DNA from: Spartobacteria bacterium LR76
GTDB lineage: Bacteria; Verrucomicrobiota; Verrucomicrobiia; Chthoniobacterales; Terrimicrobiaceae
DNA: 64,000 nt
Direction: 5' to 3'
Assembly (NCBI GenBank): GCA_003054655.1
Contig: QAYZ01000014.1
Coordinates: 248,001 to 312,000 of the forward strand
Position numbers and translations under genes: made by a program. The notes below the pieces were generated by a model, which saw nothing but the letters and a program-made list of their open reading frames with translations, was not told the DNA's origin and made no database searches. Below are positions 1 to 64,000 of the stretch, piece after piece; the first letter of the stretch is position 1, and each line of letters opens with the position of its first letter.

Positions 1-953
1 TGCGATACTATGGCGGAGGCAGGGTTTATGACGTCGGCGAGATCGAACTGCACTCAGGCGATACGCTATGCATCGAGCGCGGATCGGTTTTGCGCGGCAA
101 CATCATGTGCCGCGACGCAGAGGGAGTACGCATCTGCGGAGGAGGCATTCTGGATGGCTCGTACTATGACAGCGTGTCTGGGGAATTCGTCAGGTCGATT
201 GTCTTTGAGAACTGCCGGGATGTCGTCGTGGAAGGAATCATCATGGTCCATCCGACGACGTGGATGCTGGTCCTGGCACGATGCGAGCATGTGGTGGTGC
301 GAGGGGTGAAGCAGATCGGCTCCTGCATGTCGTCGGATGGGATCGACATCTGCGGCTCCCGGGACGTTCTGGTTGAGAAATGCTGCCTGCGCAATGATGA
401 CGACAACATCGCGGTCAAATCGCTGTTCACCTCGGACGGCCGTGACTGGCGGGGCAATATCGCTGATGTGATCGTGCGGGACTGTACGTTTCTCAACGGC
501 CAGCCCGGCAATGTCATGGAGATCGGCTACGAGCTCAGCGCGGATCGCGTGGGTGAAGTCCTCTTTGAGAATATCGACGTGATCCAGGCCAATGGGGACG
601 GGGCGGTGTTTTCCATCCACAACGGAGACCGGGCGGTGGTGGAGAATATCACGTGGCGCGACATCCGGGTCGAACACTACTGGGACAAGCTCGTGGACCT
701 CCGCATTGTTCATTCCCGCTACAATCGCGATGAATCGAGAGGACACATCCGGAACATCCGATTCGAGAAAATCGGGGTGACCGGATCCATTTACAATGAG
801 GGTTGCTCGATCTCGCTGATCGGGGGATTTTCAGCGGAACATGAGGTCTCGGGGGTGCAGTTCGAGGATTTTTCTCTCAACGGGACAAAAGTGACCGATG
901 GCGATGCCATCGATCTCCATGTCCGGCACGCGACAGGTCTTGCCTTTTCCTAG
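1..953 (+). CDS. GH28-like (polygalacturonase family) beta-helix protein, 5' end outside window
   Basis: The reading frame is open from base 3, so the gene begins before the window and about 316 C-terminal residues are seen. Repeated short strand-turn units (for example GVRICGGGILDG, SRDVLVEKC, DVIVRDCTFLNG) are those of a right-handed parallel beta-helix. The segments SSDGIDIC and NDDDNIAVKS match the two aspartate motifs of glycoside hydrolase family 28, which hydrolyses polygalacturonan or rhamnogalacturonan. Where GH28 usually has a Gly-His-Gly motif this protein reads NVMEIGYEL, so the active site is not canonical. The gene ends 8 bases before a GH78 rhamnosidase gene, which suggests joint action on pectic rhamnogalacturonan. 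Family placement is good; exact substrate is inference. Confidence 0.75.
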   Translation, partial: RYYGGGRVYDVGEIELHSGDTLCIERGSVLRGNIMCRDAEGVRICGGGILDGSYYDSVSGEFVRSIVFENCRDVVVEGIIMVHPTTWMLVLARCEHVVVRGVKQIGSCMSSDGIDICGSRDVLVEKCCLRNDDDNIAVKSLFTSDGRDWRGNIADVIVRDCTFLNGQPGNVMEIGYELSADRVGEVLFENIDVIQANGDGAVFSIHNGDRAVVENITWRDIRVEHYWDKLVDLRIVHSRYNRDESRGHIRNIRFEKIGVTGSIYNEGCSISLIGGFSAEHEVSGVQFEDFSLNGTKVTDGDAIDLHVRHATGLAFS

Positions 954-961
954 GTGATCCC

Positions 962-3838
962 GTGTGGGACATGGCCCGGATGGGGGATTTTGTTTCCCTC
1001 GCGGGTGATGCGCATCTTCCGGAGATCATGCAGCAAGTCAGCGATTCCGTCTCGTGGCCCATCTTCTGGTATGCCCCGGAAGGAGGCGGTCGCAACGAGT
1101 TTTGTATCTTCGAGAGGGATCTCGATCTCGAAGCAACCCCGGAGGCTGGATGGATCGAAATCTTTGCCGACACCCGGTATCGGTTGATCGTCAATGGCGA
1201 GATCATTGGCTACGGACCTCCGCGTTTCCTGCCCCGGCATCCGGTTTATGTACGTCACGATCTCGGCGGTTTGCTGCGAAAGGGCCGGAATCTCCTGAGG
1301 ATCGAGGTGAACTCCCGGGGAGCGCCCTCCTACCAGGCCGTCGTCAGCATGGGAGGCCTCGCTGTGCGAGGCCGCATAGGGTCGCTTGTGCTGGACCTGC
1401 CGACCGACTGGAGAGTGGCCGTCTCCCGGGGGTGGGATGGTGATGCGGAGCCCTACAGTTTTGCCCAGGGTCCGATCGAGATACGCGATCTGCGCATTTC
1501 CGAGACGGGCTGGAGCACTCCCGTCGAACGCGCGGAGCGCGGACATTGGGGCGTCCCTTCGGCGGCGCAAATTTCCGGACCCAGCTTGGAGGAGCTGCTT
1601 CCCTGCCGCGTGGTGCGCTGCGCCGCTCTTTCATCCCGCCACATCCGCCGCGGATTCCGCGGGCCTGACCGAGCAGGCGGCCGACAGCCGGTTTGTTTTC
1701 ACATCTTCTCGCCCGCTGCCCTGTCGGTCCCGGCTTTCATGGGCTGGGGGCCGCTCGCTCTTAACGGCGTCTGGCTGGAATCGTCGGCCTCCGGCCCGAC
1801 GCCGAACCGTGAGATCACGGAGCTTCATCTCCAACCGGGGTGGAATTTTTGCTTTGGACTGCCGGAACTGTTGGGGGCCTGCTGGACCTGGCAGATCGAG
1901 ATTCCGGCGGGCTGCGGATTGCGGCTTCACGCGCTGCCGGACTCGGAGGGGCCGTTTCTCCTGGGCCGCCCTTTGGCCGATGCGACCATACCGGAGGATA
2001 TCGCAAAATATCCCCCGAGGACTTTTGCGGAGGCGGGGAGCGATTTCTTTCCCTGGCATCCGGAGGGAGACGTCACTCCCTTGTCTCCGGCCAAGGAGCT
2101 TGCCTGGGATCAGTTGGAGTCCGACCTTGTGCCGCCTGGCAGTCCTCTCTCTGAGCCGGTGTGTCGGGCGAGAGACCGGGATTTCACCATCGTGCTGGAC
2201 TTTGCGGGGGAGTTTCTCGGGCATGCCCGCGTGGAAGTGGAGGCTCCTGGCGGCACCGTGATGGATATCGGCTACGATGAGCGACTGAGAGAGGACGGGA
2301 CGCCCGCGTACTTTCTCTGCAATCCGCTGCTGAACTCGGCCGACCGATTCGTCCTGAGGGAGGGTGTCCAGACGGTGGAGACTTTTCACCCTCGGGGAGG
2401 GCGGTATCTCCAGCTTACCTTTCGCAATGTGGCGGGAGAAGTCGCTGTGCATCGTGTGGGAGTTCGCTCTGCCTGTGCCGCATATCCGACGATTGGGCAG
2501 TTCCATTCCGGAGACGAGAATCTCGACTGGGCCTGGAGCGCGGCCGACAGGACGTTGCGAGCGAGCATGGCGGATGGCTGGATCGACCCCTGGAGAGAGC
2601 AGGGGTTGTATCTTGGCGATGCCCTGGTCCAGGGGCATGCGACTCGCAAGATCACCTCCGACTGGCGGCTGGATCCATGGTGTTTTCGGCTTTGGTCGCA
2701 GGCGCAATTTCGCAACGGGCAGCTCCCGGATGTGGTTCCATCCTCTCACGACCAGCCTCTTGTCGATTACACCCTCATCTGGATCATCGCATTGCGGAAC
2801 TACTGGGCCGAAAGCGGAGATATCGCTCTGGTTGAGGAACTCTGGCCGACCGTCACGGGGATATTTGCCAGTCCCGCCTGGTCGTTGTCTTTGCTTGGTT
2901 TGTGGGAGGTGCGCCCGGGGCAGCGCATCTTCATCGACTGGGGGGCGACGCCGGAGGAGTGCTCGGGCGTTAACGCCTGCCTGAACGCCTTCCGCTACCA
3001 CGCTCTCGTTTGCGCTGCGGAAATGGCCGAGGCGACAGGGCGGCATGATTCCGCCTTACGATTTCAGAAGGAATCCGCCGACGTGAAGCAGGCCTATCGG
3101 AGCGCCTTCTGGAATGAACGCTCCGGGCGGTTTTACGCCAGCGTGCTCGATGGAGCGCCTCATGAAGGACCCGCCCTGCATGCCAATGCCCTCGCCTTGG
3201 CTTTTGGCCTCGATACGGGCGATTCCCGTACAGGCGATTATCTCGCCGAACGTCTCCGGGTTGACACGGATTTTCCGGCGGGACGCATCGAGGTGTATTT
3301 TCTTTATTATGCCCTTATCGCCCTGCAGCGCACCGGTCGCATTGCTGCGGCGGAGCAAGCTATTCGCAGCTACTATGGATTCATGCGCGAGCGCGGAGCC
3401 TGGACCCTCTGGGAAAGGCTCATGCAAGGTTCCCTGGGTCGGGACAGCATGTGTCACGGATGGTCGAGCGGAGCGGTGCCATTTCTTGCGGAATACACGC
3501 TCGGAGTGCGGCCTGCTCTCCCGGGAGACCCTCGGGTCATGCTCATCGCTCCGGAGTGTGAGACACTCGACGCCGCCTCCGGCAGGGTCGCTCATCCCTG
3601 CGGGCCGATCTCGGTGGACTGGGTGGTGAGCGAGGGGCGGCTCTTTGTCGAGGTCCGCCACCCGGAGGCGATCCAGGTGGTGGTTCGGCCAAAGGGGCGG
3701 CTGGCTGGGTTTCCGCTCTCGGTCTCGACGCGGGCGCAAGATTCCCGTGCGGATGTCCCGCCGGGCGATACAGGCCTTCCTCGCGACCATGCTCCGGAGG
3801 TTCTGGCTAGGAAGAGATCGTGCGACATGGTAGTGTGA
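962..3838 (+). CDS. Alpha-L-rhamnosidase (GH78)
   Basis: A 958-residue protein of the bacterial alpha-L-rhamnosidase family, removing terminal rhamnose from pectic or plant glycoside chains. The N-terminal 400 residues are beta-rich, and the (alpha/alpha)6 catalytic barrel follows from about residue 510. The barrel has the GH78 acid region DPWREQGLYLGDA, in which the glutamate is the expected general acid. Near the C-terminus are TLWERLMQG and CHGWSSGAVPFLAEYTLG, hallmarks of the family. There is no clear signal peptide, so it may act in the cytoplasm. The start is a GTG; in-frame ATGs at 971 and 980 are alternatives and none has a good ribosome site. It lies directly after the GH28-like gene and before a XylR-like regulator, likely one pectin-type operon. 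Confidence 0.85.
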   Translation: MWDMARMGDFVSLAGDAHLPEIMQQVSDSVSWPIFWYAPEGGGRNEFCIFERDLDLEATPEAGWIEIFADTRYRLIVNGEIIGYGPPRFLPRHPVYVRHDLGGLLRKGRNLLRIEVNSRGAPSYQAVVSMGGLAVRGRIGSLVLDLPTDWRVAVSRGWDGDAEPYSFAQGPIEIRDLRISETGWSTPVERAERGHWGVPSAAQISGPSLEELLPCRVVRCAALSSRHIRRGFRGPDRAGGRQPVCFHIFSPAALSVPAFMGWGPLALNGVWLESSASGPTPNREITELHLQPGWNFCFGLPELLGACWTWQIEIPAGCGLRLHALPDSEGPFLLGRPLADATIPEDIAKYPPRTFAEAGSDFFPWHPEGDVTPLSPAKELAWDQLESDLVPPGSPLSEPVCRARDRDFTIVLDFAGEFLGHARVEVEAPGGTVMDIGYDERLREDGTPAYFLCNPLLNSADRFVLREGVQTVETFHPRGGRYLQLTFRNVAGEVAVHRVGVRSACAAYPTIGQFHSGDENLDWAWSAADRTLRASMADGWIDPWREQGLYLGDALVQGHATRKITSDWRLDPWCFRLWSQAQFRNGQLPDVVPSSHDQPLVDYTLIWIIALRNYWAESGDIALVEELWPTVTGIFASPAWSLSLLGLWEVRPGQRIFIDWGATPEECSGVNACLNAFRYHALVCAAEMAEATGRHDSALRFQKESADVKQAYRSAFWNERSGRFYASVLDGAPHEGPALHANALALAFGLDTGDSRTGDYLAERLRVDTDFPAGRIEVYFLYYALIALQRTGRIAAAEQAIRSYYGFMRERGAWTLWERLMQGSLGRDSMCHGWSSGAVPFLAEYTLGVRPALPGDPRVMLIAPECETLDAASGRVAHPCGPISVDWVVSEGRLFVEVRHPEAIQVVVRPKGRLAGFPLSVSTRAQDSRADVPPGDTGLPRDHAPEVLARKRSCDMVV

Positions 3839-3869
3839 GCGGCGTCTCCCCCCGCTGTTTACACACCTG

Positions 3870-5054
3870 ATGAATCCGAACCGCCACCCGGCAGGCCCCT
3901 ATCGGGAAATCTATCTCGCTCTTCCGCTCCAACGATTCGATAATCGCGAGATTGCGCGGGGCATCTATCGATTCGCCCTGCCGACGCACCACTGGATTTG
4001 CTTCTTTGTCGACACCGATCCCGAGGTCATCCGGTCTCTGCCGATCAATGAGCGCACGGGAGGCATCATCGGGCGCTTTGGCCGGCCCGAGCTCGCCAAG
4101 GCTGCGGCCAGCCTCGGCATCCCCGCCATCAATGTTCACGGGGGACAGCCGATGGAAGGGCTGCCCATGGTGGGACCGAGTCATGAAGAGACGGGACGCT
4201 TTGCCGCGAGGCAGTTCCTCGAGTCAGGCTATCCTCATCTGGGATACTATGGGTTGAAGAATGAGGATTTCTCGGAATGTACCAAAAAGGGATTTGTTGA
4301 CGAACTGGCTGGCGAGGGTCGCAAGGTGGAGATTTGCGAGTTCACCTCGATGCGAAAGCAGCGGATTTCTAGGCTCGGCGAAGCCGCGCCCATGGACTGG
4401 TTGCGCCGCGTGCCAAAGCCGATCGCGATCCACTGCCCGCAGGATTTTTTTGGCCACGAGATAGGCTTTCTCTGTTCTCAACTGGGCTTCCGTGTTCCCC
4501 AGGACGTGGCGATTCTCAGTACAAACAATGACGAGATCCTGTGCATGGCGACCCAACCGGCGCTCTCAAGCATCCGACTCCCCTGGCAGGAGGTGGGATT
4601 TCGCTCCGCCCAGTTGCTGCATGAGATCATGGAGGGAGGAGAGCCGCCGTCGGAACCTGTTTTTCTCGACTCGCCCGACCTGGTCACGCGGCAGTCCACC
4701 GAAGTCATAAGGTGCCGCGACGAGGTGGTGGAAAAGGCGATCCGGGAAATCCAGGCCCGCATCAAGGAATCGCTCGATATCGACTCGCTGGCGGCATTCT
4801 GCGGGGTTTCTCGTCGGGGTCTGGAAAAGCGATTCCGGGCGGTCCTTGACCGGTCTCCCTTGCAGGAACTGAACCGGGTGAAGATCGAGGCGATCAAGCA
4901 GATGCTGCGGCGGGATCGGAGGTCGATCGAGCAGATTTCCGACGAACTCGGCTTTTCCAGCGCCGTGTACCTGAGCCAGTTCTTTCACCGGGAGACGGGC
5001 ATGACTCCGGGCACCTACCGCAAGCGCTTCGCCGCCTCCGGGCATCAACGCTGA
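3870..5054 (+). CDS. XylR-like AraC-family regulator with periplasmic-binding-protein-like sensor
   Basis: 394 residues. The N-terminal 280 residues resemble the LacI/PurR sugar-binding fold: segments IAIHCPQDFFGHEIGFLC and VPQDVAILSTNNDEILC correspond to the usual late strands of that fold. The C-terminal 105 residues are two AraC helix-turn-helix units (SLDIDSLAAFCGVSRRGLEKRFRA, then SIEQISDELGFSSAVYLSQFF). This is the domain order of E. coli XylR, so it is probably a sugar-responsive activator. It follows the GH28 and GH78 genes by 31 bases and precedes a secreted glycosidase-like gene, so those are the likely targets. No Shine-Dalgarno is visible at the ATG. Confidence 0.85.
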   Translation: MNPNRHPAGPYREIYLALPLQRFDNREIARGIYRFALPTHHWICFFVDTDPEVIRSLPINERTGGIIGRFGRPELAKAAASLGIPAINVHGGQPMEGLPMVGPSHEETGRFAARQFLESGYPHLGYYGLKNEDFSECTKKGFVDELAGEGRKVEICEFTSMRKQRISRLGEAAPMDWLRRVPKPIAIHCPQDFFGHEIGFLCSQLGFRVPQDVAILSTNNDEILCMATQPALSSIRLPWQEVGFRSAQLLHEIMEGGEPPSEPVFLDSPDLVTRQSTEVIRCRDEVVEKAIREIQARIKESLDIDSLAAFCGVSRRGLEKRFRAVLDRSPLQELNRVKIEAIKQMLRRDRRSIEQISDELGFSSAVYLSQFFHRETGMTPGTYRKRFAASGHQR

Positions 5055-5139
5055 GCGCTGCGCTCGCGGGCGAGAAATCCGAAGTCTTTTTCGCAGATTC
5101 GCATTATCGGATGCCTCCTTCGCGATTAACTTTTCCCCA

Positions 5140-6681
5140 ATGAAAATCCTCCCCCTGCTCGGGGCCATGGCGATGGCCCTGCTCTCCTGCCATGCTGAAG
5201 GCAGGTTTCCCGTTGGCATCAATCTCGGGCAAAACTCCGACTACACGCCGATGTTTCCCTTTGCCGATGCGATGAAGAATGCGCGGGGATGGGCCAGGGT
5301 TGACAAGCGCTATGAGGCGGGCGGCGTGTCGCTGAACCCGCAGGGATGGCCGCTCGAGGACGCGGCGATCGTGATCAATGCCTCCGTGCCCGACCTCGCA
5401 GGCACCTATCAGTTGAAGTTTCGCGGTCCCGCCAGCGTCTCCGCTCCGGATGGCGGAAAGATCGAGGATTACCAGTATGATTCCGGCACGCGGGTCTCGA
5501 CCGCCCGGGTGGTCGTGCCCGAGGGGCAGGCGCTTCTCAGCCTCGCCTTTCAGCAGACCGAGGGAGGCGTGACTGATGTCGAGCTCCTCCGCGATCTGCC
5601 TGCTGACGGACCGTTTACCAAGGCCTTTCTCGAAAGCCTGAAGCCTTTCGGGACCCTTCGGTTCATGGATTGGATGCGGATCAATGGCTCAAAGCAGGTC
5701 TCCTGGGCTGATCGCACGACCGTGGAATCCGCAGTATGGACTCGTCCCAACGGAGTGCCGATCGAGATTTGCATCGACCTTTGCAACAAGCTGCATGCGG
5801 ATGCGTGGTTCTGCATCCCGCACCTGGCCGACGAAGGCTACATCCGGGAGTTTGCCCGCCTCGTGAAGGCGAAGCTCGATCCCGGGTTGAAGGTCTACGT
5901 GGAATACTCGAACGAACTGTGGAATTTCCAGTTCCCCCAGACGAACTATTTCAAAGCCCAGGCGACCGAGGCGTTCGATGCCAGGGTGCGTGCGGGAGAG
6001 ATGGAGGAGTCCCGGCGCAATCAGGACCTTTACGCGATGCTTTGGGACATGGAGGCCCAGAGCGCGGCCAGGGCGTTGAAGATCTTTCGTGATGAATTTG
6101 CCGACAACGCCCGGCTCATCCCTGTGATCGGCTCGCAGTCGGCCAACTCCTATATCACCAAGAGCTATCTGCGAAGCGGGGTGCTCGATGGAGTGGTTGC
6201 TGCCGTGGCCATTGCGCCCTACTTCGGCCATTTTCTCGGCTCAAAAAAGGAGGCGGATCGCACGCTTGCCGAGGGGATTGAAGGAGTCTTTGCCCGTCTG
6301 GGAGAGGATATTGATACGTCGAACAAGAAGGCGATCGACAGCAATGCCGCCATCGCCGCAGAGAAAAATCTGCGCCTCGTGGCTTATGAAGGGGGGCAGC
6401 ATCTGACGCCTTCGAGCGGCGACAAGGAGCGGGATAAGCAGCTCAACGAACTATTCATCGCCGCGAACCGCGACCCGCGCATGGGGGATCTCTATAAGCG
6501 GGCCGCCGCCAACTGGGCGGCCGCCGGGGGCGGGGAGTTTGTCTATTACAGCCATGTCAGCGCCTATGGGATGTCCGGGTACTGGGGGCTGATCGAGAAT
6601 ATGCAGCAAACCAGCACCCCGAAGCTGGATGCGGTGAAGGCGATCGCTGGCGGGAATTTCACAACGTCCGATAAAAAATGA
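5140..6681 (+). CDS. Secreted clan-A-like glycoside hydrolase, family not assigned
   Basis: 513 residues. The first 19 form a signal peptide; LLSC at 14-17 could be a lipobox, so it may be a lipoprotein. After a beta-rich N-terminal part, the motif LKVYVEYSNELWN at about residue 250 has the Asn-Glu pair typical of the acid/base of clan-A (TIM-barrel) glycosidases, and LVAYEGGQHL near residue 410 supplies a plausible nucleophile glutamate. Similar YSNE-W-N proteins are commonly annotated only as cellulose-binding or hypothetical in Planctomycetes and Verrucomicrobia. The stop overlaps the start of the next gene by 4 bases (ATGA), so the two are translationally coupled. Substrate unknown. Confidence 0.55.
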   Translation: MKILPLLGAMAMALLSCHAEGRFPVGINLGQNSDYTPMFPFADAMKNARGWARVDKRYEAGGVSLNPQGWPLEDAAIVINASVPDLAGTYQLKFRGPASVSAPDGGKIEDYQYDSGTRVSTARVVVPEGQALLSLAFQQTEGGVTDVELLRDLPADGPFTKAFLESLKPFGTLRFMDWMRINGSKQVSWADRTTVESAVWTRPNGVPIEICIDLCNKLHADAWFCIPHLADEGYIREFARLVKAKLDPGLKVYVEYSNELWNFQFPQTNYFKAQATEAFDARVRAGEMEESRRNQDLYAMLWDMEAQSAARALKIFRDEFADNARLIPVIGSQSANSYITKSYLRSGVLDGVVAAVAIAPYFGHFLGSKKEADRTLAEGIEGVFARLGEDIDTSNKKAIDSNAAIAAEKNLRLVAYEGGQHLTPSSGDKERDKQLNELFIAANRDPRMGDLYKRAAANWAAAGGGEFVYYSHVSAYGMSGYWGLIENMQQTSTPKLDAVKAIAGGNFTTSDKK

Positions 6682-9338
6682 AGATTCGTTCCCTCCTGTT
6701 TCTTTTCGTTTTTGTTGCTCCTGGTGCGATTCGCGCCGACAGCCCCTTGATCGTCGACTGGGGGCACGATTGGGGCGCCGGATGGTATCGGGAAACCACC
6801 GCTCTGGCCGGACAGCCTGCCCAGCGGATCGCCGAGATTGATATTAATGGCAATGGCCGGACGGACGATGACTACATCGGCGGCTGGCCGTTCTCGATGG
6901 ACAAGCCGTTGAGTCCCACCACGCTGGTTTATGACTACAGCCTGCCCTCCGCGACCTTCTATGGCGGAGCCGTGGTGCAGGTGACCGATATTCCGAACGG
7001 CGAAGACGGAAAGCCCCTGCGTCCCCGCGGAGCTACGGAGGGTCATATCAATCAGAATCATGAGTTGCGGGATGACTGGAACCTCATGGCCATGCCGTCA
7101 TCCAAGCGCGAGCCCGAGAAGGAGCGATTTGCCGGAGCCCTGCTCGTGCTCTGGAAAAAGGACGACTTTCTTAATGGAGGCGCGACGCACCGGGTCTCTT
7201 TTGAGCCGGGCGACATGATCGGGGTGTTTATCTCGCGATATTGGGGCGGCGTCGACTGGGGGCGCTGGGTGGTCAAGAGCGCCGGAAAGTACTATGTCTC
7301 GCGAGCCACTTTTGGAGACCAGACCAAGTCATTTGACCTCACCGGCGGCGAGGGAACGCCCAATGGCGCAAATAACCCTGTCGTTCGCAAGACGCACTAC
7401 CTCGATCCGACGCAGACGGAATGGGCGCTTTATGACCCGAAGCCCGGCTACGAGATATTCTTCCATGCCGATGAGGCGAAGTTTTCGAAAGTGGCGCTGG
7501 ATAATGTCGAGGCGGTCGGGTTCCTCGCGCAGCGAAACCTCGCGACCGGTCATCCGGTGGCGGAAGGATTATGGAAGCTCCCCCACGGGCTAGGGGAGTC
7601 CATCGCGCTGAAGTTCAACGCCGTCCAGGCGAGGGCCACCGTGCATGACCTGGGTCCGGGTTCGTCTCTGGTCGGGATGGTTCCGCTGGGAGGCGGCGCC
7701 TCATCTCCCCTGCTCTGGATGGCAAAGACGGAGACCTCCTACGCCCAGTGGCTGAAGGTTTGGCGATGGGCGGTGACCAACCAGCGGGCGGGCAATTTTC
7801 CCGCCGAGCACAAGGACAAGGAGATACCTGGATACTGTTTCATCCGGGACGGTGTGATGGGGAGCATGGAGCTGGCCGCCGATCGTGCGGTGACTCCGGA
7901 TGAACCCGTGACCGGCATCACCTGGCACGATGCGGTGCTCTGGTGCAATGCGCTCTCCGAGTCGGAGGGGCTCGTTCCCGCCTACTACGCAGACGCGGCG
8001 TTCACCCAGCCGCTGCGCTCCGGCATGGATCGCGCTCATCTGGAAAAGAGCGGGGAACGTCCGGCGGTCTACTGGAAGAAGGATGCCCCCGGATACCGCT
8101 TGCCCACAGCATCCGAATGGGCGTGGGCGGCCCAGGCGGGAGGCAATACCGCCGTGCCGCAGGGAGGAACCCCGGCGAACGGCACTTTTCCGGTCGCCTT
8201 GCAGCCGTTGAACGCATGGGGGCTTGCCGGCATGTCCTCCAATGTCGCGGAATATGTCTGGGATGCACGCGGGGATTCCTTCGATCCCGCCACGGAAAGG
8301 GTTCACGCTGTTCTCGGGGCCGGCTTTGCGAATGCGGAGAAATCCCTGATGCCGTTTGGCTCCGAACCTGCACGGGGCGCGTATGACATCGGATTCCGCG
8401 TGGTCCGGAATGGCGGCGGCGGGATTCCCGCAACCACGGCCGACGGACTCCAGCGGCAGGTTGCTGAGGGCGCTGTGTTGCCAGCGGCGTCCCCGATGTC
8501 TGTCCAGGATTTGCAGGCGCTGGCGCGCAAGACACTGCACCTGGCCGATGTTTCGGGTTCTCTGCCGGATAATAACAATCCCAACAAGGATTATCGGGGA
8601 GGGGAGGCCTATCCAGCCTCTCTTTCAGGGACCGAGATCCCTTACCGGCTCTGGATTCTCGTGCGCAACTGGGCGGAACAGGAAAAGGGGTATCGGTTCA
8701 ACTTTTCCGGCGACATGGGGAGCATGACATTCCCGTTATCGCCCGCCCCGACCTACACCCGTGATGAGCCGGTGACCAACATTGGCTGGCAGGACGCGGC
8801 GGTGTGGAGCAACGCGCTCTCCGAGTTGCTGGGACTCGCTCCGGTCTATGTCGATGAAGGGACGGGTGAGCCGGTAAGGCAAGCCTCGCCGTTTCGCGTG
8901 GCGATGTATCCGGAGTACCACTATCCCAACACCGGGAACTACGCTGGCAGGCCGCTGGATACGGCGGCTGTGATGAAATGGAAAACGGTCGCGACCAACA
9001 ACGGCTTCCGGCTGCCCACCGTGGCAGAGCTTGAGGCGGCCGAGCAGCCGCAGAAGTCCGGGGAGGCGGGATGGTTCTCGACCAACTCCGGGATGAAAAC
9101 CCATCCGGTCGGCACCCGGCAGCCAGGCAATACCGGGCTGTACGACATGCAGGGCAATGTCTCCGAGTGGACCTATGGAGGGGACAGCCTGTTTGGACAG
9201 GTGCGTTTCGGGAATAACTTCGCCTATCCTCCCGGAGTCAATCCGCACAGGATGAACTCCAAGGAGCATCCCGGGGTGGGACGTTCCTGGGTGGGCTTTC
9301 GGGTGATTCGCCGGGGCTCCGCTGCGTCGGAATCCTAG
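6678..9338 (+). CDS. Secreted protein with two formylglycine-generating-enzyme-like (SUMF1) domains
   Basis: 886 residues with a signal peptide of about 20. Residues 25-310 form a beta-rich domain with local resemblance to the PEP-CTERM protein at 11145-11978 (both begin IVDWG and share collinear motifs). Two SUMF1-type domains follow, at about 335-575 and 625-880. Each has the family pattern: a trytophan-Asp-Ala-Val/Ala-W-x-N-A-L-S segment, a GYRLPT or GFRLPT motif, an N-V-A/S-E-Y/W motif, and a final GFRVV/GFRVI. The cysteines expected in catalytic FGE are not evident, so it may be a binding or surface module and not a sulfatase-activating enzyme; no sulfatase lies nearby. It is coupled to the upstream glycosidase-like gene. 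Confidence 0.7.
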   Translation: MKIRSLLFLFVFVAPGAIRADSPLIVDWGHDWGAGWYRETTALAGQPAQRIAEIDINGNGRTDDDYIGGWPFSMDKPLSPTTLVYDYSLPSATFYGGAVVQVTDIPNGEDGKPLRPRGATEGHINQNHELRDDWNLMAMPSSKREPEKERFAGALLVLWKKDDFLNGGATHRVSFEPGDMIGVFISRYWGGVDWGRWVVKSAGKYYVSRATFGDQTKSFDLTGGEGTPNGANNPVVRKTHYLDPTQTEWALYDPKPGYEIFFHADEAKFSKVALDNVEAVGFLAQRNLATGHPVAEGLWKLPHGLGESIALKFNAVQARATVHDLGPGSSLVGMVPLGGGASSPLLWMAKTETSYAQWLKVWRWAVTNQRAGNFPAEHKDKEIPGYCFIRDGVMGSMELAADRAVTPDEPVTGITWHDAVLWCNALSESEGLVPAYYADAAFTQPLRSGMDRAHLEKSGERPAVYWKKDAPGYRLPTASEWAWAAQAGGNTAVPQGGTPANGTFPVALQPLNAWGLAGMSSNVAEYVWDARGDSFDPATERVHAVLGAGFANAEKSLMPFGSEPARGAYDIGFRVVRNGGGGIPATTADGLQRQVAEGAVLPAASPMSVQDLQALARKTLHLADVSGSLPDNNNPNKDYRGGEAYPASLSGTEIPYRLWILVRNWAEQEKGYRFNFSGDMGSMTFPLSPAPTYTRDEPVTNIGWQDAAVWSNALSELLGLAPVYVDEGTGEPVRQASPFRVAMYPEYHYPNTGNYAGRPLDTAAVMKWKTVATNNGFRLPTVAELEAAEQPQKSGEAGWFSTNSGMKTHPVGTRQPGNTGLYDMQGNVSEWTYGGDSLFGQVRFGNNFAYPPGVNPHRMNSKEHPGVGRSWVGFRVIRRGSAASES

Positions 9339-9350
9339 CGCAAGGATTGC

Positions 9351-10997
9351 CTAATCCATATCGGACTCGGTCACCGGGAGGATTCCATAGGTGACCGGCC
9401 CGACAACGCAGCGGGTGCGGGTGGCATCCTCGGTGTATAGGCTGATCCCGTCGCCTGCGAGCGAAGGATGGGACGAGGAGATCCGGCAGGGCAGCATGAC
9501 CTCCTGGCTCGCGCCGGACGGATTCAGCACGATAAGCAGCTTTTGTCCGTCGCCTTCGCGAAGGAAGGCAAACGGGTAGCGGTCCGGCTCGCAGAAGAGG
9601 ACGCGAAACTCCGCGGTCGCGCGCAAGGCGGGTTCGGTGCGGCGCAGGGCGATGAGGCGGCGCACACGATGCCAGAGACCGCCGGGGTCGGCCTGCCGAC
9701 TCTCGACACTGGGCGATCCGGGGCGGGTATCCATAGGAGCCCAGAGTCTGTCGCTCTCCGCCGTTGAGAAGCCCCTGTTGAGTTCATGCTCCGTCCACGC
9801 CATCGGCACGCGTGCGCCAGCGCGCGGCGGGTAGGAGCCTTCCCGTACCGGAGCGTCATTCACCTGCTGGAGGCCGATCTCGTCGCCGTAAAAGATAAAC
9901 GGCACTCCGGGCATCGTGAGGAGAAAGGCAAAGACGACGGCGAGGTCGTCATCATCCCTCAGCAGGCTGATGCGGGAAAGGTCATGATTCCCGACCGGGA
10001 TGCTGATGCACCCCTTGGCTTTCGTGGCTTCGTAGTGACCCAGATAATCGTCGAGAAAGGCGCGGAGATCCCCCTTCCCCTCGCGGTCGAACCAGGATGC
10101 TCCGCCTGGGCGGCGAGGCCCGCCCGGAGTGCGCCCGAGTTCCTTGCGAAAGAGATTTTCATAGGTGGGCACCCAGTGGAGAAAGTCGGCATGCAGCCCC
10201 TGTCCGTCGAGCGCGCTCCGGGGATAGGACCACTCGGCCACAGTGAAGTAATCGGGATTGACCGCCTCGCAGGCGGCCCGGGCCTCCGCCCAGAATCGGC
10301 GGGCCTCCCGGCCATCCGGGTCTCGGCGAGTGATGGAGCCGGCCATGTCGACGCGGAATCCATCGGCTCCGGCCTTCATCCAGAAAACCATGGTATCCCT
10401 CATCTCATCCCAGAGCTTGCGGACATCGGGATGCGTGGTTGGCAACTGCCACGGTTCGGCGGGATCAGGTTCGGCAAAGCCGAAATTCAGCGCGGGCTGA
10501 GACCAGAAGAAGTTGATGAGATAGTTGCCGTTCCGATCCGAGAAGCCATGGACGGTGCGCCCCCGCCATTCAGGACCGCCGTCATTCCATGCGCTGTCGG
10601 TCCAGATGTACCAGTCCGAATGAGCGTTGCGGGCCGCCTGGGCCGATGCCTGGAACCACGGGTGATCGACCGAGGTGTGGCCAGGCACGAAGTCCATCAG
10701 GACGCGCATGTCCCGGCGGTGCGCTTCATCGAAAAGACGCTGCAGGTCCGCAAAAGTCCCGTACCGGGGATCGACCTTGCGAAAATCGGCCACGTCATAG
10801 CCTGCGTCCCGCATGGGGGACAGATAGACGGGATTCAGCCAGATCGCGTTGGCACCCAGCGACGCGATATAGTCCAGGCGGGAGATGATGCCTGGGATAT
10901 CGCCGATCCCGTCCCCATCGGAGTCTTGAAACGTCTGGGGATAGATTTCGTAGAATACGGCGGATGCCGCCCAGTGCGGTACGGAATCGGTGGTCAT
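9351..10997 (-). CDS. GH13 alpha-glucosidase-type enzyme
   Basis: 548 residues, close to the usual size of oligo-1,6-glucosidases and related GH13 enzymes. FYEIYPQTFQDSDGDGIGDI near the N-terminus is the standard opening of the family. The catalytic residues fit: Asp217 in DGFRVDMAG (nucleophile), Glu255 in FTVAEWSYP (acid) and His338-Asp339 in VGNHDLS (transition-state stabiliser). The C-terminal 90 residues are the usual beta-sandwich. There is no signal peptide, so it should cleave short alpha-glucosides in the cytoplasm. It ends 12 bases from the convergent SUMF1-like gene. The exact specificity (maltose, isomaltose, sucrose or trehalose synthase activity) cannot be decided. Confidence 0.85.
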   Translation of the reverse strand: MTTDSVPHWAASAVFYEIYPQTFQDSDGDGIGDIPGIISRLDYIASLGANAIWLNPVYLSPMRDAGYDVADFRKVDPRYGTFADLQRLFDEAHRRDMRVLMDFVPGHTSVDHPWFQASAQAARNAHSDWYIWTDSAWNDGGPEWRGRTVHGFSDRNGNYLINFFWSQPALNFGFAEPDPAEPWQLPTTHPDVRKLWDEMRDTMVFWMKAGADGFRVDMAGSITRRDPDGREARRFWAEARAACEAVNPDYFTVAEWSYPRSALDGQGLHADFLHWVPTYENLFRKELGRTPGGPRRPGGASWFDREGKGDLRAFLDDYLGHYEATKAKGCISIPVGNHDLSRISLLRDDDDLAVVFAFLLTMPGVPFIFYGDEIGLQQVNDAPVREGSYPPRAGARVPMAWTEHELNRGFSTAESDRLWAPMDTRPGSPSVESRQADPGGLWHRVRRLIALRRTEPALRATAEFRVLFCEPDRYPFAFLREGDGQKLLIVLNPSGASQEVMLPCRISSSHPSLAGDGISLYTEDATRTRCVVGPVTYGILPVTESDMD

Positions 10998-11100
10998 AAA
11001 ACAAGGCAGCCGCGTTCACGCGCAGCCGAAATGCGGCGGCCTCGCGGCCGGGCCGCTGCCAGCCATGTGTGGTGGCGGGAGATCACTCCAGGCTGAGGCC

Positions 11101-11136
11101 GGGGAGCCTCCCGGCAAGATTGGAGCCAGGCTCCCC
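11101..11136 (-). terminator. Hairpin downstream of the PEP-CTERM gene
   Basis: A perfect 9-bp inverted repeat (GGGGAGCCT and AGGCTCCCC) with an 18-base loop lies just past the stop of the PEP-CTERM gene. There is no strong T-run on either side, so it may be a terminator or an mRNA-stabilising hairpin. Confidence 0.45.
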
Positions 11137-11144
11137 GCAGAGGC

Positions 11145-11978
11145 TCAGATCATGACGCGCTTGCGTCGGCGAAGCAGGAGAAAGAGGCCGCCAATGGCAA
11201 AGAGCAACACCGTCGACGGCTCAGGAACGGCTGAGAAGGTGATATCGGAGACCGCCACGCTTGAGTTTTGCGTCGAGCCGCCGGTCCGGTTTGCGAAAAA
11301 GAAGTACCCGACCGCAGTGATGTCGGAGAGCGAGGATCCTGCTGTGGTGTAGGAACTCGGCAAGGTCGATAGCGATGCCGCCGTCGCGGTATAGGCTCCC
11401 CACATTTCCGTTGCGGCGTTGTTAATAGTTAGCCCGGCAGAATATTGGGCGTTGGCCGAGGAAGTGCTGGAAAGATACCATTGCCCGTTAGCCAGGACAG
11501 CCGCCTTTACATAATAGTTGTTACCAGCTCCGGTTGGCTTGGCGATACTGATCGAACTGGTGCTGTCGAAGGTTACCGAGCCGGTGTTGTAGGATAGAAA
11601 ATCGGATTGTTTGATATAGACCAAACCAAGCACCGATTTGTCCGTGAAGGAAGAATTCGTCCAGCCCACCGTGATGGTGTCGCCTGCGGCATTGTTCACC
11701 ACCTGTGTCTGGGAGATGTTGGCGGCCGGGCCATTGGAGCTATTGTTTTGGATGATGCCATAGAATGCGGGCCCGCTATAGTTTGCTGCTGGCGAAAGCG
11801 CGGTTGCTCCGGTGCGTTCCCAGGTGCTTTGATTGCCCGAAACGCTGGATGTCCCCATGTTCAGACTCTGGCCCTGGGGGGTGGAAACATAATCACCACC
11901 CCAGTCAACGATCGTGGCGGCGTGCGCGGAGGCAATCGCGAGAGAAAGAGCTGCGAGGTGGAGCGGGAGACGTTTCAT
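11145..11978 (-). CDS. PEP-CTERM sorting-domain surface protein
   Basis: 277 residues. An N-terminal signal peptide ends at about residue 20 (SAHA-A). The C-terminus has VPEPST, then a hydrophobic helix and the basic tail RRRKR, which is the tripartite PEP-CTERM signal cut by an exosortase. The central part is Ser/Thr/Asn-rich and beta-stranded, typical of exported coat or matrix proteins. Its body resembles residues 25-310 of the SUMF1-like protein at 6678-9338. It follows the LacI gene on the same strand (12088-13161) with a 109-base gap. Function beyond surface display is unknown. Confidence 0.85.
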   Translation of the reverse strand: MKRLPLHLAALSLAIASAHAATIVDWGGDYVSTPQGQSLNMGTSSVSGNQSTWERTGATALSPAANYSGPAFYGIIQNNSSNGPAANISQTQVVNNAAGDTITVGWTNSSFTDKSVLGLVYIKQSDFLSYNTGSVTFDSTSSISIAKPTGAGNNYYVKAAVLANGQWYLSSTSSANAQYSAGLTINNAATEMWGAYTATAASLSTLPSSYTTAGSSLSDITAVGYFFFANRTGGSTQNSSVAVSDITFSAVPEPSTVLLFAIGGLFLLLRRRKRVMI

Positions 11979-12087
11979 GCTCCCTCAATTAGCTTTATTC
12001 AACTGGTAGTCACAATGCGTAAACCCGCAAAAGACTTTAGAAGATGCGCACGCAGGAATAGGGCGGACTAATGGCGCTCTTTTGAGA

Positions 12088-13161
12088 TCATGTCGCAATG
12101 CGCAGCTTGCGCAAAGTTGCGCCCGGAATTAGCACGGGAGGAACCAGCAGGCGAAGGGGGATCTCAGGCCGTCCCACGATTCCATGCTGGAGCTGCTGAT
12201 GAGCCAGGTCTACAGCCTGCCGACCTTGCTCGACCGGGCGCAGACTGATCTGGGAGCAATCGGGAAGCTCGGTGATATCCCGCAGGCAAAGAAACCCGAG
12301 CTCCTCCGGGATGCGCCACGAGCGAAGCCTGCGGTCGAAGTAATCACCTCCGGTTAGCCAGTAGTAAGGCTGGACGTTGGTGGAGATCACCACATCCGGT
12401 CGCTCCCGGCGAACCCAGGTGGCGAAGTCCCGTACGGAATCGTCGCTGGGTTCGTAGTGGTGGATGGCGGGTTGTGCCCCGAGAGTCCGGCCGAGCCGGT
12501 CGATCTCAAATAGCGCCTGGGCGTGAAAAGGGACATCCGTGCCGCTTGCCCGGTAGTTCATCAAGGCGATGCCGATCCGGCGATACCCGCGCGAGACGCA
12601 TGCCTGCACTCCCTGGTGCATGGCGGATCGAAAATCGGCCTGCACGGTGTGAACTCGCGCGAGATCGTTTTCCGGACCGACGAAGATCGTGAAAAAATGC
12701 TCCCAGTCCAGCTCGAGATTGATCCCATCGCGGAAAGCCTGGATGAGCACGCCGCGAATACCTCGGTGATAAATCACATGGCCGAGGGCTGCTGCAGTGG
12801 GGTAGTCGCCCAGGGAAAATTCATCGAGCTGATACCCCAGTTCGGCGGCCCGCTGCTGGGCGCCGACAAACTCCGGCGCAGGATGATTGGACGGAGGGAT
12901 CAACGGCTGGTGAATCCATGCCAGCGTCGCGGTCTGCGGTTTGGCACCAAGGGGCCAGCGGCGACGGGTCAGGGCTCCCAGCGACGGGTCGGGACGATAG
13001 CCCAGGCTATTCGCTGCCTGGAGGACTTTTTCCCGGGTTTTCTCCGCGACGTAACCCGTCCCTTGCAGTACGCGGCCCACGGTGGTTTTTCCGACGCCGC
13101 AGGCTTCTGCGATGCGGCGGTAATTCACCGGAGATGGGAGAGAGGATTTCTCCGTGTTCAT
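12088..13161 (-). CDS. LacI-family transcriptional regulator
   Basis: 357 residues. Residues 12-60 form the LacI helix-turn-helix and hinge (YRRIAEACGVGKTTVGRVLQG, followed by the REKVLQAANSLGYRPD hinge-helix entry). The rest is the periplasmic-binding-protein sensor. It probably controls the neighbouring PEP-CTERM and GH13 genes or the divergent pseudopilin cassette. A perfect palindrome sits 10 bases upstream of its start and may be its own operator. Confidence 0.9.
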   Translation of the reverse strand: MNTEKSSLPSPVNYRRIAEACGVGKTTVGRVLQGTGYVAEKTREKVLQAANSLGYRPDPSLGALTRRRWPLGAKPQTATLAWIHQPLIPPSNHPAPEFVGAQQRAAELGYQLDEFSLGDYPTAAALGHVIYHRGIRGVLIQAFRDGINLELDWEHFFTIFVGPENDLARVHTVQADFRSAMHQGVQACVSRGYRRIGIALMNYRASGTDVPFHAQALFEIDRLGRTLGAQPAIHHYEPSDDSVRDFATWVRRERPDVVISTNVQPYYWLTGGDYFDRRLRSWRIPEELGFLCLRDITELPDCSQISLRPVEQGRQAVDLAHQQLQHGIVGRPEIPLRLLVPPVLIPGATLRKLRIAT

Positions 13162-13170
13162 TAGGATTTA

Positions 13171-13184
13171 AAAGACTGGTCTTT
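13171..13184. promoter_or_regulatory. Palindrome upstream of LacI gene, putative operator
   Basis: AAAGACTGGTCTTT is a 14-bp sequence with perfect 6-bp arms, located between the divergent LacI gene and the pseudopilin cassette. Position and symmetry suggest autoregulation. The central TG is not the CG most common in LacI operators. Confidence 0.45.
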
Positions 13185-13338
13185 CGGGAGGACTGGCAAA
13201 TAGACTATACGATATTGCATTATGGGACAAGGCCCATATGGCGATGACTTCCCCCCGAGCCCGACGCAGAGTTTATTTCGCTTAGTCCCCCCCATGAGCA
13301 CTCTTTCTTTGCCTAGGACGCATCAAGGTCCGCTCGCG

Positions 13339-13974
13339 ATGAAACCACGCTGCCGACAGGCTGGCGCAGGCGGTTTTTCGCTGATGGAGCTGCTCGTCGT
13401 GATCGCTATCATCGGCCTCCTCGCGGCTGTCGCCTCCAGCGGTATGGGGGGCAGCGACGGCGCAAAGCTGAAGACCGCTCTGAGTGTGCTGATCTCCCAG
13501 GCGCAGGCTGCGCGCACTACCGCCATCGCAAAGAACGCGCCCACCCGCCTCCTGATTGACTCCGGGAATGATCGTGAGAACGGCCACAGGCTCATCGCGG
13601 TGGCGGTGGAGAATGCCGATGGCAGTTGGGAGATTGCAGGCACTCCGGCGTTGCTGCCTGACGGGGCGACATTTCTCGTCGGCGATGGCCTGTCGCCGTC
13701 CTCCACTGCGGGCGGCACCTCGGCTCCGCCGCCGACGATGGCGCTCGATTTTCGCAATCAGCACAGGACCTGGTACTACCTTGAGTTTGATCCGGAGGGA
13801 ACCTGCGAGGAAAATGCCGGAGCGATTCTCGTCCTCGGCCTGGGCCGGCATACCGGTACGGAGTGGGTGAGAAAGAATCCCGACCTGCTTCAGGCGGCGA
13901 TGATTCGTCGTTCGGGGCAGGTCAGCGCATTTTCTGACCCGGCGCACATCCGGGATGCTTTTAGGGCCTTATGA
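13339..13974 (+). CDS. Verru_Chthon cassette protein D-like / GspH-like pseudopilin
   Basis: 211 residues from the ATG at 13339; an in-frame ATG at 13294 would add 15 residues. The N-terminus AGGFSLMELLVVIAII is a class III (prepilin) signal: cleavage after Gly, Phe at +1, Glu at +5, then a hydrophobic helix. The next region (ISQAQAARTTAIAKNAPTRLL) matches the GspH-like pattern of prepilins that carry a long helix with AxxxRxxAxxxN. It is the first of six genes joined by overlaps of 0-8 bases. It is inferred to be a minor pseudopilin of a verrucomicrobial cassette known as Verru_Chthon (proteins A-D). Confidence 0.75.
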   Translation: MKPRCRQAGAGGFSLMELLVVIAIIGLLAAVASSGMGGSDGAKLKTALSVLISQAQAARTTAIAKNAPTRLLIDSGNDRENGHRLIAVAVENADGSWEIAGTPALLPDGATFLVGDGLSPSSTAGGTSAPPPTMALDFRNQHRTWYYLEFDPEGTCEENAGAILVLGLGRHTGTEWVRKNPDLLQAAMIRRSGQVSAFSDPAHIRDAFRAL

Positions 13975-14495
13975 TTTTCGGACGGCATGTGGCACGGGGG
14001 TTTTCCCTGGTCGAAGTGGTGCTCGCGATCGGCATCTTTGCGTTTGTCGTGGTGGCGGTGATGGGATTGTTTGGCAGTGCTCTGGGCGGCGTGCGTGATG
14101 TCGTGGATCGCGATGGCATGGTCGCTGTCGCGGACTCGGCGGTCGAGCAAGTGTCGATGCTCTCCCGGGCGGAGATCGCCGCGGTTCCCGCCGGGACCAA
14201 CCTATTGGCTTCCGGTCGACCGCTGCTCTATGGCTATCTCGGTACGGCACCCGGCCAGACCAACAGCCTCACCTGGACGAATGTCTCCCCGCCCATCACC
14301 AGCGTACAAAGCGGGAGGGTCTATCGAGTGGCGCTTTACCGGGCCAATGTGGATGCCTCCACCGAGGCGACGTTTGCGCAGACGAATGCGAGTTATCCCG
14401 TGCGCATGGAGATTGCGGTCCTCGCAGCCGGGCAGTCATCGCCCCGTCCAGCCATGAACTGGACGTTTCATCGGAACCTTCAACCCCGCGAATGA
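13971..14495 (+). CDS. Verru_Chthon cassette protein B-like / GspI-like pseudopilin
   Basis: 174 residues. ARGFSLVEVVLAIGIFAF at residues 8-25 is a prepilin peptidase site followed by the transmembrane helix. The start ATG overlaps the stop of the preceding pseudopilin (ATGA at 13971-13974), so translation is coupled. Short length and helix register resemble GspI, one of the three tip pseudopilins of type II secretion systems. The remaining body has no recognised catalytic motif. Confidence 0.75.
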   Translation: MIFGRHVARGFSLVEVVLAIGIFAFVVVAVMGLFGSALGGVRDVVDRDGMVAVADSAVEQVSMLSRAEIAAVPAGTNLLASGRPLLYGYLGTAPGQTNSLTWTNVSPPITSVQSGRVYRVALYRANVDASTEATFAQTNASYPVRMEIAVLAAGQSSPRPAMNWTFHRNLQPRE

Positions 14496-15364
14496 GGACC
14501 GTACATTTCAGGCAAGGCTGGTCGTTATCAGCCGGTTTGCGCCGTCCGGGCTTCACCTTGATCGAACTGCTTGTGGCGACCGCGGTCATGACGATCGTGC
14601 TCGTGCTGTCGGTGCAGGTCGTCACCGCGAGCCTGAACCAGTGGGGGCTGGCCAATGACCGCATGACAGCCAACATGCAGGCGCGGCTCGCGCTCGACTG
14701 GATATCGCGAGACATCCAGACCATCATCGTGAGCGGGGATGACTCGGAGTGGCTCCGCATCGCGCCGATTTCCGTGACGGGCGGGAGCGGAGGATCGATC
14801 GATGGCTCCCGGCTGATGATCTTCTGCCAGCCGGGGGAACGTCCCAAGGATCCTGCCAACTCCTCCACGCGGATCACCGGCCCGATCGCCGTCTCGTACA
14901 TGATGGGCTATCTCGATCCCATGGTCTCCGGAGGGAGCAGGAAAAACTTCGCCCTCCTCAGGACGGCAATCAATCCGCGCGATACGTTTGAGAACATGGC
15001 GGTGGCCAACCTGGAAACGGACTTCTGGGCTGCGGGCGTGCTGGGGTTCACCACGGTGAGGCCGGAGGATATCGTTGCGGAGAATGTCGTGGCCTTTCAG
15101 GTGATCGCGGAGTTTGTCGACGAGATAAACGACGCCACTCATCGCAGCGATCCGGCGGAGGGATTTTCCGTTGGCCCCGACGGGGTGATCCGCTCCGGCT
15201 CGCAGACATTCCCTCACGCCCGGCTCCAGGCTGTCGAGGTATCTCTCCGGCTGTTGAAGCCGAAGGTCGCAGCGAGATTGAACGGTCTCAGCGGTCAGGC
15301 TTGGCAGGATGCCATTGCATCGAGCGAGGTGTTTTCCAAGCGCATACCGATTTTCGCACCATGA
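14492..15364 (+). CDS. Verru_Chthon cassette protein C-like / GspJ-like pseudopilin
   Basis: 290 residues. RPGFTLIELLVATAVMTI (about residues 19-36) is the prepilin site and helix. The following stretch (ANMQARLALDWISRDIQT) matches the GspJ pattern of a helix ending in L-x-x-x-x-R-D-I. A late segment on RLQAVEVSLRLLKPK also fits the GspJ-type C-terminal strand. It is coupled by ATGA overlaps to the genes on both sides (14492-14495 and 15361-15364). Confidence 0.75.
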   Translation: MRTVHFRQGWSLSAGLRRPGFTLIELLVATAVMTIVLVLSVQVVTASLNQWGLANDRMTANMQARLALDWISRDIQTIIVSGDDSEWLRIAPISVTGGSGGSIDGSRLMIFCQPGERPKDPANSSTRITGPIAVSYMMGYLDPMVSGGSRKNFALLRTAINPRDTFENMAVANLETDFWAAGVLGFTTVRPEDIVAENVVAFQVIAEFVDEINDATHRSDPAEGFSVGPDGVIRSGSQTFPHARLQAVEVSLRLLKPKVAARLNGLSGQAWQDAIASSEVFSKRIPIFAP

Positions 15365-18015
15365 GAGTCTTTTCCTTGTTAGCATTCCTGGTGTTGGCCA
15401 TCCCTCCGGCGATGGCGGATACGCCATTGTCCCTGAAGGGCGTTGCCACCGTCGGTCTCGACGATGCGGTCGCGGCGGATGGAGTGGGAGGGTGGACCGA
15501 CGAGGGGCCGGAGAACTCGCTTCAGGGATTTCCCACCGGGCAGCAGACATTCCTCGGAGTGCCGTTCGACATACCGCGCGATGGTCCGGCTGTCCTCGCT
15601 CTGCCGGGAAAGGCCTGGCCGAAGGCATCCCCGACCGTGACCGTACCGGCGAATGGTTCCATGGGAAAGACGCTGTTTGTTCTTTCCGCTCATGCCTGGG
15701 ATGATCCGCCGTCCGAGCTGGCGACCGTTACGGTTGCTTATGAGGATGGGAAGGAAGAACGCTTCTCTTTTGTCCAGGATGCCCAGACCGGGCCTTGGTG
15801 GTATCCCTTGAGCCGCAACCAATCCCGCGTGGCATGGCGCGGGGAGAATCGTTCGGGAGTGCCCGTCGGCGTCTATCTGGCTGGGCTGGAGCTGACGCGA
15901 CCCGGCACGCCGGTGCGGTCGGTCGTTCTCGAAGGTTCTCCCGTGCGCGGGCAGCTTTTGATCCTCGGCCTCACTCTGTCGAATCAGCCCGCCATGCTGG
16001 CATTTGCCCCTCCCGCGTGGGCAGAGGAGCCATCCGACACGGCTGGATGGTTCGAGCCTGCGCACGCCGATGCGGAGTCTGGCACTGCTCCTGTCTGGGG
16101 CGCAGCGGCAGACGGGGCGCAGACCGGGCGGGTGTTAATGATGGAGTTTGGCCAGAGCCTGAGCGCTCCGGAACAAAAGCAGGCGGAGCAGGCCGTGCGG
16201 GCGCTGAAAGATATGGGATACACGGGTGTAAGGACTGCTCCCATCGATCCGCTGATCGCTAAGCCTGCCAGCGACACGCTGCGGACGGGGTTGAGGAATC
16301 TCCTGGCCGAGTGCGAGAAGCAAGGGCTGGCTGTATCTGTCACCCTGGCCGGCGGGCGTGTCTATCATGCCGACGAGGGGGTGGCGGCTTTTCGGGAGCT
16401 GAATATCGGCTATCCCGAGTATTATTTCGTCGATGAGGCGGCCACCGCTTTGCTGGAGCGCGATCTGGGGGATTTCTGGCAGTCGGTCGGAACCTCGGCG
16501 CGGATGGAGCCAAGCGCCATATTATTTGAGGGAGGATTGTTCGGATATCATCAGGACTTTCTTACCCGTCCGCACCATCGCATGCTGCAAAATCGCTGGT
16601 GTGCCTGGCTCAAGCAGCGTTACGGGTCGGGAGAAGAGCTGAAGGAGATCTGGCAGATGCCGGGGGAGGCCAGCCCGCTGTATCCCGACGAGAGCCTGGA
16701 GCGCGGTCGAGTCGAATTCCTCAGCACCAGCAACCTCCTCGCTGCCTCGCCCCGTTTTCGCCGACGGATCGCCGATCAGCTCCGCTTTCTTGAGCAGTTC
16801 CAGTCCGACTGGTTCCTGGCCCGGCGGGCTGCGGCGGAAAAAATCCTCCCTCCTGCGAAATGGAGCGCCACCGCCTGGACCTCTCCGGCTTGGCTGCGCG
16901 ACCTGCAGACCCGTACCGCTGCCAGCCTCGACGTGATCGAGGAGCGCGCCGAGCTCGTAGAGACCGGCACGATGTCGGACCCCGAGCGAGCGCTCTATCT
17001 GGATGTCTCACCCATCTCGGAGGCGTCGCTGGCGACTTTCAGGACGCCTTTTCAGCGGGTGGAGGGAAAGCCTTTCATCGTCTGGGATGCCATCGGCGCC
17101 TGGCCGGGAGATCGGAATTTCGTGCGGGTGCTCCGTACCTTGGCGGTTGGGGCCATCCAGGGTTGGGACGGGGTGTTGCACCGCCAGCTCGACCGGTTTC
17201 CCGAGGATGGAGCGCCTATGAGCGATGTTCCGCTGCCGGGACGTGCTTTGCAAAACCCCTCCGTGCTGGCTGTCCTTCCGCTGGGGCGCAATCTCTTCCT
17301 GCGTGGCGATCTTGGCGAAGCTCCGCTGGTTCTCCGCCGGAGGCTGGTTTCGCCGGACGACATCGCTACGGCAACGCAGGTGATTCCTGCGGGCGGCAAT
17401 GGCCTGCCTGGCTGGCTGGCCTTTAGCGGCAAGGTCGTGGCCCGGCTGGACTCCGGCGAACTGGCCAGATCACAGGATGCTCCTCCTGACGGAAAGGTCT
17501 CCACGCCGGACCGGTCGTTGGAGATCGATATGCCGGCGGATCACATGCGTATCTCGACCGCGAGATCCATCGCCCTGGCGGGTTCGCTTTCGAAGGGGGA
17601 GTTTGACGATGCCTCAGTCAGTGTGCGGGTGGTCGACGGATATGGCGTGATCTACGTCACCGCGCTCGACGGCCAGCCCATCCCGACCTCGCGGAAACTA
17701 CTCCTGGGATTGGTCGGGCGCTCGCGCAATACCGGCCAGACCGCTGACCGCAGTACGGAACCTCGCGGGGTGCATCCCACGGTCTGGAGCATCCGTAGTC
17801 CCGGAGTCGGTCCTGTCATCATGGAACCGATACGCGCGTCCCTGACCATCAAGAATGGTCTGGCGGGCAGTTGGACTCTTCTCGGTGTGGACTCCCGGGG
17901 CCTTCCCTTGCCAGCGAAACCCCGGATGCTCAAGCCGGTGTCCAGTGGCGACCTGACCCTGGACATAGACACCGCTGAAGCTCGCACGCCGCTTTTCCTG
18001 CTGACCCATGAATAA
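15361..18015 (+). CDS. Secreted glycosidase-like exoprotein embedded in the pseudopilin cassette
   Basis: 884 residues from the ATG at 15361, chosen because it gives a signal peptide (MRVFSLLAFLVLAIPPAMA) and an ATGA overlap with the upstream gene. Residues 20-240 are beta-rich. From about 260 a TIM-barrel-like region begins (RALKDMGYTGVRTAPIDP), continuing to about 610, as in clan-A beta-galactosidase-like enzymes. The C-terminal 250 residues are again beta-rich. I cannot assign a GH family or identify the two catalytic acids with confidence. It overlaps the next gene by 8 bases. Its place between the J-like and K-like pseudopilin genes suggests it is exported or displayed by that machinery (inference). 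Confidence 0.55.
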   Translation: MRVFSLLAFLVLAIPPAMADTPLSLKGVATVGLDDAVAADGVGGWTDEGPENSLQGFPTGQQTFLGVPFDIPRDGPAVLALPGKAWPKASPTVTVPANGSMGKTLFVLSAHAWDDPPSELATVTVAYEDGKEERFSFVQDAQTGPWWYPLSRNQSRVAWRGENRSGVPVGVYLAGLELTRPGTPVRSVVLEGSPVRGQLLILGLTLSNQPAMLAFAPPAWAEEPSDTAGWFEPAHADAESGTAPVWGAAADGAQTGRVLMMEFGQSLSAPEQKQAEQAVRALKDMGYTGVRTAPIDPLIAKPASDTLRTGLRNLLAECEKQGLAVSVTLAGGRVYHADEGVAAFRELNIGYPEYYFVDEAATALLERDLGDFWQSVGTSARMEPSAILFEGGLFGYHQDFLTRPHHRMLQNRWCAWLKQRYGSGEELKEIWQMPGEASPLYPDESLERGRVEFLSTSNLLAASPRFRRRIADQLRFLEQFQSDWFLARRAAAEKILPPAKWSATAWTSPAWLRDLQTRTAASLDVIEERAELVETGTMSDPERALYLDVSPISEASLATFRTPFQRVEGKPFIVWDAIGAWPGDRNFVRVLRTLAVGAIQGWDGVLHRQLDRFPEDGAPMSDVPLPGRALQNPSVLAVLPLGRNLFLRGDLGEAPLVLRRRLVSPDDIATATQVIPAGGNGLPGWLAFSGKVVARLDSGELARSQDAPPDGKVSTPDRSLEIDMPADHMRISTARSIALAGSLSKGEFDDASVSVRVVDGYGVIYVTALDGQPIPTSRKLLLGLVGRSRNTGQTADRSTEPRGVHPTVWSIRSPGVGPVIMEPIRASLTIKNGLAGSWTLLGVDSRGLPLPAKPRMLKPVSSGDLTLDIDTAEARTPLFLLTHE

Positions 18016-21000
18016 GATCAAACAGAGAGGATTTGCCACCATACTGGCGCTGCTGGTCATCGCCTTGCTCGTGGTGGTGCTGGTCGGCGCGGCGATCTTT
18101 GTGCGGGTGGAGACTCTCACGTCCTCCAACGCCAAGAAAGCCGCCGAGGCGCGTCGAAATGCCATCTTCGGTCTCGAAAATGCGATCACCCTTCTCCAAG
18201 AAACCGCCGGGCCCGACCAGCGGGTCACGGCCCCGGCCGAGTTGAATCGAAACACCAGCACATCCACCTGGGAGCCGGCTTTTCTTCCGGGAGCAAGCAC
18301 CAACACCGCGGCGCAGACTCCCGCTCGCAACTGGAGCGGCGTGTGGGATGCCTCCCGCAATCGCTACATCCCAGACTCCGCCAAGCCGGGCCGCGTCGTT
18401 TCCAATGTCGGCTCCTCGGCATCCCAGGTGTCGCCCGAGCCTCTCGCCTGGCTCATCTCCGGGGGGCGCAGAAAAAACGGCGGAGCGGAGTCGCAAACGA
18501 ACAATGTGACGCCGCTCAGCTATCCCGCCCGCCTGACCTCGGCTGGGAAGATCACGGGTGTGGCCGATCTCGATGCTCATGTCGTATTGCTCGGCGGCGG
18601 TTCCGTCGACCTGGCCGGCGATCAGGCGGAGGGTGTCGTCGTGCCCAAGGTGTCGATTTGGAACCCGGCGTCTTCCCAGCCCGGCGTCGCCGCCGGAGCT
18701 TACGCGTTCTGGGTTGGCGACGAGGGAACGAAAGCGAAGTTTCAGGCCGGCGCGGAGTTCTCCTCGCTCGGCCATACCTTCTCCGGGGCGTCGCTCGACC
18801 AGGTCCGCCTGGCGTCTTCGCAGAAACTCGGCATCGGTGCGGTTGAGGGTACGGTGACGAATCACGATCTCGCCACGGATGGCTACGATCCGTCGGCCCC
18901 GGGCTTTGCTGCAAGCCTGCTGCGACTCTCCGCGGATTCCCAGGTGAACTACCTGCCGGACGGCGACAAGCTGGGCGCGGATTTCAAGCGCCGCTTCCAT
19001 GACCTCACCCTTTATGCAAAAGGCGTGCTCGCCGATGTGAAAAAGGGCGGTCTCAAGGAGGACCTCTCGGTCTATCTGGGGAGTGGAAACATCTCGGGCT
19101 CCATCAGCGATACCGACCTGCTTTACGAAGACCCCAGGGATGCCGGGACGGCGGCTGATGATCCGAGGTCGCCCTTTAGGACCAGATTCCCCGGATTTCA
19201 TCCCACGTCCAACTCCAATCTACCGCGGATGGGGCTCCTTCGTACATGGAATGGTATTGACATTTCCAATCCGCAGATCGCGCCGAGGACAGATACGCAG
19301 CATGGACTCTTCCCGGTCATCACCCGGTGCGAATGGCCTGCGTGGCTGCACTTTGATCTCCCGACCGCATCCGCCTATCCGCAGACGATCCCGGCAAATT
19401 CCGGCCAGGTGCGGCTGAGATTTCATCCCGTCATCACGCTCTACAATCCCTATAACGTCAGGCTGCCGGGCGTGTCCTACATCATTCGCATCCGCGTCGA
19501 TGACGACGCCCTCTTCGAGCTTCTGGCCGATCCGCCGAATACAACGAATGTCAGCGGGGTGATGAAGTTCGACGTGAATGCGAGCCTGCTGGCCGCCAAT
19601 ACCGCGACGCAGGACGCCGCCATTTACCTGAGGATTCCCGCCTCCGAGAGTTCGCTGCCTCCCGGTGCCTCGAAGGTATTCACCCTGCAAAACAGCGGAG
19701 CCCTCCAGCAGGTCATGGATATGGTCTGCGATTTCAGCCAGGTGAATCAGCAATTTGGCGACAAGACAAACGTCAAGAACCCCTCGCCATCGGTGATCAA
19801 TCAGAACGGCTACTTTGAAGTTCCGGCCCTGCCCGATGGAAGCACACCCCTCCAGATCACCGCGGCACCGACGGTTGCCACTTCGTTTCGCATGAGGTTT
19901 TACGGTACCGCGCCCTCGACGCCTTCCGATCCGTTGAGTTATGCTGACGCCCCAAGAGGAGTCACGCTGCACAAGGCATCCTCTGTTTCCGATCTCGGCC
20001 AGCCCTTGCAGATCATCTCCAACTGGCCCATGGGTATAGGCTGGCTGGCCAACTCGACCGCCGCCACCCTGGGGCTTTCCTTCAGTGCCGGTCAATTCCA
20101 GCGTCAGGTGCAAGTCGATACCCGCATGCCTGTCGGCCAGTTTCACCGCCGTCCGCTGGTTCATCGCTCGACCAACGGGGGAGGGCCTCAGGGAGGATTT
20201 CTCGCCGGTTATCTGTACTCCAATATGCGCTCGGGAGGCGAATTCTCCACCCCGTCCCGCTTCGGTGTCGGGGTTTCGGGAGCCAGTGCGAACAATCTGA
20301 TCAAATGGTACGGCAACTGGGTGAATTTTACCGATGGCACCACCGGAGTGAACAACACGGCGTACGCTCCGCCCCAGATTCGCTATGCGGGGGGCGATTT
20401 TCTCGAGTCGCTCTTTTACAATTACGAGGATCAGAATCCTGCGGTAAAGCCGTCCGGCCTGACCAGCGGCGCATTTTCCTGGAGCCAGTTGGGATACGAG
20501 AACCCGGCCTTTGATTTCGCGCCTCCCGACGGGCTGGGCAGTCTGGGCTGGCTCCAGCATGCGGACCTGTCGGGGCATGGCAACCAGCCATCGTATATTT
20601 TTGGAAACTCCTGGGTGTATGCTCCATTGGCCGGACGCGATTGTTATGCCGGGTTTTATAACTACAGCAATTCCTCCTATGTGGAGTACTTCAACAGGTA
20701 CCCCGCTCCCAAGCCTGCCAATAGCTCCCAGGACCGGTTCAACCTCATCTACGACGCCTCCTACATGGCCAACGATGCGCTGTGGGATCGCTTCTTCCTG
20801 AGCGGTCTGACAGGCACTGGTGCCGTCTCCCAAGGCTACCTGGACAATGAAAAGGCGCTTCCGAATAGCAGGCTTCGCTTCCGAAGCACCCTGGGCGGAG
20901 ACTACAATGCCCTCGGGACTCCCGCGAACCGTTTCAAGCTGGGGGCCGCCTATCTGTTGACAGATGGCGCTTTCAACGTGAACTCCACCTCGGTCGAAGC

Positions 21001-21880
21001 CTGGAAAGCCGTGCTGGCATCGCGGCTGGGACTCAAGGTGAACAATGCCACCGCAAATGCAGACCAGGCTGTCTTCAGTCGTCTTTTAAAACCGGGCAAC
21101 GGTGCGGGAGGGTTTCTCGTTCCTCCGAGCAATCAACCTGCGGGGGAACTGGCCGAGGCCTACACCGGAGCCCGCCGCCTCTCGGAACAGGAGGTCGATC
21201 TGCTGGCTCGCGAAATCGTCGCGGAGGTCAGGGAGCGCGGACCCTTTGTCTCGATGGCCGACTTCGTCAATCGCCGTCTCACCCCCGAGTTGAGCGCCTC
21301 ACCCTTCACGGAGACAGCCCTTTCCCGTACCGGCCTGCGAGGCGCGCTGCAGGCGGCCATCGATCGAAGCAGCCTTCAGACCGTCGCGGGAAAGCCAGCC
21401 ATCAATGGGGCGTTTTATGATTCCGGCACCGAGGGATCGTTCTACACCCCGGCGCAAATGCGGACCTACGTCGGCGATCCGCGGACCGATGTGAATGTGG
21501 ATGATTCCTCCCTCCAGGGAGCCGTGGTGCCCCGGCTGGCCATGTTTGGGGAGGAGTGGTACTATACTGCCGCGGGAGTGCCTGGCTTCCTGACGCAGGC
21601 GGACGTGCTCCAGGCGCTGGCTCCGATCCTGACTGTTCGGAGCGATACCTTTCGCGTTCGAGCCTACGGGGAGGTGAAGAATCCCCGCACCGGACGCATC
21701 GAGGCCCGGGCCTGGTGCGAGGCGATCGTGCAGAGATATCCCGAGCCTTTTAAGAAATCGACTGATCCCGAGGATCTCGCCTGGCCGGAGCGGCCAGCCA
21801 ATGCGGGAGACCCCGCGGCGTCACTGGGAAGGCTGTTCCGGATCATTGCTTTTCGATGGCTCACTCCCGAGGAGGTTTAG
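18008..21880 (+). CDS. Verru_Chthon cassette protein A-like / GspK-like giant pseudopilin
   Basis: 1290 residues. The N-terminus KQRGFATILALLVIALLVVV is a prepilin-like site without Glu at +5, as in GspK and PilX. The segment AEARRNAIFGLENAITLLQETAGPDQRVTA is the signature of Verru_Chthon protein A. Near the C-terminus, SEQEVDLLAREIVAEVRERG and SMADFVNRRL resemble the small helical insertion of GspK, and DTFRVRAYGEVKNPRTGRIE followed by AWCEAIVQR is another family hallmark. The large middle is beta-rich and Asn/Ser/Gly-rich, suitable for the outside of the cell. It is expected to cap a pseudopilus formed with the B, C and D-like proteins. Confidence 0.8.
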   Translation: MNKIKQRGFATILALLVIALLVVVLVGAAIFVRVETLTSSNAKKAAEARRNAIFGLENAITLLQETAGPDQRVTAPAELNRNTSTSTWEPAFLPGASTNTAAQTPARNWSGVWDASRNRYIPDSAKPGRVVSNVGSSASQVSPEPLAWLISGGRRKNGGAESQTNNVTPLSYPARLTSAGKITGVADLDAHVVLLGGGSVDLAGDQAEGVVVPKVSIWNPASSQPGVAAGAYAFWVGDEGTKAKFQAGAEFSSLGHTFSGASLDQVRLASSQKLGIGAVEGTVTNHDLATDGYDPSAPGFAASLLRLSADSQVNYLPDGDKLGADFKRRFHDLTLYAKGVLADVKKGGLKEDLSVYLGSGNISGSISDTDLLYEDPRDAGTAADDPRSPFRTRFPGFHPTSNSNLPRMGLLRTWNGIDISNPQIAPRTDTQHGLFPVITRCEWPAWLHFDLPTASAYPQTIPANSGQVRLRFHPVITLYNPYNVRLPGVSYIIRIRVDDDALFELLADPPNTTNVSGVMKFDVNASLLAANTATQDAAIYLRIPASESSLPPGASKVFTLQNSGALQQVMDMVCDFSQVNQQFGDKTNVKNPSPSVINQNGYFEVPALPDGSTPLQITAAPTVATSFRMRFYGTAPSTPSDPLSYADAPRGVTLHKASSVSDLGQPLQIISNWPMGIGWLANSTAATLGLSFSAGQFQRQVQVDTRMPVGQFHRRPLVHRSTNGGGPQGGFLAGYLYSNMRSGGEFSTPSRFGVGVSGASANNLIKWYGNWVNFTDGTTGVNNTAYAPPQIRYAGGDFLESLFYNYEDQNPAVKPSGLTSGAFSWSQLGYENPAFDFAPPDGLGSLGWLQHADLSGHGNQPSYIFGNSWVYAPLAGRDCYAGFYNYSNSSYVEYFNRYPAPKPANSSQDRFNLIYDASYMANDALWDRFFLSGLTGTGAVSQGYLDNEKALPNSRLRFRSTLGGDYNALGTPANRFKLGAAYLLTDGAFNVNSTSVEAWKAVLASRLGLKVNNATANADQAVFSRLLKPGNGAGGFLVPPSNQPAGELAEAYTGARRLSEQEVDLLAREIVAEVRERGPFVSMADFVNRRLTPELSASPFTETALSRTGLRGALQAAIDRSSLQTVAGKPAINGAFYDSGTEGSFYTPAQMRTYVGDPRTDVNVDDSSLQGAVVPRLAMFGEEWYYTAAGVPGFLTQADVLQALAPILTVRSDTFRVRAYGEVKNPRTGRIEARAWCEAIVQRYPEPFKKSTDPEDLAWPERPANAGDPAASLGRLFRIIAFRWLTPEEV

Positions 21881-22633
21881 ATGAAGGTGCGATATTATAT
21901 TCCCGTTTTTGCCCTGGCGTTGCTGCATCCCATGGCGGTGCTTCTGGCTCAACAGTCTCCTGTCGAGCCGCAGACGATATTTACCGTGCTGTTGATTGAT
22001 CGCCCGACCACGGAGGCGGAATCCGCCGGGGCGGAGGGAACGGTAAAATCCCTGGACCCCACGGTGTACTATCGCGCTCCGACCGTTCGCGGCGGCGGGG
22101 ATGTGTCTTTTCTGCCCCTGGTGCTTCCCGTGAACCGGCCCGCCAATCCGGTCGCGCTTCCAAAGGGACAGCCGCTGGAACTCTTTTCCAAGCCGTCGGC
22201 GGATGCCAGGATCACCTCGATCTCTCCGTCCGCCGGATCAGCGGTCACCATCCTGCTGCGCGCCTCGCGGGACAAAGGATTTGTCAATGCAAAGACCACG
22301 GTGCTGAACACGGAGGAGACGGCCTTTCCCTTTGGTACGATGAGAGTCATCAATGCGAGTGATCGTCCGGTTTCCTTGAAGAATATTGACTCCTCCGTAG
22401 TGATCGAACCTGGCGAAACACGCAACATTTCCCCGGCGCGAGCCCGGCGGGATAATGTGCCGTTCTCCGTCGCGGTGCAGGACGGCATCTGGAAGGAGAT
22501 AGACTCCAGTTCGATAAAGCTTCCCGCAGATCAGCGCGCGACCTTGCTGATCACCTCCGCCGCCGACGCCCGGCAGCGGACGCATTACGATGTCGTCGCC
22601 CTCATCGACGTGCGCCGGGACCCTGTGCCGTAG
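21881..22633 (+). CDS. Exported protein of unknown function closing the pseudopilin cassette
   Basis: 250 residues. An N-terminal signal peptide of about 23 residues ends near LLAQ. The rest is beta-rich, with no motif I recognise. Its ATG directly follows the stop of the protein A gene, and GGAGG at 21871-21875 is one of the best Shine-Dalgarno sequences in the window, so it belongs to the cassette. It ends 2 bases from the convergent transporter gene. A role in assembly or as an accessory surface protein is a guess from position only. Confidence 0.7.
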   Translation: MKVRYYIPVFALALLHPMAVLLAQQSPVEPQTIFTVLLIDRPTTEAESAGAEGTVKSLDPTVYYRAPTVRGGGDVSFLPLVLPVNRPANPVALPKGQPLELFSKPSADARITSISPSAGSAVTILLRASRDKGFVNAKTTVLNTEETAFPFGTMRVINASDRPVSLKNIDSSVVIEPGETRNISPARARRDNVPFSVAVQDGIWKEIDSSSIKLPADQRATLLITSAADARQRTHYDVVALIDVRRDPVP

Positions 22634-22635
22634 GG

Positions 22636-24048
22636 TCAGGCTTCCGCCGGGCGTTTCTTTTCCAGTTCAGCGCGGATTTCCTCGCACCGCTCCCGGGTCA
22701 GTGGCCATCCACGAATGGCGAAAAGCGCCAGCAGGCTCCCCACGGCCGGGATGAGGCTGAAACTCACCCTCATGGCAAAGAACACACCGTCGGCTTGATT
22801 TGCGCCATTTCCGATGTGGAAGCCGGTCCATACCACGACCCAGCCGGACAGAATGATGGCCAGCGAGCCGCCCATCTTCATGACCCATCCTCCGATGGCA
22901 CCGAACATTCCCTCCCTCCGCCTGCCCGAGTACAGCTCATCCAGATCGACGACATCCGCCTGCATCGCGGACATCACGATGTAGATCGAGGAGATTCCGA
23001 TCGAGAAAAAGAAGGGCAGGACAAGCTGCATCCACGGATGGGCGGGATCGATGCACCACCACTTCAGGATGCTCCCGGCGACATAGAGCCAGAGCGCAAC
23101 CACCAGGGCCCGGTGTTTCCCGAAGCGGTCGCAGAGATACTTCGTCAGCGGGATCGCCAGGGCGGAAAGCACCAACCCCAGCGTGCCCACCACCCCGCCC
23201 AGCGTGGCTCCGGCCGCCTTGTCTCCGCCGTAAACAAAGTAGACATTCAGGTACATGCCGAGTGCGGTAAATACGCCGGTGTTCAGCGTGAGGATGGTCC
23301 AGATGGCAAGGAGCCTCAGGTACACCCGGTTGGACAGGACGGAGCCGATGGTTTTCCAGAAATTCTCCGGCAGATTCCGCGCTGCGGCGACCGTCTTGTA
23401 TCTGTGCTCGCGGTTCTGCGTTACCAGGGCAATGGTCGATGCGATGCCAAACACCGCGACAAGCCCGGCTATCCAGCGCGCACCGACCAGGGCATTGGCA
23501 AACAGCTCCGTAAAGCGAAAGTACCAGTTGCTGAAGATGGCGAAGACCTTGTCCCCGAGACTTCGGTATGCGACCACCCGCGTTCGTTGATCATAATCGG
23601 TCCCCATTTCGATCCCGAGGGCATAGTAGGGCACGCTGATGATAGTGGTGGCCGTGTTAAAGAGCAGCAGCACCACGCCGAACCAGATCAGGATCGACGT
23701 GCTGTTCCAGTCGGTGCCGCACCAGTAGAATAACCCAATGCAGGCCATGCTCAGCACACCGCCGACAAGGATAAACGGCATGCGACGCCCGAATCGCGTC
23801 CGCGTATTGTCCGAGACCTGGCCCATCACCGGATCGATCAGGGCGTCCCATAGGCGCACGATTCCCGCGATCGTTCCGATCATTCCGGGATTCACCCCCA
23901 GCAGCATGTTGAAAATGGGAAACTGGAGGCTCTGAATCAGGCCGTTTCCCATGACCACGGCGAAGTTGCCCAGCGTGTAAAATATCAGCTCACGCCGTGC
24001 GGGGGGCGCGTCGGCATGGGCTTTGGGCGGCTCGGTGGTCGAGGGCAT
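22636..24048 (-). CDS. GPH-family sugar:cation symporter (MelB-like MFS)
   Basis: 470 residues with about 12 hydrophobic helices. SDNTRTRFGRRMPFI between helices 2 and 3 is the characteristic loop of glycoside-pentoside-hexuronide:cation symporters, and WDALIDPVMGQ in helix 2 carries the conserved Asp. It should import a sugar or glycoside across the inner membrane together with Na+ or H+. It lies 48 bases after the deacetylase gene on the same strand, probably one transcript. Confidence 0.85.
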   Translation of the reverse strand: MPSTTEPPKAHADAPPARRELIFYTLGNFAVVMGNGLIQSLQFPIFNMLLGVNPGMIGTIAGIVRLWDALIDPVMGQVSDNTRTRFGRRMPFILVGGVLSMACIGLFYWCGTDWNSTSILIWFGVVLLLFNTATTIISVPYYALGIEMGTDYDQRTRVVAYRSLGDKVFAIFSNWYFRFTELFANALVGARWIAGLVAVFGIASTIALVTQNREHRYKTVAAARNLPENFWKTIGSVLSNRVYLRLLAIWTILTLNTGVFTALGMYLNVYFVYGGDKAAGATLGGVVGTLGLVLSALAIPLTKYLCDRFGKHRALVVALWLYVAGSILKWWCIDPAHPWMQLVLPFFFSIGISSIYIVMSAMQADVVDLDELYSGRRREGMFGAIGGWVMKMGGSLAIILSGWVVVWTGFHIGNGANQADGVFFAMRVSFSLIPAVGSLLALFAIRGWPLTRERCEEIRAELEKKRPAEA

Positions 24049-24096
24049 TGCAGGTGTTCGGATGAAATTGGGGAGAGAAAGTAAGTAACCCGGCGA

Positions 24097-24918
24097 CTAG
24101 AAATCCATCGATTCTCCCGGGAGCAAACGGATTTCGCGGCCATTGAACGTGAAAAAGACTGGTGTGGCGGAAGGATTGTGAGCGCGACCAAGATCAAGCG
24201 ACCAAAGTACCCCGCGCCATGCGGTGATATAGTCATAGACTTGGCGATGGGTCGCAAACCATAGCCCGTCCTGCCGCGCAGCGTCCCGGAGAAAGTCTTC
24301 GATATGCTGCCACCCCCACGTCTCCTCAAACTCATAGCTGTGCCCCCAGATGTTGAAGAGGCGATCGGGCTCCCGCCGTGTCTTGAAGAACTCCCATTGC
24401 TCGGCGAGTTCGGAACCGCAGTGACACGATGTATCCCAGTTGAAGAAGTCCGCCGGAGGCTCCTGGACCTTGGCCGGCGAAGATCGACGTGCATACAGGA
24501 ACCCCGCGCGCTTTGCCAGCGGCAGCATGGCATCTCCCGATTCCCCTCGACCAAAAGGGAAGACAAATCCCGTGACGATCTCCCCTGCGATAGCTTCCAG
24601 AGCCTGCCGATCATGGACCATCTCGGAAAAGATCACCTCCGGTGGGAGCGTCCAAAGGCGGGGATGAGTGACGGTGTGGGAGCCGACTTCAAATCCCTTG
24701 TAAAGGGTCCGCACCTCCTCCGAGGAGATGCATCGGGAATCACCGTCCTCCCGATCGCAAAAACGATCACTGCAGAGATAGAACGAGCCCTTGAACCCAT
24801 ACTCCCGGAAGAGCTGCACCATCCGGCGGTCATGGACAGTGCCATCGTCCCAGCTTGAGGTTACCGTTCCGGTTAGAAAGCTAGGCCATCGGAATTGAAT
24901 GCTGGGCAGGCGGGACAT
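24097..24918 (-). CDS. Polysaccharide deacetylase (NodB-like, CE4)
   Basis: 273 residues from the ATG at 24918; a GTG at 24930 is the alternative start. SSWDDGTV (Asp24-Asp25) gives the catalytic base and metal-binding Asp of the NodB fold, and GSHTVTHPRL gives the metal-binding histidines His81 and His85. FVFPFGRG and FNIWGHSYEF correspond to later NodB motifs. No signal peptide is seen, so it may act on imported acetylated sugars. It is upstream of the GPH symporter in the same direction, which supports joint use of an acetylated saccharide. Confidence 0.8.
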   Translation of the reverse strand: MSRLPSIQFRWPSFLTGTVTSSWDDGTVHDRRMVQLFREYGFKGSFYLCSDRFCDREDGDSRCISSEEVRTLYKGFEVGSHTVTHPRLWTLPPEVIFSEMVHDRQALEAIAGEIVTGFVFPFGRGESGDAMLPLAKRAGFLYARRSSPAKVQEPPADFFNWDTSCHCGSELAEQWEFFKTRREPDRLFNIWGHSYEFEETWGWQHIEDFLRDAARQDGLWFATHRQVYDYITAWRGVLWSLDLGRAHNPSATPVFFTFNGREIRLLPGESMDF

Positions 24919-25042
24919 GGTGGTACTCACTCAACTCACTCCCACATTTTCGCAAGGAAGCCCAAACCTCAGAACATGGAACCTGTCCCTCACGGTATCA
25001 ATACAGAGATTAGCCGGAGAATTTCCGTACGGAGATGGGAGC

Positions 25043-25852
25043 GTAGAGACTGTCCGAAAACTCGATTGAGCTAAGCGAGGGGAAGATGGCGAAGAGCGAT
25101 CATGAGGCAGCCAAGGGTAGCGAAGGCGGCGAAGAGGGAGGCATGTTTTCGTGTCGGGTGAGAGGCCTGGGGTGATTGCCGAGCCAGGCAATAGTGCGCT
25201 CGACGATCCAGCGGTGACGATAGCGTCGAAGCGGGCGGCCATCTTGGGTCTGAGAGCGATTGGAACGATTGGGAGCAATCATTTCGATGCCCAGCTCAGC
25301 AAGGGTTTGATCGAGGGCATCACTGTCGTATCCCTTATCTTCAATCAAGCGTTCAGGAGTGCTCTCCTCTTCCAGCAAGCCGAGGGTCTGCTGAACCATC
25401 GAGGTCTCGCCGACACTGGCGGCGTCAATCGAGAGGGCCAACGGAACTCCGTTTTGATCAACAATAAGCTGCAATTTTGTTCCCTTGCCTTTGCGAGTCA
25501 GACCAACACATTGACCGCCTCCTTTGGCTGCGGCAAACGTGGCATCGATAAAGCACTGATCCAAACTCACGCGTCCCTGATCAATCAGGTTGCTGATGAT
25601 GGCCGCATAGATTTTTCGGAAAACATCCGACTGGCTCCATGCCTTCAGGTAGTCATGAACCGTGCTTTTCGGCGGGAAGGTTCGCGGCAGGTGCTTCCAT
25701 TGAATGCCCGTGTGCAGCACGAACAAAATCACCTCGAAAACCTCCCTCTCGCTTGCCCGCAGCCGTCCGTATTGACCTTTTCGCGGTCGCGCCGAAATCG
25801 GTACGAGAACCTCCCATTGATCATCACTTATGAACACTCTCTCAACTGGCAA
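25043..25852 (-). mobile_element. Degenerate IS5-family insertion sequence
   Basis: The element contains a transposase gene and, just past its 3' end, the sequence GAGACTGTCCGAAAAC (25045-25060), which looks like an IS5-type terminal inverted repeat. I could not find the matching inverted copy between 25853 and 25993. With the frameshifted transposase, this suggests an inactive copy. A near-identical end (18 of 21 bases) recurs at 45482. The left border given is where the similarity begins; the right border is only the transposase start. Confidence 0.6.
25071..25852 (-). pseudogene. IS5-family DDE transposase, frameshifted near the C-terminus
   Basis: The uninterrupted frame runs 250 codons from 25852 and stops at 25100. 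It has the N-terminal DDQWEVL motif and the three DDE regions: FIDATFAAAKGGG, EDKGYDSDAL and RYRHRWIVERTIAWL. After WLGNHPRPLTRHEN the frame degenerates into proline-serine sequence. Shifting by one base at the T4 run 25146-25149 restores the expected family ending (HASLFAAFATLGCLMIALR) and a stop at 25071. So one base has been lost from a homopolymer, by mutation or sequencing error. About 24 C-terminal residues are affected and the catalytic residues are intact. Confidence 0.8.
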
Positions 25853-25993
25853 ATCTCATGCCCTTTCCGCTGGACTGCCACCGCCGATTCCATCCTCGGT
25901 AAGGTCTCTGCAATCTGTAATGAACTTCGATGACATCACACTAGGACCGAAGGCTGAAAGCACCTGAAACAGATGGCTGGGAACCAAACATGG

Positions 25994-26974
25994 TCAATCG
26001 GCATCGGGTCGGGTCGAGGGAGCGCGTGCGACCGTTCCTTCCACGAGCCGGGCGCGGTAGGCTCTCGGCGAACAACCGTAGGCTTTGCTGAACGCGCGGC
26101 TGAAAGTAAATTGGGATTCATAGCCGCAGGTCTCCGCGATTCCTGCCAGCCTTCGGCTCTTGTCGGCCAGCAGGCTGCATGCGTACTGCAAGCGAAAGTC
26201 TCGCAGATGATTTCCCAGGGACTGTCCGGTGGCTTTACGAAAAGTCGCTCGGAGATGACTCGGGGACATGCCGACCTTGGCTGAGACTTCTTCAATGGAC
26301 ACAGCCCTGTTGCGGTGCTCGAACGCAATGCGGTTGATCTTTCCAACAAGCGCCGAGATTGCGCTCCCATGCCGGGTGGCGAGAGCTCGACGGCGGAGCG
26401 GAACCTCACGGCCAATCCATCTCAGCAGGAGGGCCAGGAGCAGAATGTTGGACGAATCTCGCTGGTCTGTCCGCCACGCGGCAAGCAGATCGCCCAAGGA
26501 TCGCAGGGCCTGATCGCTTAACGGGCTTGCCGGGCGGGAGCGGAGGTTATCCATGAGCTCACAGCGTGAATGTTCGAATGTCACAAAGAGCCAGGTGATC
26601 TTTGACGAGGTTATATCGGTGTAACTGTGTTTCTGGTAGGGAGAAACAAGGATCGCCTGCCCAGGTTCCAGCATAAAGCCGCGGGAGTCGATCCAGACGA
26701 GGCCGCTGCCCTTCAGCGCGACAATCAAGACGTGCCTGTGGTGCTGATGCGGATAGGTATTGCTCGCGATGGGGTTTCCCGACCACGAGAGACTGGCCGC
26801 ACTTCGTCTGCAGAATATCAGCATGTTGAGCGGCAGGGACAACGCCGACTCGCCAACGATGCCTTCGTAACTGGCGGGCACATCCAGTTCCCGGGCCCTC
26901 TGCTCCAACTGCACAAGAAGATCCTGGGAATGGCAGAAAGTCATTTCTGCAATGAAATTAATCAGATATGCCAT
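25994..26974 (-). CDS. AraC-family regulator
   Basis: 326 residues from the ATG at 26974; the frame is open further upstream to 27049. The N-terminal half has a cupin-like sensor region (HQHHRHVLIVALKGSGLVWI and LEPGQAILVSPYQKHSY). The C-terminal 100 residues hold two helix-turn-helix units (SIEEVSAKVGMSPSHLRATF and RLAGIAETCGYESQFTFSRAF) and the family ending CSPRAYRA. It is divergent from the PIG-L and nagB genes, so it is the likely sugar-responsive regulator of the amino-sugar genes. It sits 141 bases beyond the IS element. Confidence 0.85.
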   Translation of the reverse strand: MAYLINFIAEMTFCHSQDLLVQLEQRARELDVPASYEGIVGESALSLPLNMLIFCRRSAASLSWSGNPIASNTYPHQHHRHVLIVALKGSGLVWIDSRGFMLEPGQAILVSPYQKHSYTDITSSKITWLFVTFEHSRCELMDNLRSRPASPLSDQALRSLGDLLAAWRTDQRDSSNILLLALLLRWIGREVPLRRRALATRHGSAISALVGKINRIAFEHRNRAVSIEEVSAKVGMSPSHLRATFRKATGQSLGNHLRDFRLQYACSLLADKSRRLAGIAETCGYESQFTFSRAFSKAYGCSPRAYRARLVEGTVARAPSTRPDAD

Positions 26975-27094
26975 GGGATGGCAAATCCGACTGTGACAAG
27001 GTGAGAAAATGAATGCTGCCGAAAAAGACCGTTTCTCCATCGGCCTCATCAGCGTTGGTTTCCGTCTCCGGAGGGACGGGAGAAAGGAAACGAC

Positions 27095-27949
27095 GTGATC
27101 TCACTGCAAAATCCCGGGGCCGACATCTTCGTCCCGGACGGGCTTCCGGTCGCGGAAGCGGCCCGGCGGATCACGCATCTGGCCATCGGAGCGCACCAGG
27201 ATGACCTGGAGTTCATGGCCTATCATGGGATCGTGACCTGCTATGACCGGCCCGGCTGGTCGTTTGGCGGGGTCACCTGCACCGACGGAGCAGGCAGCGC
27301 AAGGCAGGGCCTCTATGCGGAGAAAACGGATGAGGAAATGCGCAGCATTCGCGGCGAAGAGCAGCGCGCAGCAGCCCGTCTCGGGCGCTATGGCTTGATG
27401 GTGCAATTGGGACACTCGACGAAAACACTGAAGACCGCTGCGTCCAATCCTCTGACACCGGACTTGATGGCGCTCTTCTCCGCCGTCTCCCCGCGGGTGG
27501 TCTACACGCACAATCCCGCTGACAAGCACGAGACGCATCTCCACGTCTTTGCCGCCGTCATCGAGGCTTTGCGCAGCCTCCCGGCGGAAAAGCGTCCCAT
27601 GCGTGTGTACGGATGCGAAGTCTGGCGTGGCCTGGACTGGATGGAGGATTCGGAGAAGGTGGTTCACGATGTCAGCCCCCGCCCGGAGCTGGCCGCCGCT
27701 CTGAATCAGCTCTTCGATTCGCAAATTTCCGGCGGCAAGAACTACGGTCTGGCTACCGAGGGGCGCCGCCGGGCCAACGCGACCTATCTCGCCGCACATC
27801 ATGTCGATCACGTGACGCACGCTTCCTACGCCATGGACCTCACGCCGCTTGTCCGGGATGCGGCGCTCGATCCCGTGGACTACACGCAGGGATTCATCGA
27901 GCGGTTCCGCAGCGACGTATCCATGAAGCTTCGGCGGGCGCTGAGGTGA
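27095..27949 (+). CDS. PIG-L family N-deacetylase
   Basis: 284 residues. IGAHQDDLEF (His34, Asp36-Asp37) and THNPADKHETHLHVF (His145, His148, His150) are the zinc-binding and catalytic motifs of the GlcNAc-PI de-N-acetylase family, which removes acetyl from GlcNAc-containing compounds. The GTG start is preceded by AGAAAGGA at a good distance. It lies 8 bases before nagB. That pairing suggests that it makes glucosamine or glucosamine-6-phosphate for NagB, taking the place of NagA; this is inference, because PIG-L enzymes also act on mycothiol-, bacillithiol- and chitobiose-type substrates. Confidence 0.85.
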   Translation: MISLQNPGADIFVPDGLPVAEAARRITHLAIGAHQDDLEFMAYHGIVTCYDRPGWSFGGVTCTDGAGSARQGLYAEKTDEEMRSIRGEEQRAAARLGRYGLMVQLGHSTKTLKTAASNPLTPDLMALFSAVSPRVVYTHNPADKHETHLHVFAAVIEALRSLPAEKRPMRVYGCEVWRGLDWMEDSEKVVHDVSPRPELAAALNQLFDSQISGGKNYGLATEGRRRANATYLAAHHVDHVTHASYAMDLTPLVRDAALDPVDYTQGFIERFRSDVSMKLRRALR

Positions 27950-27957
27950 TAAGAGTT

Positions 27958-28848
27958 ATGGAAGTTGCCATTCACGCCAGCGAAGCCGAAGCCTGCCGCG
28001 ACGCAGCCCGGCAGATTGCCGCTCTCATCTGCCGCAAACCCGATGCCGTTCTCGGCTTGGCGACGGGCCGGTCGCCTCTCGGTGTTTATGCCGAGCTGAT
28101 CCGGATGCATCGGAACGACGGTCTGGATTTCTCCCGGGCCACCACGTTCAACCTCGATGAGTATGTGGGCCTCCGTCCCAGTCATCCCTCGTCCTACAAT
28201 CACTTCATGTGGACGAATTTCTTTGATCACATCAACGTGAATCCCGCCCGGGTCTTTCTGCCGTCGGGCACCGTGGAGGGAAGGGACGTCGAGGGGTTTT
28301 GTCAAAGATACGAGGCGGAGATCGCCCGGGCCGGCGGCATCGATATGCAGATCCTCGGGATCGGTTCCGACGGGCATATCGGATTCAACGAACCGGGGTC
28401 GTCGCTGGCATCGCGCACGAGGATCAAGACACTGACCGCACGCACCCGCCAGGACAACGCACCTTATTTTCAGACGATCGAGGAGGTTCCGTATCACGTC
28501 ATCACCATGGGTGTCGGCACCATCATGGATGCGAGGAGCGTGCTGTTGATGGCCTTTGGCACCAGCAAGGCAAAGGCTGTCGGCGGCTGCGTCGAGGGGG
28601 CGATTTCCGCGGCATTGCCGGCCTCGATCCTGCAAATGCACCCGCGGGCGATCATCCTGCTCGACGAAGATTCCGCAGACTGCCTTTCCCGGAAAGACTA
28701 CTATCGCTGGGTGCTCGATCACAAACCCGCCTGGCAGCATTCCTCTCTGGGTCGGAGTCGAAGCGGCGAGGACGGCCCTTCTGCGATACCGGCTCCCGAG
28801 CGGCTCCGCAAGGCGGTTGACGGGAGCGGAACTGGTAATACCGATTAA
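27958..28848 (+). CDS. nagB: Glucosamine-6-phosphate deaminase
   Basis: 296 residues from the ATG at 27958. The same frame is open upstream but that part overlaps the PIG-L gene and is not coding. FNLDEYVG (Asp67, the ring-opening base) and GIGSDGHIGFNEPG at 134-147 are diagnostic of NagB. The reaction is glucosamine-6-phosphate to fructose-6-phosphate and ammonia, in the cytoplasm. The protein is about 30 residues longer than E. coli NagB, with a Ser/Arg-rich C-terminal tail after DHKPAWQHSS. It forms an operon with the PIG-L gene. Confidence 0.9.
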   Translation: MEVAIHASEAEACRDAARQIAALICRKPDAVLGLATGRSPLGVYAELIRMHRNDGLDFSRATTFNLDEYVGLRPSHPSSYNHFMWTNFFDHINVNPARVFLPSGTVEGRDVEGFCQRYEAEIARAGGIDMQILGIGSDGHIGFNEPGSSLASRTRIKTLTARTRQDNAPYFQTIEEVPYHVITMGVGTIMDARSVLLMAFGTSKAKAVGGCVEGAISAALPASILQMHPRAIILLDEDSADCLSRKDYYRWVLDHKPAWQHSSLGRSRSGEDGPSAIPAPERLRKAVDGSGTGNTD

Positions 28849-29048
28849 TCTTCTCCGGTGGTTTCGGAAAAGAGATATCCCTCCCCAAAGTCGCTCGATT
28901 TTGCTATCACTCCCGCGAGACGCATGGGGTCGCCTTTTTCCTTCATGACCGCTTTCGACGTAAAACCTCCCCATCAGTTCTCACTCGCATTTTCTCCGAA
29001 AGGGCACGGATCAGGAATCTTGAATCCCAAAACGAATAAGGAACCAAA

Positions 29049-30218
29049 ATGAAGATATCTCGCACTGAACTAGCCGATTTTTACCGTAAGGGACTGCTTG
29101 AGGACATCGTGCCATTCTGGTTTCCGCGCAGCGTGGACCGGGAGCATGGTGGCTACTTTACCTGCCTGGACCGCGACGGTTCGCTGATGCAGTCGGACAA
29201 GGCCGTATGGTTCCAGGGGCGCATGGCGTGGATGCTGGCCACGCTGTATGACAGGATGGAGCGGCGCGAGCAATGGCTGGCCGATGCGCGAAGCGGCGTG
29301 GAGTTTCTGAGTCGGCATTGTTTTGATGCGGACGGGCGCATGTTTTACTCGGTCACGGCGGAGGGCAGGCCCTTGCGCAAGCGCAGATATCTTTTCTCCG
29401 AGTGTTTCGCCATCATCGCTTTCGCCGCGTACGGCAGAGCCTCTGGGGAAACTGCGTATATCGAAAAGGCGCAGGAATTATTCCGCCTCGTTTTGAAGTA
29501 TCATCGTACGCCGGGCTTGCTTGAGCCGAAGGTCAACCCCGAGGTGCGTCCTTCCAAAGGGCTCGCCATGCCGATGATCCTGCTGGTGACGGCGCAGGAA
29601 TTGCGCAAGGCAGGCGGGCTGCCGCTCTGTGACGAGGTGATCCGGGAGTGCATCGAGGAGATCGGGCGCGACTTTTTCAAACCGGAGTTCTCTGCCGTGC
29701 TGGAGATGGTGGGGCCGCATGGCGAATTTCTCGATACGCTGGACGGGCGATGCCTTAACCCCGGGCACTCGATCGAGGCGGGCTGGTTCATTCTTGAGGA
29801 GGCGAGAGTGCGGGGAGAGGATCCGGAGCTTGTCCGCCTCGGTACGCAGATTATCGACTGCTCGCTGCAATGGGGATGGGACGCCACGCATGGAGGGATG
29901 CTGTATTTTCGCGATGTTCGCGACCTCCCCTGCACGGAGTACTGGCACGACATGAAGTTCTGGTGGCCCCATAATGAAGCCCTTATCGCGACCCTGCTGG
30001 CCTGGGAACTGACCGGAGAGGAACGCTATCTGGAGTGGCACGAGCGGGTGCGCGAATGGACCTACTCCCACTTTCCCGATCGGGAACATGGCGAGTGGTA
30101 CGGATATCTGCACCGCGACGGCAGCGTATCCACGACAGTGAAGGGGACGATGTACAAGGGGTTCTTCCATATCCCGCGGATGAATCTGGTCTGCTGGGAG
30201 ATCCTGACACGGATGTAG
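29049..30218 (+). CDS. N-acylglucosamine 2-epimerase (AGE) family protein
   Basis: 389 residues, the usual length of AGE-fold epimerases. Family features are WFQGRMAWMLATLYD near the N-terminus, LEPKVNPEVRPSKGLAMPMI in the middle, and LNPGHSIEAGWFILEEAR and DMKFWWPHNEALIA near the C-terminus, which hold the catalytic histidines of the (alpha/alpha)6 barrel. AAGGA just upstream of the ATG is a Shine-Dalgarno. The enzyme interconverts GlcNAc and ManNAc, or acts on glucose/mannose or cellobiose in relatives. The context with nagB and GH20 favours an amino sugar. Confidence 0.85.
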   Translation: MKISRTELADFYRKGLLEDIVPFWFPRSVDREHGGYFTCLDRDGSLMQSDKAVWFQGRMAWMLATLYDRMERREQWLADARSGVEFLSRHCFDADGRMFYSVTAEGRPLRKRRYLFSECFAIIAFAAYGRASGETAYIEKAQELFRLVLKYHRTPGLLEPKVNPEVRPSKGLAMPMILLVTAQELRKAGGLPLCDEVIRECIEEIGRDFFKPEFSAVLEMVGPHGEFLDTLDGRCLNPGHSIEAGWFILEEARVRGEDPELVRLGTQIIDCSLQWGWDATHGGMLYFRDVRDLPCTEYWHDMKFWWPHNEALIATLLAWELTGEERYLEWHERVREWTYSHFPDREHGEWYGYLHRDGSVSTTVKGTMYKGFFHIPRMNLVCWEILTRM

Positions 30219-30233
30219 CCGCAGGGTGTCCGG

Positions 30234-30260
30234 CCCCCGACCCACCCGAAAGGGCGGGGG
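30234..30260 (+). terminator. Possible hairpin after the AGE epimerase gene
   Basis: CCCCCG and CGGGGG form 6-bp arms between the convergent epimerase and GH20 genes. An alternative fold of the same region (30241-30258) has a GAAA tetraloop closed by CCC/GGG pairs. No T-run follows, so this is a weak terminator call. Confidence 0.3.
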
Positions 30261-30297
30261 ACGATGATGCGGGCGTCCTCGATGCGGGGAGGGAAAA

Positions 30298-32175
30298 TCA
30301 CATGGAGGAACTGGCGCGCGCGTAGGTGAAGAACGAGTTCTGTGCTTCGGTCCAGAGGGGGCGCGGTTCTTCCTCCAGTTCGGGGATGCGCCTCGCTTCA
30401 TCCTGGCAATGTTCTTCCAGCGCCGTTCGCAGGCTCTCCAGCCGGGAGATCAAGCCGGCATACCTGCGCTCGATCACATCCCAACCCCATGGCTTGTGCC
30501 ATTCGCCCCAGACAGCCCGGTGGAGAAGCGCGAGCTTGCGCACGCCTTCCAATGTCTGGGGAACCGTTTCCCCCAGCATCCTGCCGAGGCCGGCCCGATC
30601 CCGGTCCCGATACATTCGCCCGACGTCAAGGTGCAAACGAGACTTCACGGCCAGTGTCACGGTCAGTTGGCGAATAAACTCCAGATGGAGATCGGGCTTC
30701 CTTTCCTGAAAATGTGCCAGCCTTTCCGCCAAGGCTTCGCATCGGGCTGGCATCTCTGTCGGCACGTGCTTTTCCAGAAAGTTCAGCAGAGGGTCGTGCC
30801 AGAGAACCCACTGGCCGAAATTGGTGGAATGTCCCCCTTCATACTCGTGCCCGGTATTCGGGTCCAGCTCGCCGCCCACCAGCAAGGCGTCCCAACTCGG
30901 GATGTCAAAGTCGTCGAAACGCCCGGCGGCCTCGGTCGCCGTGCCGTAGGCGCACTCTGCAAAATACTGAACCGCAGGCAGGATGGAGACGGGGTCCATC
31001 TCCGCGCCGTCATCGCCCCATATCGTTAGCATGGCCTCTTTCAATCCCGCTTCGCGGGCTGACTTCATCCCCGCTCCGATGGTGGCAAAAGCTCGCGGAT
31101 AGCAGGTCCAGAAACGCCCCCAGCACCATGCTCCCGCCGCAAAGACAGGTTCCTTGCCGAGTTTCCGATGTCTCTCGATCCAGTCGACGTAAAATTCCGG
31201 ATCGGAATGATAATAATCCCAGTAAACCAGGTCCACTGGCCCCGGAATCTCCGCCGCGACATGCGCTGGGACCTGTGACTCCCGGTCATAATAGTCGTCG
31301 GTGGCCGATCCCAGCCGGAAGTACATGTCGCTCCAGATCATGGGCTGCAGCCCTCTCTCCGAGCAGAGCTTCACCACGGTGCGCAGATGCGTGCTTAGCA
31401 GGTCAAACGGCCGCCGGTCTCCATTGAGCAGCCGGTAGCGCCCCAGGCCGATGCCGTGGGCTTCATCCATTCCCACGTGAATGCGCCGGGAGCGAAAGCA
31501 TGACGAAACAGCGTCGAGCATTTTCTCGATAAGGCTCCGAACGCCGGGATCGTCCACGAGCAACACGGCCGGGGTGTCGGCCAGCGCGGCGTAGGCCGGC
31601 CATTGGAGGATCTTTTCTAGGTGGCCCAGGGTCTGGATGCAGGGCACTACTTCGATGCCCAGGAGATCTCCATAGCGGTCGATCTCCTGCAGCTCCTCCT
31701 TGCGGTAGCGCCCCCGGCAGTAGCCAAAAAATGGCTCCCCCTCGATCTCATAGACATCCTCCATGTAGAGCTGAATGGTATTGACTCCCATCAGCGCAAA
31801 ATGGCGAAACAGGCGCTTGAGGCTTTCGACCGTGAGCACGGCATTGCGCGATACGTCCAGCATCACCCCGAGCGAGGAGAAGGGCGTATATTCTCCGGCG
31901 GCGACTTCAGCGCCCATTATCGCTGCCCCCAGCCCCCGAAATGCATCGCATTTCCTGGCATGGGAGATTTCGATCCCGGATGATGTGCGGGTGAGACGAA
32001 AGCCCGGCCGGTCCTCTCCCTGCCGAAAGGAAATCTCAATCTCCCCGCCCTCTGCGGGAAAGCGCTCCGGCTGGCTGGCTGCGATCTCCCTGAGGCCTCC
32101 GGTCAACTCTCCCGCCGTTTCCCAAACCAGGGAAAACCGCCGGGCTGGCTCCTGTGTCTTGATCAATGTGTTCAT
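30298..32175 (-). CDS. GH20-type beta-N-acetylhexosaminidase
   Basis: 625 residues from the ATG at 32175; the frame continues upstream to 32256 but that part lies inside the transporter gene. A beta-rich N-terminal domain is followed by a TIM barrel starting near residue 100 (GVMLDVSRNAVLTVESLKRL). RIHVGMDEAHGIG at 233-243 gives the adjacent Asp237-Glu238 pair used for substrate-assisted catalysis in GH20. A helical C-terminal region of about 150 residues follows. There is no signal peptide, so it probably cleaves imported GlcNAc-containing oligosaccharides. It lies just downstream of a transporter gene on the same strand. Confidence 0.8.
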   Translation of the reverse strand: MNTLIKTQEPARRFSLVWETAGELTGGLREIAASQPERFPAEGGEIEISFRQGEDRPGFRLTRTSSGIEISHARKCDAFRGLGAAIMGAEVAAGEYTPFSSLGVMLDVSRNAVLTVESLKRLFRHFALMGVNTIQLYMEDVYEIEGEPFFGYCRGRYRKEELQEIDRYGDLLGIEVVPCIQTLGHLEKILQWPAYAALADTPAVLLVDDPGVRSLIEKMLDAVSSCFRSRRIHVGMDEAHGIGLGRYRLLNGDRRPFDLLSTHLRTVVKLCSERGLQPMIWSDMYFRLGSATDDYYDRESQVPAHVAAEIPGPVDLVYWDYYHSDPEFYVDWIERHRKLGKEPVFAAGAWCWGRFWTCYPRAFATIGAGMKSAREAGLKEAMLTIWGDDGAEMDPVSILPAVQYFAECAYGTATEAAGRFDDFDIPSWDALLVGGELDPNTGHEYEGGHSTNFGQWVLWHDPLLNFLEKHVPTEMPARCEALAERLAHFQERKPDLHLEFIRQLTVTLAVKSRLHLDVGRMYRDRDRAGLGRMLGETVPQTLEGVRKLALLHRAVWGEWHKPWGWDVIERRYAGLISRLESLRTALEEHCQDEARRIPELEEEPRPLWTEAQNSFFTYARASSSM

Positions 32176-32197
32176 TAAAGTCTTTTCTCTCTGCCGG

Positions 32198-33577
32198 TCA
32201 GGCGGGAGGCATGTAGTGGTCGGGTCCTCCCAGTTTTTTAAACTCCCGATAGACATGCCATGTGATCCCGAGGGCCAGAATGCTCAGGACCAGGCCCGCC
32301 AGGAATGTGTAGTGGAAGACGCCGTCTGTCCGGTCCAGGATGCCGCCCATCAGCGGAGCCATGGACATGTTTGCCAAAGCCATGCCAATGCCCGCCGCCG
32401 AGGAAAACTGCGCAAACTTAAGCTGGGGAAACAGGCGCTGGCCGAGTGAGGCAACACAGGTGAAGTATAGCCCCGACACCACGCCATGCATCACCCAGCC
32501 TGTCAGAAAGGTCGGCGCATCCGTGATGAAATGGCTGCCCCATGCGGCTACGAGAACATACGCTCCCAGCGAGACCATCACCATTCGCAGCGGATGAAAG
32601 AGATCGACCAGCCAGCCGATGAAATACGACAGGACGAACGAGATCAGGAAGGTTAGAGCCATGGCCTTCCCATAGGCATCCATGTTCACCCCGAGGCTTT
32701 GAGCGTAGGGGATGCTAAACATGTTCACCGGCCCAAAGGCCATCCCGGCCAGCATAAAGATCCCGAAGATGGAGACATAATAGGGATTGGAAAAGCACTC
32801 CCGGAAATACTGGCCAATCCCATGCAGCCACGCGTGCCGGGGCTTCTCCTCAACCGCGCCGACCGCAGGATATGCCCCCTCCTTGACCTTCAGGCAGACA
32901 AGCATGAACGCCGCGCCGTAAAAGATGCCGACAGCGACCAGGATAAGGGTATAGTGATCGGGGATCTTTCCCATCAGCCAGAAGTTGAAGATCATCCCGT
33001 CGATCAGGCTGACGGCTCGGAAAAGCCCGTAGAACCTGCCCAGCAAGGACTGAGGCACGACATCATTGATCAGGCCGCCCAGCACGGCCTGGCCTGCCAC
33101 GGTCGCAAACTCAAACATCGCCCAGAACGAGGCAAACACAGCCAGTGCGATAATCTTTTCGCTGGCCGCGATTCCGGCACCGTCCGCCCAGCCCTGGAGC
33201 GAACGCGCCAGGAGCGGAGTCACACCCATCCCGATCATGCTTAGCGCCCCGATCGGTGTCGTGAATAAAAGAAACGGCAGCCGCCGCCCACGGGGGCTCC
33301 GGTGTCGATCTGACATCACGCTCACGATGGGGCCCAGGATCAAGGTAAAGGCGGCCGGCACGGAAACCAGGAGCAGCCCGAACAGAAGATTGGGCACTGC
33401 AAGATGCGTCATGTACCACTGAGCCATGGGGACGACCGATCGGTCCCTCATCGACCAGGAAAAATCGCCCAGCAAAAGCCAGACGAACAAGGCGGTGAGA
33501 CCCGCCGAAGTGTATGTCAACGTGCCGGCACGCCACGTGCGTCCGGCAGGCGGTGAACCTTGCGAACTCCAATACAT
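32198..33577 (-). CDS. MFS (GPH-like) sugar transporter
   Basis: 459 residues with about 12 hydrophobic segments. SDRHRSPRGRRLPFLLF between helices 2 and 3 is the GPH/MFS loop also seen in the other two transporters of this window. The stop lies 22 bases before the GH20 start, so the two are cotranscribed. It probably brings in the GlcNAc-containing saccharide processed by GH20, PIG-L and NagB. Substrate not determinable. Confidence 0.8.
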   Translation of the reverse strand: MYWSSQGSPPAGRTWRAGTLTYTSAGLTALFVWLLLGDFSWSMRDRSVVPMAQWYMTHLAVPNLLFGLLLVSVPAAFTLILGPIVSVMSDRHRSPRGRRLPFLLFTTPIGALSMIGMGVTPLLARSLQGWADGAGIAASEKIIALAVFASFWAMFEFATVAGQAVLGGLINDVVPQSLLGRFYGLFRAVSLIDGMIFNFWLMGKIPDHYTLILVAVGIFYGAAFMLVCLKVKEGAYPAVGAVEEKPRHAWLHGIGQYFRECFSNPYYVSIFGIFMLAGMAFGPVNMFSIPYAQSLGVNMDAYGKAMALTFLISFVLSYFIGWLVDLFHPLRMVMVSLGAYVLVAAWGSHFITDAPTFLTGWVMHGVVSGLYFTCVASLGQRLFPQLKFAQFSSAAGIGMALANMSMAPLMGGILDRTDGVFHYTFLAGLVLSILALGITWHVYREFKKLGGPDHYMPPA

Positions 33578-33585
33578 GACGGCTC

Positions 33586-34284
33586 CTACGGATTCACGGG
33601 GATTTTTCCCACGTGCCCGTCAAAATAGAGGCCGTTGCGGAAGAGTCCATGCACTGGTTTGTCCGCTATCGTGGGCAGCCCGACGTAGGCCGACCCAGCC
33701 GGGGCAGCCTTTTGGTCAAATTCCCAGAGCGCCAGAGATGAGGCCGGCCGGGCGATGCTCGCATATAACTGAGGCTCCGATCCCGCCTTTCCCGCCAGGG
33801 CCGGGAAGCCGTAAATCGTGACTTTGGCTCCGCTGGTGACTTCCACGTCGCCAAAGGATGGCACTTGATAAAGCTGCCCGCTGTCATTGCCTTTCATGGT
33901 CGTCTTCCACGACGGGCAGGTGAGCACCTTTGCCCGTTGGGAGCCGCTCGTTAATTCCGGCAGCCCCAGGTAGGGCGCGAGAAATGTCCCGATTGATGCC
34001 GTCTGGCCCTGGCCATACCACGCCGTTTGCATGGTCCACAAAGGCCCGGGCAGCCTTCCATCATGTTCGTTTGCATAATATCGGAGAGCCAGTCCGACCT
34101 GGCGGAGATTGGCGGCGCAGACCACCTGCTGCGCATTCTGACGGATTACCTTGATTCCGGAAAAAAGCAGCGCGACCAAAATAAACATCACCGCAACCGT
34201 CACGCTTAATTCCACGACGGTAAAACCACCCTGCGCTGCTGCTTTGAATGAGCGAAGCCGGAACCCCTCTTGCATGATTTCCAT
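33586..34284 (-). CDS. Prepilin-type protein with H-X9-DG motif
   Basis: 232 residues from the ATG at 34284, which has a very strong Shine-Dalgarno (AAGGAGGAG just upstream). The frame is open further upstream but that stretch overlaps the divergent LacI gene. AQGGFTVVELSVTVAVMF is a prepilin cleavage and methylation site followed by a helix. QQVVCAANLRQVGLALRYYANEHDG is the conserved region of the large Planctomycetes-Verrucomicrobia prepilin family. The C-terminus HGLFRNGLYFDGH is an exact H-X9-DG motif. It ends 8 bases from the transporter gene, so it may be the first gene of the transporter-GH20 transcript. A LacI operator lies upstream. Confidence 0.85.
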   Translation of the reverse strand: MEIMQEGFRLRSFKAAAQGGFTVVELSVTVAVMFILVALLFSGIKVIRQNAQQVVCAANLRQVGLALRYYANEHDGRLPGPLWTMQTAWYGQGQTASIGTFLAPYLGLPELTSGSQRAKVLTCPSWKTTMKGNDSGQLYQVPSFGDVEVTSGAKVTIYGFPALAGKAGSEPQLYASIARPASSLALWEFDQKAAPAGSAYVGLPTIADKPVHGLFRNGLYFDGHVGKIPVNP

Positions 34285-34321
34285 TCTCCTCCTTTTTGGC
34301 TTGTTGACAAATGATTGATTG

Positions 34322-34335
34322 TTTACACGGGTGAG
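34322..34335 (+). promoter_or_regulatory. LacI-type operator, site 1
   Basis: TTTACACGGGTGAG is immediately upstream of the LacI gene start and 38 bases from the divergent prepilin start. It fits T-x-AC-x-CG-x-GT-x-A with the central CG typical of LacI operators. Site 2 is its exact reverse complement and site 3 differs at two bases. Confidence 0.7.
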
Positions 34336-34336
34336 T

Positions 34337-35368
34337 ATGGTCGCTCGTCGCGTTACGCAGAAGGACATCGCCGTGCGCGCGGGCGTGGATCGGGCGACTG
34401 TTTCATTAGCCCTCCGCAAGCATCCCAGCATCCCTCGCTCCACTCGCGAGCGCATTATTAGGATCGCGGAGGAAATCGGCTATGTGCCTGATCCCATGCT
34501 CACCGCCCTGTCCCAATATCGCCATAGTCTGCGACCTGCGGTTTATCATGGCGTTCTGGCTTGGCTGGTCCGGGAGAATTCGGAGTGGGAAGAGTCTCCT
34601 CACTATCTCGATTATTTCTCCGGCGCTAAGAGCCGTGCCGCATCGCATGGCTATCAGCTCGAGACGGTCACTTTTGATGGTCATAAAATGAAGGCGGATC
34701 GCATGGCCTCGATTCTGAGCGCGAGGAGCATCGCAGGCATTTTGCTCTGTCCGCAGCCCATGCATCACAAGGAGTTTGATTTTCCCTGGGAGGATTTCGC
34801 CGCGGTGACATTTGGCTACTCCCTGGCGAAGCCCGAGCTTCATACTGTCACCGGGGCGCATTATCGCTCCGTCCGCAGGGTAATCCAGGAACTGAACCGA
34901 AGAAACTACCGGAGAATCGGCCTCGCCTCCAGCCGGGGTAATGATGCGCGCGTCGACAATACCTACCTGGCGGGCTACCTAAGCAGCGAGTTCCCCAAAT
35001 CGGGCAAAATGTTCTGCCAGCCGTTTTACGACGAGCAATTCGGTTTTGAGAAGTCGTCCTTTCTAGCGTGGCTTCATCGGGAAAAACCCGACGTCATCCT
35101 GACCAATGAGTTTGAACTGGTCCCTCGCTATCTTCAGGAAGCGGGGATCGATGTTCCTGGCCAGATCGGCGTGGTTTGCGCAAGTATCCCCAAGCCCGGC
35201 ACTCAACTGACCGGCATTGTGGAAAACTCCATCCATATCGGAGAGATCGCCATCGATTTCCTCATCGCGATGATCAACCGCGGAGAACGCGGTATTCCCG
35301 AGTACCCGCAGCGTATCCACGTGGAGGGAAAGTGGACGGAGGGGGCCACATTGCGCCCCCGGCCTTAG
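34337..35368 (+). CDS. LacI-family transcriptional regulator
   Basis: 343 residues from the ATG at 34337; a TTG at 34319 is possible but lies inside the operator. Residues 4-52 are the DNA-binding domain (VTQKDIAVRAGVDRATVSLALRKHPSI and the hinge ERIIRIAEEIGYVPD). The rest is a sugar-binding sensor (segments AGILLCPQPMH and VPGQIGVVCASI). Three matched operator sites occur beside it, after its own stop, and before the PEP-CTERM/heparinase genes, so it should control the 33.6-40.9 kb locus as a repressor induced by a sugar or uronate. Confidence 0.9.
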   Translation: MVARRVTQKDIAVRAGVDRATVSLALRKHPSIPRSTRERIIRIAEEIGYVPDPMLTALSQYRHSLRPAVYHGVLAWLVRENSEWEESPHYLDYFSGAKSRAASHGYQLETVTFDGHKMKADRMASILSARSIAGILLCPQPMHHKEFDFPWEDFAAVTFGYSLAKPELHTVTGAHYRSVRRVIQELNRRNYRRIGLASSRGNDARVDNTYLAGYLSSEFPKSGKMFCQPFYDEQFGFEKSSFLAWLHREKPDVILTNEFELVPRYLQEAGIDVPGQIGVVCASIPKPGTQLTGIVENSIHIGEIAIDFLIAMINRGERGIPEYPQRIHVEGKWTEGATLRPRP

Positions 35369-35382
35369 CCTGGTACAACTCG

Positions 35383-35396
35383 CTCACCCGTGTAAA
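35383..35396 (-). promoter_or_regulatory. LacI-type operator, site 2
   Basis: CTCACCCGTGTAAA is the exact reverse complement of site 1 (14 of 14 bases). It lies between the LacI gene and the 2-hydroxyacid dehydrogenase start at 35443, a position suited to repression of that gene. Confidence 0.7.
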
Positions 35397-35442
35397 TTAC
35401 AGCCATGTTGCCGGGGAAAAGGCGCGGCGCAACATTGGAAAA

Positions 35443-36486
35443 ATGTCCGCCATCGCTCCCGTCGCCGCTGTAGAAACTGCGTCCTCGCGCCTGCCTGTCC
35501 GGATCGCCACCGCAATAAAACCATTTGAACGCGACCTGTTCTCCATCCGTTGGACAGGAAACTGCGAGGCAGATCCATTGGTATTGACTGAAAATGGCGA
35601 GGATTTTGACCTCGACGACCTTATTTGGAAAAATCCCGAGATTCTTCTGGCCTGCTGGTCGACTCCACGCCTTCCCAAGGTCTGGCTGGAATCCGCCGAC
35701 TGTGCTCTGCGGTACGTTTGTTATCTTGCAGGCAGCGTTCGTCGAACCGTCCCCCGCTCCTTCATTGAAAAAGGGGGACTCGTGACCAACTGGGGCGGAA
35801 TGGCTGCCCCTCAGGTCGCCGAACACACCTTGCTGCTCACCCTGTCCATCTTGCGCAGGCAATCCGAATGGCGTGGCTTCATCCAGCAGCCGACGAATAC
35901 GCGACATCTCACCCCGCTGCAAACGCGGACGTTGTTCGGGTGTCGGGTCGGGCTGCACGGTTTCGGCGCTGTCGCTCGATCACTCGTCGCTCTGCTTCGA
36001 CCTTTTCAGGTGAATATCAGTGCGTTCTCCGAAGGGGTTCCACCTGACCATATGCGCGAATATGGAGTCACGCCCAGTTCCTCCCTGGCGGAACTGTTCT
36101 CCGGCAGTGATGTGGTCTTCGAATGCGAGGCTCTCACGGCCCGCTCCGCGGGATCGGTTTCCGCAGCGATCCTGGCCGAGCTTCCCGATGGAGGGGTATT
36201 CGTCAATGTTGGGCGCGGCCCTCTCGTCGATGAGGCAGCTCTTCTAGCAGAGGTGAAAAGCGGACGCCTCTTCGCCGCCCTGGATGTCTCCACCAACGAG
36301 CCATTCACTCCCGACATGGAATTCTTTACCACGGACAATATCCTAATTTCTCCGCATATCGCTGGTCCGACCAATGACCGCCTCACTGCCTGCGGAGAAT
36401 TCGCGCGCGAAAATGTGGCACGCTACCTGCGTAAGGAGCCCTTGCATGCGCAAGTGACCCTTGAGATTTACGATCGCTCTACCTAA
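35443..36486 (+). CDS. D-isomer-specific 2-hydroxyacid dehydrogenase
   Basis: 347 residues from the ATG at 35443; the open frame begins earlier, inside the LacI gene, and is rejected upstream. VGLHGFGAVARSLVALL is the nucleotide-binding G-x-G-x-x-A motif. GGVFVNVGRGPLVDE holds the active-site arginine, DVSTNEPF the acidic residue and ISPHIAGP the catalytic histidine. The family reduces 2-oxoacids with NAD(P)H or oxidises the reverse. In this cluster it may act on a sugar-acid or 2-keto product of the lyase, which is inference. Confidence 0.85.
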   Translation: MSAIAPVAAVETASSRLPVRIATAIKPFERDLFSIRWTGNCEADPLVLTENGEDFDLDDLIWKNPEILLACWSTPRLPKVWLESADCALRYVCYLAGSVRRTVPRSFIEKGGLVTNWGGMAAPQVAEHTLLLTLSILRRQSEWRGFIQQPTNTRHLTPLQTRTLFGCRVGLHGFGAVARSLVALLRPFQVNISAFSEGVPPDHMREYGVTPSSSLAELFSGSDVVFECEALTARSAGSVSAAILAELPDGGVFVNVGRGPLVDEAALLAEVKSGRLFAALDVSTNEPFTPDMEFFTTDNILISPHIAGPTNDRLTACGEFARENVARYLRKEPLHAQVTLEIYDRST

Positions 36487-36487
36487 C

Positions 36488-36513
36488 GCGGTTTACCCGT
36501 GTGAGTGAACCGC
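36488..36513 (+). promoter_or_regulatory. LacI-type operator, site 3, within a longer palindrome
   Basis: TTTACCCGTGTGAG (36492-36505) matches 12 of 14 bases of site 1 and keeps the T-x-AC-x-CG-x-GT-x-A core. It is enclosed by the perfect outer arms GCGGTT and AACCGC (36488-36493 and 36508-36513). It lies 58 bases upstream of the PEP-CTERM gene start. Confidence 0.7.
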
Positions 36514-36570
36514 AACTTGAGCAGGCATGAACGAAATCCTACACTAAACCTAAAATAACCTAACATCACT

Positions 36571-37326
36571 GTGGCAAATCATAAAATCCTCATCACGTTG
36601 GCTGCTGTATTGGCCACCACCGCACTCCATGGCGCCGTCCTGCTGGAAGCCGATTTCGACAACGGCACGGTTAGTCCGCTCACCACTGCAGGAGTCACCT
36701 CCAACAATACCATCACGGTAACGGACCAAAATTCCGCGACCTATTTTGGCACAGCCGGGGACAACTACCTTGCGTTTAACAAAACCGTTGCAAACACCAT
36801 GTTGTTCAAGGGAGTGGGCACGGCGGGAGACGCGACATCGCTCGTGGCGCTTTCCTTCGACCTGAACATGTCCAGCGGTCTCTTTACGCTCGAAATGTTC
36901 ACCACCGCCGGAACTGGCGCAACGGAACGCGTGTCAACATTTCGCTTTTCTGACACCGGTGTATTCAATGGCACGGGATCGAGCCATTGGGCTGCCAACG
37001 AAAAAGTGACGCTGACCCTTGTCATGAATAACGCCACTTCCGCGGTAAATTATAACTTGAATGGAACTCCGTCCACGCTCGCGTCTGGCAAGTACGATGT
37101 TTATCTTAACGGGACGCTGGTTCTCGCCAGCACTAATGTAACGACTAATACCTCGGCCGGAAACGGACTGGCTGTTAATGCCTTCCAGGTTGTTGCATAT
37201 AGCACGACACTGGCCTCGGGGAAATTTGACAATATCAGCCTTGCCACCGTGCCGGAGCCTTCCACCGCCGGATACCTTGGGGTGGGAGTCGGCCTGCTGG
37301 CCGCACTCTATCGCGCCAGGAAATAG
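36571..37326 (+). CDS. PEP-CTERM surface protein with LamG-like body
   Basis: 251 residues, GTG start. The signal peptide ends at about residue 20 (ALHG-AVLLEADF). The body has alternating beta-strands and many Asn/Thr residues, consistent with a concanavalin-like jelly roll. VPEPSTAGYLGVGVGLLAA and the tail RARK make the exosortase sorting signal. Preceded by operator site 3 and followed 32 bases later by the heparinase gene, it is probably coexpressed with it as a surface-displayed binding protein for the same polymer. Confidence 0.8.
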   Translation: MANHKILITLAAVLATTALHGAVLLEADFDNGTVSPLTTAGVTSNNTITVTDQNSATYFGTAGDNYLAFNKTVANTMLFKGVGTAGDATSLVALSFDLNMSSGLFTLEMFTTAGTGATERVSTFRFSDTGVFNGTGSSHWAANEKVTLTLVMNNATSAVNYNLNGTPSTLASGKYDVYLNGTLVLASTNVTTNTSAGNGLAVNAFQVVAYSTTLASGKFDNISLATVPEPSTAGYLGVGVGLLAALYRARK

Positions 37327-37358
37327 CATTGCTGGCATAGCCCTCCAGACGATTTCCC

Positions 37359-39860
37359 ATGCGGCAATTCCTAGTCGTAATCATTGCCGCTCTGGCGGCT
37401 GCTTCCGAATGCGAGATGTACGGAGCTTCGGAAGCACCCGTTCCAGAAGTGTCTCTTGCCATCGATAATCGTCAGCCGCTCTCGACGGAGATCGGATACC
37501 ACCCCCTCCCGGGCGAGACGGCGGCGCTTAATCCGCCTTCCTTTATCTGGCTGCAGGAAGGCAAGGCTCGCACCTACGAGATGCAATGGAGCCGGAACGA
37601 GGATTTCACGGCCGCCGAATCCGCAGGTCCGCTTCCCTTCAATACCTATACGCCTTCCACGCCTTGGGCGCCGGGCCATTATTACTGGCGCTATCGTTAC
37701 GTCACCCCGGATGGTCTGACCTCCGGGTGGAGTTGCACTCGGGATGTCATCATTCCCGAAAACGCCACGGAGTTTCCGATGCCCGATCGAGCCGAGCAAC
37801 GTCGCCGTGTTCCGGCCGCGCATCCGCGGCTTTTCCTTCGTCCCGAGGAACTGCCCCGCCTTCGTGAGCTCGCGCAAGGCCGCGAAAGTGCAGCCTTTGA
37901 GTCTCTACGGGCGCTCGCCGATCGCTTTATCCAGGCCGGCCCCACCGCCGAGCCGACATATCGCGGCACCGCCTCCAACCTGCAAGACAAGGAGGCTCTC
38001 AAACATTGGTGGCCCAATGCTCTCGCCGCCAATCAGGCCGCCACCGAAGCGGAGCTGATTTCCTTTGTTTATTTGATCACCCAGGAGGAAAAATATGGGG
38101 AGGCTGCGAGGCAATGGATTCTCCACCTCGCGGCCTGGGACCCCGACGGCCCGACGAACTGGAGCCTCAACACCGAGGCCGCCAAGCCGCTCCTCTTTCG
38201 CCTCCCGCGAGCCTACGATTGGGCCTACGAGGCGCTGACCCCCGAGGATCGCCAGATCGTTCAAAAGATCATGCTGCGCCGCGCCCGGGATGCCTGGGAG
38301 AGCAGCGAGGTGAAACGCGGCAGCGGTCACCTGAACTCCCCCTACGACAGCCATGGCAATCGGACCTGGCATATGCTGGGCGAATGTGGCATCGCTTTTC
38401 TCGGAGAGATCCCCGAGGCCGAGGACTGGCTCGACTACGCGCTTAACAAATTCTTCGCAGCCTATCCGGTCTGGTCTGGCCAGGATGGCGGCTGGCACGA
38501 GGGGTTTGCCTATTGGTCCAGCTATATGAGCCGCGTGGTCTGGTGGTTGCAGGTGATGAAATCCGCGCTCCAGATCGATGGCTTCAACAAGCCCTTCTTC
38601 TCCACGGTCGGAGATTTTCCTCTCTATGTCGTGCCTCCGTATTCGCCCAACTCCGGCTTTGGCGATCAATCGGAAGCTCCGCCGGGAGCCAATCTGGGCG
38701 CCACCATCGAGTATTTTGCGCGGGAGGCCGGCGCTCGCCCGGCCAGTGCCAAAGCCGCGGCCCATTGGGAGTGGTGGAAAGAGCAATGGAGGCTCAATCC
38801 CGCTTCCGGCGTCCTGGGTTTTCTCTACTCAGCCAACCTGCCGACGCTTCCATCGCCCGCACTGCCGCCCACGGATATCCCTCCTTCGCGCGTCTTTGAG
38901 GGCATCGGAGTGGCCAGCCTGCACAACACCTTGCTGGATTCGCGGGATGACGTGCATTTTCTTTTCAAGTCCAGTCCGTTCGGCTCGTTGAGCCATGGGC
39001 ATAACCCCCAAAACAGTTTTCAGCTCAATGCCTATGGCGAGGCGCTGCTGACTACGTGTGTCTTTCGCGACACGTACGGCAGCCCCTTTCATCTGCAATG
39101 GGCGCAAAGCACCCGGGCTCACAACGCCGTGCTGGTCAATGGCCAGGGTCAGACTCCTCGCAATGAATCCGAAAACGGGGCGCTTTCGCGGGGAAAGATC
39201 ATCGACTCGCGCCTCACCCCGGAGTGGGATTATCTTTGCGGAGACGCCGCCGAGGCTTATGGAGGCCGCCTGAGCCGGTACTATCGCCGGGTGGTGTTTG
39301 TCCGGCCTGATCTCTTCTTAATTTACGACGACCTCGTCGCGAAGAAACCGGCAACCTTTCAGTTCATGCTGCACGCTTATCAGCCCTTTGTCCTCGATGA
39401 AGCGGCAAAGTCTTTCACCGTGCAACAACCCCAGGCCGTTCTGACAGGACGCTATCTCACCGCCGAGCCCTTGAGCTTCCGGCAATGGGATGGCTATGAT
39501 CCCAAGCCCGAACTGCGCGACCCCAAGATGGTGATTCCCAACCAGTGGCATCTGGAGGCGAGCACCACCGAGCGCCAACTGGAAACCGGCATGTTGACGG
39601 TCCTGGTCGCGAGCCGGGCTGGAGAAGTCTCCGACTGGCAAGCCGAGCGCCTGGAGAGCAAAACGGCCGTCGGCATTCGGTTTCAGCGTGCTGGCCAGGA
39701 AACCGTCATTCTATTTCGCAAAACCGGCGTGCAAGGCGAGGCGGAGGCGGCTGGCATTCGTTTTACCGAAAACGTCTTTGTGGAAACGAGCCATCCTGCC
39801 GTGGCGGAGTCCACTCCGGGCACGGCGGCACCGGAGCCCACGTCCCAGACTCCCAGGTGA
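37359..39860 (+). CDS. Heparinase II/III-family polysaccharide lyase
   Basis: 833 residues with a signal peptide of about 20. Residues 60-130 form a small beta-sandwich (FIWLQEGKARTYEMQWS), then an (alpha/alpha) toroid from about 150 to 480 (RVPAAHPRLFLRPEELPRL, LLFRLPRAYDWAYEAL, GGWHEGFAYWSSYMSR) and a C-terminal beta-sandwich starting SHGHNPQNSFQLNAYGE, which carries the histidine-asparagine motif of heparinase II/III. This is the layout of family PL12/15/17/21-type lyases, which cleave uronate-containing polysaccharides by beta-elimination. Exact polymer (alginate, heparinoid or other) cannot be read from the sequence. Confidence 0.8.
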   Translation: MRQFLVVIIAALAAASECEMYGASEAPVPEVSLAIDNRQPLSTEIGYHPLPGETAALNPPSFIWLQEGKARTYEMQWSRNEDFTAAESAGPLPFNTYTPSTPWAPGHYYWRYRYVTPDGLTSGWSCTRDVIIPENATEFPMPDRAEQRRRVPAAHPRLFLRPEELPRLRELAQGRESAAFESLRALADRFIQAGPTAEPTYRGTASNLQDKEALKHWWPNALAANQAATEAELISFVYLITQEEKYGEAARQWILHLAAWDPDGPTNWSLNTEAAKPLLFRLPRAYDWAYEALTPEDRQIVQKIMLRRARDAWESSEVKRGSGHLNSPYDSHGNRTWHMLGECGIAFLGEIPEAEDWLDYALNKFFAAYPVWSGQDGGWHEGFAYWSSYMSRVVWWLQVMKSALQIDGFNKPFFSTVGDFPLYVVPPYSPNSGFGDQSEAPPGANLGATIEYFAREAGARPASAKAAAHWEWWKEQWRLNPASGVLGFLYSANLPTLPSPALPPTDIPPSRVFEGIGVASLHNTLLDSRDDVHFLFKSSPFGSLSHGHNPQNSFQLNAYGEALLTTCVFRDTYGSPFHLQWAQSTRAHNAVLVNGQGQTPRNESENGALSRGKIIDSRLTPEWDYLCGDAAEAYGGRLSRYYRRVVFVRPDLFLIYDDLVAKKPATFQFMLHAYQPFVLDEAAKSFTVQQPQAVLTGRYLTAEPLSFRQWDGYDPKPELRDPKMVIPNQWHLEASTTERQLETGMLTVLVASRAGEVSDWQAERLESKTAVGIRFQRAGQETVILFRKTGVQGEAEAAGIRFTENVFVETSHPAVAESTPGTAAPEPTSQTPR

Positions 39861-39964
39861 AACGCAGAGATGCGGTGAGCGGGTTTCGATCACAGGGCGA
39901 AAGTATTGGCTGATCCTCATTTACCGGATTGAAGTCGGGCGAGCCGGGGAATGAGCGTTTTTTT

Positions 39965-40867
39965 ATGAACACTTGCAGAATCGGCATGGCAGGGCTCGAT
40001 ACGTCCCATGTGATTGCCTTTGCCAGCCTTCTTCATGAGGTATCCGGGGAATATCACGTTCCCGGCGCCCGCATCGTCGCCGCATTCCCCGGAGGATCGG
40101 CGGATTTTGACCTGAGCACCAGCCGTGTCGAAGGGTATACCAGAGTGCTGCAGCGCGAGCATGGCGTCGAAATCGTCGAGTCTTTCTCCGATCTGCGTGG
40201 TAAATGCGACGCGATCATGCTGGAGAGCATCGACGGCCGGGTGCATCTCAAGCAATTCCGGGAAGTTGCGGAATGGGGCGTTCCGGTATTCATCGACAAG
40301 CCGATGACCATTTCGTCGCAAGAGGCTGAGGAGATCGCCCGGATAGCCCGTGAGAAGAGCGTCCTCGCGACCAGCGCCTCAGCGCTGCGCTTTGCCGAGA
40401 AGTTTCAAGAAGCGCTCGCCATGAAAAGCGAGGAACCGCTGACGGGGGCGGACTGTCATGGCCCCCTGGCTTTTGTGGAGAAATGCCCGGGGTATTTCTG
40501 GTATGGCATTCACTCTGCGGAGATGCTCTTTGCCGCTCTGGGAGCGGGTTGCCGGGAGGTTCTGGCGGTGCGCGGAGATGCCTGCGACTTCGTGGCTGGC
40601 CGCTGGACCGATGGAAGGCTGGGGACGCTGCGAGGCCATCGTACCGGCAACGATGCATTTGGCGGAACCCTCCACCGGCAGACCGCCAGTGTGTCCTTCG
40701 ATGTCTCCAAGGGACGCAAACCCTATTATGCCAGCCTCTTGGAAAAGGTGATTCCCTTTTTCCGCGGCGAATCCGGAGTCGTCGAGCTGGCGGAAGCGGT
40801 CGAGGTGATCCGTTTCCTGGAGGCGGCAAATCAAAGCGCGCTCACCGGAAAATGGGTCGCCATGTGA
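39965..40867 (+). CDS. Gfo/Idh/MocA-family oxidoreductase
   Basis: 300 residues from the ATG at 39965. CRIGMAGLDTSHVIAFAS begins a Rossmann fold, and PVFIDKPMTISSQEAEEIARIA is the conserved segment with the catalytic lysine (EKP/DKP). The remainder fits the C-terminal dimerisation domain. The substrate is usually a sugar, inositol or sugar acid oxidised with NAD(P)+. It sits 104 bases after the lyase gene in the same direction. Confidence 0.85.
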   Translation: MNTCRIGMAGLDTSHVIAFASLLHEVSGEYHVPGARIVAAFPGGSADFDLSTSRVEGYTRVLQREHGVEIVESFSDLRGKCDAIMLESIDGRVHLKQFREVAEWGVPVFIDKPMTISSQEAEEIARIAREKSVLATSASALRFAEKFQEALAMKSEEPLTGADCHGPLAFVEKCPGYFWYGIHSAEMLFAALGAGCREVLAVRGDACDFVAGRWTDGRLGTLRGHRTGNDAFGGTLHRQTASVSFDVSKGRKPYYASLLEKVIPFFRGESGVVELAEAVEVIRFLEAANQSALTGKWVAM

Positions 40868-41007
40868 CCTCCTTTTTTATGGCATCCCCATGGTTTGCAG
40901 TTCATTGACTGCTCCTTAACTTTCGACAACATCCCGGCGAGTTGATCCCGGGAGGTGTTACGTGCCGGGCTTGCGCCTGGATACGTGCGGGATGAGTTCG
41001 GCGTCCC

Positions 41008-41910
41008 TTATTCTGACGAGGTGATTCCGTTTTTGGGCCTGGCGTTCTTGAAGCGCAAGCCGGTCGGCGTGGTTGCGAGTCCGCCTTCGGATGTCTCTTT
41101 ATAGATGCGAGGCATTTTGTTTCCGACCTCGCGCAGGGCGGACACCACCTCGTCAAAGGGCACGGCGCTTTTCACTCCGCTCAACGAAATGGCCGATGCG
41201 CCGAAGGCGTGCAAGCCGAAGAGCCCATTGCGCATCATGCATGGCGCCTCGACATAGCCGCCGATGGGATCGCAGATGAGCCCCAGCGTATTTTGCAGGG
41301 CCAGCGCCGCCGCGTTGATTGCCTGCTCTGGCGTGCCGCCGTCGAGTTCGCATACTGCTGCCGCTGCCATGGCGCAGGCGCTCCCGATTTCCGCCTGACA
41401 GCCCCCTTGAGCGCCGGAAAAGCACGCACCATGGCCAATGATCTTTCCCAGTCCCGCCGCCGTGAAGAGTCCTGCCGACGTCGCCTCGTCGCTGGCGCGG
41501 CGTTCCTCCTGCCAGATCAGGAGGCAGGCAGGGGCGATGCCTGCGCTGCCTGCCGTGGGAGTGGCCACGATACGCCCAAAGGCCGCATTGGTTTCCAAAA
41601 CCGCGAGCGCGTAGGCGATGGCCCGTTCGAATACCGGACCCAGCACACTCACCGAGTCTTGCTTGCTATGCATCAGCACCCGCCGCGAATCGCCGCCCGA
41701 CAATCCGCTGCGGCTGCGCCCGGTAATCTCCAGTCCGCGACGAACGGAGTCCTTCATGCGCTGATAGTAGTCCAGCATCTTCCGAACGATTTCCTCCCTC
41801 GCGAGCGAACCCGTTTCGGTTTCGGCATGGATCGTCAGCTCGGCGATCGAAAGTGAATGCTCCTCACTGTGGGCGAGAAGCTCTGCGGCTGTGCGAAATT
41901 GATAACGCAT
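41008..41910 (-). CDS. sdaAA: L-serine dehydratase, iron-sulfur-dependent, alpha subunit
   Basis: 300 residues, the usual alpha-subunit length. GACFSGAQGGCQAEIGSACAM and LICDPIGGYVEAPCMMRN contain the cysteines that hold the [4Fe-4S] cluster. The alpha and beta halves form the enzyme that turns L-serine into pyruvate and ammonia. It is the last gene of a four-gene operon and lies 7 bases after the beta-subunit gene. Because the operon also holds a sugar-type epimerase and a DHDPS-like protein, the true substrate may be a serine-like product of another pathway. Confidence 0.9.
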   Translation of the reverse strand: MRYQFRTAAELLAHSEEHSLSIAELTIHAETETGSLAREEIVRKMLDYYQRMKDSVRRGLEITGRSRSGLSGGDSRRVLMHSKQDSVSVLGPVFERAIAYALAVLETNAAFGRIVATPTAGSAGIAPACLLIWQEERRASDEATSAGLFTAAGLGKIIGHGACFSGAQGGCQAEIGSACAMAAAAVCELDGGTPEQAINAAALALQNTLGLICDPIGGYVEAPCMMRNGLFGLHAFGASAISLSGVKSAVPFDEVVSALREVGNKMPRIYKETSEGGLATTPTGLRFKNARPKNGITSSE

Positions 41911-41917
41911 GGCGCTC

Positions 41918-42598
41918 TCAGAATCCCGGCAATACCGGCAGGATGGTCAACCGCGAGATGGCGGGAACGCTGCGCAGAAGCGTCAGGACTTCAGCGGGGA
42001 AATGTCCGTCGATTTCAATCACCGTCAGGGCCTCGGCTCCGCGTTCTCTGCGGCTGGTGCGAATGCCCGCCACATTGATCTCGACACAGGCCAGCACCGC
42101 CGTGACGCGGGCAAGGAACCCCGGGGTATCCCGGTGCGACATCAGGAGCGCGGAGAGCGTGCCGGGAATAGACACGGGAAAGCCATTCATCTCATCGATC
42201 TGAACAGAGCCTCCGCCAATGGAGGAGGCGGTGAGTGAAAGGGTCGCGCTCGCTCCTGCGAGATTCAGCCGCACGGAGTTCGGGTGCGCCTGCGGGCCGA
42301 GATCCACTTCCCCGAAAACGACGTCCATCCCATTGTCCCGAGCGATTTGCAGCGCGTCCTTCAGCCTCTCGGAGTCTGGTTCAAAGCCCAGCAGTCCGGC
42401 GACGAGAGCCTCCGGGGTGCCGTGACCCGCGCCGGTGGCCAGGAAGGAGCTATGCAGTAGCACCTCGGCCTGCAGCGGAGGCTGGCCGAGGATGTTGCGC
42501 GCCGCCCAGCCGATACGGCAGGCTCCCGCCGTATGGGAACTCGACGGCCCAACCATGGGCGGCCCGATGATCTCGAAAACCGACAGGTGCCCGGCCAT
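41918..42598 (-). CDS. sdaAB: L-serine dehydratase, iron-sulfur-dependent, beta subunit
   Basis: 226 residues. FEIIGPPMVGPSSSHTAGACRIG is the hallmark of the beta domain. The C-terminal 80 residues (SALLMSHRDTPGFLARVTAVLA) form an ACT domain for amino-acid sensing. It pairs with the alpha-subunit gene immediately downstream and follows the DHDPS-like gene by 3 bases, so the operon is translated as a unit. Confidence 0.9.
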   Translation of the reverse strand: MAGHLSVFEIIGPPMVGPSSSHTAGACRIGWAARNILGQPPLQAEVLLHSSFLATGAGHGTPEALVAGLLGFEPDSERLKDALQIARDNGMDVVFGEVDLGPQAHPNSVRLNLAGASATLSLTASSIGGGSVQIDEMNGFPVSIPGTLSALLMSHRDTPGFLARVTAVLACVEINVAGIRTSRRERGAEALTVIEIDGHFPAEVLTLLRSVPAISRLTILPVLPGF

Positions 42599-42601
42599 GG
42601 C

Positions 42602-43660
42602 TCAATCCTCAAGCCACGCGTCCAGGCGGGCGGCGACAAACTCGTCATCACGCAGCCAGGGATAGGCTTTGGAAACCCGGGTGATTTCCTCCGCTTGTCC
42701 CGGTGAAAGAACCTCCCGGGGATTCAGGCAGTGAGTGGAGGGGAGGAGGCCTTGGCGGCGCAGCACTTCGTGGATGCCGGGCAGGCATCCGTGAAAGCCA
42801 TTGGCGGCATCGAAAATGGCGGCATTCGCGTCCGTCAGAGCGGCGTTTTTTCCCAGCCACTCAATGGGAATGTCAGGTTGCGAGCGCGCGGCCTTGATTT
42901 CTTCCAGCAAGCTCACGGCGCGATGAGTCCATACGCCGAATTGACCCAGTAATCCGCCGGCAATGAACTGCCGCCGACCGTTAAAGACCCAGGGCGTGAG
43001 CAGATCCGCGATGATATTGTCGTCGTTGCCGGTGTAGAGGGTGATGTCGTCCCTGCCGGACTCCATGACCGCTCGCACGACATCGATGGTCTGGTAGCGG
43101 TTGAACGGAGCCATCTTGATCGCCACGACATTGGGAATCTCCACAAACTGCCTCCAGAAGGAATGGGGAAGCGCCATTCCGCCCACTGCGGGCTGCAGGT
43201 AAAACCCGATTAACGGGATGATTCCGGCGATCTCGCGGCAATGCTCCACGATTTCGGAAATATCACCATCCTTCCAGGCGGCCAGGCTGAGCAGGCTTGC
43301 CTCGTAGCCCAGGTCGCGGGCGAGTGTTGCCTCATCCAGGGCCTGCCGGGTCTTTCCGCATATTCCGGCGATGAGGGAAAACGGCCGGGGGTTTTTGGTT
43401 TGTAATGAGGCGAGTTCCTTTGCGGCAAAGCGGAGGATTGGCTCAAAGAGCGCGTGCTGAGGCTCGCGGATCTCGAATTGGGTGGAGTGCACCGCCACGG
43501 CGAGGCCGCCGGCTCCGGCCTCAAAATAGTAGCGAACGAGCGCGCGTTGGTGCCTGGCCGACCACTGGCGGTCGGTGTCGAGAGCGAGGGGCAGAGCCGG
43601 GATGACCTGCCCCTCCTGCAGGTGCTGGCGCAGGCTAGAAATTTCCATCACGTTTTTCAT
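42602..43660 (-). CDS. Dihydrodipicolinate synthase/N-acetylneuraminate lyase family protein
   Basis: 352 residues, longer than the usual 290-300. PNVVAIKMAPFNRYQTID places Lys182 where the family forms its Schiff base, and IGFYLQPAVGG (Tyr154) fits the partner tyrosine region. Such enzymes join or split pyruvate or 2-keto-3-deoxy acids. The first codon overlaps the epimerase gene by about 26 bases (or 14 from the Met at codon 5). In a sugar-acid or amino-acid route it may yield or use pyruvate, like the downstream serine dehydratase. Confidence 0.75.
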   Translation of the reverse strand: MKNVMEISSLRQHLQEGQVIPALPLALDTDRQWSARHQRALVRYYFEAGAGGLAVAVHSTQFEIREPQHALFEPILRFAAKELASLQTKNPRPFSLIAGICGKTRQALDEATLARDLGYEASLLSLAAWKDGDISEIVEHCREIAGIIPLIGFYLQPAVGGMALPHSFWRQFVEIPNVVAIKMAPFNRYQTIDVVRAVMESGRDDITLYTGNDDNIIADLLTPWVFNGRRQFIAGGLLGQFGVWTHRAVSLLEEIKAARSQPDIPIEWLGKNAALTDANAAIFDAANGFHGCLPGIHEVLRRQGLLPSTHCLNPREVLSPGQAEEITRVSKAYPWLRDDEFVAARLDAWLED

Positions 43661-44675
43661 ATCCGGTTGGTTTGCCCAGGGTTTGGAGTCCTTGCATCTG
43701 CCAGGCCGCCACCCAGTCGATCATCTGGTCCAGCGTGGTTTCCGGTGCGCCGAAGAGCCGGTGGGAGCGAGTGGCGTCGTTGAGCCAGGCTGTATCCGCC
43801 TCCTGGCCGCAGATGATCGGAGCGCGGCCAAAGATCTCCCCAAAACGTGTGGCGAGATCGCGCACACGGTGGACTGATGGGCCCGTGATATTGATGATGA
43901 ATGGCGCCGTGCTGGCCAGTTCGTGGGACAGCAGCGTCTGAGCGACTGCGTCGCGCTGCCAGATGAGGTTCACATGACCCATGGTCACGTCGATCGGATC
44001 GCCTCGCAGCACCCGCTGGGCGATGTCTACCAGCACCCCGTATCGGAATTCCACGGAATAGTTGAGCCGGATCAGCGCGAGCCTGGAGCCGAACTCCAGC
44101 GCGGACCTCCGGAAAGCCTGCTCACGTCCCAGGCAGGATAAAGCGTATTCGCCGACCGGGTTCGTTTCAGAATCCTCGGAGGAGCCGGATGAGTTCACCG
44201 GGACAAAGGAATAGACGCAGCCCGTGGAAAAGGCGGTGATCCGGGAATTGGAAAAATGATTGGCCACCATCTCCGGCATCTCGACATTCATCCGCCGGAG
44301 AAGGCCGGGCTGGCCCGCCGTGCCAAACTTGGCCCCCGCCAGGAATATGATGTTTTCCGCAGACTCCAAGGATTCGAGATCCCCGGGCTTGCAAAGATCG
44401 CAGGACTGAACGGCCACTCCGCGCGACTCAAATGGCGTGCGGTCACTCGCGTTCCCGAAGCGGGATACCGCCGTCAGTCGTGCCCTTCTCCCGCTACGGT
44501 CGATGGCCTTGCGCAGCATCAGGCAAAGGTGCAGCCCCATTTTGCCCCCTGCGCCGAGAACCATGAAATTTCCACCCATGCGTCCGACCGCCTTTACGAC
44601 GGCATCGGGCGGCTCGCTCAGAAAATCGTCCACCTGGGATGGGGCGCAGGGCAGTCCATCGAGTTGAGTGTTCAT
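43635..44675 (-). CDS. NAD-dependent epimerase/dehydratase family protein
   Basis: 346 residues. FMVLGAGGKMGLHLCLML (36-53) is a nucleotide-binding loop, and IIFLAGAKFGTAGQPG and RITAFSTGCVYSF follow the extended SDR pattern. The usual Tyr-x-x-x-Lys motif is not clear: EYALSCLGREQAF has Tyr but Arg in place of Lys, an unusual active site. It is the first gene of the operon, starting directly under the TetR palindrome. Substrate likely a nucleotide-free sugar or sugar acid. Confidence 0.7.
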   Translation of the reverse strand: MNTQLDGLPCAPSQVDDFLSEPPDAVVKAVGRMGGNFMVLGAGGKMGLHLCLMLRKAIDRSGRRARLTAVSRFGNASDRTPFESRGVAVQSCDLCKPGDLESLESAENIIFLAGAKFGTAGQPGLLRRMNVEMPEMVANHFSNSRITAFSTGCVYSFVPVNSSGSSEDSETNPVGEYALSCLGREQAFRRSALEFGSRLALIRLNYSVEFRYGVLVDIAQRVLRGDPIDVTMGHVNLIWQRDAVAQTLLSHELASTAPFIINITGPSVHRVRDLATRFGEIFGRAPIICGQEADTAWLNDATRSHRLFGAPETTLDQMIDWVAAWQMQGLQTLGKPTGYEKRDGNF

Positions 44676-44676
44676 T

Positions 44677-44696
44677 AAGTAACTAAATGGTTACTT
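44677..44696. promoter_or_regulatory. TetR-type palindromic operator
   Basis: AAGTAACTAAATGGTTACTT has perfect 7-bp arms (AAGTAAC and GTTACTT) around a 6-base spacer. It lies 2 bases upstream of the epimerase start and 64 bases upstream of the TetR gene start, between the two divergent transcripts. Confidence 0.75.
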
Positions 44697-44759
44697 TGTG
44701 ACAGATGTCAACTGCAGAACACGCCGGAATCCCTCTTTTGTTTTCGGCCGGTCGCGCAT

Positions 44760-45485
44760 ATGTCTGGAAACCATCATCCGATGCCAAGACATCCTGCCGC
44801 CCGACAGACCCGCAATCCGGACCGCACCCGGGGCCTCCTCCTCCGGGCGGCCACGAGACTGTTTTCCGAACGGGGTTACGATGGAGTCGCCGTCGATGAC
44901 ATCGTGGCGGCGGCCGGAGTGAACAAGCGCATGGTCTATCATTACTTCGGCAGCAAGGACGGTCTGTATTCCGAGGTCCTGCGCGATGTGTTTAACCGGC
45001 TCGCGGCGATTGAGTTGAAAGCAGTCGGCGAGTCGGGCTCGCCGGAGGAGGCGATAGCCGGGATTCTGGAATCCTATTTCGCTTTTTTGGGGGAAAATCC
45101 CGAGTTTGTTAACCTGATCTCATGGGAGAATCTGCATCAGGGGCAGTTCGTGAAGAGGCATCCCGACCTGTTGTCCAAGAATCCCGTGCTGGGCCGGCTC
45201 CGCGAGGCGGTCGGCGAGGGGGTTGCGCTCGGAGTCTTTCATCCCGGCATTGACGTCAAGCATTTGCTGATCAGCCTGATCAGCCTGTGTTTTGTCTATC
45301 ATGCAAACCGCTTCACACTGTCCCAGAGCGTAGGCTTGGATTTGCAATCCCCTCGCGTATTGAAGGAGGGGCTGACTCATACCATCGATCTGGTGCTCAA
45401 TGGGCTGAAGCAAAGAAAATCGGAAGGGGCGGGAAAGAGATCATCAAGGGTTCCTCTCAAGAGGAAATCCGCCGGTCCGCAGTAG
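44760..45485 (+). CDS. TetR/AcrR-family transcriptional regulator
   Basis: 241 residues; an internal ATG at 44781 is an alternative start. The N-terminal helix-turn-helix covers about residues 22-66 (TRGLLLRAATRLFSERGYDG and IVAAAGVNKRMVYHYFGSK). The C-terminal ligand-binding helices follow (ILESYFAFLGENPEFVNLI). It is divergent from the serine-dehydratase operon and has its palindromic operator in between. The last 15 residues are Lys/Arg/Ser-rich and the stop codon falls at the edge of an IS-end-like sequence, so the original C-terminus may have been changed. Confidence 0.85.
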   Translation: MSGNHHPMPRHPAARQTRNPDRTRGLLLRAATRLFSERGYDGVAVDDIVAAAGVNKRMVYHYFGSKDGLYSEVLRDVFNRLAAIELKAVGESGSPEEAIAGILESYFAFLGENPEFVNLISWENLHQGQFVKRHPDLLSKNPVLGRLREAVGEGVALGVFHPGIDVKHLLISLISLCFVYHANRFTLSQSVGLDLQSPRVLKEGLTHTIDLVLNGLKQRKSEGAGKRSSRVPLKRKSAGPQ

Positions 45486-45512
45486 AGGCTGTCCAAAAAG
45501 TCATCTCGAGCT
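45482..45512. repeat. IS5-end-like sequence at a gene junction
   Basis: The bases from 45482 (GTAGAGGCTGTCCAAAAAGTC) match 18 of 21 positions of the IS end at 25043. Both are followed by GAGCTA at nearly the same distance. No transposase is attached here. It sits exactly where the TetR gene ends and a truncated glycosidase begins, so it looks like a scar of IS insertion or deletion. Confidence 0.5.
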
Positions 45513-47512
45513 ACGTCGAGGAGGCCAGGGAAACCGCCGCTGCTGGTGTAGGCTCCATATGGACGTTTGAGCCTAATGTCCCGGCCTGGCTCGGAGTCCA
45601 GCACATGGTCTTTCTCGATCAGCCGGAGCCCCTGCGCCATTTTGCAAACTGGGTGAAGGCCGGCCTTGAGGCACTTCCACGCGGATCAAGGGGGATCGAG
45701 ATCAATAACGAGCCCGATATCACCATGGGACGCACGGCCTTGGTCAGTGAAGAAAGGGCTGCCGTCGCCGCCGGCACGTTGCTGCGCACCGGCTTTGAAG
45801 TCGCAAACTCTGTGGAACCAGGCATTCCTGTCCTGGGAGGAGGAGGTTCCGGTGAGGCCACGCGTACGAACGGTTTTTCTCAGCACCTTCTCGAGGCGGC
45901 TCACGGAAAGGTCGATTACTATTCGGGCCACCCGTATTCCAGCTCGCGGTACATCGATTCCGCCGGGAGCGTGGTTTGGCCCGATCAGTATATCATTCCT
46001 TTTCTGGAGGGCGCCGCCGCCACCGCTGTCCAGTATACCCGCAAGAAAGCCCTCTGGTCCACCGAGCTAGGGTGGGCTTATCCCAAGGAGGACTTGTATC
46101 TATCGGACTCCACGAGGGACTATGCCGCCATTTGTGCGCAGGCACTGGTCTTGTTGAAAACCGTACCTCACATCGGAAAGATCGCATGGTTCCGCGGATA
46201 TCAATACAAGCTCGGCCTCAATGAGCGAGGCTACGACTATAGCGTCTTTCTCCAAACTCTCGGAGGCATGCGTCCGACGACAGCAGTCAATGCATTTGCC
46301 ACCGTTTCATCCCTGCTGGAGGGAAGCAGGGTCGGGCAAAAACTTGATCTCGGTCCCGCTCTGCGCGGCTACCTCTTTGAGAATCCTCTGACCAATCAGG
46401 TCATCGCTGCACTTTGGACGACGAGGTACGACGTATCGCTCAAGTCCCGCCTCCCGGATGGCCTCCAGGCTGTCGATTTCTATGGAAAGTCTCACCCGGT
46501 AGATCCCACCTTGAGGCTGACCCGCGGACCCTCTTTCTTCGTGGCTCCGCTGGCTAGGTCTGTGGAGTTGCGCTCCGCCATTGAGAAGGCTCTCTGGCAG
46601 CCTGAGCAGCCCTTTGTCATCACCAATATCGGGGCACGCTCCACATCCACGCTGGACTTTACTTTGGAAAGCCTCCTCATGGAGGAGACTGATGTCGAGA
46701 TCGCTCTGGGCGCAGGCGATGCCCCTTATCAGGCCAGGCTGAAACCCGGTGAGAACACGATAGAAGTGCCTGCCTCAGGTCTGCTCCGCCTGGGCAATGC
46801 CTTGAATGCCAATGTCACCATCTCGGGCAATGGAGCAGTCGTAAAAGGAAAGTTGGAAAAAGCCATCATACCCGTGCCCCGGCTTCAGACGCTGCCAGCC
46901 GTGGATGGGCCGCTTTCTCCCGCGAAGCTGGCGTTGGCTTCACAGTTTCTTCAAGAACGAGTCAATATCTCTCCTCCTGACCCCGCCGTGGCCTGGCGCG
47001 GCCCCGACGATTTGAGTGTTCGCTATGGCTGGGCCTGGAACGATTCGGGACTCTACGGGATATGGATCGTGACTGACGACATACACACCGGTGCCACCGG
47101 AACGTCCTTCTGGAATTTCGATAGTATCCAGATCGCGTTCGATCCGCAAAGTCGGGGAGGTGTTTCGGGATACCGTCCGGGAAATCGAGAGATCGACCTG
47201 GCTCTGATCTCTGATGGAACGACGGGACTGCGTCAAACCTATCCCCTGCGGGAAGATCCGCCAGATCTCCACGCCCTTGTCACACGAGACGGCGACAAGA
47301 CGATCTATCAGGTGTTTCTGCCGTGGTCCTATCTTTATGGAAAGTCTGCGCCTCCCGCGGACGATACCCTCCTTGGAGTGAGTTTTGCGGTCAACGAGAA
47401 TGACGGAAGCGGGCGTCGCTGCTGGATGGGTCCCCAGGGAGACGGCATTGGCTCGGGCAAGATGCCAGCACGTTTCCCCTGGCTCAGGCTGCTGCCCCAA
47501 AGCGCGCGATGA
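45486..47512 (+). pseudogene. 5'-truncated clan-A (GH39-like) glycoside hydrolase with CBM9-like C-terminus
   Basis: The open frame is readable from here to 47512 (about 675 codons); it also runs upstream to 45287, but only because it crosses the TetR gene in another frame. The first 40 residues are mid-barrel sequence with no signal peptide and no start codon of normal type. GIEINNEPDIT carries the Asn-Glu-Pro of the acid/base, so strands 1-3 of the barrel are missing. KALWSTELGWAYPKE may supply the nucleophile. From about residue 540 of the open frame, FDSIQIAFDPQ and REIDLALISDG resemble a family 9 carbohydrate-binding/DOMON domain. The IS-end-like sequence marks the break. It is probably inactive. 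Confidence 0.7.
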
Positions 47513-47588
47513 TTGGGCTCAGATGAACGGAACTCCAGCGAGCCACTAAATGTAATGTCTGGCGGTGATAAAGGTAGGCAAATCGGGC

Positions 47589-47616
47589 ACGTACCGTTTC
47601 CGACAAAAGGGTACGT
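47589..47616. terminator. Weak hairpin between convergent genes
   Basis: ACGTACC and GGTACGT form perfect 7-bp arms around a 14-base loop between the truncated glycosidase and the GH71 gene. There is no clear T-run. Confidence 0.3.
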
Positions 47617-47642
47617 CTTGACGTGAGTTTGAATGCAGGAGG

Positions 47643-49256
47643 TTAGTTGGCCCGGATGTATCCGGTGGTTGGCCAATAGTCGTGGAACTGGATATTGGAG
47701 TTCACCGGGGTTCCTTCGCCGCTGGCGATTTGCTTTCCGTCTCGCCAGAGGGCGAAGTATTGCCGGCCTGCTTGGAAGGGAACTTCCACATGATGGATGC
47801 CAGCCGGGACATCGATGCGCGTGCGCTCCTGCCCGGAGAACACCTCGACCTGGGCTGGAGCGGTGAGGGCGGTCGTGATGTAAATCTCGTCCTTGATGGG
47901 GCCGTTGCCGATCTTCACCGGCGGGCGCCGATCGGCGGAGGGCACGAGCTTCTGGCTGCTTGTGCGATAGGAAAAGAAGAGCGTGTCGTCCGTGATCGTG
48001 GGCTGCACCCCGGTCTTGTACCATTGGATGTAATAGCGATTGAGCTCATCGAGCCCAGCCATGGATTTGTACCATCCGTAGGGCGCGTCTCCCGTGCCGT
48101 TGCGGTATTTGTGGAGGTCGTCGACGGGAATGATGTACGATTCGTTGTAGTCATTCCAGGTGAGCATCATGACCCACTCCGGCTTCTGCACGTCGATGAC
48201 CGAGCGCCACTGAGCATCGAGTCCCTTGCCGCCGGAGTGTTCGTAGTACGTGCCATTGGGCTTGTTGTCCGACTCGGGATCGCCGGGCCGCCAGTACCAA
48301 CTCGGAATGCTTTTGCCTGCTCCGCACCAGTAATGCATGGCGATGGTGCTCATCCAGGTTTTGCCGCTCTCATGCAGCGCGCGCCCCAGCCGTTCGAGGT
48401 TTTGCAGGCCGACGCCGTTGGGGGATAGCTGAATCTGCCAGAGCGAGAGGCCCTGGATCAGGTCGCCCCAGTCGGTGATTTCGGCGCTGGCGGATTGGGA
48501 ATTGACCCCTCCACTCCAGACCTGGCGAAAAGTTGCGGGAACGAAATAAATCTCCATCCCGTCCTTGCGCAGGGGCTCGGTAATGTTATCGCGCCACCAC
48601 TTCACGCTCCCGGCGTAGGAGGGCTTGTTGTTGCCATCGATGACCCAGCCGTCCGGACCGTAGGCCGCGACGAGGGGCTTGCCATCGACCTTTTCGTAAA
48701 CCTCGTGATCGGCATACTTTTTCATCAGCATGAGGATGTCTGCCGCGCGCTGCTCCAGGGTCGGCTGTCCGTAGTCGAACTCAAAGAAGAGCTTGAAGCC
48801 GGTGTTGAGGCGCTTGGCCGCGCGAAACATGGCCTCGATCGAGCGGTGGTAGTTCTCGTTGTCCTGCATGATGTCGAGCCCGAACCCATCGATCCCCATC
48901 GACTGCGCCATCTGGATCTCCGCCATGAAATTCGCCTCCCGCTGCTCGACCGACGCATCGTCCCAGGAGGGAAACACGGAGGTGCAGGGCATATACCACG
49001 CGAAGACCTTGCGGTTTTTCAGGAAGGTGTCGTCGATCTTGAAAAAGGTTTTCTCCGGGAGCCGGTAGTCGGGCAGTCCCTGCTCCTGTCCGGCCCACTT
49101 TGTCCGTTCCTGCGGAGGCTTTGCGCATCCGCTGGCCAGCGCGGCGGTGAGGATCGCCACGATGGGAGTGATCACAAGGGATGTCTTCCGCGCCAGCATG
49201 GTCAGGGTCGTGCGCTTGCGCAAGGTGGGCGAGGGCTTGGTGGGACGAGTCGTCAT
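47643..49256 (-). CDS. GH71-like (endo-1,3-alpha-glucanase family) lipoprotein
   Basis: About 537 residues from the ATG at 49256; an ATG at 49199 gives a shorter, more normal leader. VAILTAALASGC is a signal-peptidase II site with a lipobox, so the protein is probably anchored to a membrane. KVFAWYMPCTSVFPSWDD, GIDGFGLDIMQDNENYH and LFFEFDYGQPT fit the barrel of GH71 mutanases and the related GH99 family. The final 120 residues form a beta-rich tail (EIYITTALTAPAQVEVFSG). Alpha-1,3-glucan is the expected but unproven substrate. A conserved element at 49399-49434 lies upstream. Confidence 0.7.
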   Translation of the reverse strand: MTTRPTKPSPTLRKRTTLTMLARKTSLVITPIVAILTAALASGCAKPPQERTKWAGQEQGLPDYRLPEKTFFKIDDTFLKNRKVFAWYMPCTSVFPSWDDASVEQREANFMAEIQMAQSMGIDGFGLDIMQDNENYHRSIEAMFRAAKRLNTGFKLFFEFDYGQPTLEQRAADILMLMKKYADHEVYEKVDGKPLVAAYGPDGWVIDGNNKPSYAGSVKWWRDNITEPLRKDGMEIYFVPATFRQVWSGGVNSQSASAEITDWGDLIQGLSLWQIQLSPNGVGLQNLERLGRALHESGKTWMSTIAMHYWCGAGKSIPSWYWRPGDPESDNKPNGTYYEHSGGKGLDAQWRSVIDVQKPEWVMMLTWNDYNESYIIPVDDLHKYRNGTGDAPYGWYKSMAGLDELNRYYIQWYKTGVQPTITDDTLFFSYRTSSQKLVPSADRRPPVKIGNGPIKDEIYITTALTAPAQVEVFSGQERTRIDVPAGIHHVEVPFQAGRQYFALWRDGKQIASGEGTPVNSNIQFHDYWPTTGYIRAN

Positions 49257-49398
49257 GAAGGGTGTCGGGGCGGGGGTTAAACTTGCCGGTTTGGCGCGAT
49301 CTCCGCGGCATCCCCGAGGCGAGTCGCCGGGATCAGGGGAGCGGAAATTTCCGCCCATACGGTTGCGCAGGCGGGGCGGAACTGCAAGGCCTTATGCA

Positions 49399-49434
49399 AT
49401 GTAATTAATTAGCATATCTGGAATGATAATATTA
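49399..49434 (-). promoter_or_regulatory. Conserved AT-rich upstream element, copy 1
   Basis: ATGTAATTAATT (49399-49410) and, 24 bases on, ATGATAATATTA (49423-49434) form a bipartite element upstream of the GH71 gene. The same two blocks with 25-base spacing occur upstream of the PEP-CTERM gene at 60879. This spacing conservation suggests a shared promoter or operator. Confidence 0.5.
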
Positions 49435-49448
49435 GCAATGCTGTCGCG

Positions 49449-50825
49449 CTATTGGGCTGGCTTGCGCCTGGCAGCGATTGCCTCGTGGGCGGGGGCGATG
49501 ATCAGGTTGCCCAGTGTTACCACATCCTTGCCGCCCTCCTTGCCGCCAGCCGAGCGATTGATGGACACGCAGGGACTCACCTTGGTGATCCCGGCGGGAA
49601 CGGTGAAAAAGCCCGATGCGCGGAACGTGCCGGTTTCCATCGCCCCGGGAGTAGTCAGTCGCGCGGTGGAGATTCCAGCCAGAGGCTGCCCTCTCGATGC
49701 GCTGCCGGTCATCCGGTCTCCGATGGAGAAACCGAGCGAAGCCCTGCCGTCGCTGGATGCGAGGTTCAGGTCGACGGCATAGAAGTACGTTTGTCCCGGC
49801 TCGACCGCGATGTCATCGGTCTTCCACTGGGCATACCGCCCAGCCTCGTGCGTCGGCTTGTGAAAGCGCACGATCTCGGTGCCGTCCGCGTTCTCGGCGA
49901 CTTGGAATGACGAGTCGGCCTCGGGGTCGTAGTCGACCTTCCATTTGCGCGGTGCGATCTCGCTGTCGGCTCCCGGTCCGGCGGGCAGCTTGGGGCAGTC
50001 GGGGCCGATGACTTGCTTGAGCACGGGGTGGAGCGCTTCGCGGGCGATGGCGAGAGACGCGAGGAGGGAAGGGTGGACCTTCCACGCGTCCTCCGGGCGT
50101 CCCTCGGTTTCCGATCCATTGCGGAAGACAAATCCCTCTTTCCATCGCGCGGAGCCATCCTCCCGGGCGCAGGCGGAGAAGATGTCACAGTACCACACGT
50201 CTTCCTGCTCGCAGAGTTCCTTGATCTCGGCGTTCCATGTCGGCACGACAGTGGTGATATCGTTGGGGATCGACGCTCCCGGGACCAGCGGGGTCAGCCC
50301 CTCGATCGGCGGGATGTTGCACACGACCGGGATCGAGCCGACTGACTTAACATACCGGATGTTTTCTTTCAATCCGTCGAGCGCTTCCTCCAGAGCCTTG
50401 CCGGACGCGATCTTGTCCGGCGGGGCGAGGAGCAGGTCATTCGTCGAGGAGATGATGACGGTGATTTCCGGTTTTAGCGAGGCAATCCCGGCCGGGATCT
50501 GCTGACCGGCACCCCAGGCTTCGGTCGAGCCCGCAGGAAGCAGCAGGCGCGCGATCTCTGCGGAGGTTCTCCCAGAGTGCCCCTCAAAGGCCTGAATGTC
50601 CGGCACGGCCACTCCATCGCAGCCGAAGAAGACAAACGCTCCGAAGGCGGTCCATTGCCTGTTCGTGCCGACCAGTCCCTTCCACTCCATCGGCGTGTAT
50701 TGGTTGCGGCAGATCGAGTTGCCGATCGCTCCCACAGTCGGGAGGGTGTCTGTGTGAAGCTGCGGAGCGGCGGAAGCAGGCAATGCCGTGAGTGCCAGGA
50801 TGCCGAGTGCCAGGATGTTTTTCAT
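49449..50825 (-). CDS. Secreted SGNH/GDSL-family hydrolase
   Basis: 458 residues with a signal peptide ending near ASA-AP. VGAIGNSICR carries the likely nucleophile Ser37 in block I, ISSTNDLLL has the Asn-Asp of block III, and WKVHPSLLA has the catalytic His of block V. The first 280 residues are the SGNH fold; the last 160 are beta-rich, possibly carbohydrate-binding (QTYFYAVDLNLASS). Such proteins remove acetyl or other acyl groups from polysaccharides. It follows the transporter gene by 52 bases and precedes the GH71 gene. Confidence 0.75.
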   Translation of the reverse strand: MKNILALGILALTALPASAAPQLHTDTLPTVGAIGNSICRNQYTPMEWKGLVGTNRQWTAFGAFVFFGCDGVAVPDIQAFEGHSGRTSAEIARLLLPAGSTEAWGAGQQIPAGIASLKPEITVIISSTNDLLLAPPDKIASGKALEEALDGLKENIRYVKSVGSIPVVCNIPPIEGLTPLVPGASIPNDITTVVPTWNAEIKELCEQEDVWYCDIFSACAREDGSARWKEGFVFRNGSETEGRPEDAWKVHPSLLASLAIAREALHPVLKQVIGPDCPKLPAGPGADSEIAPRKWKVDYDPEADSSFQVAENADGTEIVRFHKPTHEAGRYAQWKTDDIAVEPGQTYFYAVDLNLASSDGRASLGFSIGDRMTGSASRGQPLAGISTARLTTPGAMETGTFRASGFFTVPAGITKVSPCVSINRSAGGKEGGKDVVTLGNLIIAPAHEAIAARRKPAQ

Positions 50826-50877
50826 GTGGGATTGAGGGGGTTAAGGAAAGGGGGCTTGTGGTCCGATGTCTGTTTCT

Positions 50878-52173
50878 TCAGCGCGTGGCGACGGGCTCGG
50901 AATGAGCGGTCGTTGGTTGGAGCGCATCGCGGCTCATGAGGCGGCGATAGAGATAAAGCGGGACCAGGCCGAGCACCGTCAGCGAGCAGGCCAGGATGTA
51001 GGCCCACTGGTAGTTGCCGCCGGAGGAGTGGATGAGCCAGCCGATGAAAATGGCGATGCAGCCATTGTAAAATCCCCTCAGGCAGGAATTCGTCGAGGTG
51101 ACTGAGCCGATGTTGGCGGGTTCGGTCGTGCGATAGACCATGATGTCCGCAGAGTTGTAGAGCGGCTGCACCGTGGCCTGGAGGCAGGTCGCGAGGATGA
51201 GGGCGTTGATGTCGCGAATGTTGAGAAAGAGTAGCAGGCTGCCCACCGAGATGAGGCAGAAGAAGGGCATGAGCCGGTACGGGCTGAAGCGATCGACCAG
51301 CCAGGAGATGGGAAATACGGCCAGCACTCCGCAAAGGATCGACCACGAGATGGCGATGGCGACCTCGCCGCGAGCCATGCCGAGCTTGTTGACGGCAAAG
51401 AGCCAGATCCAGCCATTGAAGACGATCTGGTAGGTTTGAAACATCGAGCACGCAGCCATCTGGACGGCTTTGCGCCGGTCGGTCCAGGCCACCTTCATGG
51501 CCGACCAGGGGCGAAACTTCTCCGTGGTGGGATTGCGCACTGGAGGCTCCTTGATGGAGAACCCCCCGACCAGCGTCGTGGCGAGCAGGACCAAGGCGCC
51601 GAGCAGATAGGGCAGCCACTCCGCGATCTCGGTCAGCGCCATGCCTTCCCGTAGGGCAAAGAACGTGACGATGGCCGTAAGGATCGCCGCCGGTGCGCCG
51701 GTCCGGGCCAGCATCCGCCGGGGCATGCAGTCGATATTCAGCAGCGGAATCGTCGCCGCCTTGATGTCGGTAAAGAGCATCTGCAGCAGCCAGAGCGCGA
51801 CGAGCAGCCACAGGGCATGGACAAAGGGGAACAGGACAAACGACAGAATGATGATCGGCGCGGAGATGAAGAGATACGGGATGCGGCGGCCGAAGCGGGA
51901 GACCGTATGATCGCTCTTCCAGGCAAAGTACATCACCAGAAAGCTGTACGCCCACGAGTTGATCGACCCGATGATGCCGATGCCCGCTTCGTTGAGCCCG
52001 AGGGAGTTCACCCGCAACTGCATGAGTGGCCCCACGACGGTGAAGCTCACAGCCCACCCGAGGTTGAGAAAGAGGATGAACCCCAGGTTGCGCCACATCA
52101 GTGGGCGATTTTCGTAATACGCGCGCAGGGCGGGGTCGGTAATCTCGGCGACCTTCGGGTGGGACTCGCTCAT
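50878..52173 (-). CDS. MFS (GPH-like) sugar transporter
   Basis: 431 residues, about 12 membrane helices. SDHTVSRFGRRIPYLF is the loop motif shared with the other two transporters here. The stop codon of the upstream 797-residue gene overlaps the start by 4 bases (52170-52173), so the two are translationally coupled. The substrate is likely the product released by that protein or by GH71. Confidence 0.8.
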   Translation of the reverse strand: MSESHPKVAEITDPALRAYYENRPLMWRNLGFILFLNLGWAVSFTVVGPLMQLRVNSLGLNEAGIGIIGSINSWAYSFLVMYFAWKSDHTVSRFGRRIPYLFISAPIIILSFVLFPFVHALWLLVALWLLQMLFTDIKAATIPLLNIDCMPRRMLARTGAPAAILTAIVTFFALREGMALTEIAEWLPYLLGALVLLATTLVGGFSIKEPPVRNPTTEKFRPWSAMKVAWTDRRKAVQMAACSMFQTYQIVFNGWIWLFAVNKLGMARGEVAIAISWSILCGVLAVFPISWLVDRFSPYRLMPFFCLISVGSLLLFLNIRDINALILATCLQATVQPLYNSADIMVYRTTEPANIGSVTSTNSCLRGFYNGCIAIFIGWLIHSSGGNYQWAYILACSLTVLGLVPLYLYRRLMSRDALQPTTAHSEPVATR

Positions 52174-54563
52174 GGCAGACGGGTCACCCAGAGATGACTG
52201 AAGAGGCCGGGCGCGCCGCGTTCCGCCACCCAGTCATAGAGCTTGGTCTTTTCCACGGGCATGATGCGTACTCCCACGGCGGGCCAGTCCAGGCATGTCT
52301 CGGGAATCTCGATGGAACACAGCGCCTCATCGCTCCAGCGTCCCTCGAGGCCCGACGGGAGCACCCAGTCGGCCACCGCGCAGGTTTCCGACGGCTGATG
52401 CACCGGGAGGCCTGGGAATCGGGAGGCGGGAGAGGAGGCGAGGGGGTTGAAGAAATGCACACGCTGCGAGATATCCCGGCACTCGGGATCAAACGCATGG
52501 AGATGGAGCAGGTAGGTGCCCGCTCCGCGCCTCAACCCGCCGAGACTCACCCGCAGATGACGCCACTGCACCCAGGCGCTCACACCCCAGTCCCACCCCT
52601 GGGGATAGTCCACGCAGATTTCGTTAAAGGCGTAACCTTCCGCGCACGTGATCGAGTCAAACTCATGCCCGAGCACCTTGGTGATCGAGCCGCGAGGGAG
52701 AAAGGCTCCCGGGTGGACGGCGATCACGGCATCTCCCGCCGCCGGACGCTTTTCGGCGAACCACCGGTCCATCGCGTGAATTTCCTTCTCCCCGGCGGAG
52801 CGCGCGAGCTTGCGGTCCCAGCGATCAGGCTGCCGGATGTTGCCAAAGAGCTGGAAACCCGGCTCGTCCGGGATGATGGCGGGGTCGATTCGCTGAGACG
52901 TGAGGGCGGTGGCCTGGCGCAGTCCGGCTTCGATCGCACTCACGCCGATGAGCTCGATCTGGCCTGGCTGCAAGCCCCGGAGCCGATGCCAGCACGCGAG
53001 GCGGGACCCGTCAAAACTCAGGATGATCCGGTCGCCCGGCACGATTTCCTTGCGGTGGTCGAGTCCGCAGAGACTTTCCCATTCAATCGGTTCCTCGGAG
53101 GATCGCCGGATGCGGGCCTCCAGCGCGAAGGGCTCCGGCGTCTGGGCCGCGAGGACCGTGTACGGAATCCCGTCACGATGAAATGTCTGGCCGACCACGA
53201 GGTTTCCCCATTGGCGCGTGCCGCCCGCATGGCCGCCCGCCCGTCCTGCGACGCGGACCACGACCTTCGCATCGGTGGTCTCCACCAGCAGCGCGCCGCC
53301 CGACCCTGCCGGATGCGGGACGATACGCGTCTCTCCCTCTCCGCTGACGATCTCTGCTTCAAACGGAGTCTGCCAACCCGTGAATGCCTCCCAGATCATC
53401 ACCGGAGCGCATCCCTCGCCCTGGCGCGTGATGGTGAGGATGCGAGATGTATTGCCTGACTCCTCGCTCTCGATCTTCACCTCATCCTGCGGGCGGATGG
53501 TTGAGGCGGGTGCGCTTCCGTCGGGCTGGAAAGCCGGGTAATTCCACTCAGCCGAGTAGTCGTAGCGTCTCTGCGGCAGCGGATCGGGATGCTGCCACAC
53601 CGTCTGCGAGCCGTGGTGTTCATCGACGATCACATCCGGGAAGCACCCGGGCCGGTGGCCCACGTGAAAGCCCATCATCTCGCCGCGCCAGTAGCTCGTC
53701 TGCCGCTCAAATCCTCCCTGGGATCGCAGTCGTGCTGCCCAGGCCTGGAGGCCGCCGATTTCGAGCCGCCCCTTGTCTCGCTGTGCGGCCAGCCATTCCA
53801 GCGCCCGGCGGTTATGCTCGTAGCATCGCCCCGAGAAGAAGTACTGGAGGTTGATGTGAAAGAAGAGGGGCCGTCCGCTGAGCTCGGCCTGGCGCAGCCA
53901 ATCCTCGGCGATTTGCTGGAAGGGCAGGGGATCGCGGGAGGGCTCCAGCCAGCGGTCTGCGGCCAGCGCATTGAGCGGACACCACGGTCCCTCGCTCCAG
54001 TGGTTCAGGCAGACCATGGGATTGCGCAACTCCATGCTGGACATCAGCACGGCGTCGGTACGCATTCCTGCCTCGGGTTTGCGGAAATCCTCGTCGGAGG
54101 CAAAGTAGGGCGAGAGCGGCGAACCGTAGTGGGCGATCTCCCAGCCGCCGTCCTCGATCACGGTGGGGGCGCAAAATCCCAGGATGTAGCCGATGCCCGC
54201 GCGGCGGCAGGCTGCGACGAAGGTGTTGCCCGTCGTGTAGGTGTTCACCGCCCGGAGCGGACCGAGGTCCAGCGCCGCGAAGCGCGCGGCGGCTTTGCCG
54301 AGAAACTCCTCGCACTGCGACTGCGGATATTTCCACCAGTTGGCATCGCGGCACTCCGGAGCGAAGTCGGCGGGATAGATATTCGGCGCGCACAGTCCGC
54401 CCGCCTCCATGATGCGCTTCAGGACGGAACGATTTTGCTCGGCCCGGCCAAACCCAAAGGTCGTGTCGCAAGTCAGGCCGAGGCCCAGCAGATGGTCGGC
54501 TTCTTCAGAGATCCGGTCGTTCACCTGATCCCATTGGGCATAGATATGGCAAAAGGACTTCAT
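52170..54563 (-). CDS. Large protein of unknown function, glycosidase-like
   Basis: 797 residues. I do not recognise the family. Residues 1-310 look like a TIM-barrel: helices and strands alternate, with ISEEADHLLGLGL, DLGPLRAVNTYTTG and PLFFHINLQYFFSG. From about 310 to 797 the chain is beta-rich, with tryptophan-rich stretches. There is no signal peptide, so it is probably cytoplasmic. It overlaps the transporter start and lies opposite a GH43 gene with the conserved 44-bp element between them. A cytoplasmic glycosidase acting on imported sugar fits the context, but no catalytic residues can be named. Confidence 0.5.
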   Translation of the reverse strand: MKSFCHIYAQWDQVNDRISEEADHLLGLGLTCDTTFGFGRAEQNRSVLKRIMEAGGLCAPNIYPADFAPECRDANWWKYPQSQCEEFLGKAAARFAALDLGPLRAVNTYTTGNTFVAACRRAGIGYILGFCAPTVIEDGGWEIAHYGSPLSPYFASDEDFRKPEAGMRTDAVLMSSMELRNPMVCLNHWSEGPWCPLNALAADRWLEPSRDPLPFQQIAEDWLRQAELSGRPLFFHINLQYFFSGRCYEHNRRALEWLAAQRDKGRLEIGGLQAWAARLRSQGGFERQTSYWRGEMMGFHVGHRPGCFPDVIVDEHHGSQTVWQHPDPLPQRRYDYSAEWNYPAFQPDGSAPASTIRPQDEVKIESEESGNTSRILTITRQGEGCAPVMIWEAFTGWQTPFEAEIVSGEGETRIVPHPAGSGGALLVETTDAKVVVRVAGRAGGHAGGTRQWGNLVVGQTFHRDGIPYTVLAAQTPEPFALEARIRRSSEEPIEWESLCGLDHRKEIVPGDRIILSFDGSRLACWHRLRGLQPGQIELIGVSAIEAGLRQATALTSQRIDPAIIPDEPGFQLFGNIRQPDRWDRKLARSAGEKEIHAMDRWFAEKRPAAGDAVIAVHPGAFLPRGSITKVLGHEFDSITCAEGYAFNEICVDYPQGWDWGVSAWVQWRHLRVSLGGLRRGAGTYLLHLHAFDPECRDISQRVHFFNPLASSPASRFPGLPVHQPSETCAVADWVLPSGLEGRWSDEALCSIEIPETCLDWPAVGVRIMPVEKTKLYDWVAERGAPGLFSHLWVTRLP

Positions 54564-54606
54564 GGCAGTCGAGGAAGGGAAAGTTTCGAGTCTTGCGAGA
54601 CTCTAT

Positions 54607-54650
54607 TTGACTTTTATTAAAAGAGAATTAAAAAAAGCGAATATTTGAAT
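54607..54650 (+). promoter_or_regulatory. Conserved 44-bp regulatory element, copy 1
   Basis: A 44-base AT-rich sequence starting TTGACTTTTA and containing GAATTAAAAAAAGCGAATATT matches copy 2 at 61085-61128 at 38 of 44 positions. It lies in the 230-base gap between divergent genes (797-residue protein and GH43). The first six bases resemble a -35 hexamer. Likely a promoter with an operator for the two paralogous GntR-type regulators. Confidence 0.65.
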
Positions 54651-54793
54651 GAAATTGCGAAATTTCTGGAGTGCTGAAGACGGGTTTGGGGATGGCGGGC
54701 GGAATGTGCAACGCCCGGTTCCGGAAAGCGTAGGCGCGCCGTCTCATCCGGTCGATGGTGTGATCCCTTCAGCGAAAGAGTGTTTCTGATCCC

Positions 54794-56272
54794 GTGTTCG
54801 TGAGTACGTATTGCAATCCCCTGCCGTTGCCGCATTACCAGCGAGGCCGCGCCTGTGCAAAACCCGGGTACGACGGCCCGGACTTTCGCGAGATGGCCGA
54901 TCCCACCGTCATTCGTTTCGAGGGACAGTGGTATCTCTTTCCATCCGCCGGGTTGCTCTGGCGCAGCGCCGACATGGTCCATTGGGAGCACGTTCCCATC
55001 GAGCCGTTCGATCCCGGCTACGCCCCGACGGTCGTGGTCCATCGCGGATGGCTTTACCTCACGGCTTCCTGGGATTGTTCCGCGATCTGGCGGGCCCGCT
55101 CGCCCTTGGGCCCCTGGGAGCGGCTGGGTACCAGAGCGCATGATGCTGATGGGAACGAGACGTGGCTGAAGGACCACACCGGCAAGCCTGTTCGCTGGGG
55201 AGATCCCTGTCTTTTCTCCGACGAAGACGGCTCGCTCTACTGCTATTGCAACCTGGGTCGGGAGGTGGAGCCCAGCCCCGCGCATCCTTGGCGGATCACG
55301 AACGACGTCGGGATCCTCGGCATCCGCCTGGATGCGGAAGATCCCAGCCGATTTGCCGAGGCTCCGGTGAAGCTCGTGAACTTCCGCCCGGAGCACTGGT
55401 GGGAGCGCGGGGGCGAATCCAATCACCGCCTCGACGCACCTGTGCTGGAGGGCGCGTGGATGACCCGGCACGATGGGCGCTACTTCCTCCAATACAGCGC
55501 CAATGGCACGGAGTACCGCAACTACGCCATCGGGTGTTATGTTTCCGACCATCCGCTCGGTCCATTCGAGCCCCAGCGGCGCAACCCCGTCCTCATGCAT
55601 CGCGGCGGCCTGGTCAACGGCTGCGCGCATCATTCGGTGGTCGAGGGGCCGGATGGCGGGCTATGGTGTTTTTATACGACACTCGTCCGCATCAATCACC
55701 CTTACGAGCGCCGTATTGGCATGGACCCCGTAGCCTTTGATGAGAATGGCGAGCTTTACATCAAGGGGCCGACGGAGACGCCCCAGCCGGTCCCCGGCGG
55801 TGAAGCAGGCGAGCCATTGGTGGCGCTGTCGGTGAATTGCCCGGCGCAGGCTTCCTCAGTTCGCGAGGGGCGCTCTCCGCACTACGCTGTTGATGATGGC
55901 ATTCGCACCTGGTGGGAGGCCTCGTCCGGGGAGACGCCGCAGTGGCTCGAGGTGGATCTCGAGGCGACCTTTCCGGTGGCGGCGGCGCGGATTCTTTTTG
56001 CGGATCGCGGGTTGGATTATGCCGCCGGTTACTGCCCGGCACCGTATCAATATCGCATCCATGGGTCCCTTGACGGGGCGCAGTGGTCGGTATTGGCCGA
56101 TCTTTCGACAAATGCGGAGGAACGCCACATCGCTTATCACACTTGGACGCCCGTACCTACGCGGCATGTGCGGCTGGAAATCCTCGCGGTGCCGAGGGGA
56201 ATGACTGCTGCCGTATGGGAGTTCACCGTCTTTGGCCGTCCTCACGACGCGGGCCTTTCCTCTGCTCCATGA
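54794..56272 (+). CDS. GH43 family glycosidase with F5/8 type C (discoidin) domain
   Basis: 492 residues, GTG start. The five-bladed propeller begins CNPLPLPHYQRG and MADPTVIRFEGQWYLF, where Asp36 is the base; VRWGDPCLFSDEDGSLY and APVLEGAWMTRHDGRYFL carry the other conserved acids, the latter holding the acid Glu. From about residue 360 a discoidin fold (SPHYAVDDGIRTWWEA, AARILFADRGLD, RHVRLEILA) binds carbohydrate. No signal peptide is seen. GH43 enzymes remove arabinose, xylose or galactose side chains. It lies in front of a GntR-type regulator gene and behind the conserved element. Confidence 0.85.
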   Translation: MFVSTYCNPLPLPHYQRGRACAKPGYDGPDFREMADPTVIRFEGQWYLFPSAGLLWRSADMVHWEHVPIEPFDPGYAPTVVVHRGWLYLTASWDCSAIWRARSPLGPWERLGTRAHDADGNETWLKDHTGKPVRWGDPCLFSDEDGSLYCYCNLGREVEPSPAHPWRITNDVGILGIRLDAEDPSRFAEAPVKLVNFRPEHWWERGGESNHRLDAPVLEGAWMTRHDGRYFLQYSANGTEYRNYAIGCYVSDHPLGPFEPQRRNPVLMHRGGLVNGCAHHSVVEGPDGGLWCFYTTLVRINHPYERRIGMDPVAFDENGELYIKGPTETPQPVPGGEAGEPLVALSVNCPAQASSVREGRSPHYAVDDGIRTWWEASSGETPQWLEVDLEATFPVAAARILFADRGLDYAAGYCPAPYQYRIHGSLDGAQWSVLADLSTNAEERHIAYHTWTPVPTRHVRLEILAVPRGMTAAVWEFTVFGRPHDAGLSSAP

Positions 56273-56367
56273 TGGTCCACGACGATGTCCGGAGGCCATT
56301 CCCCTCGCGTCCTCTCGACGAGCGAAGAGAGATGGCCTGAGGCCGCAAAATCAGAAATACTCCGAGC

Positions 56368-57492
56368 GTGAAAAGACCCGCCGCCCATACCTCTCCCGAT
56401 CCCATCCCGGGAAGCCTGGATATTTCGCTCTCGAAAAAGCGGTCCACCGTGGACGAACTCGCAGACCGCGTGCGTGAAAAGATCCTGAGCGGAGAAATGC
56501 CCCCGGGAACCCGCCTGCCAACCACCCAGCAACTCGCCGCCCAGTGGGGCACCTACGTTCCGGCGGTGCATGCGGCGCTCACCGCCTTGACAAAGGAAGG
56601 GCTGCTGGATCGCCGCCATCGCATGGGCACCTTCGTGAAGGAGCGCGAAGCGAGGCTTTCCCGCGTCGGCATCCTCGCTCCCGGCCAACTCTGGCAGGAT
56701 GCCACCGAGTTGCTCTTTATCCGTGAGCTGTTCCTTCTCCTCGAAGCCCGCTTCCTCCAGGAGAACATCCGCACCACCACGTGGTTTGAAACCCGCCTGG
56801 GAGAAAAGACGACCACGCCCATTCCGGCCCTGGTCAAGGCGGCGGAGAGAGGGGAGATCCAGGCCCTCATCGCGCTGAACAGCGGTCAATACAACGCGGC
56901 GTGGCTCAACGCCCTGCCCGTGCCGGTCACCGGCCTGGGGCGCGTGCTCAAGCATCGCGTCGATTTCGACATCAACAGCTTCTTTGAGATCGCGCTGACC
57001 CGCCTCCGTGACCAAGGGTGCAAGTCGGCCGGCCTGATCAGCGCCGTCCCTCCGAGCCATGCCGAGCACGTGCAGGCTTTTCGCCGGGCGGCCCGCCGGC
57101 TCAAGCTCCAGGTGCGTGACGCCTGGGTGAGAAACACCATCCGCTACCCCGAGCCGCACGACGAGTTCGGGTACAATCAGTTTCGCGAACTCTGGGCCGA
57201 GTCCGGGCATCCCGACGGACTCATCGCCTTCCCGGATAATTGCGCGAAGGGTGTCATGCTCGGCATCACGACGGCGGGCGTCCGCGTGCCGGAACAGCTG
57301 AAGGTCGTGTTTCACAAGAATGCCGAGCTTCCTTTTCTTTGCCCGATCGCAGCGGCGATGGTGGCAAACTCCAGCCACCAGTGTGTCGACGCCTTTGTGG
57401 ATCAGCTCACGCGCCTCCACGCCGGAGAGAAGTGCCCCGAGATCCTGCTCGGGTACGAACTCATCCCGCCACCGAAATCCCCGCCCAAATGA
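56368..57492 (+). CDS. GntR-family regulator with LacI-like sensor domain (paralogue 1)
   Basis: 374 residues, GTG start. Residues 27-95 are a GntR winged helix (VDELADRVREKILSGEMPPG, LPTTQQLAAQWGTYVPAVHAAL). The remainder resembles the sugar-binding fold of AraR-type regulators. Its DNA-binding part is almost identical to that of the protein at 62845-63948 while the sensor parts differ more, so the two should share operators but answer different ligands. The stop overlaps the next start (ATGA at 57489-57492). Confidence 0.85.
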   Translation: MKRPAAHTSPDPIPGSLDISLSKKRSTVDELADRVREKILSGEMPPGTRLPTTQQLAAQWGTYVPAVHAALTALTKEGLLDRRHRMGTFVKEREARLSRVGILAPGQLWQDATELLFIRELFLLLEARFLQENIRTTTWFETRLGEKTTTPIPALVKAAERGEIQALIALNSGQYNAAWLNALPVPVTGLGRVLKHRVDFDINSFFEIALTRLRDQGCKSAGLISAVPPSHAEHVQAFRRAARRLKLQVRDAWVRNTIRYPEPHDEFGYNQFRELWAESGHPDGLIAFPDNCAKGVMLGITTAGVRVPEQLKVVFHKNAELPFLCPIAAAMVANSSHQCVDAFVDQLTRLHAGEKCPEILLGYELIPPPKSPPK

Positions 57493-59684
57493 AAATTGAT
57501 TTCCGAAAAAGCCCCCCCAGCGCCCCGCGCGGCTTCCCCCTGGCGCACGTGCATTTTTCCGGCGGCCGCACCGGCATGACGGTCGCCAGTCACGGCGGCC
57601 TGATAAACCTGATCTACTACGGTCGGCAATCCCTCGGCGGAGCCTCGCTCTTTCGCTCCAGTTTCGCCCATTCGTCCTGGCCCAAGCTGTTTCGCCTCGT
57701 GCTGGAGGTCGATGGCAGGGGCCACTACCCGGGATTTCACAATACGCGGCTTTATCCCTTTGGCTTCGAGACGGAAGGACGGTTTCAGGACGTACGCTAC
57801 GGCTTCCAGATGTTCCTTCTCAATGACGCCCTCGTCCAGCGGGTGCGCATCCTGGAAAATCCGCGGGAGCGGCGGATGTCCCTCAAGGTCGTCCTGCATG
57901 GATTTGTCAATACAACGCCCGGCTATCGGACATGGACTCCCTGGGTGCCCCGTCCCGACGGGCTGGGAGTCACCGCTGCGGCGGTGGACAGGATTCCCGA
58001 GAGCCAGCTACTGGCCCAGATCGAAGATCGGAAGAAAAACCCGGTGCAGAATCCCACTTTTGAAAATACCGATGTCGCCGAGGCCGAGACGCATGTCGGG
58101 TTGCTCGCCACCCAGGCCCTCACGCTTGAGTCCACGGGAGGCGTTCACGAGGGGTTCAAGCATTACCTGCGCAGCGATCTCGTCGGCGACGAGGCGGCAT
58201 TCACGGTCTGTTTCAGCCCCAGCGAGGAGACGCTGACCGCCCGCATGCGCGAGCTCCGGCAAAGCGCCTGCGCCGACTGCGATGCCCTCGTCCTCTCGTA
58301 CCACACGCGGCTGAGCACTGCCCCGCGCATCGAGGTCCAGCCGCCCGCCCTTCGGTCCTGCCTGGAGAATATTCCCGCCGTGCTCGATTCGCTCAAGGTG
58401 GCTGACCTGCCCGGCGGGATGCGTGCTGCGGCTCATGGCTACTGGGTCTGGTCGTGGGACGATCTGGTTTATCCCGAGGCGCATCTCTTCGCGGGCGACG
58501 CGGATTTCGTGCGCGACGCCCTGAGGTTTGCTGTGAAAACGGCGGACCCCGTGCTCGGCATTCCTCATCAATTCAACACGCGCCTCGTCCCCCAGATGGT
58601 GATGGCGTTTCCGGCCCAGTGCCTCTTCATAACCACGCTCTACAGCTACTATTGCCATACTGGCGACCGGGCGTTCCTGGGGGAGGCTCTGCCGCTGGCT
58701 TTCTGGATTCTGGAGAAATGCGGGCGCGACGTGGTGGCTGGGACGGGGCTCGTTCGCGGCACCTCGCTCTATCCCGATTTCCCCGGCCTCATGGGCCAGG
58801 ATGGCCAAGACATTAGCAGCTTTAATAACAGCATTTACTATCAGGCCCTCGCCGCCATGAGCCGCCTCACCGCGCATCTGGCGGCTGGTGGGGAAGGGGA
58901 CCGCTACCGCGCGCTCTCGGAGGATTTTGCCGCGAGGGCTGCGGCTGCTCGCGAAGCCTTCGTGAGGCACTTCTTCGATGAGGAGAAGGGTTATTTCTAC
59001 GACTCCATCTCCGCGGTCGATCTCACGCCTCGCCAACACTATCCCGTCTACGCGATCCTCTGGACCACTCCGTTTGCCCGTGATTTGCTGGGCGGACACG
59101 AGAAGCGTATCGCGGCCTTTATGAACCGCAATTTCCTCCGTCCCCACGGGCTCGGCATGTACCCCGGCTGGGATGCCGCGTGGATGCGCGATGGGAACCA
59201 ATGCGGCGCGTACTATCCCGTGGTGGAACCCTTCTTCCGCAATGTCATGGCTCTGGCCGGACGATCCGCTGAGATCAAGGCCTGGACTCGCAGTGTGGCC
59301 TGGTTTTGGAGCAGTCACACCATCCCAGAGGGGCTGACCTACGAGACGGAGAGCGAGCTCCCGGACAACCCCGGCACCAAGCAGGCCTTCGCGGCCAAGG
59401 CGTGGTATGGACTCTTCTTCCGTACGGTCCTGGGTCTCGAGGCTGGACTGGACGGGCTTTCCGTCAATCCTGGCCCGTTTTCCTTTCCCGTGGAGGTCTC
59501 GGGATTGAAATTTCGCGGCAGGTCTGTGGACATCGGAATCTCCGGCAAACCGGGGCGCGCTTTCATCGACCTCAATGGACGTAGGCTTTCCCCGGAGGAC
59601 TCTTTCATTCCCTACGACATGCTGGGCGAAGACAACCGCATTTCGATCGTCTGCGGTTCCGATCCGGACGGAAGAATCTCATGA
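57489..59684 (+). CDS. Six-hairpin (alpha/alpha)6 glycosidase-like protein
   Basis: 731 residues from the ATG at 57489, which overlaps the GntR stop; the frame is open further upstream but overlaps that gene. The N-terminal 280 residues are beta-rich. From about 300 to 640 helices predominate, with motifs of six-hairpin glycosidases (GYWVWSWDDLVYPEAHLFAG, QDISSFNNSIYYQALAAMS, RQHYPVYAILWTTPFARDLLG). A beta-sandwich ends the chain. It resembles GH63/GH78-type enzymes but the family is not settled. No signal peptide. It probably trims oligosaccharides released by GH43. Confidence 0.65.
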   Translation: MKIDFRKSPPSAPRGFPLAHVHFSGGRTGMTVASHGGLINLIYYGRQSLGGASLFRSSFAHSSWPKLFRLVLEVDGRGHYPGFHNTRLYPFGFETEGRFQDVRYGFQMFLLNDALVQRVRILENPRERRMSLKVVLHGFVNTTPGYRTWTPWVPRPDGLGVTAAAVDRIPESQLLAQIEDRKKNPVQNPTFENTDVAEAETHVGLLATQALTLESTGGVHEGFKHYLRSDLVGDEAAFTVCFSPSEETLTARMRELRQSACADCDALVLSYHTRLSTAPRIEVQPPALRSCLENIPAVLDSLKVADLPGGMRAAAHGYWVWSWDDLVYPEAHLFAGDADFVRDALRFAVKTADPVLGIPHQFNTRLVPQMVMAFPAQCLFITTLYSYYCHTGDRAFLGEALPLAFWILEKCGRDVVAGTGLVRGTSLYPDFPGLMGQDGQDISSFNNSIYYQALAAMSRLTAHLAAGGEGDRYRALSEDFAARAAAAREAFVRHFFDEEKGYFYDSISAVDLTPRQHYPVYAILWTTPFARDLLGGHEKRIAAFMNRNFLRPHGLGMYPGWDAAWMRDGNQCGAYYPVVEPFFRNVMALAGRSAEIKAWTRSVAWFWSSHTIPEGLTYETESELPDNPGTKQAFAAKAWYGLFFRTVLGLEAGLDGLSVNPGPFSFPVEVSGLKFRGRSVDIGISGKPGRAFIDLNGRRLSPEDSFIPYDMLGEDNRISIVCGSDPDGRIS

Positions 59685-59782
59685 AAATGCGCGTCTTTGT
59701 CCTGCTGATCGCAGGGAGCGTCGCCATGCTCAGGCTGCAGGATGCATCCGCAGCGGAAAAGGCCAGGGCAGGCAAGGACTGA
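59681..59782 (+). CDS. Short orphan signal peptide, possible remnant
   Basis: A 33-residue ORF starting in an ATGA overlap with the upstream glycosidase-like gene. Its sequence (MKMRVFVLLIAGSVAML, then LQDASAAEKARAGKD) looks like an export signal and cleavage site with no mature protein. The following 200 bases to 59981 hold no recognisable continuation in any frame. It may be the 5' end of a lost secreted gene. Confidence 0.35.
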   Translation: MKMRVFVLLIAGSVAMLRLQDASAAEKARAGKD

Positions 59783-59981
59783 TCCGACAAGACGCCGCCT
59801 CACGTTGGCCCGCTCTCTGCTGCGTACGCGTCAGCCAGCCCGGTTCCAAAAGTTGGACTTCGCCGCGCGGTCTGGGTAAGTATTCGGATCGCTCGGGATA
59901 CGCCGCCGCGTCGCTCGCATCCCTCCGGATCAAAACTCACGACGAGTCTCTCGAATCGCGCAAAGATTTCCCCGGAAACGC
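59783..59981. other. Non-coding or degenerate stretch
   Basis: Between the short orphan ORF and the bidirectional terminator there is no protein with recognisable motifs on either strand. An open frame on the plus strand continues through here but has no family signature and is likely chance at this GC content. Confidence 0.4.
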
Positions 59982-60024
59982 AAAAATCCCGCCGCCAGTC
60001 TTGCCGACCGCGCGCGGGATTTTT
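59982..60024. terminator. Bidirectional intrinsic terminator
   Basis: AAAAATCCCGC (59982-59992) and GCGGGATTTTT (60014-60024) form a perfect 11-bp stem around a 21-base loop, with T-runs on both strands. It lies between the convergent glycosidase-like and PEP-CTERM genes and can end transcripts from both sides. Confidence 0.8.
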
Positions 60025-60042
60025 GCCGTCACCAGTCCGGAT

Positions 60043-60879
60043 TTACCGGAGTCGGCGGCGCAGGATGAAGAGAAGGCCCGATCCGACCAGGATGCTGAGG
60101 CCGGCCGAAGGCTCCGGAACGGAAACGATGTTCGAAATATTCGCATCCGCATACGAGGTGTTTTCCCCGGATGATCCCGTCGACAGGGAGAGCGCCGAGA
60201 AGTTCGTCACACTGCTTCCAAAGGCCTGACTGAACGAGAGCGAGGAGACCAGGGTGTTCGATGCGTTATAGACCTTGGCACCGTCGAGGCCGGTGATGGT
60301 GATGACGGATGTGGCCGTGGTCCCGATGGCCGGGAGCGTGATGGAGATATTGTACCAGGAGCCCGGCTCGAAGAAGCCGACGGAGGTGCCGCCTTGGTCG
60401 CCGAAGGTCAGCTTGGAGGAGCTGTTTCCGGCACCAGCGCTGCGGGAAAAGGTCATACCAACCGCGGTGTGGGCACTGTTCGTGATTCCGGAGCTGTCGT
60501 AGATCCGCATCACCATCTTGTTGTACTGGTTGGTCGAGGCGTCCACCATCACGAGCGTCATCTTGATATCAAACGACAGGGTGACTATGCCCGTCTGAGG
60601 AGTGCCGCCATCGATGTTCACCTTTCCGGATGCGAGCGCGGCATTGGTGTTATCAACAAAGTGCAGGTTGTTGGTGTCGGTGCCGGTCGCTGGTGCCCCG
60701 GACGCCACAGAGATCGAGGTGTTCGTCGGCGTAGAGAGCGTCCAGCCCGTCGGAAAGGTCGAGAAATTCTGGTCCGTGTACAGCGGCGCAGCCTGCGCGC
60801 CTGCGGCGAAAATAAGGCCGAGGGCGATGGCGCTAACGGCCGTGACGCTTTGGAACTTGAGGGCGGATGTTGGGTTCAT
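60043..60879 (-). CDS. PEP-CTERM surface protein
   Basis: 278 residues. A signal peptide ends near AQA-APL at about residue 31. The middle is beta-rich, with many Ser/Thr/Gly. VSVPEPSAGLSILVGSGLLFI and the tail RRRLR are the exosortase sorting signal. It starts 77 bases from a bipartite AT-rich element shared with the GH71 gene. It is opposite the GH35 gene. Likely a surface or matrix protein; ligand unknown. Confidence 0.85.
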   Translation of the reverse strand: MNPTSALKFQSVTAVSAIALGLIFAAGAQAAPLYTDQNFSTFPTGWTLSTPTNTSISVASGAPATGTDTNNLHFVDNTNAALASGKVNIDGGTPQTGIVTLSFDIKMTLVMVDASTNQYNKMVMRIYDSSGITNSAHTAVGMTFSRSAGAGNSSSKLTFGDQGGTSVGFFEPGSWYNISITLPAIGTTATSVITITGLDGAKVYNASNTLVSSLSFSQAFGSSVTNFSALSLSTGSSGENTSYADANISNIVSVPEPSAGLSILVGSGLLFILRRRLR

Positions 60880-60955
60880 GGGGCTTGGGTGTGTGGAGGT
60901 TGTCGGACAGGTGAACTATGTGGCTGGGTGAATTTTCCCGCAAAGAAAAAAAGCT

Positions 60956-60991
60956 ATGTAATTAATTGTTAATCAACGTGATGTAATATTA
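60956..60991 (-). promoter_or_regulatory. Conserved AT-rich upstream element, copy 2
   Basis: ATGTAATTAATT (60956-60967) and ATGTAATATTA (60981-60991), 25 bases apart, repeat the element seen at 49399-49434. Both precede genes on the minus strand, here a PEP-CTERM gene. Confidence 0.5.
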
Positions 60992-61084
60992 CTCGAGATT
61001 TCGGGATTTTAGTTATCCGTCTCCTCATCTCTCCGGCGGCGGCGGCTTCCTAAAGAAATCTCGCGTGAGCAACACATACGCTAA

Positions 61085-61128
61085 TTGACTTTTAGAAAAC
61101 AAGAATTAAAAAAAGCGAATATTCAAAT
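61085..61128 (+). promoter_or_regulatory. Conserved 44-bp regulatory element, copy 2
   Basis: Matches copy 1 (54607-54650) at 38 of 44 positions, including TTGACTTTTA and the central GAATTAAAAAAAGCGAATATT. It ends 18 bases before the GH35 start. With the two near-identical GntR DNA-binding domains nearby it is a candidate shared operator. Confidence 0.65.
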
Positions 61129-61146
61129 TTTGCCACGCCATCCGAT

Positions 61147-62745
61147 ATGTCAGTAGTTCGATACGCCAAAGAAGCGCCCTCCATCCCGACGTTTTGCCGC
61201 AAGGGGAAATCCTCGCAGTTGCTGGTGGATGGCCGACCATTCATCTCGCTGGGAGGGGAGATTCACAACTCGAGTGCGTCGAATCTCTCCTACATGGAGT
61301 CGGCCGTGTGGGACAAACTGGTCGAGCATCACTGCAATGTGATCTTCGCTCCCGTCTACTGGGAACTCCTGGAGCCGGAGGAAGGGCAGTTTGATTTCAC
61401 CCTGGTGGATGGCTTGTTGTCCGGAGCGCGACGGCGGGGGCTTCGGGTGGTGATCCTCTGGTTTGGGACGTGGAAGAACGGATTCTCCACCTACGCACCT
61501 GCCTGGGTGAAGACGGACGCACGGAGATTCCCGCGCATGGAGCGCGAACCCGGAAGATCCTGCGGCGCGTTGTCGTCCTTTGGCACGGAGACCCTGCGGG
61601 CGGACGCTCGCGCCTTTCGCGAGTTGATGAAATACCTGAGCATTCACGATGCGGCGGATCGCACGGTGATCATGATGCAGGTGGAAAATGAGCCCGGCCT
61701 GCGAGGCGCGCCCCGGGATCGCTCGGCGCTGGCCGACGCGGCTTTTGCCTCGCCGATTCCGGCAGATTTGCATGAGGCGCTCGCGGCGCGCCAGGCGGCT
61801 GGCGCTCTGCGTCCGGAGCTGGCTGGGATGCATCTCGGGGAGAAACCTTCCCCCTGGGCGGCGACCTTTGGAGAGTTGGCCAACGAGGCCTTCATGTCCT
61901 GGCACATCGCCAGTTTCATCAATGAAGTCGCCGCCGAAGGACGTAGCGCCTACCCGTTGCCCTGCTATGCCAATAGCTGGCTCGTGCAGTACCCCGGCCA
62001 GGAACCGGGCGATTATCCCAGCGGCGGACCGGTCTCGCGGATGCTCGACATCTGGCAGATCGCCGGTCCCGAGCTGTTCGCCCTTGCCCCCGATATCTAT
62101 CTCGATGCCTTTGCCGGGATCTGTGCGGACTACGCAGGCAGCGGCAATCCGCTGTTGATACCCGAGGCGGGCAATCGTCGGCGGGAATCCGCCGCCCATG
62201 CCATTTATGCCATCGGTCGGCACGATGCGCTGGCTTTCGCGCCATTCGGGATCGACAGCATGTCGGACCCGCTGCTTGCTCGCACGTATCAGTTGCTCGC
62301 CGATCTCATGCCGCTCATCACCGCGCATACGGGCACGGGCCGGATGACCGCCGTCGTGCAGGGAGCCCCGGTGAATAGCGGCATCGGACCGGCGCCCGGC
62401 GTGAATGGAGCGGAAAAAGAGGTGCTCCTCCTGGGGAAGTACCAGGTCGAGGTCTGCTACCACTCCGCCCCGCGCACCGACCGCCCTCCGGCGGCGGCAT
62501 TGATCATCGAGGAAACGCCGGACTCGCTCACTGTCCTCGGCCTCGGAGGTATGGACCTGAACTTCTCCAGCCGGGAACTCACCCCGGAAGGTCGCCGGAT
62601 GAATGTCGACTACCTGAGCATCGAGGAGGGCGAATACCGAAACGGCGCCTGGCTGCCCGGCCGCAGGTTGAACGGCGATGAATACGTCCTGCGATTCGGC
62701 GACGAACCCGCCATCCGCCGAGCCCAGCTTTATAGTTATGCCTGA
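61147..62745 (+). CDS. Beta-galactosidase-type enzyme (GH35/GH42-like)
   Basis: 532 residues without a signal peptide. The barrel begins PFISLGGEIHNSSASNLSYM and WELLEPEEGQFDFTLVD, as in clan-A beta-galactosidases. VIMMQVENEPGLRG has the acid/base Glu of an NE pair, and GNPLLIPEAGNR supplies the nucleophile Glu. The C-terminal 140 residues form a beta-sandwich resembling the domain of unknown function found in GH35-like proteins. It should act on beta-galactosides in the cytoplasm. A GntR-type regulator gene follows after about 100 bases. Confidence 0.75.
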   Translation: MSVVRYAKEAPSIPTFCRKGKSSQLLVDGRPFISLGGEIHNSSASNLSYMESAVWDKLVEHHCNVIFAPVYWELLEPEEGQFDFTLVDGLLSGARRRGLRVVILWFGTWKNGFSTYAPAWVKTDARRFPRMEREPGRSCGALSSFGTETLRADARAFRELMKYLSIHDAADRTVIMMQVENEPGLRGAPRDRSALADAAFASPIPADLHEALAARQAAGALRPELAGMHLGEKPSPWAATFGELANEAFMSWHIASFINEVAAEGRSAYPLPCYANSWLVQYPGQEPGDYPSGGPVSRMLDIWQIAGPELFALAPDIYLDAFAGICADYAGSGNPLLIPEAGNRRRESAAHAIYAIGRHDALAFAPFGIDSMSDPLLARTYQLLADLMPLITAHTGTGRMTAVVQGAPVNSGIGPAPGVNGAEKEVLLLGKYQVEVCYHSAPRTDRPPAAALIIEETPDSLTVLGLGGMDLNFSSRELTPEGRRMNVDYLSIEEGEYRNGAWLPGRRLNGDEYVLRFGDEPAIRRAQLYSYA

Positions 62746-62844
62746 AACCTGCACACGCCAGGCGGCTCTCTTTTGCCGTACCACGCGAACGCCCTAGCGC
62801 CCTCGGAAAGAGCCGCCCGTCACATTCCAACCCTTCCACACAGC

Positions 62845-63948
62845 ATGCATTCCGCACCCGTGAAACTGGACATCGCTCTATCGAAGAAACGATCCACCGT
62901 CGATGAACTAGCGGACCGCGTGCGGGAGAAAATCCTCAGTGGGGAGATGCCCCCGGGGACGCGCCTGCCGACGACGCAGCAGCTCGCCGAGCAGTGGGGC
63001 ACCTATGTCCCGGCGGTGCATGCCGCCCTCTCGACCCTGGCGAAGGAAGGTCTCCTCGACCGCCGCCACCGCAAGGGGACATTCGTCAAGGAGCGCGAGT
63101 CCCGCCTGTCGCGCGTGGGCGTTCTCGCTCCGAGCCAGCTCTGGCAGGACGCGAGCGAGCTGTACTTCACCCGCGAAATCTTTCTCCGCCTCGAGAGCCG
63201 CTTTTTGCAGGAGAACATTCGCGCCAGCGTGTGGTTCGAGACGCGGCAGGGAGAAAAAACCTCCACGCCGCTCCCGCAGCTCATTAAGGCCGTGGAAAAG
63301 GGCGAGATCCAGGCGCTCATTGCCCTGAATGGCGGCGAATACAATGTCGGGTGGATCAACGACCTGCCCGTGCCGGTCACCGGCCTGAGCCGGCTGTTAG
63401 GCAACCACGTCGACTTTGACGTGCGCAGCTTCTTTGAGATTTCGCTCACCGCCCTGCGCGATCAGGGCTGCCGGAGCGTGGGGCTGATCAGTGCGGTGGA
63501 TTCCACCAAGACGGACCACTTTCATGTCTTTCGAAAGGTCGCGCAGCGCCTGAAGCTCCAGATCCGCGAGGCGTGGGTGAGAAACAACATCCGGCACCCC
63601 GAGCATCACGACGAGTTTGGCTATAAACAATTTCGCGAACTCTGGGAGTTGCCCGAGAAGCCGGACGGCCTCGTGGGCTACCCGGATACCTGCGCCAAGG
63701 GCATCGTGCTTGGCATTACCACCACCGGCGTGAAAGTGCCTGCGGAGTTGAAGGTGGCTTTTCACAAAAATGCGGAGCTGCCCTTCCTTTGCCCGATTCC
63801 CGCCACTATCGTTGGCAACTCCTGCGCGCAATGCGTGGACGCTCTTATCGACCAGCTCGCCCGCATCCATCGCGGGGAGGAATGCTCCGAGGTCCTCATC
63901 GGATATGACCTCATGAAGGAAAATGCAAACGTCCCCGGTCTCCTGTGA
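62845..63948 (+). CDS. GntR-family regulator with LacI-like sensor domain (paralogue 2)
   Basis: 367 residues from the ATG at 62845. Residues 13-81 are the winged helix, nearly identical to that of the protein at 56368-57492 (for instance GEMPPGTRLPTTQQLA). The sensor half is similar but more diverged (PVTGLSRLLGNHVDFDV). It follows the GH35 gene, which carries copy 2 of the conserved element upstream, so it is the likely regulator of that gene. Confidence 0.85.
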   Translation: MHSAPVKLDIALSKKRSTVDELADRVREKILSGEMPPGTRLPTTQQLAEQWGTYVPAVHAALSTLAKEGLLDRRHRKGTFVKERESRLSRVGVLAPSQLWQDASELYFTREIFLRLESRFLQENIRASVWFETRQGEKTSTPLPQLIKAVEKGEIQALIALNGGEYNVGWINDLPVPVTGLSRLLGNHVDFDVRSFFEISLTALRDQGCRSVGLISAVDSTKTDHFHVFRKVAQRLKLQIREAWVRNNIRHPEHHDEFGYKQFRELWELPEKPDGLVGYPDTCAKGIVLGITTTGVKVPAELKVAFHKNAELPFLCPIPATIVGNSCAQCVDALIDQLARIHRGEECSEVLIGYDLMKENANVPGLL

Positions 63949-63975
63949 AGGAGGGTTTTTCACCAGCAAACTACG

Positions 63976-64000
63976 ATGCGCCCCCCAGTCCTCATCCTAA
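63976..64000 (+). CDS. Possible start of next gene, cut by window edge
   Basis: An ATG at 63976 opens a frame reading MRPPVLIL to the end of the window, and GGAGG occurs about 20 bases upstream. Too short to identify. Confidence 0.25.

Follow-up and report, generated by a model that had tools for sequence, protein, structure and literature searches.

A GspH-I-J-K-like gene set with a predicted giant modular GspK and a recurrent secreted partner in Spartobacteria bacterium LR76

Results

A 64,000-nucleotide stretch of the Spartobacteria bacterium LR76 genome, here called the window, contains six genes that appear to constitute an orphan minor-pseudopilin operon in the H-I-J-K order of type II secretion systems (T2SS), with a K subunit that is modular. 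This K subunit, protein A, is in all likelihood a GspK into which a large module has been inserted, and X2, the small secreted protein encoded immediately behind it, is probably its functional partner. The six open reading frames (ORFs) lie on the plus strand and are tightly packed, with overlaps between neighbors of 4, 4, 4, 8 and 0 bases in the ORF list of the window, and four of them have prepilin-type N termini, as originally noted. D (13294..13974, GspH-like), B (13971..14495, GspI-like) and C (14492..15364, GspJ-like) carry Glu at +5, in the motifs GFSLMELL, GFSLVEVV and GFTLIELL, respectively. Next come X1 (15361..18015), a secreted GH5-like protein with altered catalytic residues; A (18008..21880, 1290 aa), the motif of which, GFATILALL, is without Glu at +5, again as noted; and X2 (21881..22633), predicted to be a tandem beta-sandwich protein. 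The D ORF was first annotated as 13339-13974, whereas its orthologue in a sister genome (L024) has ATA in place of the ATG at 13339 and keeps an upstream ATG; therefore, the start is more likely at 13294. Counterparts of C, X1, A and X2 are present in the sister genome with 87-92% identity, and strong matches to D and B are found there too. Given this conservation of all six, the set is not a chance array of ORFs.

Comparison of the AlphaFold model of A with known structures by VIA-align gave GspK or XcpX in each of the best four rows (6utu_C, Z 7.2, 205 residues aligned at 3.6 A; 9a1f_T, 7.2; 5vtm_X, 6.9; 3ci0_K, 6.4), and the next row had a Z of 3.2. This is the structural match expected from the original prediction, in which A was the GspK of the set. 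GspK was ranked first only by this second look, as Foldseek alone matched the model to no structure at E <= 0.001, and the A sequence matched nothing significantly among PDB chains (best, a geopilin N terminus, E 0.83). At the profile level, the N terminus of A matches GspK at 23.2 bits. Aligned with GspK by hhalign, the A profile reaches 90.6, convincing mainly across the N-terminal helix, and the C terminus reaches 78.9, against 0.8 for the best of 20 column-shuffled decoys. The parts of GspK retained in A are the N-terminal helix, DEGxK, NxNT, an RGPF..DF stretch and the SDTFxIRxYG...EAIVQR...FRWL end.

Nine compact relatives of A, of 411-446 aa, are located behind pilin genes (L227-L233, L240, L241). 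In all seven that were aligned, both ends of A are kept and residues from about 361 to about 980 are missing, which corresponds to 19088..20947 of the plus strand of the window. Given the GspK fold match and these compact relatives, A is best described as a GspK with an insert of about 620 residues, and it has the architecture that defines a modular pilin, an extra domain on a pilin moiety. Conservation of the insert is barely below that of the N-terminal part (0.37 versus 0.39). Mean pLDDT of the A model is 67, and residues from about 631 to 830 are mostly at 28-45, so that a binding fold is not discernible in the insert; FnIII-like rows (Z 2-2.8) were obtained for residues 346-597.

All three of the smaller pilin-type proteins pass the Pfam N_methyl cut-off. 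The NCBIfam equivalog cut-offs for GspH, GspI, GspJ and GspK are unmet by D, B, C and A (34.7/80, 28.8/44.35, 15.9/64.85 and 23.2/130 bits), as is that for GspK by the GspK of the T2SS-like operon found elsewhere in the genome (68.2/130). D scores 34.7 bits with GspH (TIGR01708), 38.7 with XpsH and 36.2 with TIGR02596, all below cut-off, and its profile ranking is a near tie of H, I and J. B matches GspI (TIGR01707) across residues 10-87 at 28.8 bits, also below cut-off, and by profile probability I (96.9) and J (96.5) are tied. For C, J ranks first (96.7, versus 52.8 for I and 41.6 for H) over 75 N-terminal columns, and the probability for GspJ falls to 4.3 once the pilin helix is removed. 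The profile comparison left out D of L025, which has no motif, as well as GspJ proteins outside 150-330 aa and GspI proteins outside 85-200 aa. In the mapping of the set onto H-I-J-K that had been proposed, A as K is therefore backed by fold, motifs and compact relatives, and C as J by profile ranking only. Judged from these profiles, GspJ would be the best fit for C, and B and D would fit GspI and GspH weakly. We consider it probable that D, B, C and A together represent an H-I-J-K tip complex.

The set had also been called a Verru_Chthon cassette. Like Verru_Chthon A-D (TIGR02600, TIGR02598, TIGR02599 and TIGR02596), it has four pilin-type genes, here with X1 between C and A, and the 1296 positions of the TIGR02600 model are close to the length of A. 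Membership in the curated families did not hold up, as the matches are weak and mostly N-terminal, and D, B, C and A all fall below the cut-offs of TIGR02596, TIGR02598, TIGR02599 and TIGR02600 (36.2/70, 25/51.4, 39.9/256.5 and 15/332.3 bits). At the sequence level, the name would seem too strong for the window set. By our reading of the profile rows, the genome encodes 22 giant K proteins, and those elsewhere in it comprise eleven true TIGR02600 members and ten of another family; A has no BLAST match to any of these 21 at E <= 1e-3. With B, C and D of the 21 cassettes assigned by N-terminal motif and length rather than by HMM, the gene order among the eleven TIGR02600 cassettes is B-C-D-A in five, B-C-A-D in three (one B being a fragment only) and D-B-C-A in one, with one split and one A alone. 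In the second giant-K family it is D-B-C-A in seven of ten (one D lacking a recognized motif), and a partner gene comes next in nine of ten. Random gene order and many cassettes without extra genes, which the original prediction had named as evidence against itself, are thus seen in part among the TIGR02600 cassettes and not in the second family. The small proteins behind the second family were considered as sequence relatives of X2 and rejected (hmmsearch E >= 0.087); they match each other. Full-length A-family matches above 680 bits number, among the matches listed, at least 23 in a Cerasicoccus frondis isolate and at least eight in one complete chromosome. The sister genome has 25 matches at E <= 1e-3, yet protein searches gave one A and one X2 there; therefore, phylum totals at this threshold include other giant-K families.

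X2 is found directly behind A on the same strand in 59 of 92 A genes, a count that leaves out L036 as a duplicate of L024 and in which over-extended ORF starts may hide some X2 genes. Across the phylum, X2 is present in 50 of 288 genomes, all 50 of which, by our reading of the rows, also have A at E <= 3e-27; at most nine and at most two candidates were scored per genome, and these figures are of presence, not of copy number. X2 was not found beside the nine compact A genes, and none of their genomes is among the 50. Long A genes with no detectable adjacent X2 are L242 and L237-L239. The A-X2 pair mostly occurs without B, C and D in the survey, with a pilin-like ORF within 8 kb in 11 of 78 loci and several of these motifs doubtful. 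The X2 model aligns with the PepT2 extracellular domain (5a9i_A, Z 12.3) and the AlgF C-domain (6d10, Z 9.1), which suggests a tandem beta-sandwich; at 12-16% identity to the PepT and AlgF tandem or single beta-sandwiches, the likeness is one of common fold and carries no functional inference. Sec-type signal peptides were judged by eye on both X1 and X2.

Searched against the PDB, the profile of the X1 family finds GH5 mannanases (8gf3_A, 5.3e-8), and the N-terminal domain of X1 is common to many Verrucomicrobiota proteins. The R-x-HH, NE, [TS]E[FW] and HxYxxHP residues, all kept in its 11 aligned relatives, are absent from X1. The acid/base NE and the nucleophile Glu, present in all 11 relatives, are missing from both X1 and its sister ortholog, the acid/base loss being less sure because the alignment has a four-residue gap at that strand. 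On these residues, X1 is probably not catalytic. Of the loci read, only those of the window species and its sister have X1 between C and A.

The set adjoins sugar-related genes. Divergent from D is a LacI-family regulator (12088..13161, minus strand; PF00356, 50.7 bits), and beyond X2 lie, on the minus strand, an MFS_2 family sugar transporter (22636..24048; PF13347, 211 bits) and a polysaccharide deacetylase (24097..24930; PF01522, 58.5 bits). The intergenic control region (13162..13293) contains a near-palindrome, AAAGACTGGTCTTT, at 13171-13184 that is kept in the sister genome; about 0.5 such sites are expected by chance by our own estimate, and it was therefore rejected as an operator. Elsewhere in the genome, giant-K genes have LacI regulators within 8 kb in 11 of 21 cases versus 3.7 expected; four distance thresholds were tried, of which 5 kb gave a marginal result (P 0.037; rotation, 0.053) and 3 kb none (3/21 versus 2.0 expected, P 0.33). 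Pfam tallies covered 106 of 135 cassette neighbors, 106 of 181 controls and 107 of 360 cross-species neighbors, these subsets being chosen manually or through size and random sampling. LacI (10/106) and Peripla_BP_3 (12/106) occur beside the cassettes, neither being among the 25 families listed for the controls, and polysaccharide-active enzymes are also found there. Cross-species neighbors are mixed (Peripla_BP_3, 5/107; HisG, 4; housekeeping genes), and LacI association was rejected as a phylum-wide rule, with 1 of 78 loci by a regular expression that was too strict and the above 5/107 by Pfam.

No gspC-G or gspL-M gene was found among the window neighbors scanned. A T2SS-like operon is located elsewhere in the genome (G000:C9:28-39k), with G, H, I, K, M, D and E recognized, GspJ and GspL placed by position only, and a frame scanned for GspF giving no family match.

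Discussion

We suggest that the four pilin-type proteins D, B, C and A assemble into the tip complex of a filament that would be powered by T2SS machinery from elsewhere in the genome, the T2SS-like operon being the candidate. On such a filament, the module of A (residues from about 361 to about 980) would be displayed at the tip. X2 may bind or stabilize the module, since module-bearing A usually has X2 alongside and no X2 was seen next to module-free A; in this lineage X1, to judge from its sequence, may add sugar binding. From the sugar transporter, the deacetylase and the divergently transcribed LacI regulator, we suggest that the presence of one carbohydrate would switch on production of the tip, which would then grip that carbohydrate or deliver its enzymes. 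We put the link to carbohydrate at somewhat under an even chance. As a whole, a swappable, sugar-locus-linked filament tip, with ligand and cargo only proposed, is about evenly balanced between right and wrong.

The set might instead be a dedicated exporter, in which the tip recognizes a secreted enzyme on the periplasmic side and drives it out via the secretin; the module of A and X2 would then serve in cargo recognition rather than as outward binders. GspK caps the tip complex of the T2SS (PMC7248040, PMC6211770), the genome has a T2SS-like operon, and polysaccharide-active enzymes lie near its cassettes. Yet that operon already owns H, I and K genes, and J by position, and none of the enzyme families near A is strongly recurrent in other species (the top family reaching 5, with 107 of 360 neighbors scanned), whereas X2 is; we regard the exporter as unlikely, if a serious contender. 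The version originally predicted, with X1 and X2 both as cargo, is highly improbable. The signal peptides and the GH5-like family of X1 would suit it, and X1, though probably not catalytic and, in the loci read, placed between C and A in two species only, could still be cargo; for X2 the idea fails, since it turns up repeatedly with A across the phylum and was not seen next to A genes lacking the module.

A general surface fibre or adhesin tip, for attachment, predation or biofilm, would need no sugar specificity, the LacI context then reflecting the abundance of sugar genes in accessory regions. The mixed neighbors across species and the generic folds of A (the FnIII-like rows) and X2 fit such a tip, but the excess of LacI and Peripla_BP_3 in the genome and the sugar genes adjoining the set do not, and we think it rather improbable. 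The sugar-linked tip remains our preferred reading.

With T2SS GspH-I-J-K (XcpU-V-W-X) the window set shares gene order, prepilin N termini, a K without Glu5, and the core fold and motifs of A; it differs in the length of A, its module, the partner X2 and its neighbors without gspC-G or gspL-M. A parallel in design is offered by PilB and PilC of Streptococcus sanguinis, modular pilins in which a functional module, glycan-binding in one description, is grafted on a pilin moiety and carried in a pilus-tip complex (PMC9934059). Those modules are lectin or vWA, on the type 4 pilus of a monoderm, whereas that of A is inserted inside GspK.

It is conceivable, if speculative, that Verrucomicrobiota possess a large, expandable repertoire of swappable giant-GspK tips, multiplied by duplication to dozens per genome, each with a large inserted module, often with a secreted partner and under sugar-responsive regulators, acting as substrate-specific grapples or dispensers. 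If true, these tips would be a filament-based counterpart of the surface glycan-binding systems of Bacteroidota. Apart from this wider idea, the present analysis offers Verru_Chthon-type cassettes an identity open to test, that of minor-pseudopilin tips in which GspK is modular, and it marks one "extra" gene, X2, as a partner that recurs with A and not as cargo. Giant K proteins occur in large numbers, and an account of them would cover a visible part of the surface or secretion genes of Verrucomicrobiota and could connect filaments with polysaccharide use.

Searches of the open literature gave no match for "Verru_Chthon" or for "Kiritimatiell" with "pseudopilin", and under the words searched these cassettes were not found in titles or abstract starts. 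According to PMC13274419, a verrucomicrobial alginate degrader over-expresses a pseudopilin on alginate, and in its genome 67 homologues exist of a PulG-like pseudopilin gene from an alginate cluster. Another paper notes only an enrichment of pilins and pseudopilins in two Verrucomicrobiae populations.

Organization of the cassette

As originally noted, the six genes are tightly packed: successive members of the series D, B, C, X1, A, X2 overlap by 4, 4, 4, 8 and 0 bases. Four have prepilin-type N-termini, with Glu5 in the motifs of D, B and C and none in A. X1 and X2 start with hydrophobic leaders that, judged by eye, resemble signal peptides. A sister genome (loci L024 and L036) shows 87-92% identity for C, X1, A and X2 and strong matches for D and B. 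Because the ATG at 13339 is ATA in the sister and an upstream ATG is retained, translation of D probably starts at 13294 rather than 13339.

The cassette had also been assigned to the Verru_Chthon families, and this did not hold up: D (36.2 bits against TIGR02596, cut-off 70), B (25 against TIGR02598, cut-off 51.4), C (39.9 against TIGR02599, cut-off 256.5) and A (15 against TIGR02600, cut-off 332.3) all fall under the NCBIfam cut-offs, and by sequence are relatives of these families, not members. As for the proposed pseudopilin identities, C ranks highest with GspJ by profile-profile score (J 96.7, I 52.8, H 41.6), whereas B (J 66.0, I 64.7) and D (51-52) give ties. With the pilin helix removed, C-J alone is still visible (probability 4.3). 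From rank, order and size, we infer that C, B and D correspond to J, I and H.

Protein A and its insert

The prediction that A is a GspK is backed by model fold ranking, a C-terminal profile match and compact relatives, all of which point to a GspK architecture. An AlphaFold model of residues 91-1290 (65-row alignment) has a mean pLDDT of 67 and pTM of 0.79. Foldseek found nothing for it at E <= 0.001; in a second look with VIA-align, the top four matches were GspK chains (6utu_C, Z 7.2, 205 residues aligned at 3.6 A; 9a1f_T, 7.2; 5vtm_X, 6.9; 3ci0_K, 6.4), followed by a fifth at Z 3.2. In hhalign comparisons with GspK sequences under 480 aa from 32 loci, the whole A profile scored 90.6, convincing chiefly across the N-terminal helix, and residues 960-1290 scored 78.9 (E 1.6e-5 for a single comparison), against a best printed score of 0.8 among 20 column-shuffled decoys. 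The DEGxK region aligned weakly (2.6), in the correct order.

A genome-search profile of A (A2) matches 194 of 288 genomes of the phylum, mostly weakly, and some matches comprise both profile ends within open frames of 426-502 aa (one 629). Nine such compact A genes were inspected (411-446 aa; loci L227-L233, L240 and L241), and all are preceded by pilin-type genes; the clearest operon reads pilin, pilin, H, I, J, K from motif and position. Compact relatives share the motifs GxxNINT..VWR, VRSDTFRIRAYGEA, EAIVQR and RRF...FRWLGP with the window's A, and none of the seven aligned to it covers residues 361-980, the insertion in A. Across 64 long A proteins, the window's included, the insert measures 484-723 aa (median 609). 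Mean majority-residue fractions are 0.37 for the insert (0.33-0.34 over 361-835), 0.39 for the N-terminal part and 0.52 for the C-terminal part; only relative to the C-terminal core, then, does the insert stand out as clearly more variable. Modelled residues 436-687 of A produce FnIII-like rows that are weak (Z 2-2.8), and pLDDT is under 50 for much of 631-830.

Linkage of A and X2

A and X2 are linked. A profile grown from X2 recovered 74 ORFs in the loci of the A scan and relatives, and X2 is the same-strand neighbor of 59 of 92 A genes at a spacing of -224 to +140 bases; 28 of the remaining 33 had space for X2. Of 213 genomes of the order, 9 have an A match (partial in two, G050 and G204) and 11 an X2 match (four weak, E 4e-4 to 1e-3, probably chance); seven have both. 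Across the 288 phylum genomes, X2 occurs in 50, all with A at E <= 3e-27. A reaches E <= 1e-40 in 66 genomes, and the 17 strong-A genomes without X2 are eleven from one genus (f15 g47), five with compact A and one with partial matches (G415). The genus is mixed, with an X2 match in eight genomes; behind A, locus L236 has a weak match (E 1.5e-4) and L237-L239 have none. L242 likewise has a long A and no X2, and no X2 was found at E <= 0.01 near the nine compact A genes, whereas L234 and L243 have an operon of compact-A type with a long A and X2. L236-L239 come from genomes of 2.2-3.5 Mb whose family also includes Roseibacillus and whose genus may be Akkermansia; their A relatives are long and score about 600 bits. 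Match coordinates are identical in G506 and the L090 genome. Several X2 copies can follow a single A, two at L029:6051-7566 and three at L109:13622-16299.

X2 belongs to no family in Pfam or NCBIfam. Its model (pLDDT 87.7) is closest to PepT extracellular domains (Z 11.8-14.1); a single X2 domain resembles HGSNAT (Z 9.3-10), AlgF (9.1) and, lower, common beta-sandwiches such as transthyretin (6.7).

Giant K proteins elsewhere in the genome

TIGR02600 gives 23 rows in the window's own genome (4.75 Mb), read as 22 proteins including A. By all-against-all BLAST they form three families. One comprises 11 true Verru_Chthon A proteins, which exceed the cut-off (833-1020 bits for ten; rows of 561 and 393 for the remaining one, whose match is split), a second has 10 members, and the third is the window's A alone, with no match to the other 21 proteins at E <= 1e-3. 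Members of the second family, ending for example in TWNLLIDLVAQ...RFTGE, have open frames of 1112-1415 aa and partial TIGR02600 matches only, nine of them at the N-terminus. With B, C and D called by motif and length, the true Verru_Chthon cassettes are ordered B-C-D-A (5), B-C-A-D (3, B being visible merely as a fragment in one), D-B-C-A (1), split (1) and A alone (1); the second family shows D-B-C-A in 7 of 10, one D having no recognized motif.

Since second-family K genes also directly precede a small secreted gene (217-294 aa) in 9 of 10 loci, pairing of a giant K with its own secreted partner is present in two sequence-unrelated families. These partners (L172:45-749, L174:831-1529, L181:11515-12294, L183:10715-11512, L184:2044-2928, L185:3204-3905, L186:12071-12817, L187:11243-11896 and L188:10816-11502) are alike by BLAST, and the eight scanned have no convincing Pfam match. 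By sequence they are unrelated to X2.

In eleven named genomes, A2 matches at E <= 1e-3 number 38, 26, 30, 29, 21, 36, 19, 19, 12, 16 and 25, totals that take in other giant-K families or fragments, since the sister genome scores 25 and yet protein searches gave one A and one X2. Matches over 680 bits number at least 29 in the genome of locus L037, at least 23 in Cerasicoccus frondis and at least 8 in the complete chromosome CP120722.

X1 and a possible tip complex

X1 alone has no match in Pfam, NCBIfam or PDB. Relatives of some part of it, mostly the N-terminal 200 residues, occur in 71 of 288 phylum genomes; they match PF00150 weakly (best 3.4e-5), and the family profile matches GH5 mannanases (8gf3_A, 5.3e-8). 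R-x-HH, NE, [TS]E[FW] and HxYxxHP are retained in all 11 aligned relatives, while X1 and its sister ortholog have RTAP, no NE, VWD and no HxYxxHP, suggesting that X1 is non-catalytic and possibly sugar-binding.

Published reports describe a type II secretion tip complex capped by GspK, which already bears an inserted domain (PMC7248040, PMC6211770); modular pilins of S. sanguinis that bear a lectin module and make up a tip complex (PMC9934059); and a verrucomicrobial alginate degrader that over-expresses a pseudopilin on alginate and has a PulG-like pseudopilin gene in an alginate gene cluster, with 67 homologues in the genome (PMC13274419). The alginate-degrader pseudopilins are not A. Taken together, these systems lead us to propose that a tip complex would display the A module, with X2 acting as its partner. 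X2 would bind A, and the tip, assembled on the genome's own secretion machinery, would be exposed at the surface and might bind sugar. A type II secretion-like operon lies at 28-39k of contig C9, with GspG above cut-off and H, I, K, M, D and E recognized below theirs; J and L are placed by position alone and GspF is unconfirmed. PF00437 ATPases match at 8 places in the genome.

Sugar-related neighborhood

Locally, the cassette sits among genes for two regulators (LacI and AraC), an MFS_2 sugar transporter, polysaccharide deacetylase, PIG-L, a glucosamine-6-phosphate isomerase-like protein, GlcNAc 2-epimerase, GH20 and GH13; A-X2 loci of other species have mixed neighbors. The genome holds 50 LacI genes. 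For 21 giant-K genes (the one on short contig C15 excluded), a LacI gene lies within 3 kb of 3 (2.0 expected, P 0.33), 5 kb of 6 (2.7 expected, P 0.037, rotation 0.053), 8 kb of 11 (3.7 expected, P 0.0004, rotation 0/5000) and 10 kb of 12 (4.3 expected, rotation 0/5000). Pfam families among 106 cassette neighbors include Peripla_BP_3 (12), LacI (10), AraC-type HTH (4-5), acetyl xylan esterase and deacetylase (3 each), and a number of lyases and glycoside hydrolases (2 each). None of these regulators was among the 25 families listed for 106 control proteins, in which GH43 occurs in 2.

The LacI link may be wider than the cassettes. Several single pilin genes are likewise within about 1-2 kb of one of the LacI genes, and the genome has 96 prepilin-motif matches. 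Within the window, a short pilin-like frame at 33586-34188, beginning MFILVALLFSGIKVI, adjoins a second LacI gene at about 34361. By eye, proteins beside cassettes at L177:4185-6002, L176:5755-7590, L184:8583-11240 and L173:17031-18353 show autotransporter-like W...NW repeat starts; Pfam finds PATR in 2 of the 106 cassette neighbors. Also in the window, a secreted 886-aa protein at 6678-9338 has a sulfatase-modifying-factor-like domain (PF03781, 110 bits) and adjoins a gene for a 513-aa protein at 5140-6681.
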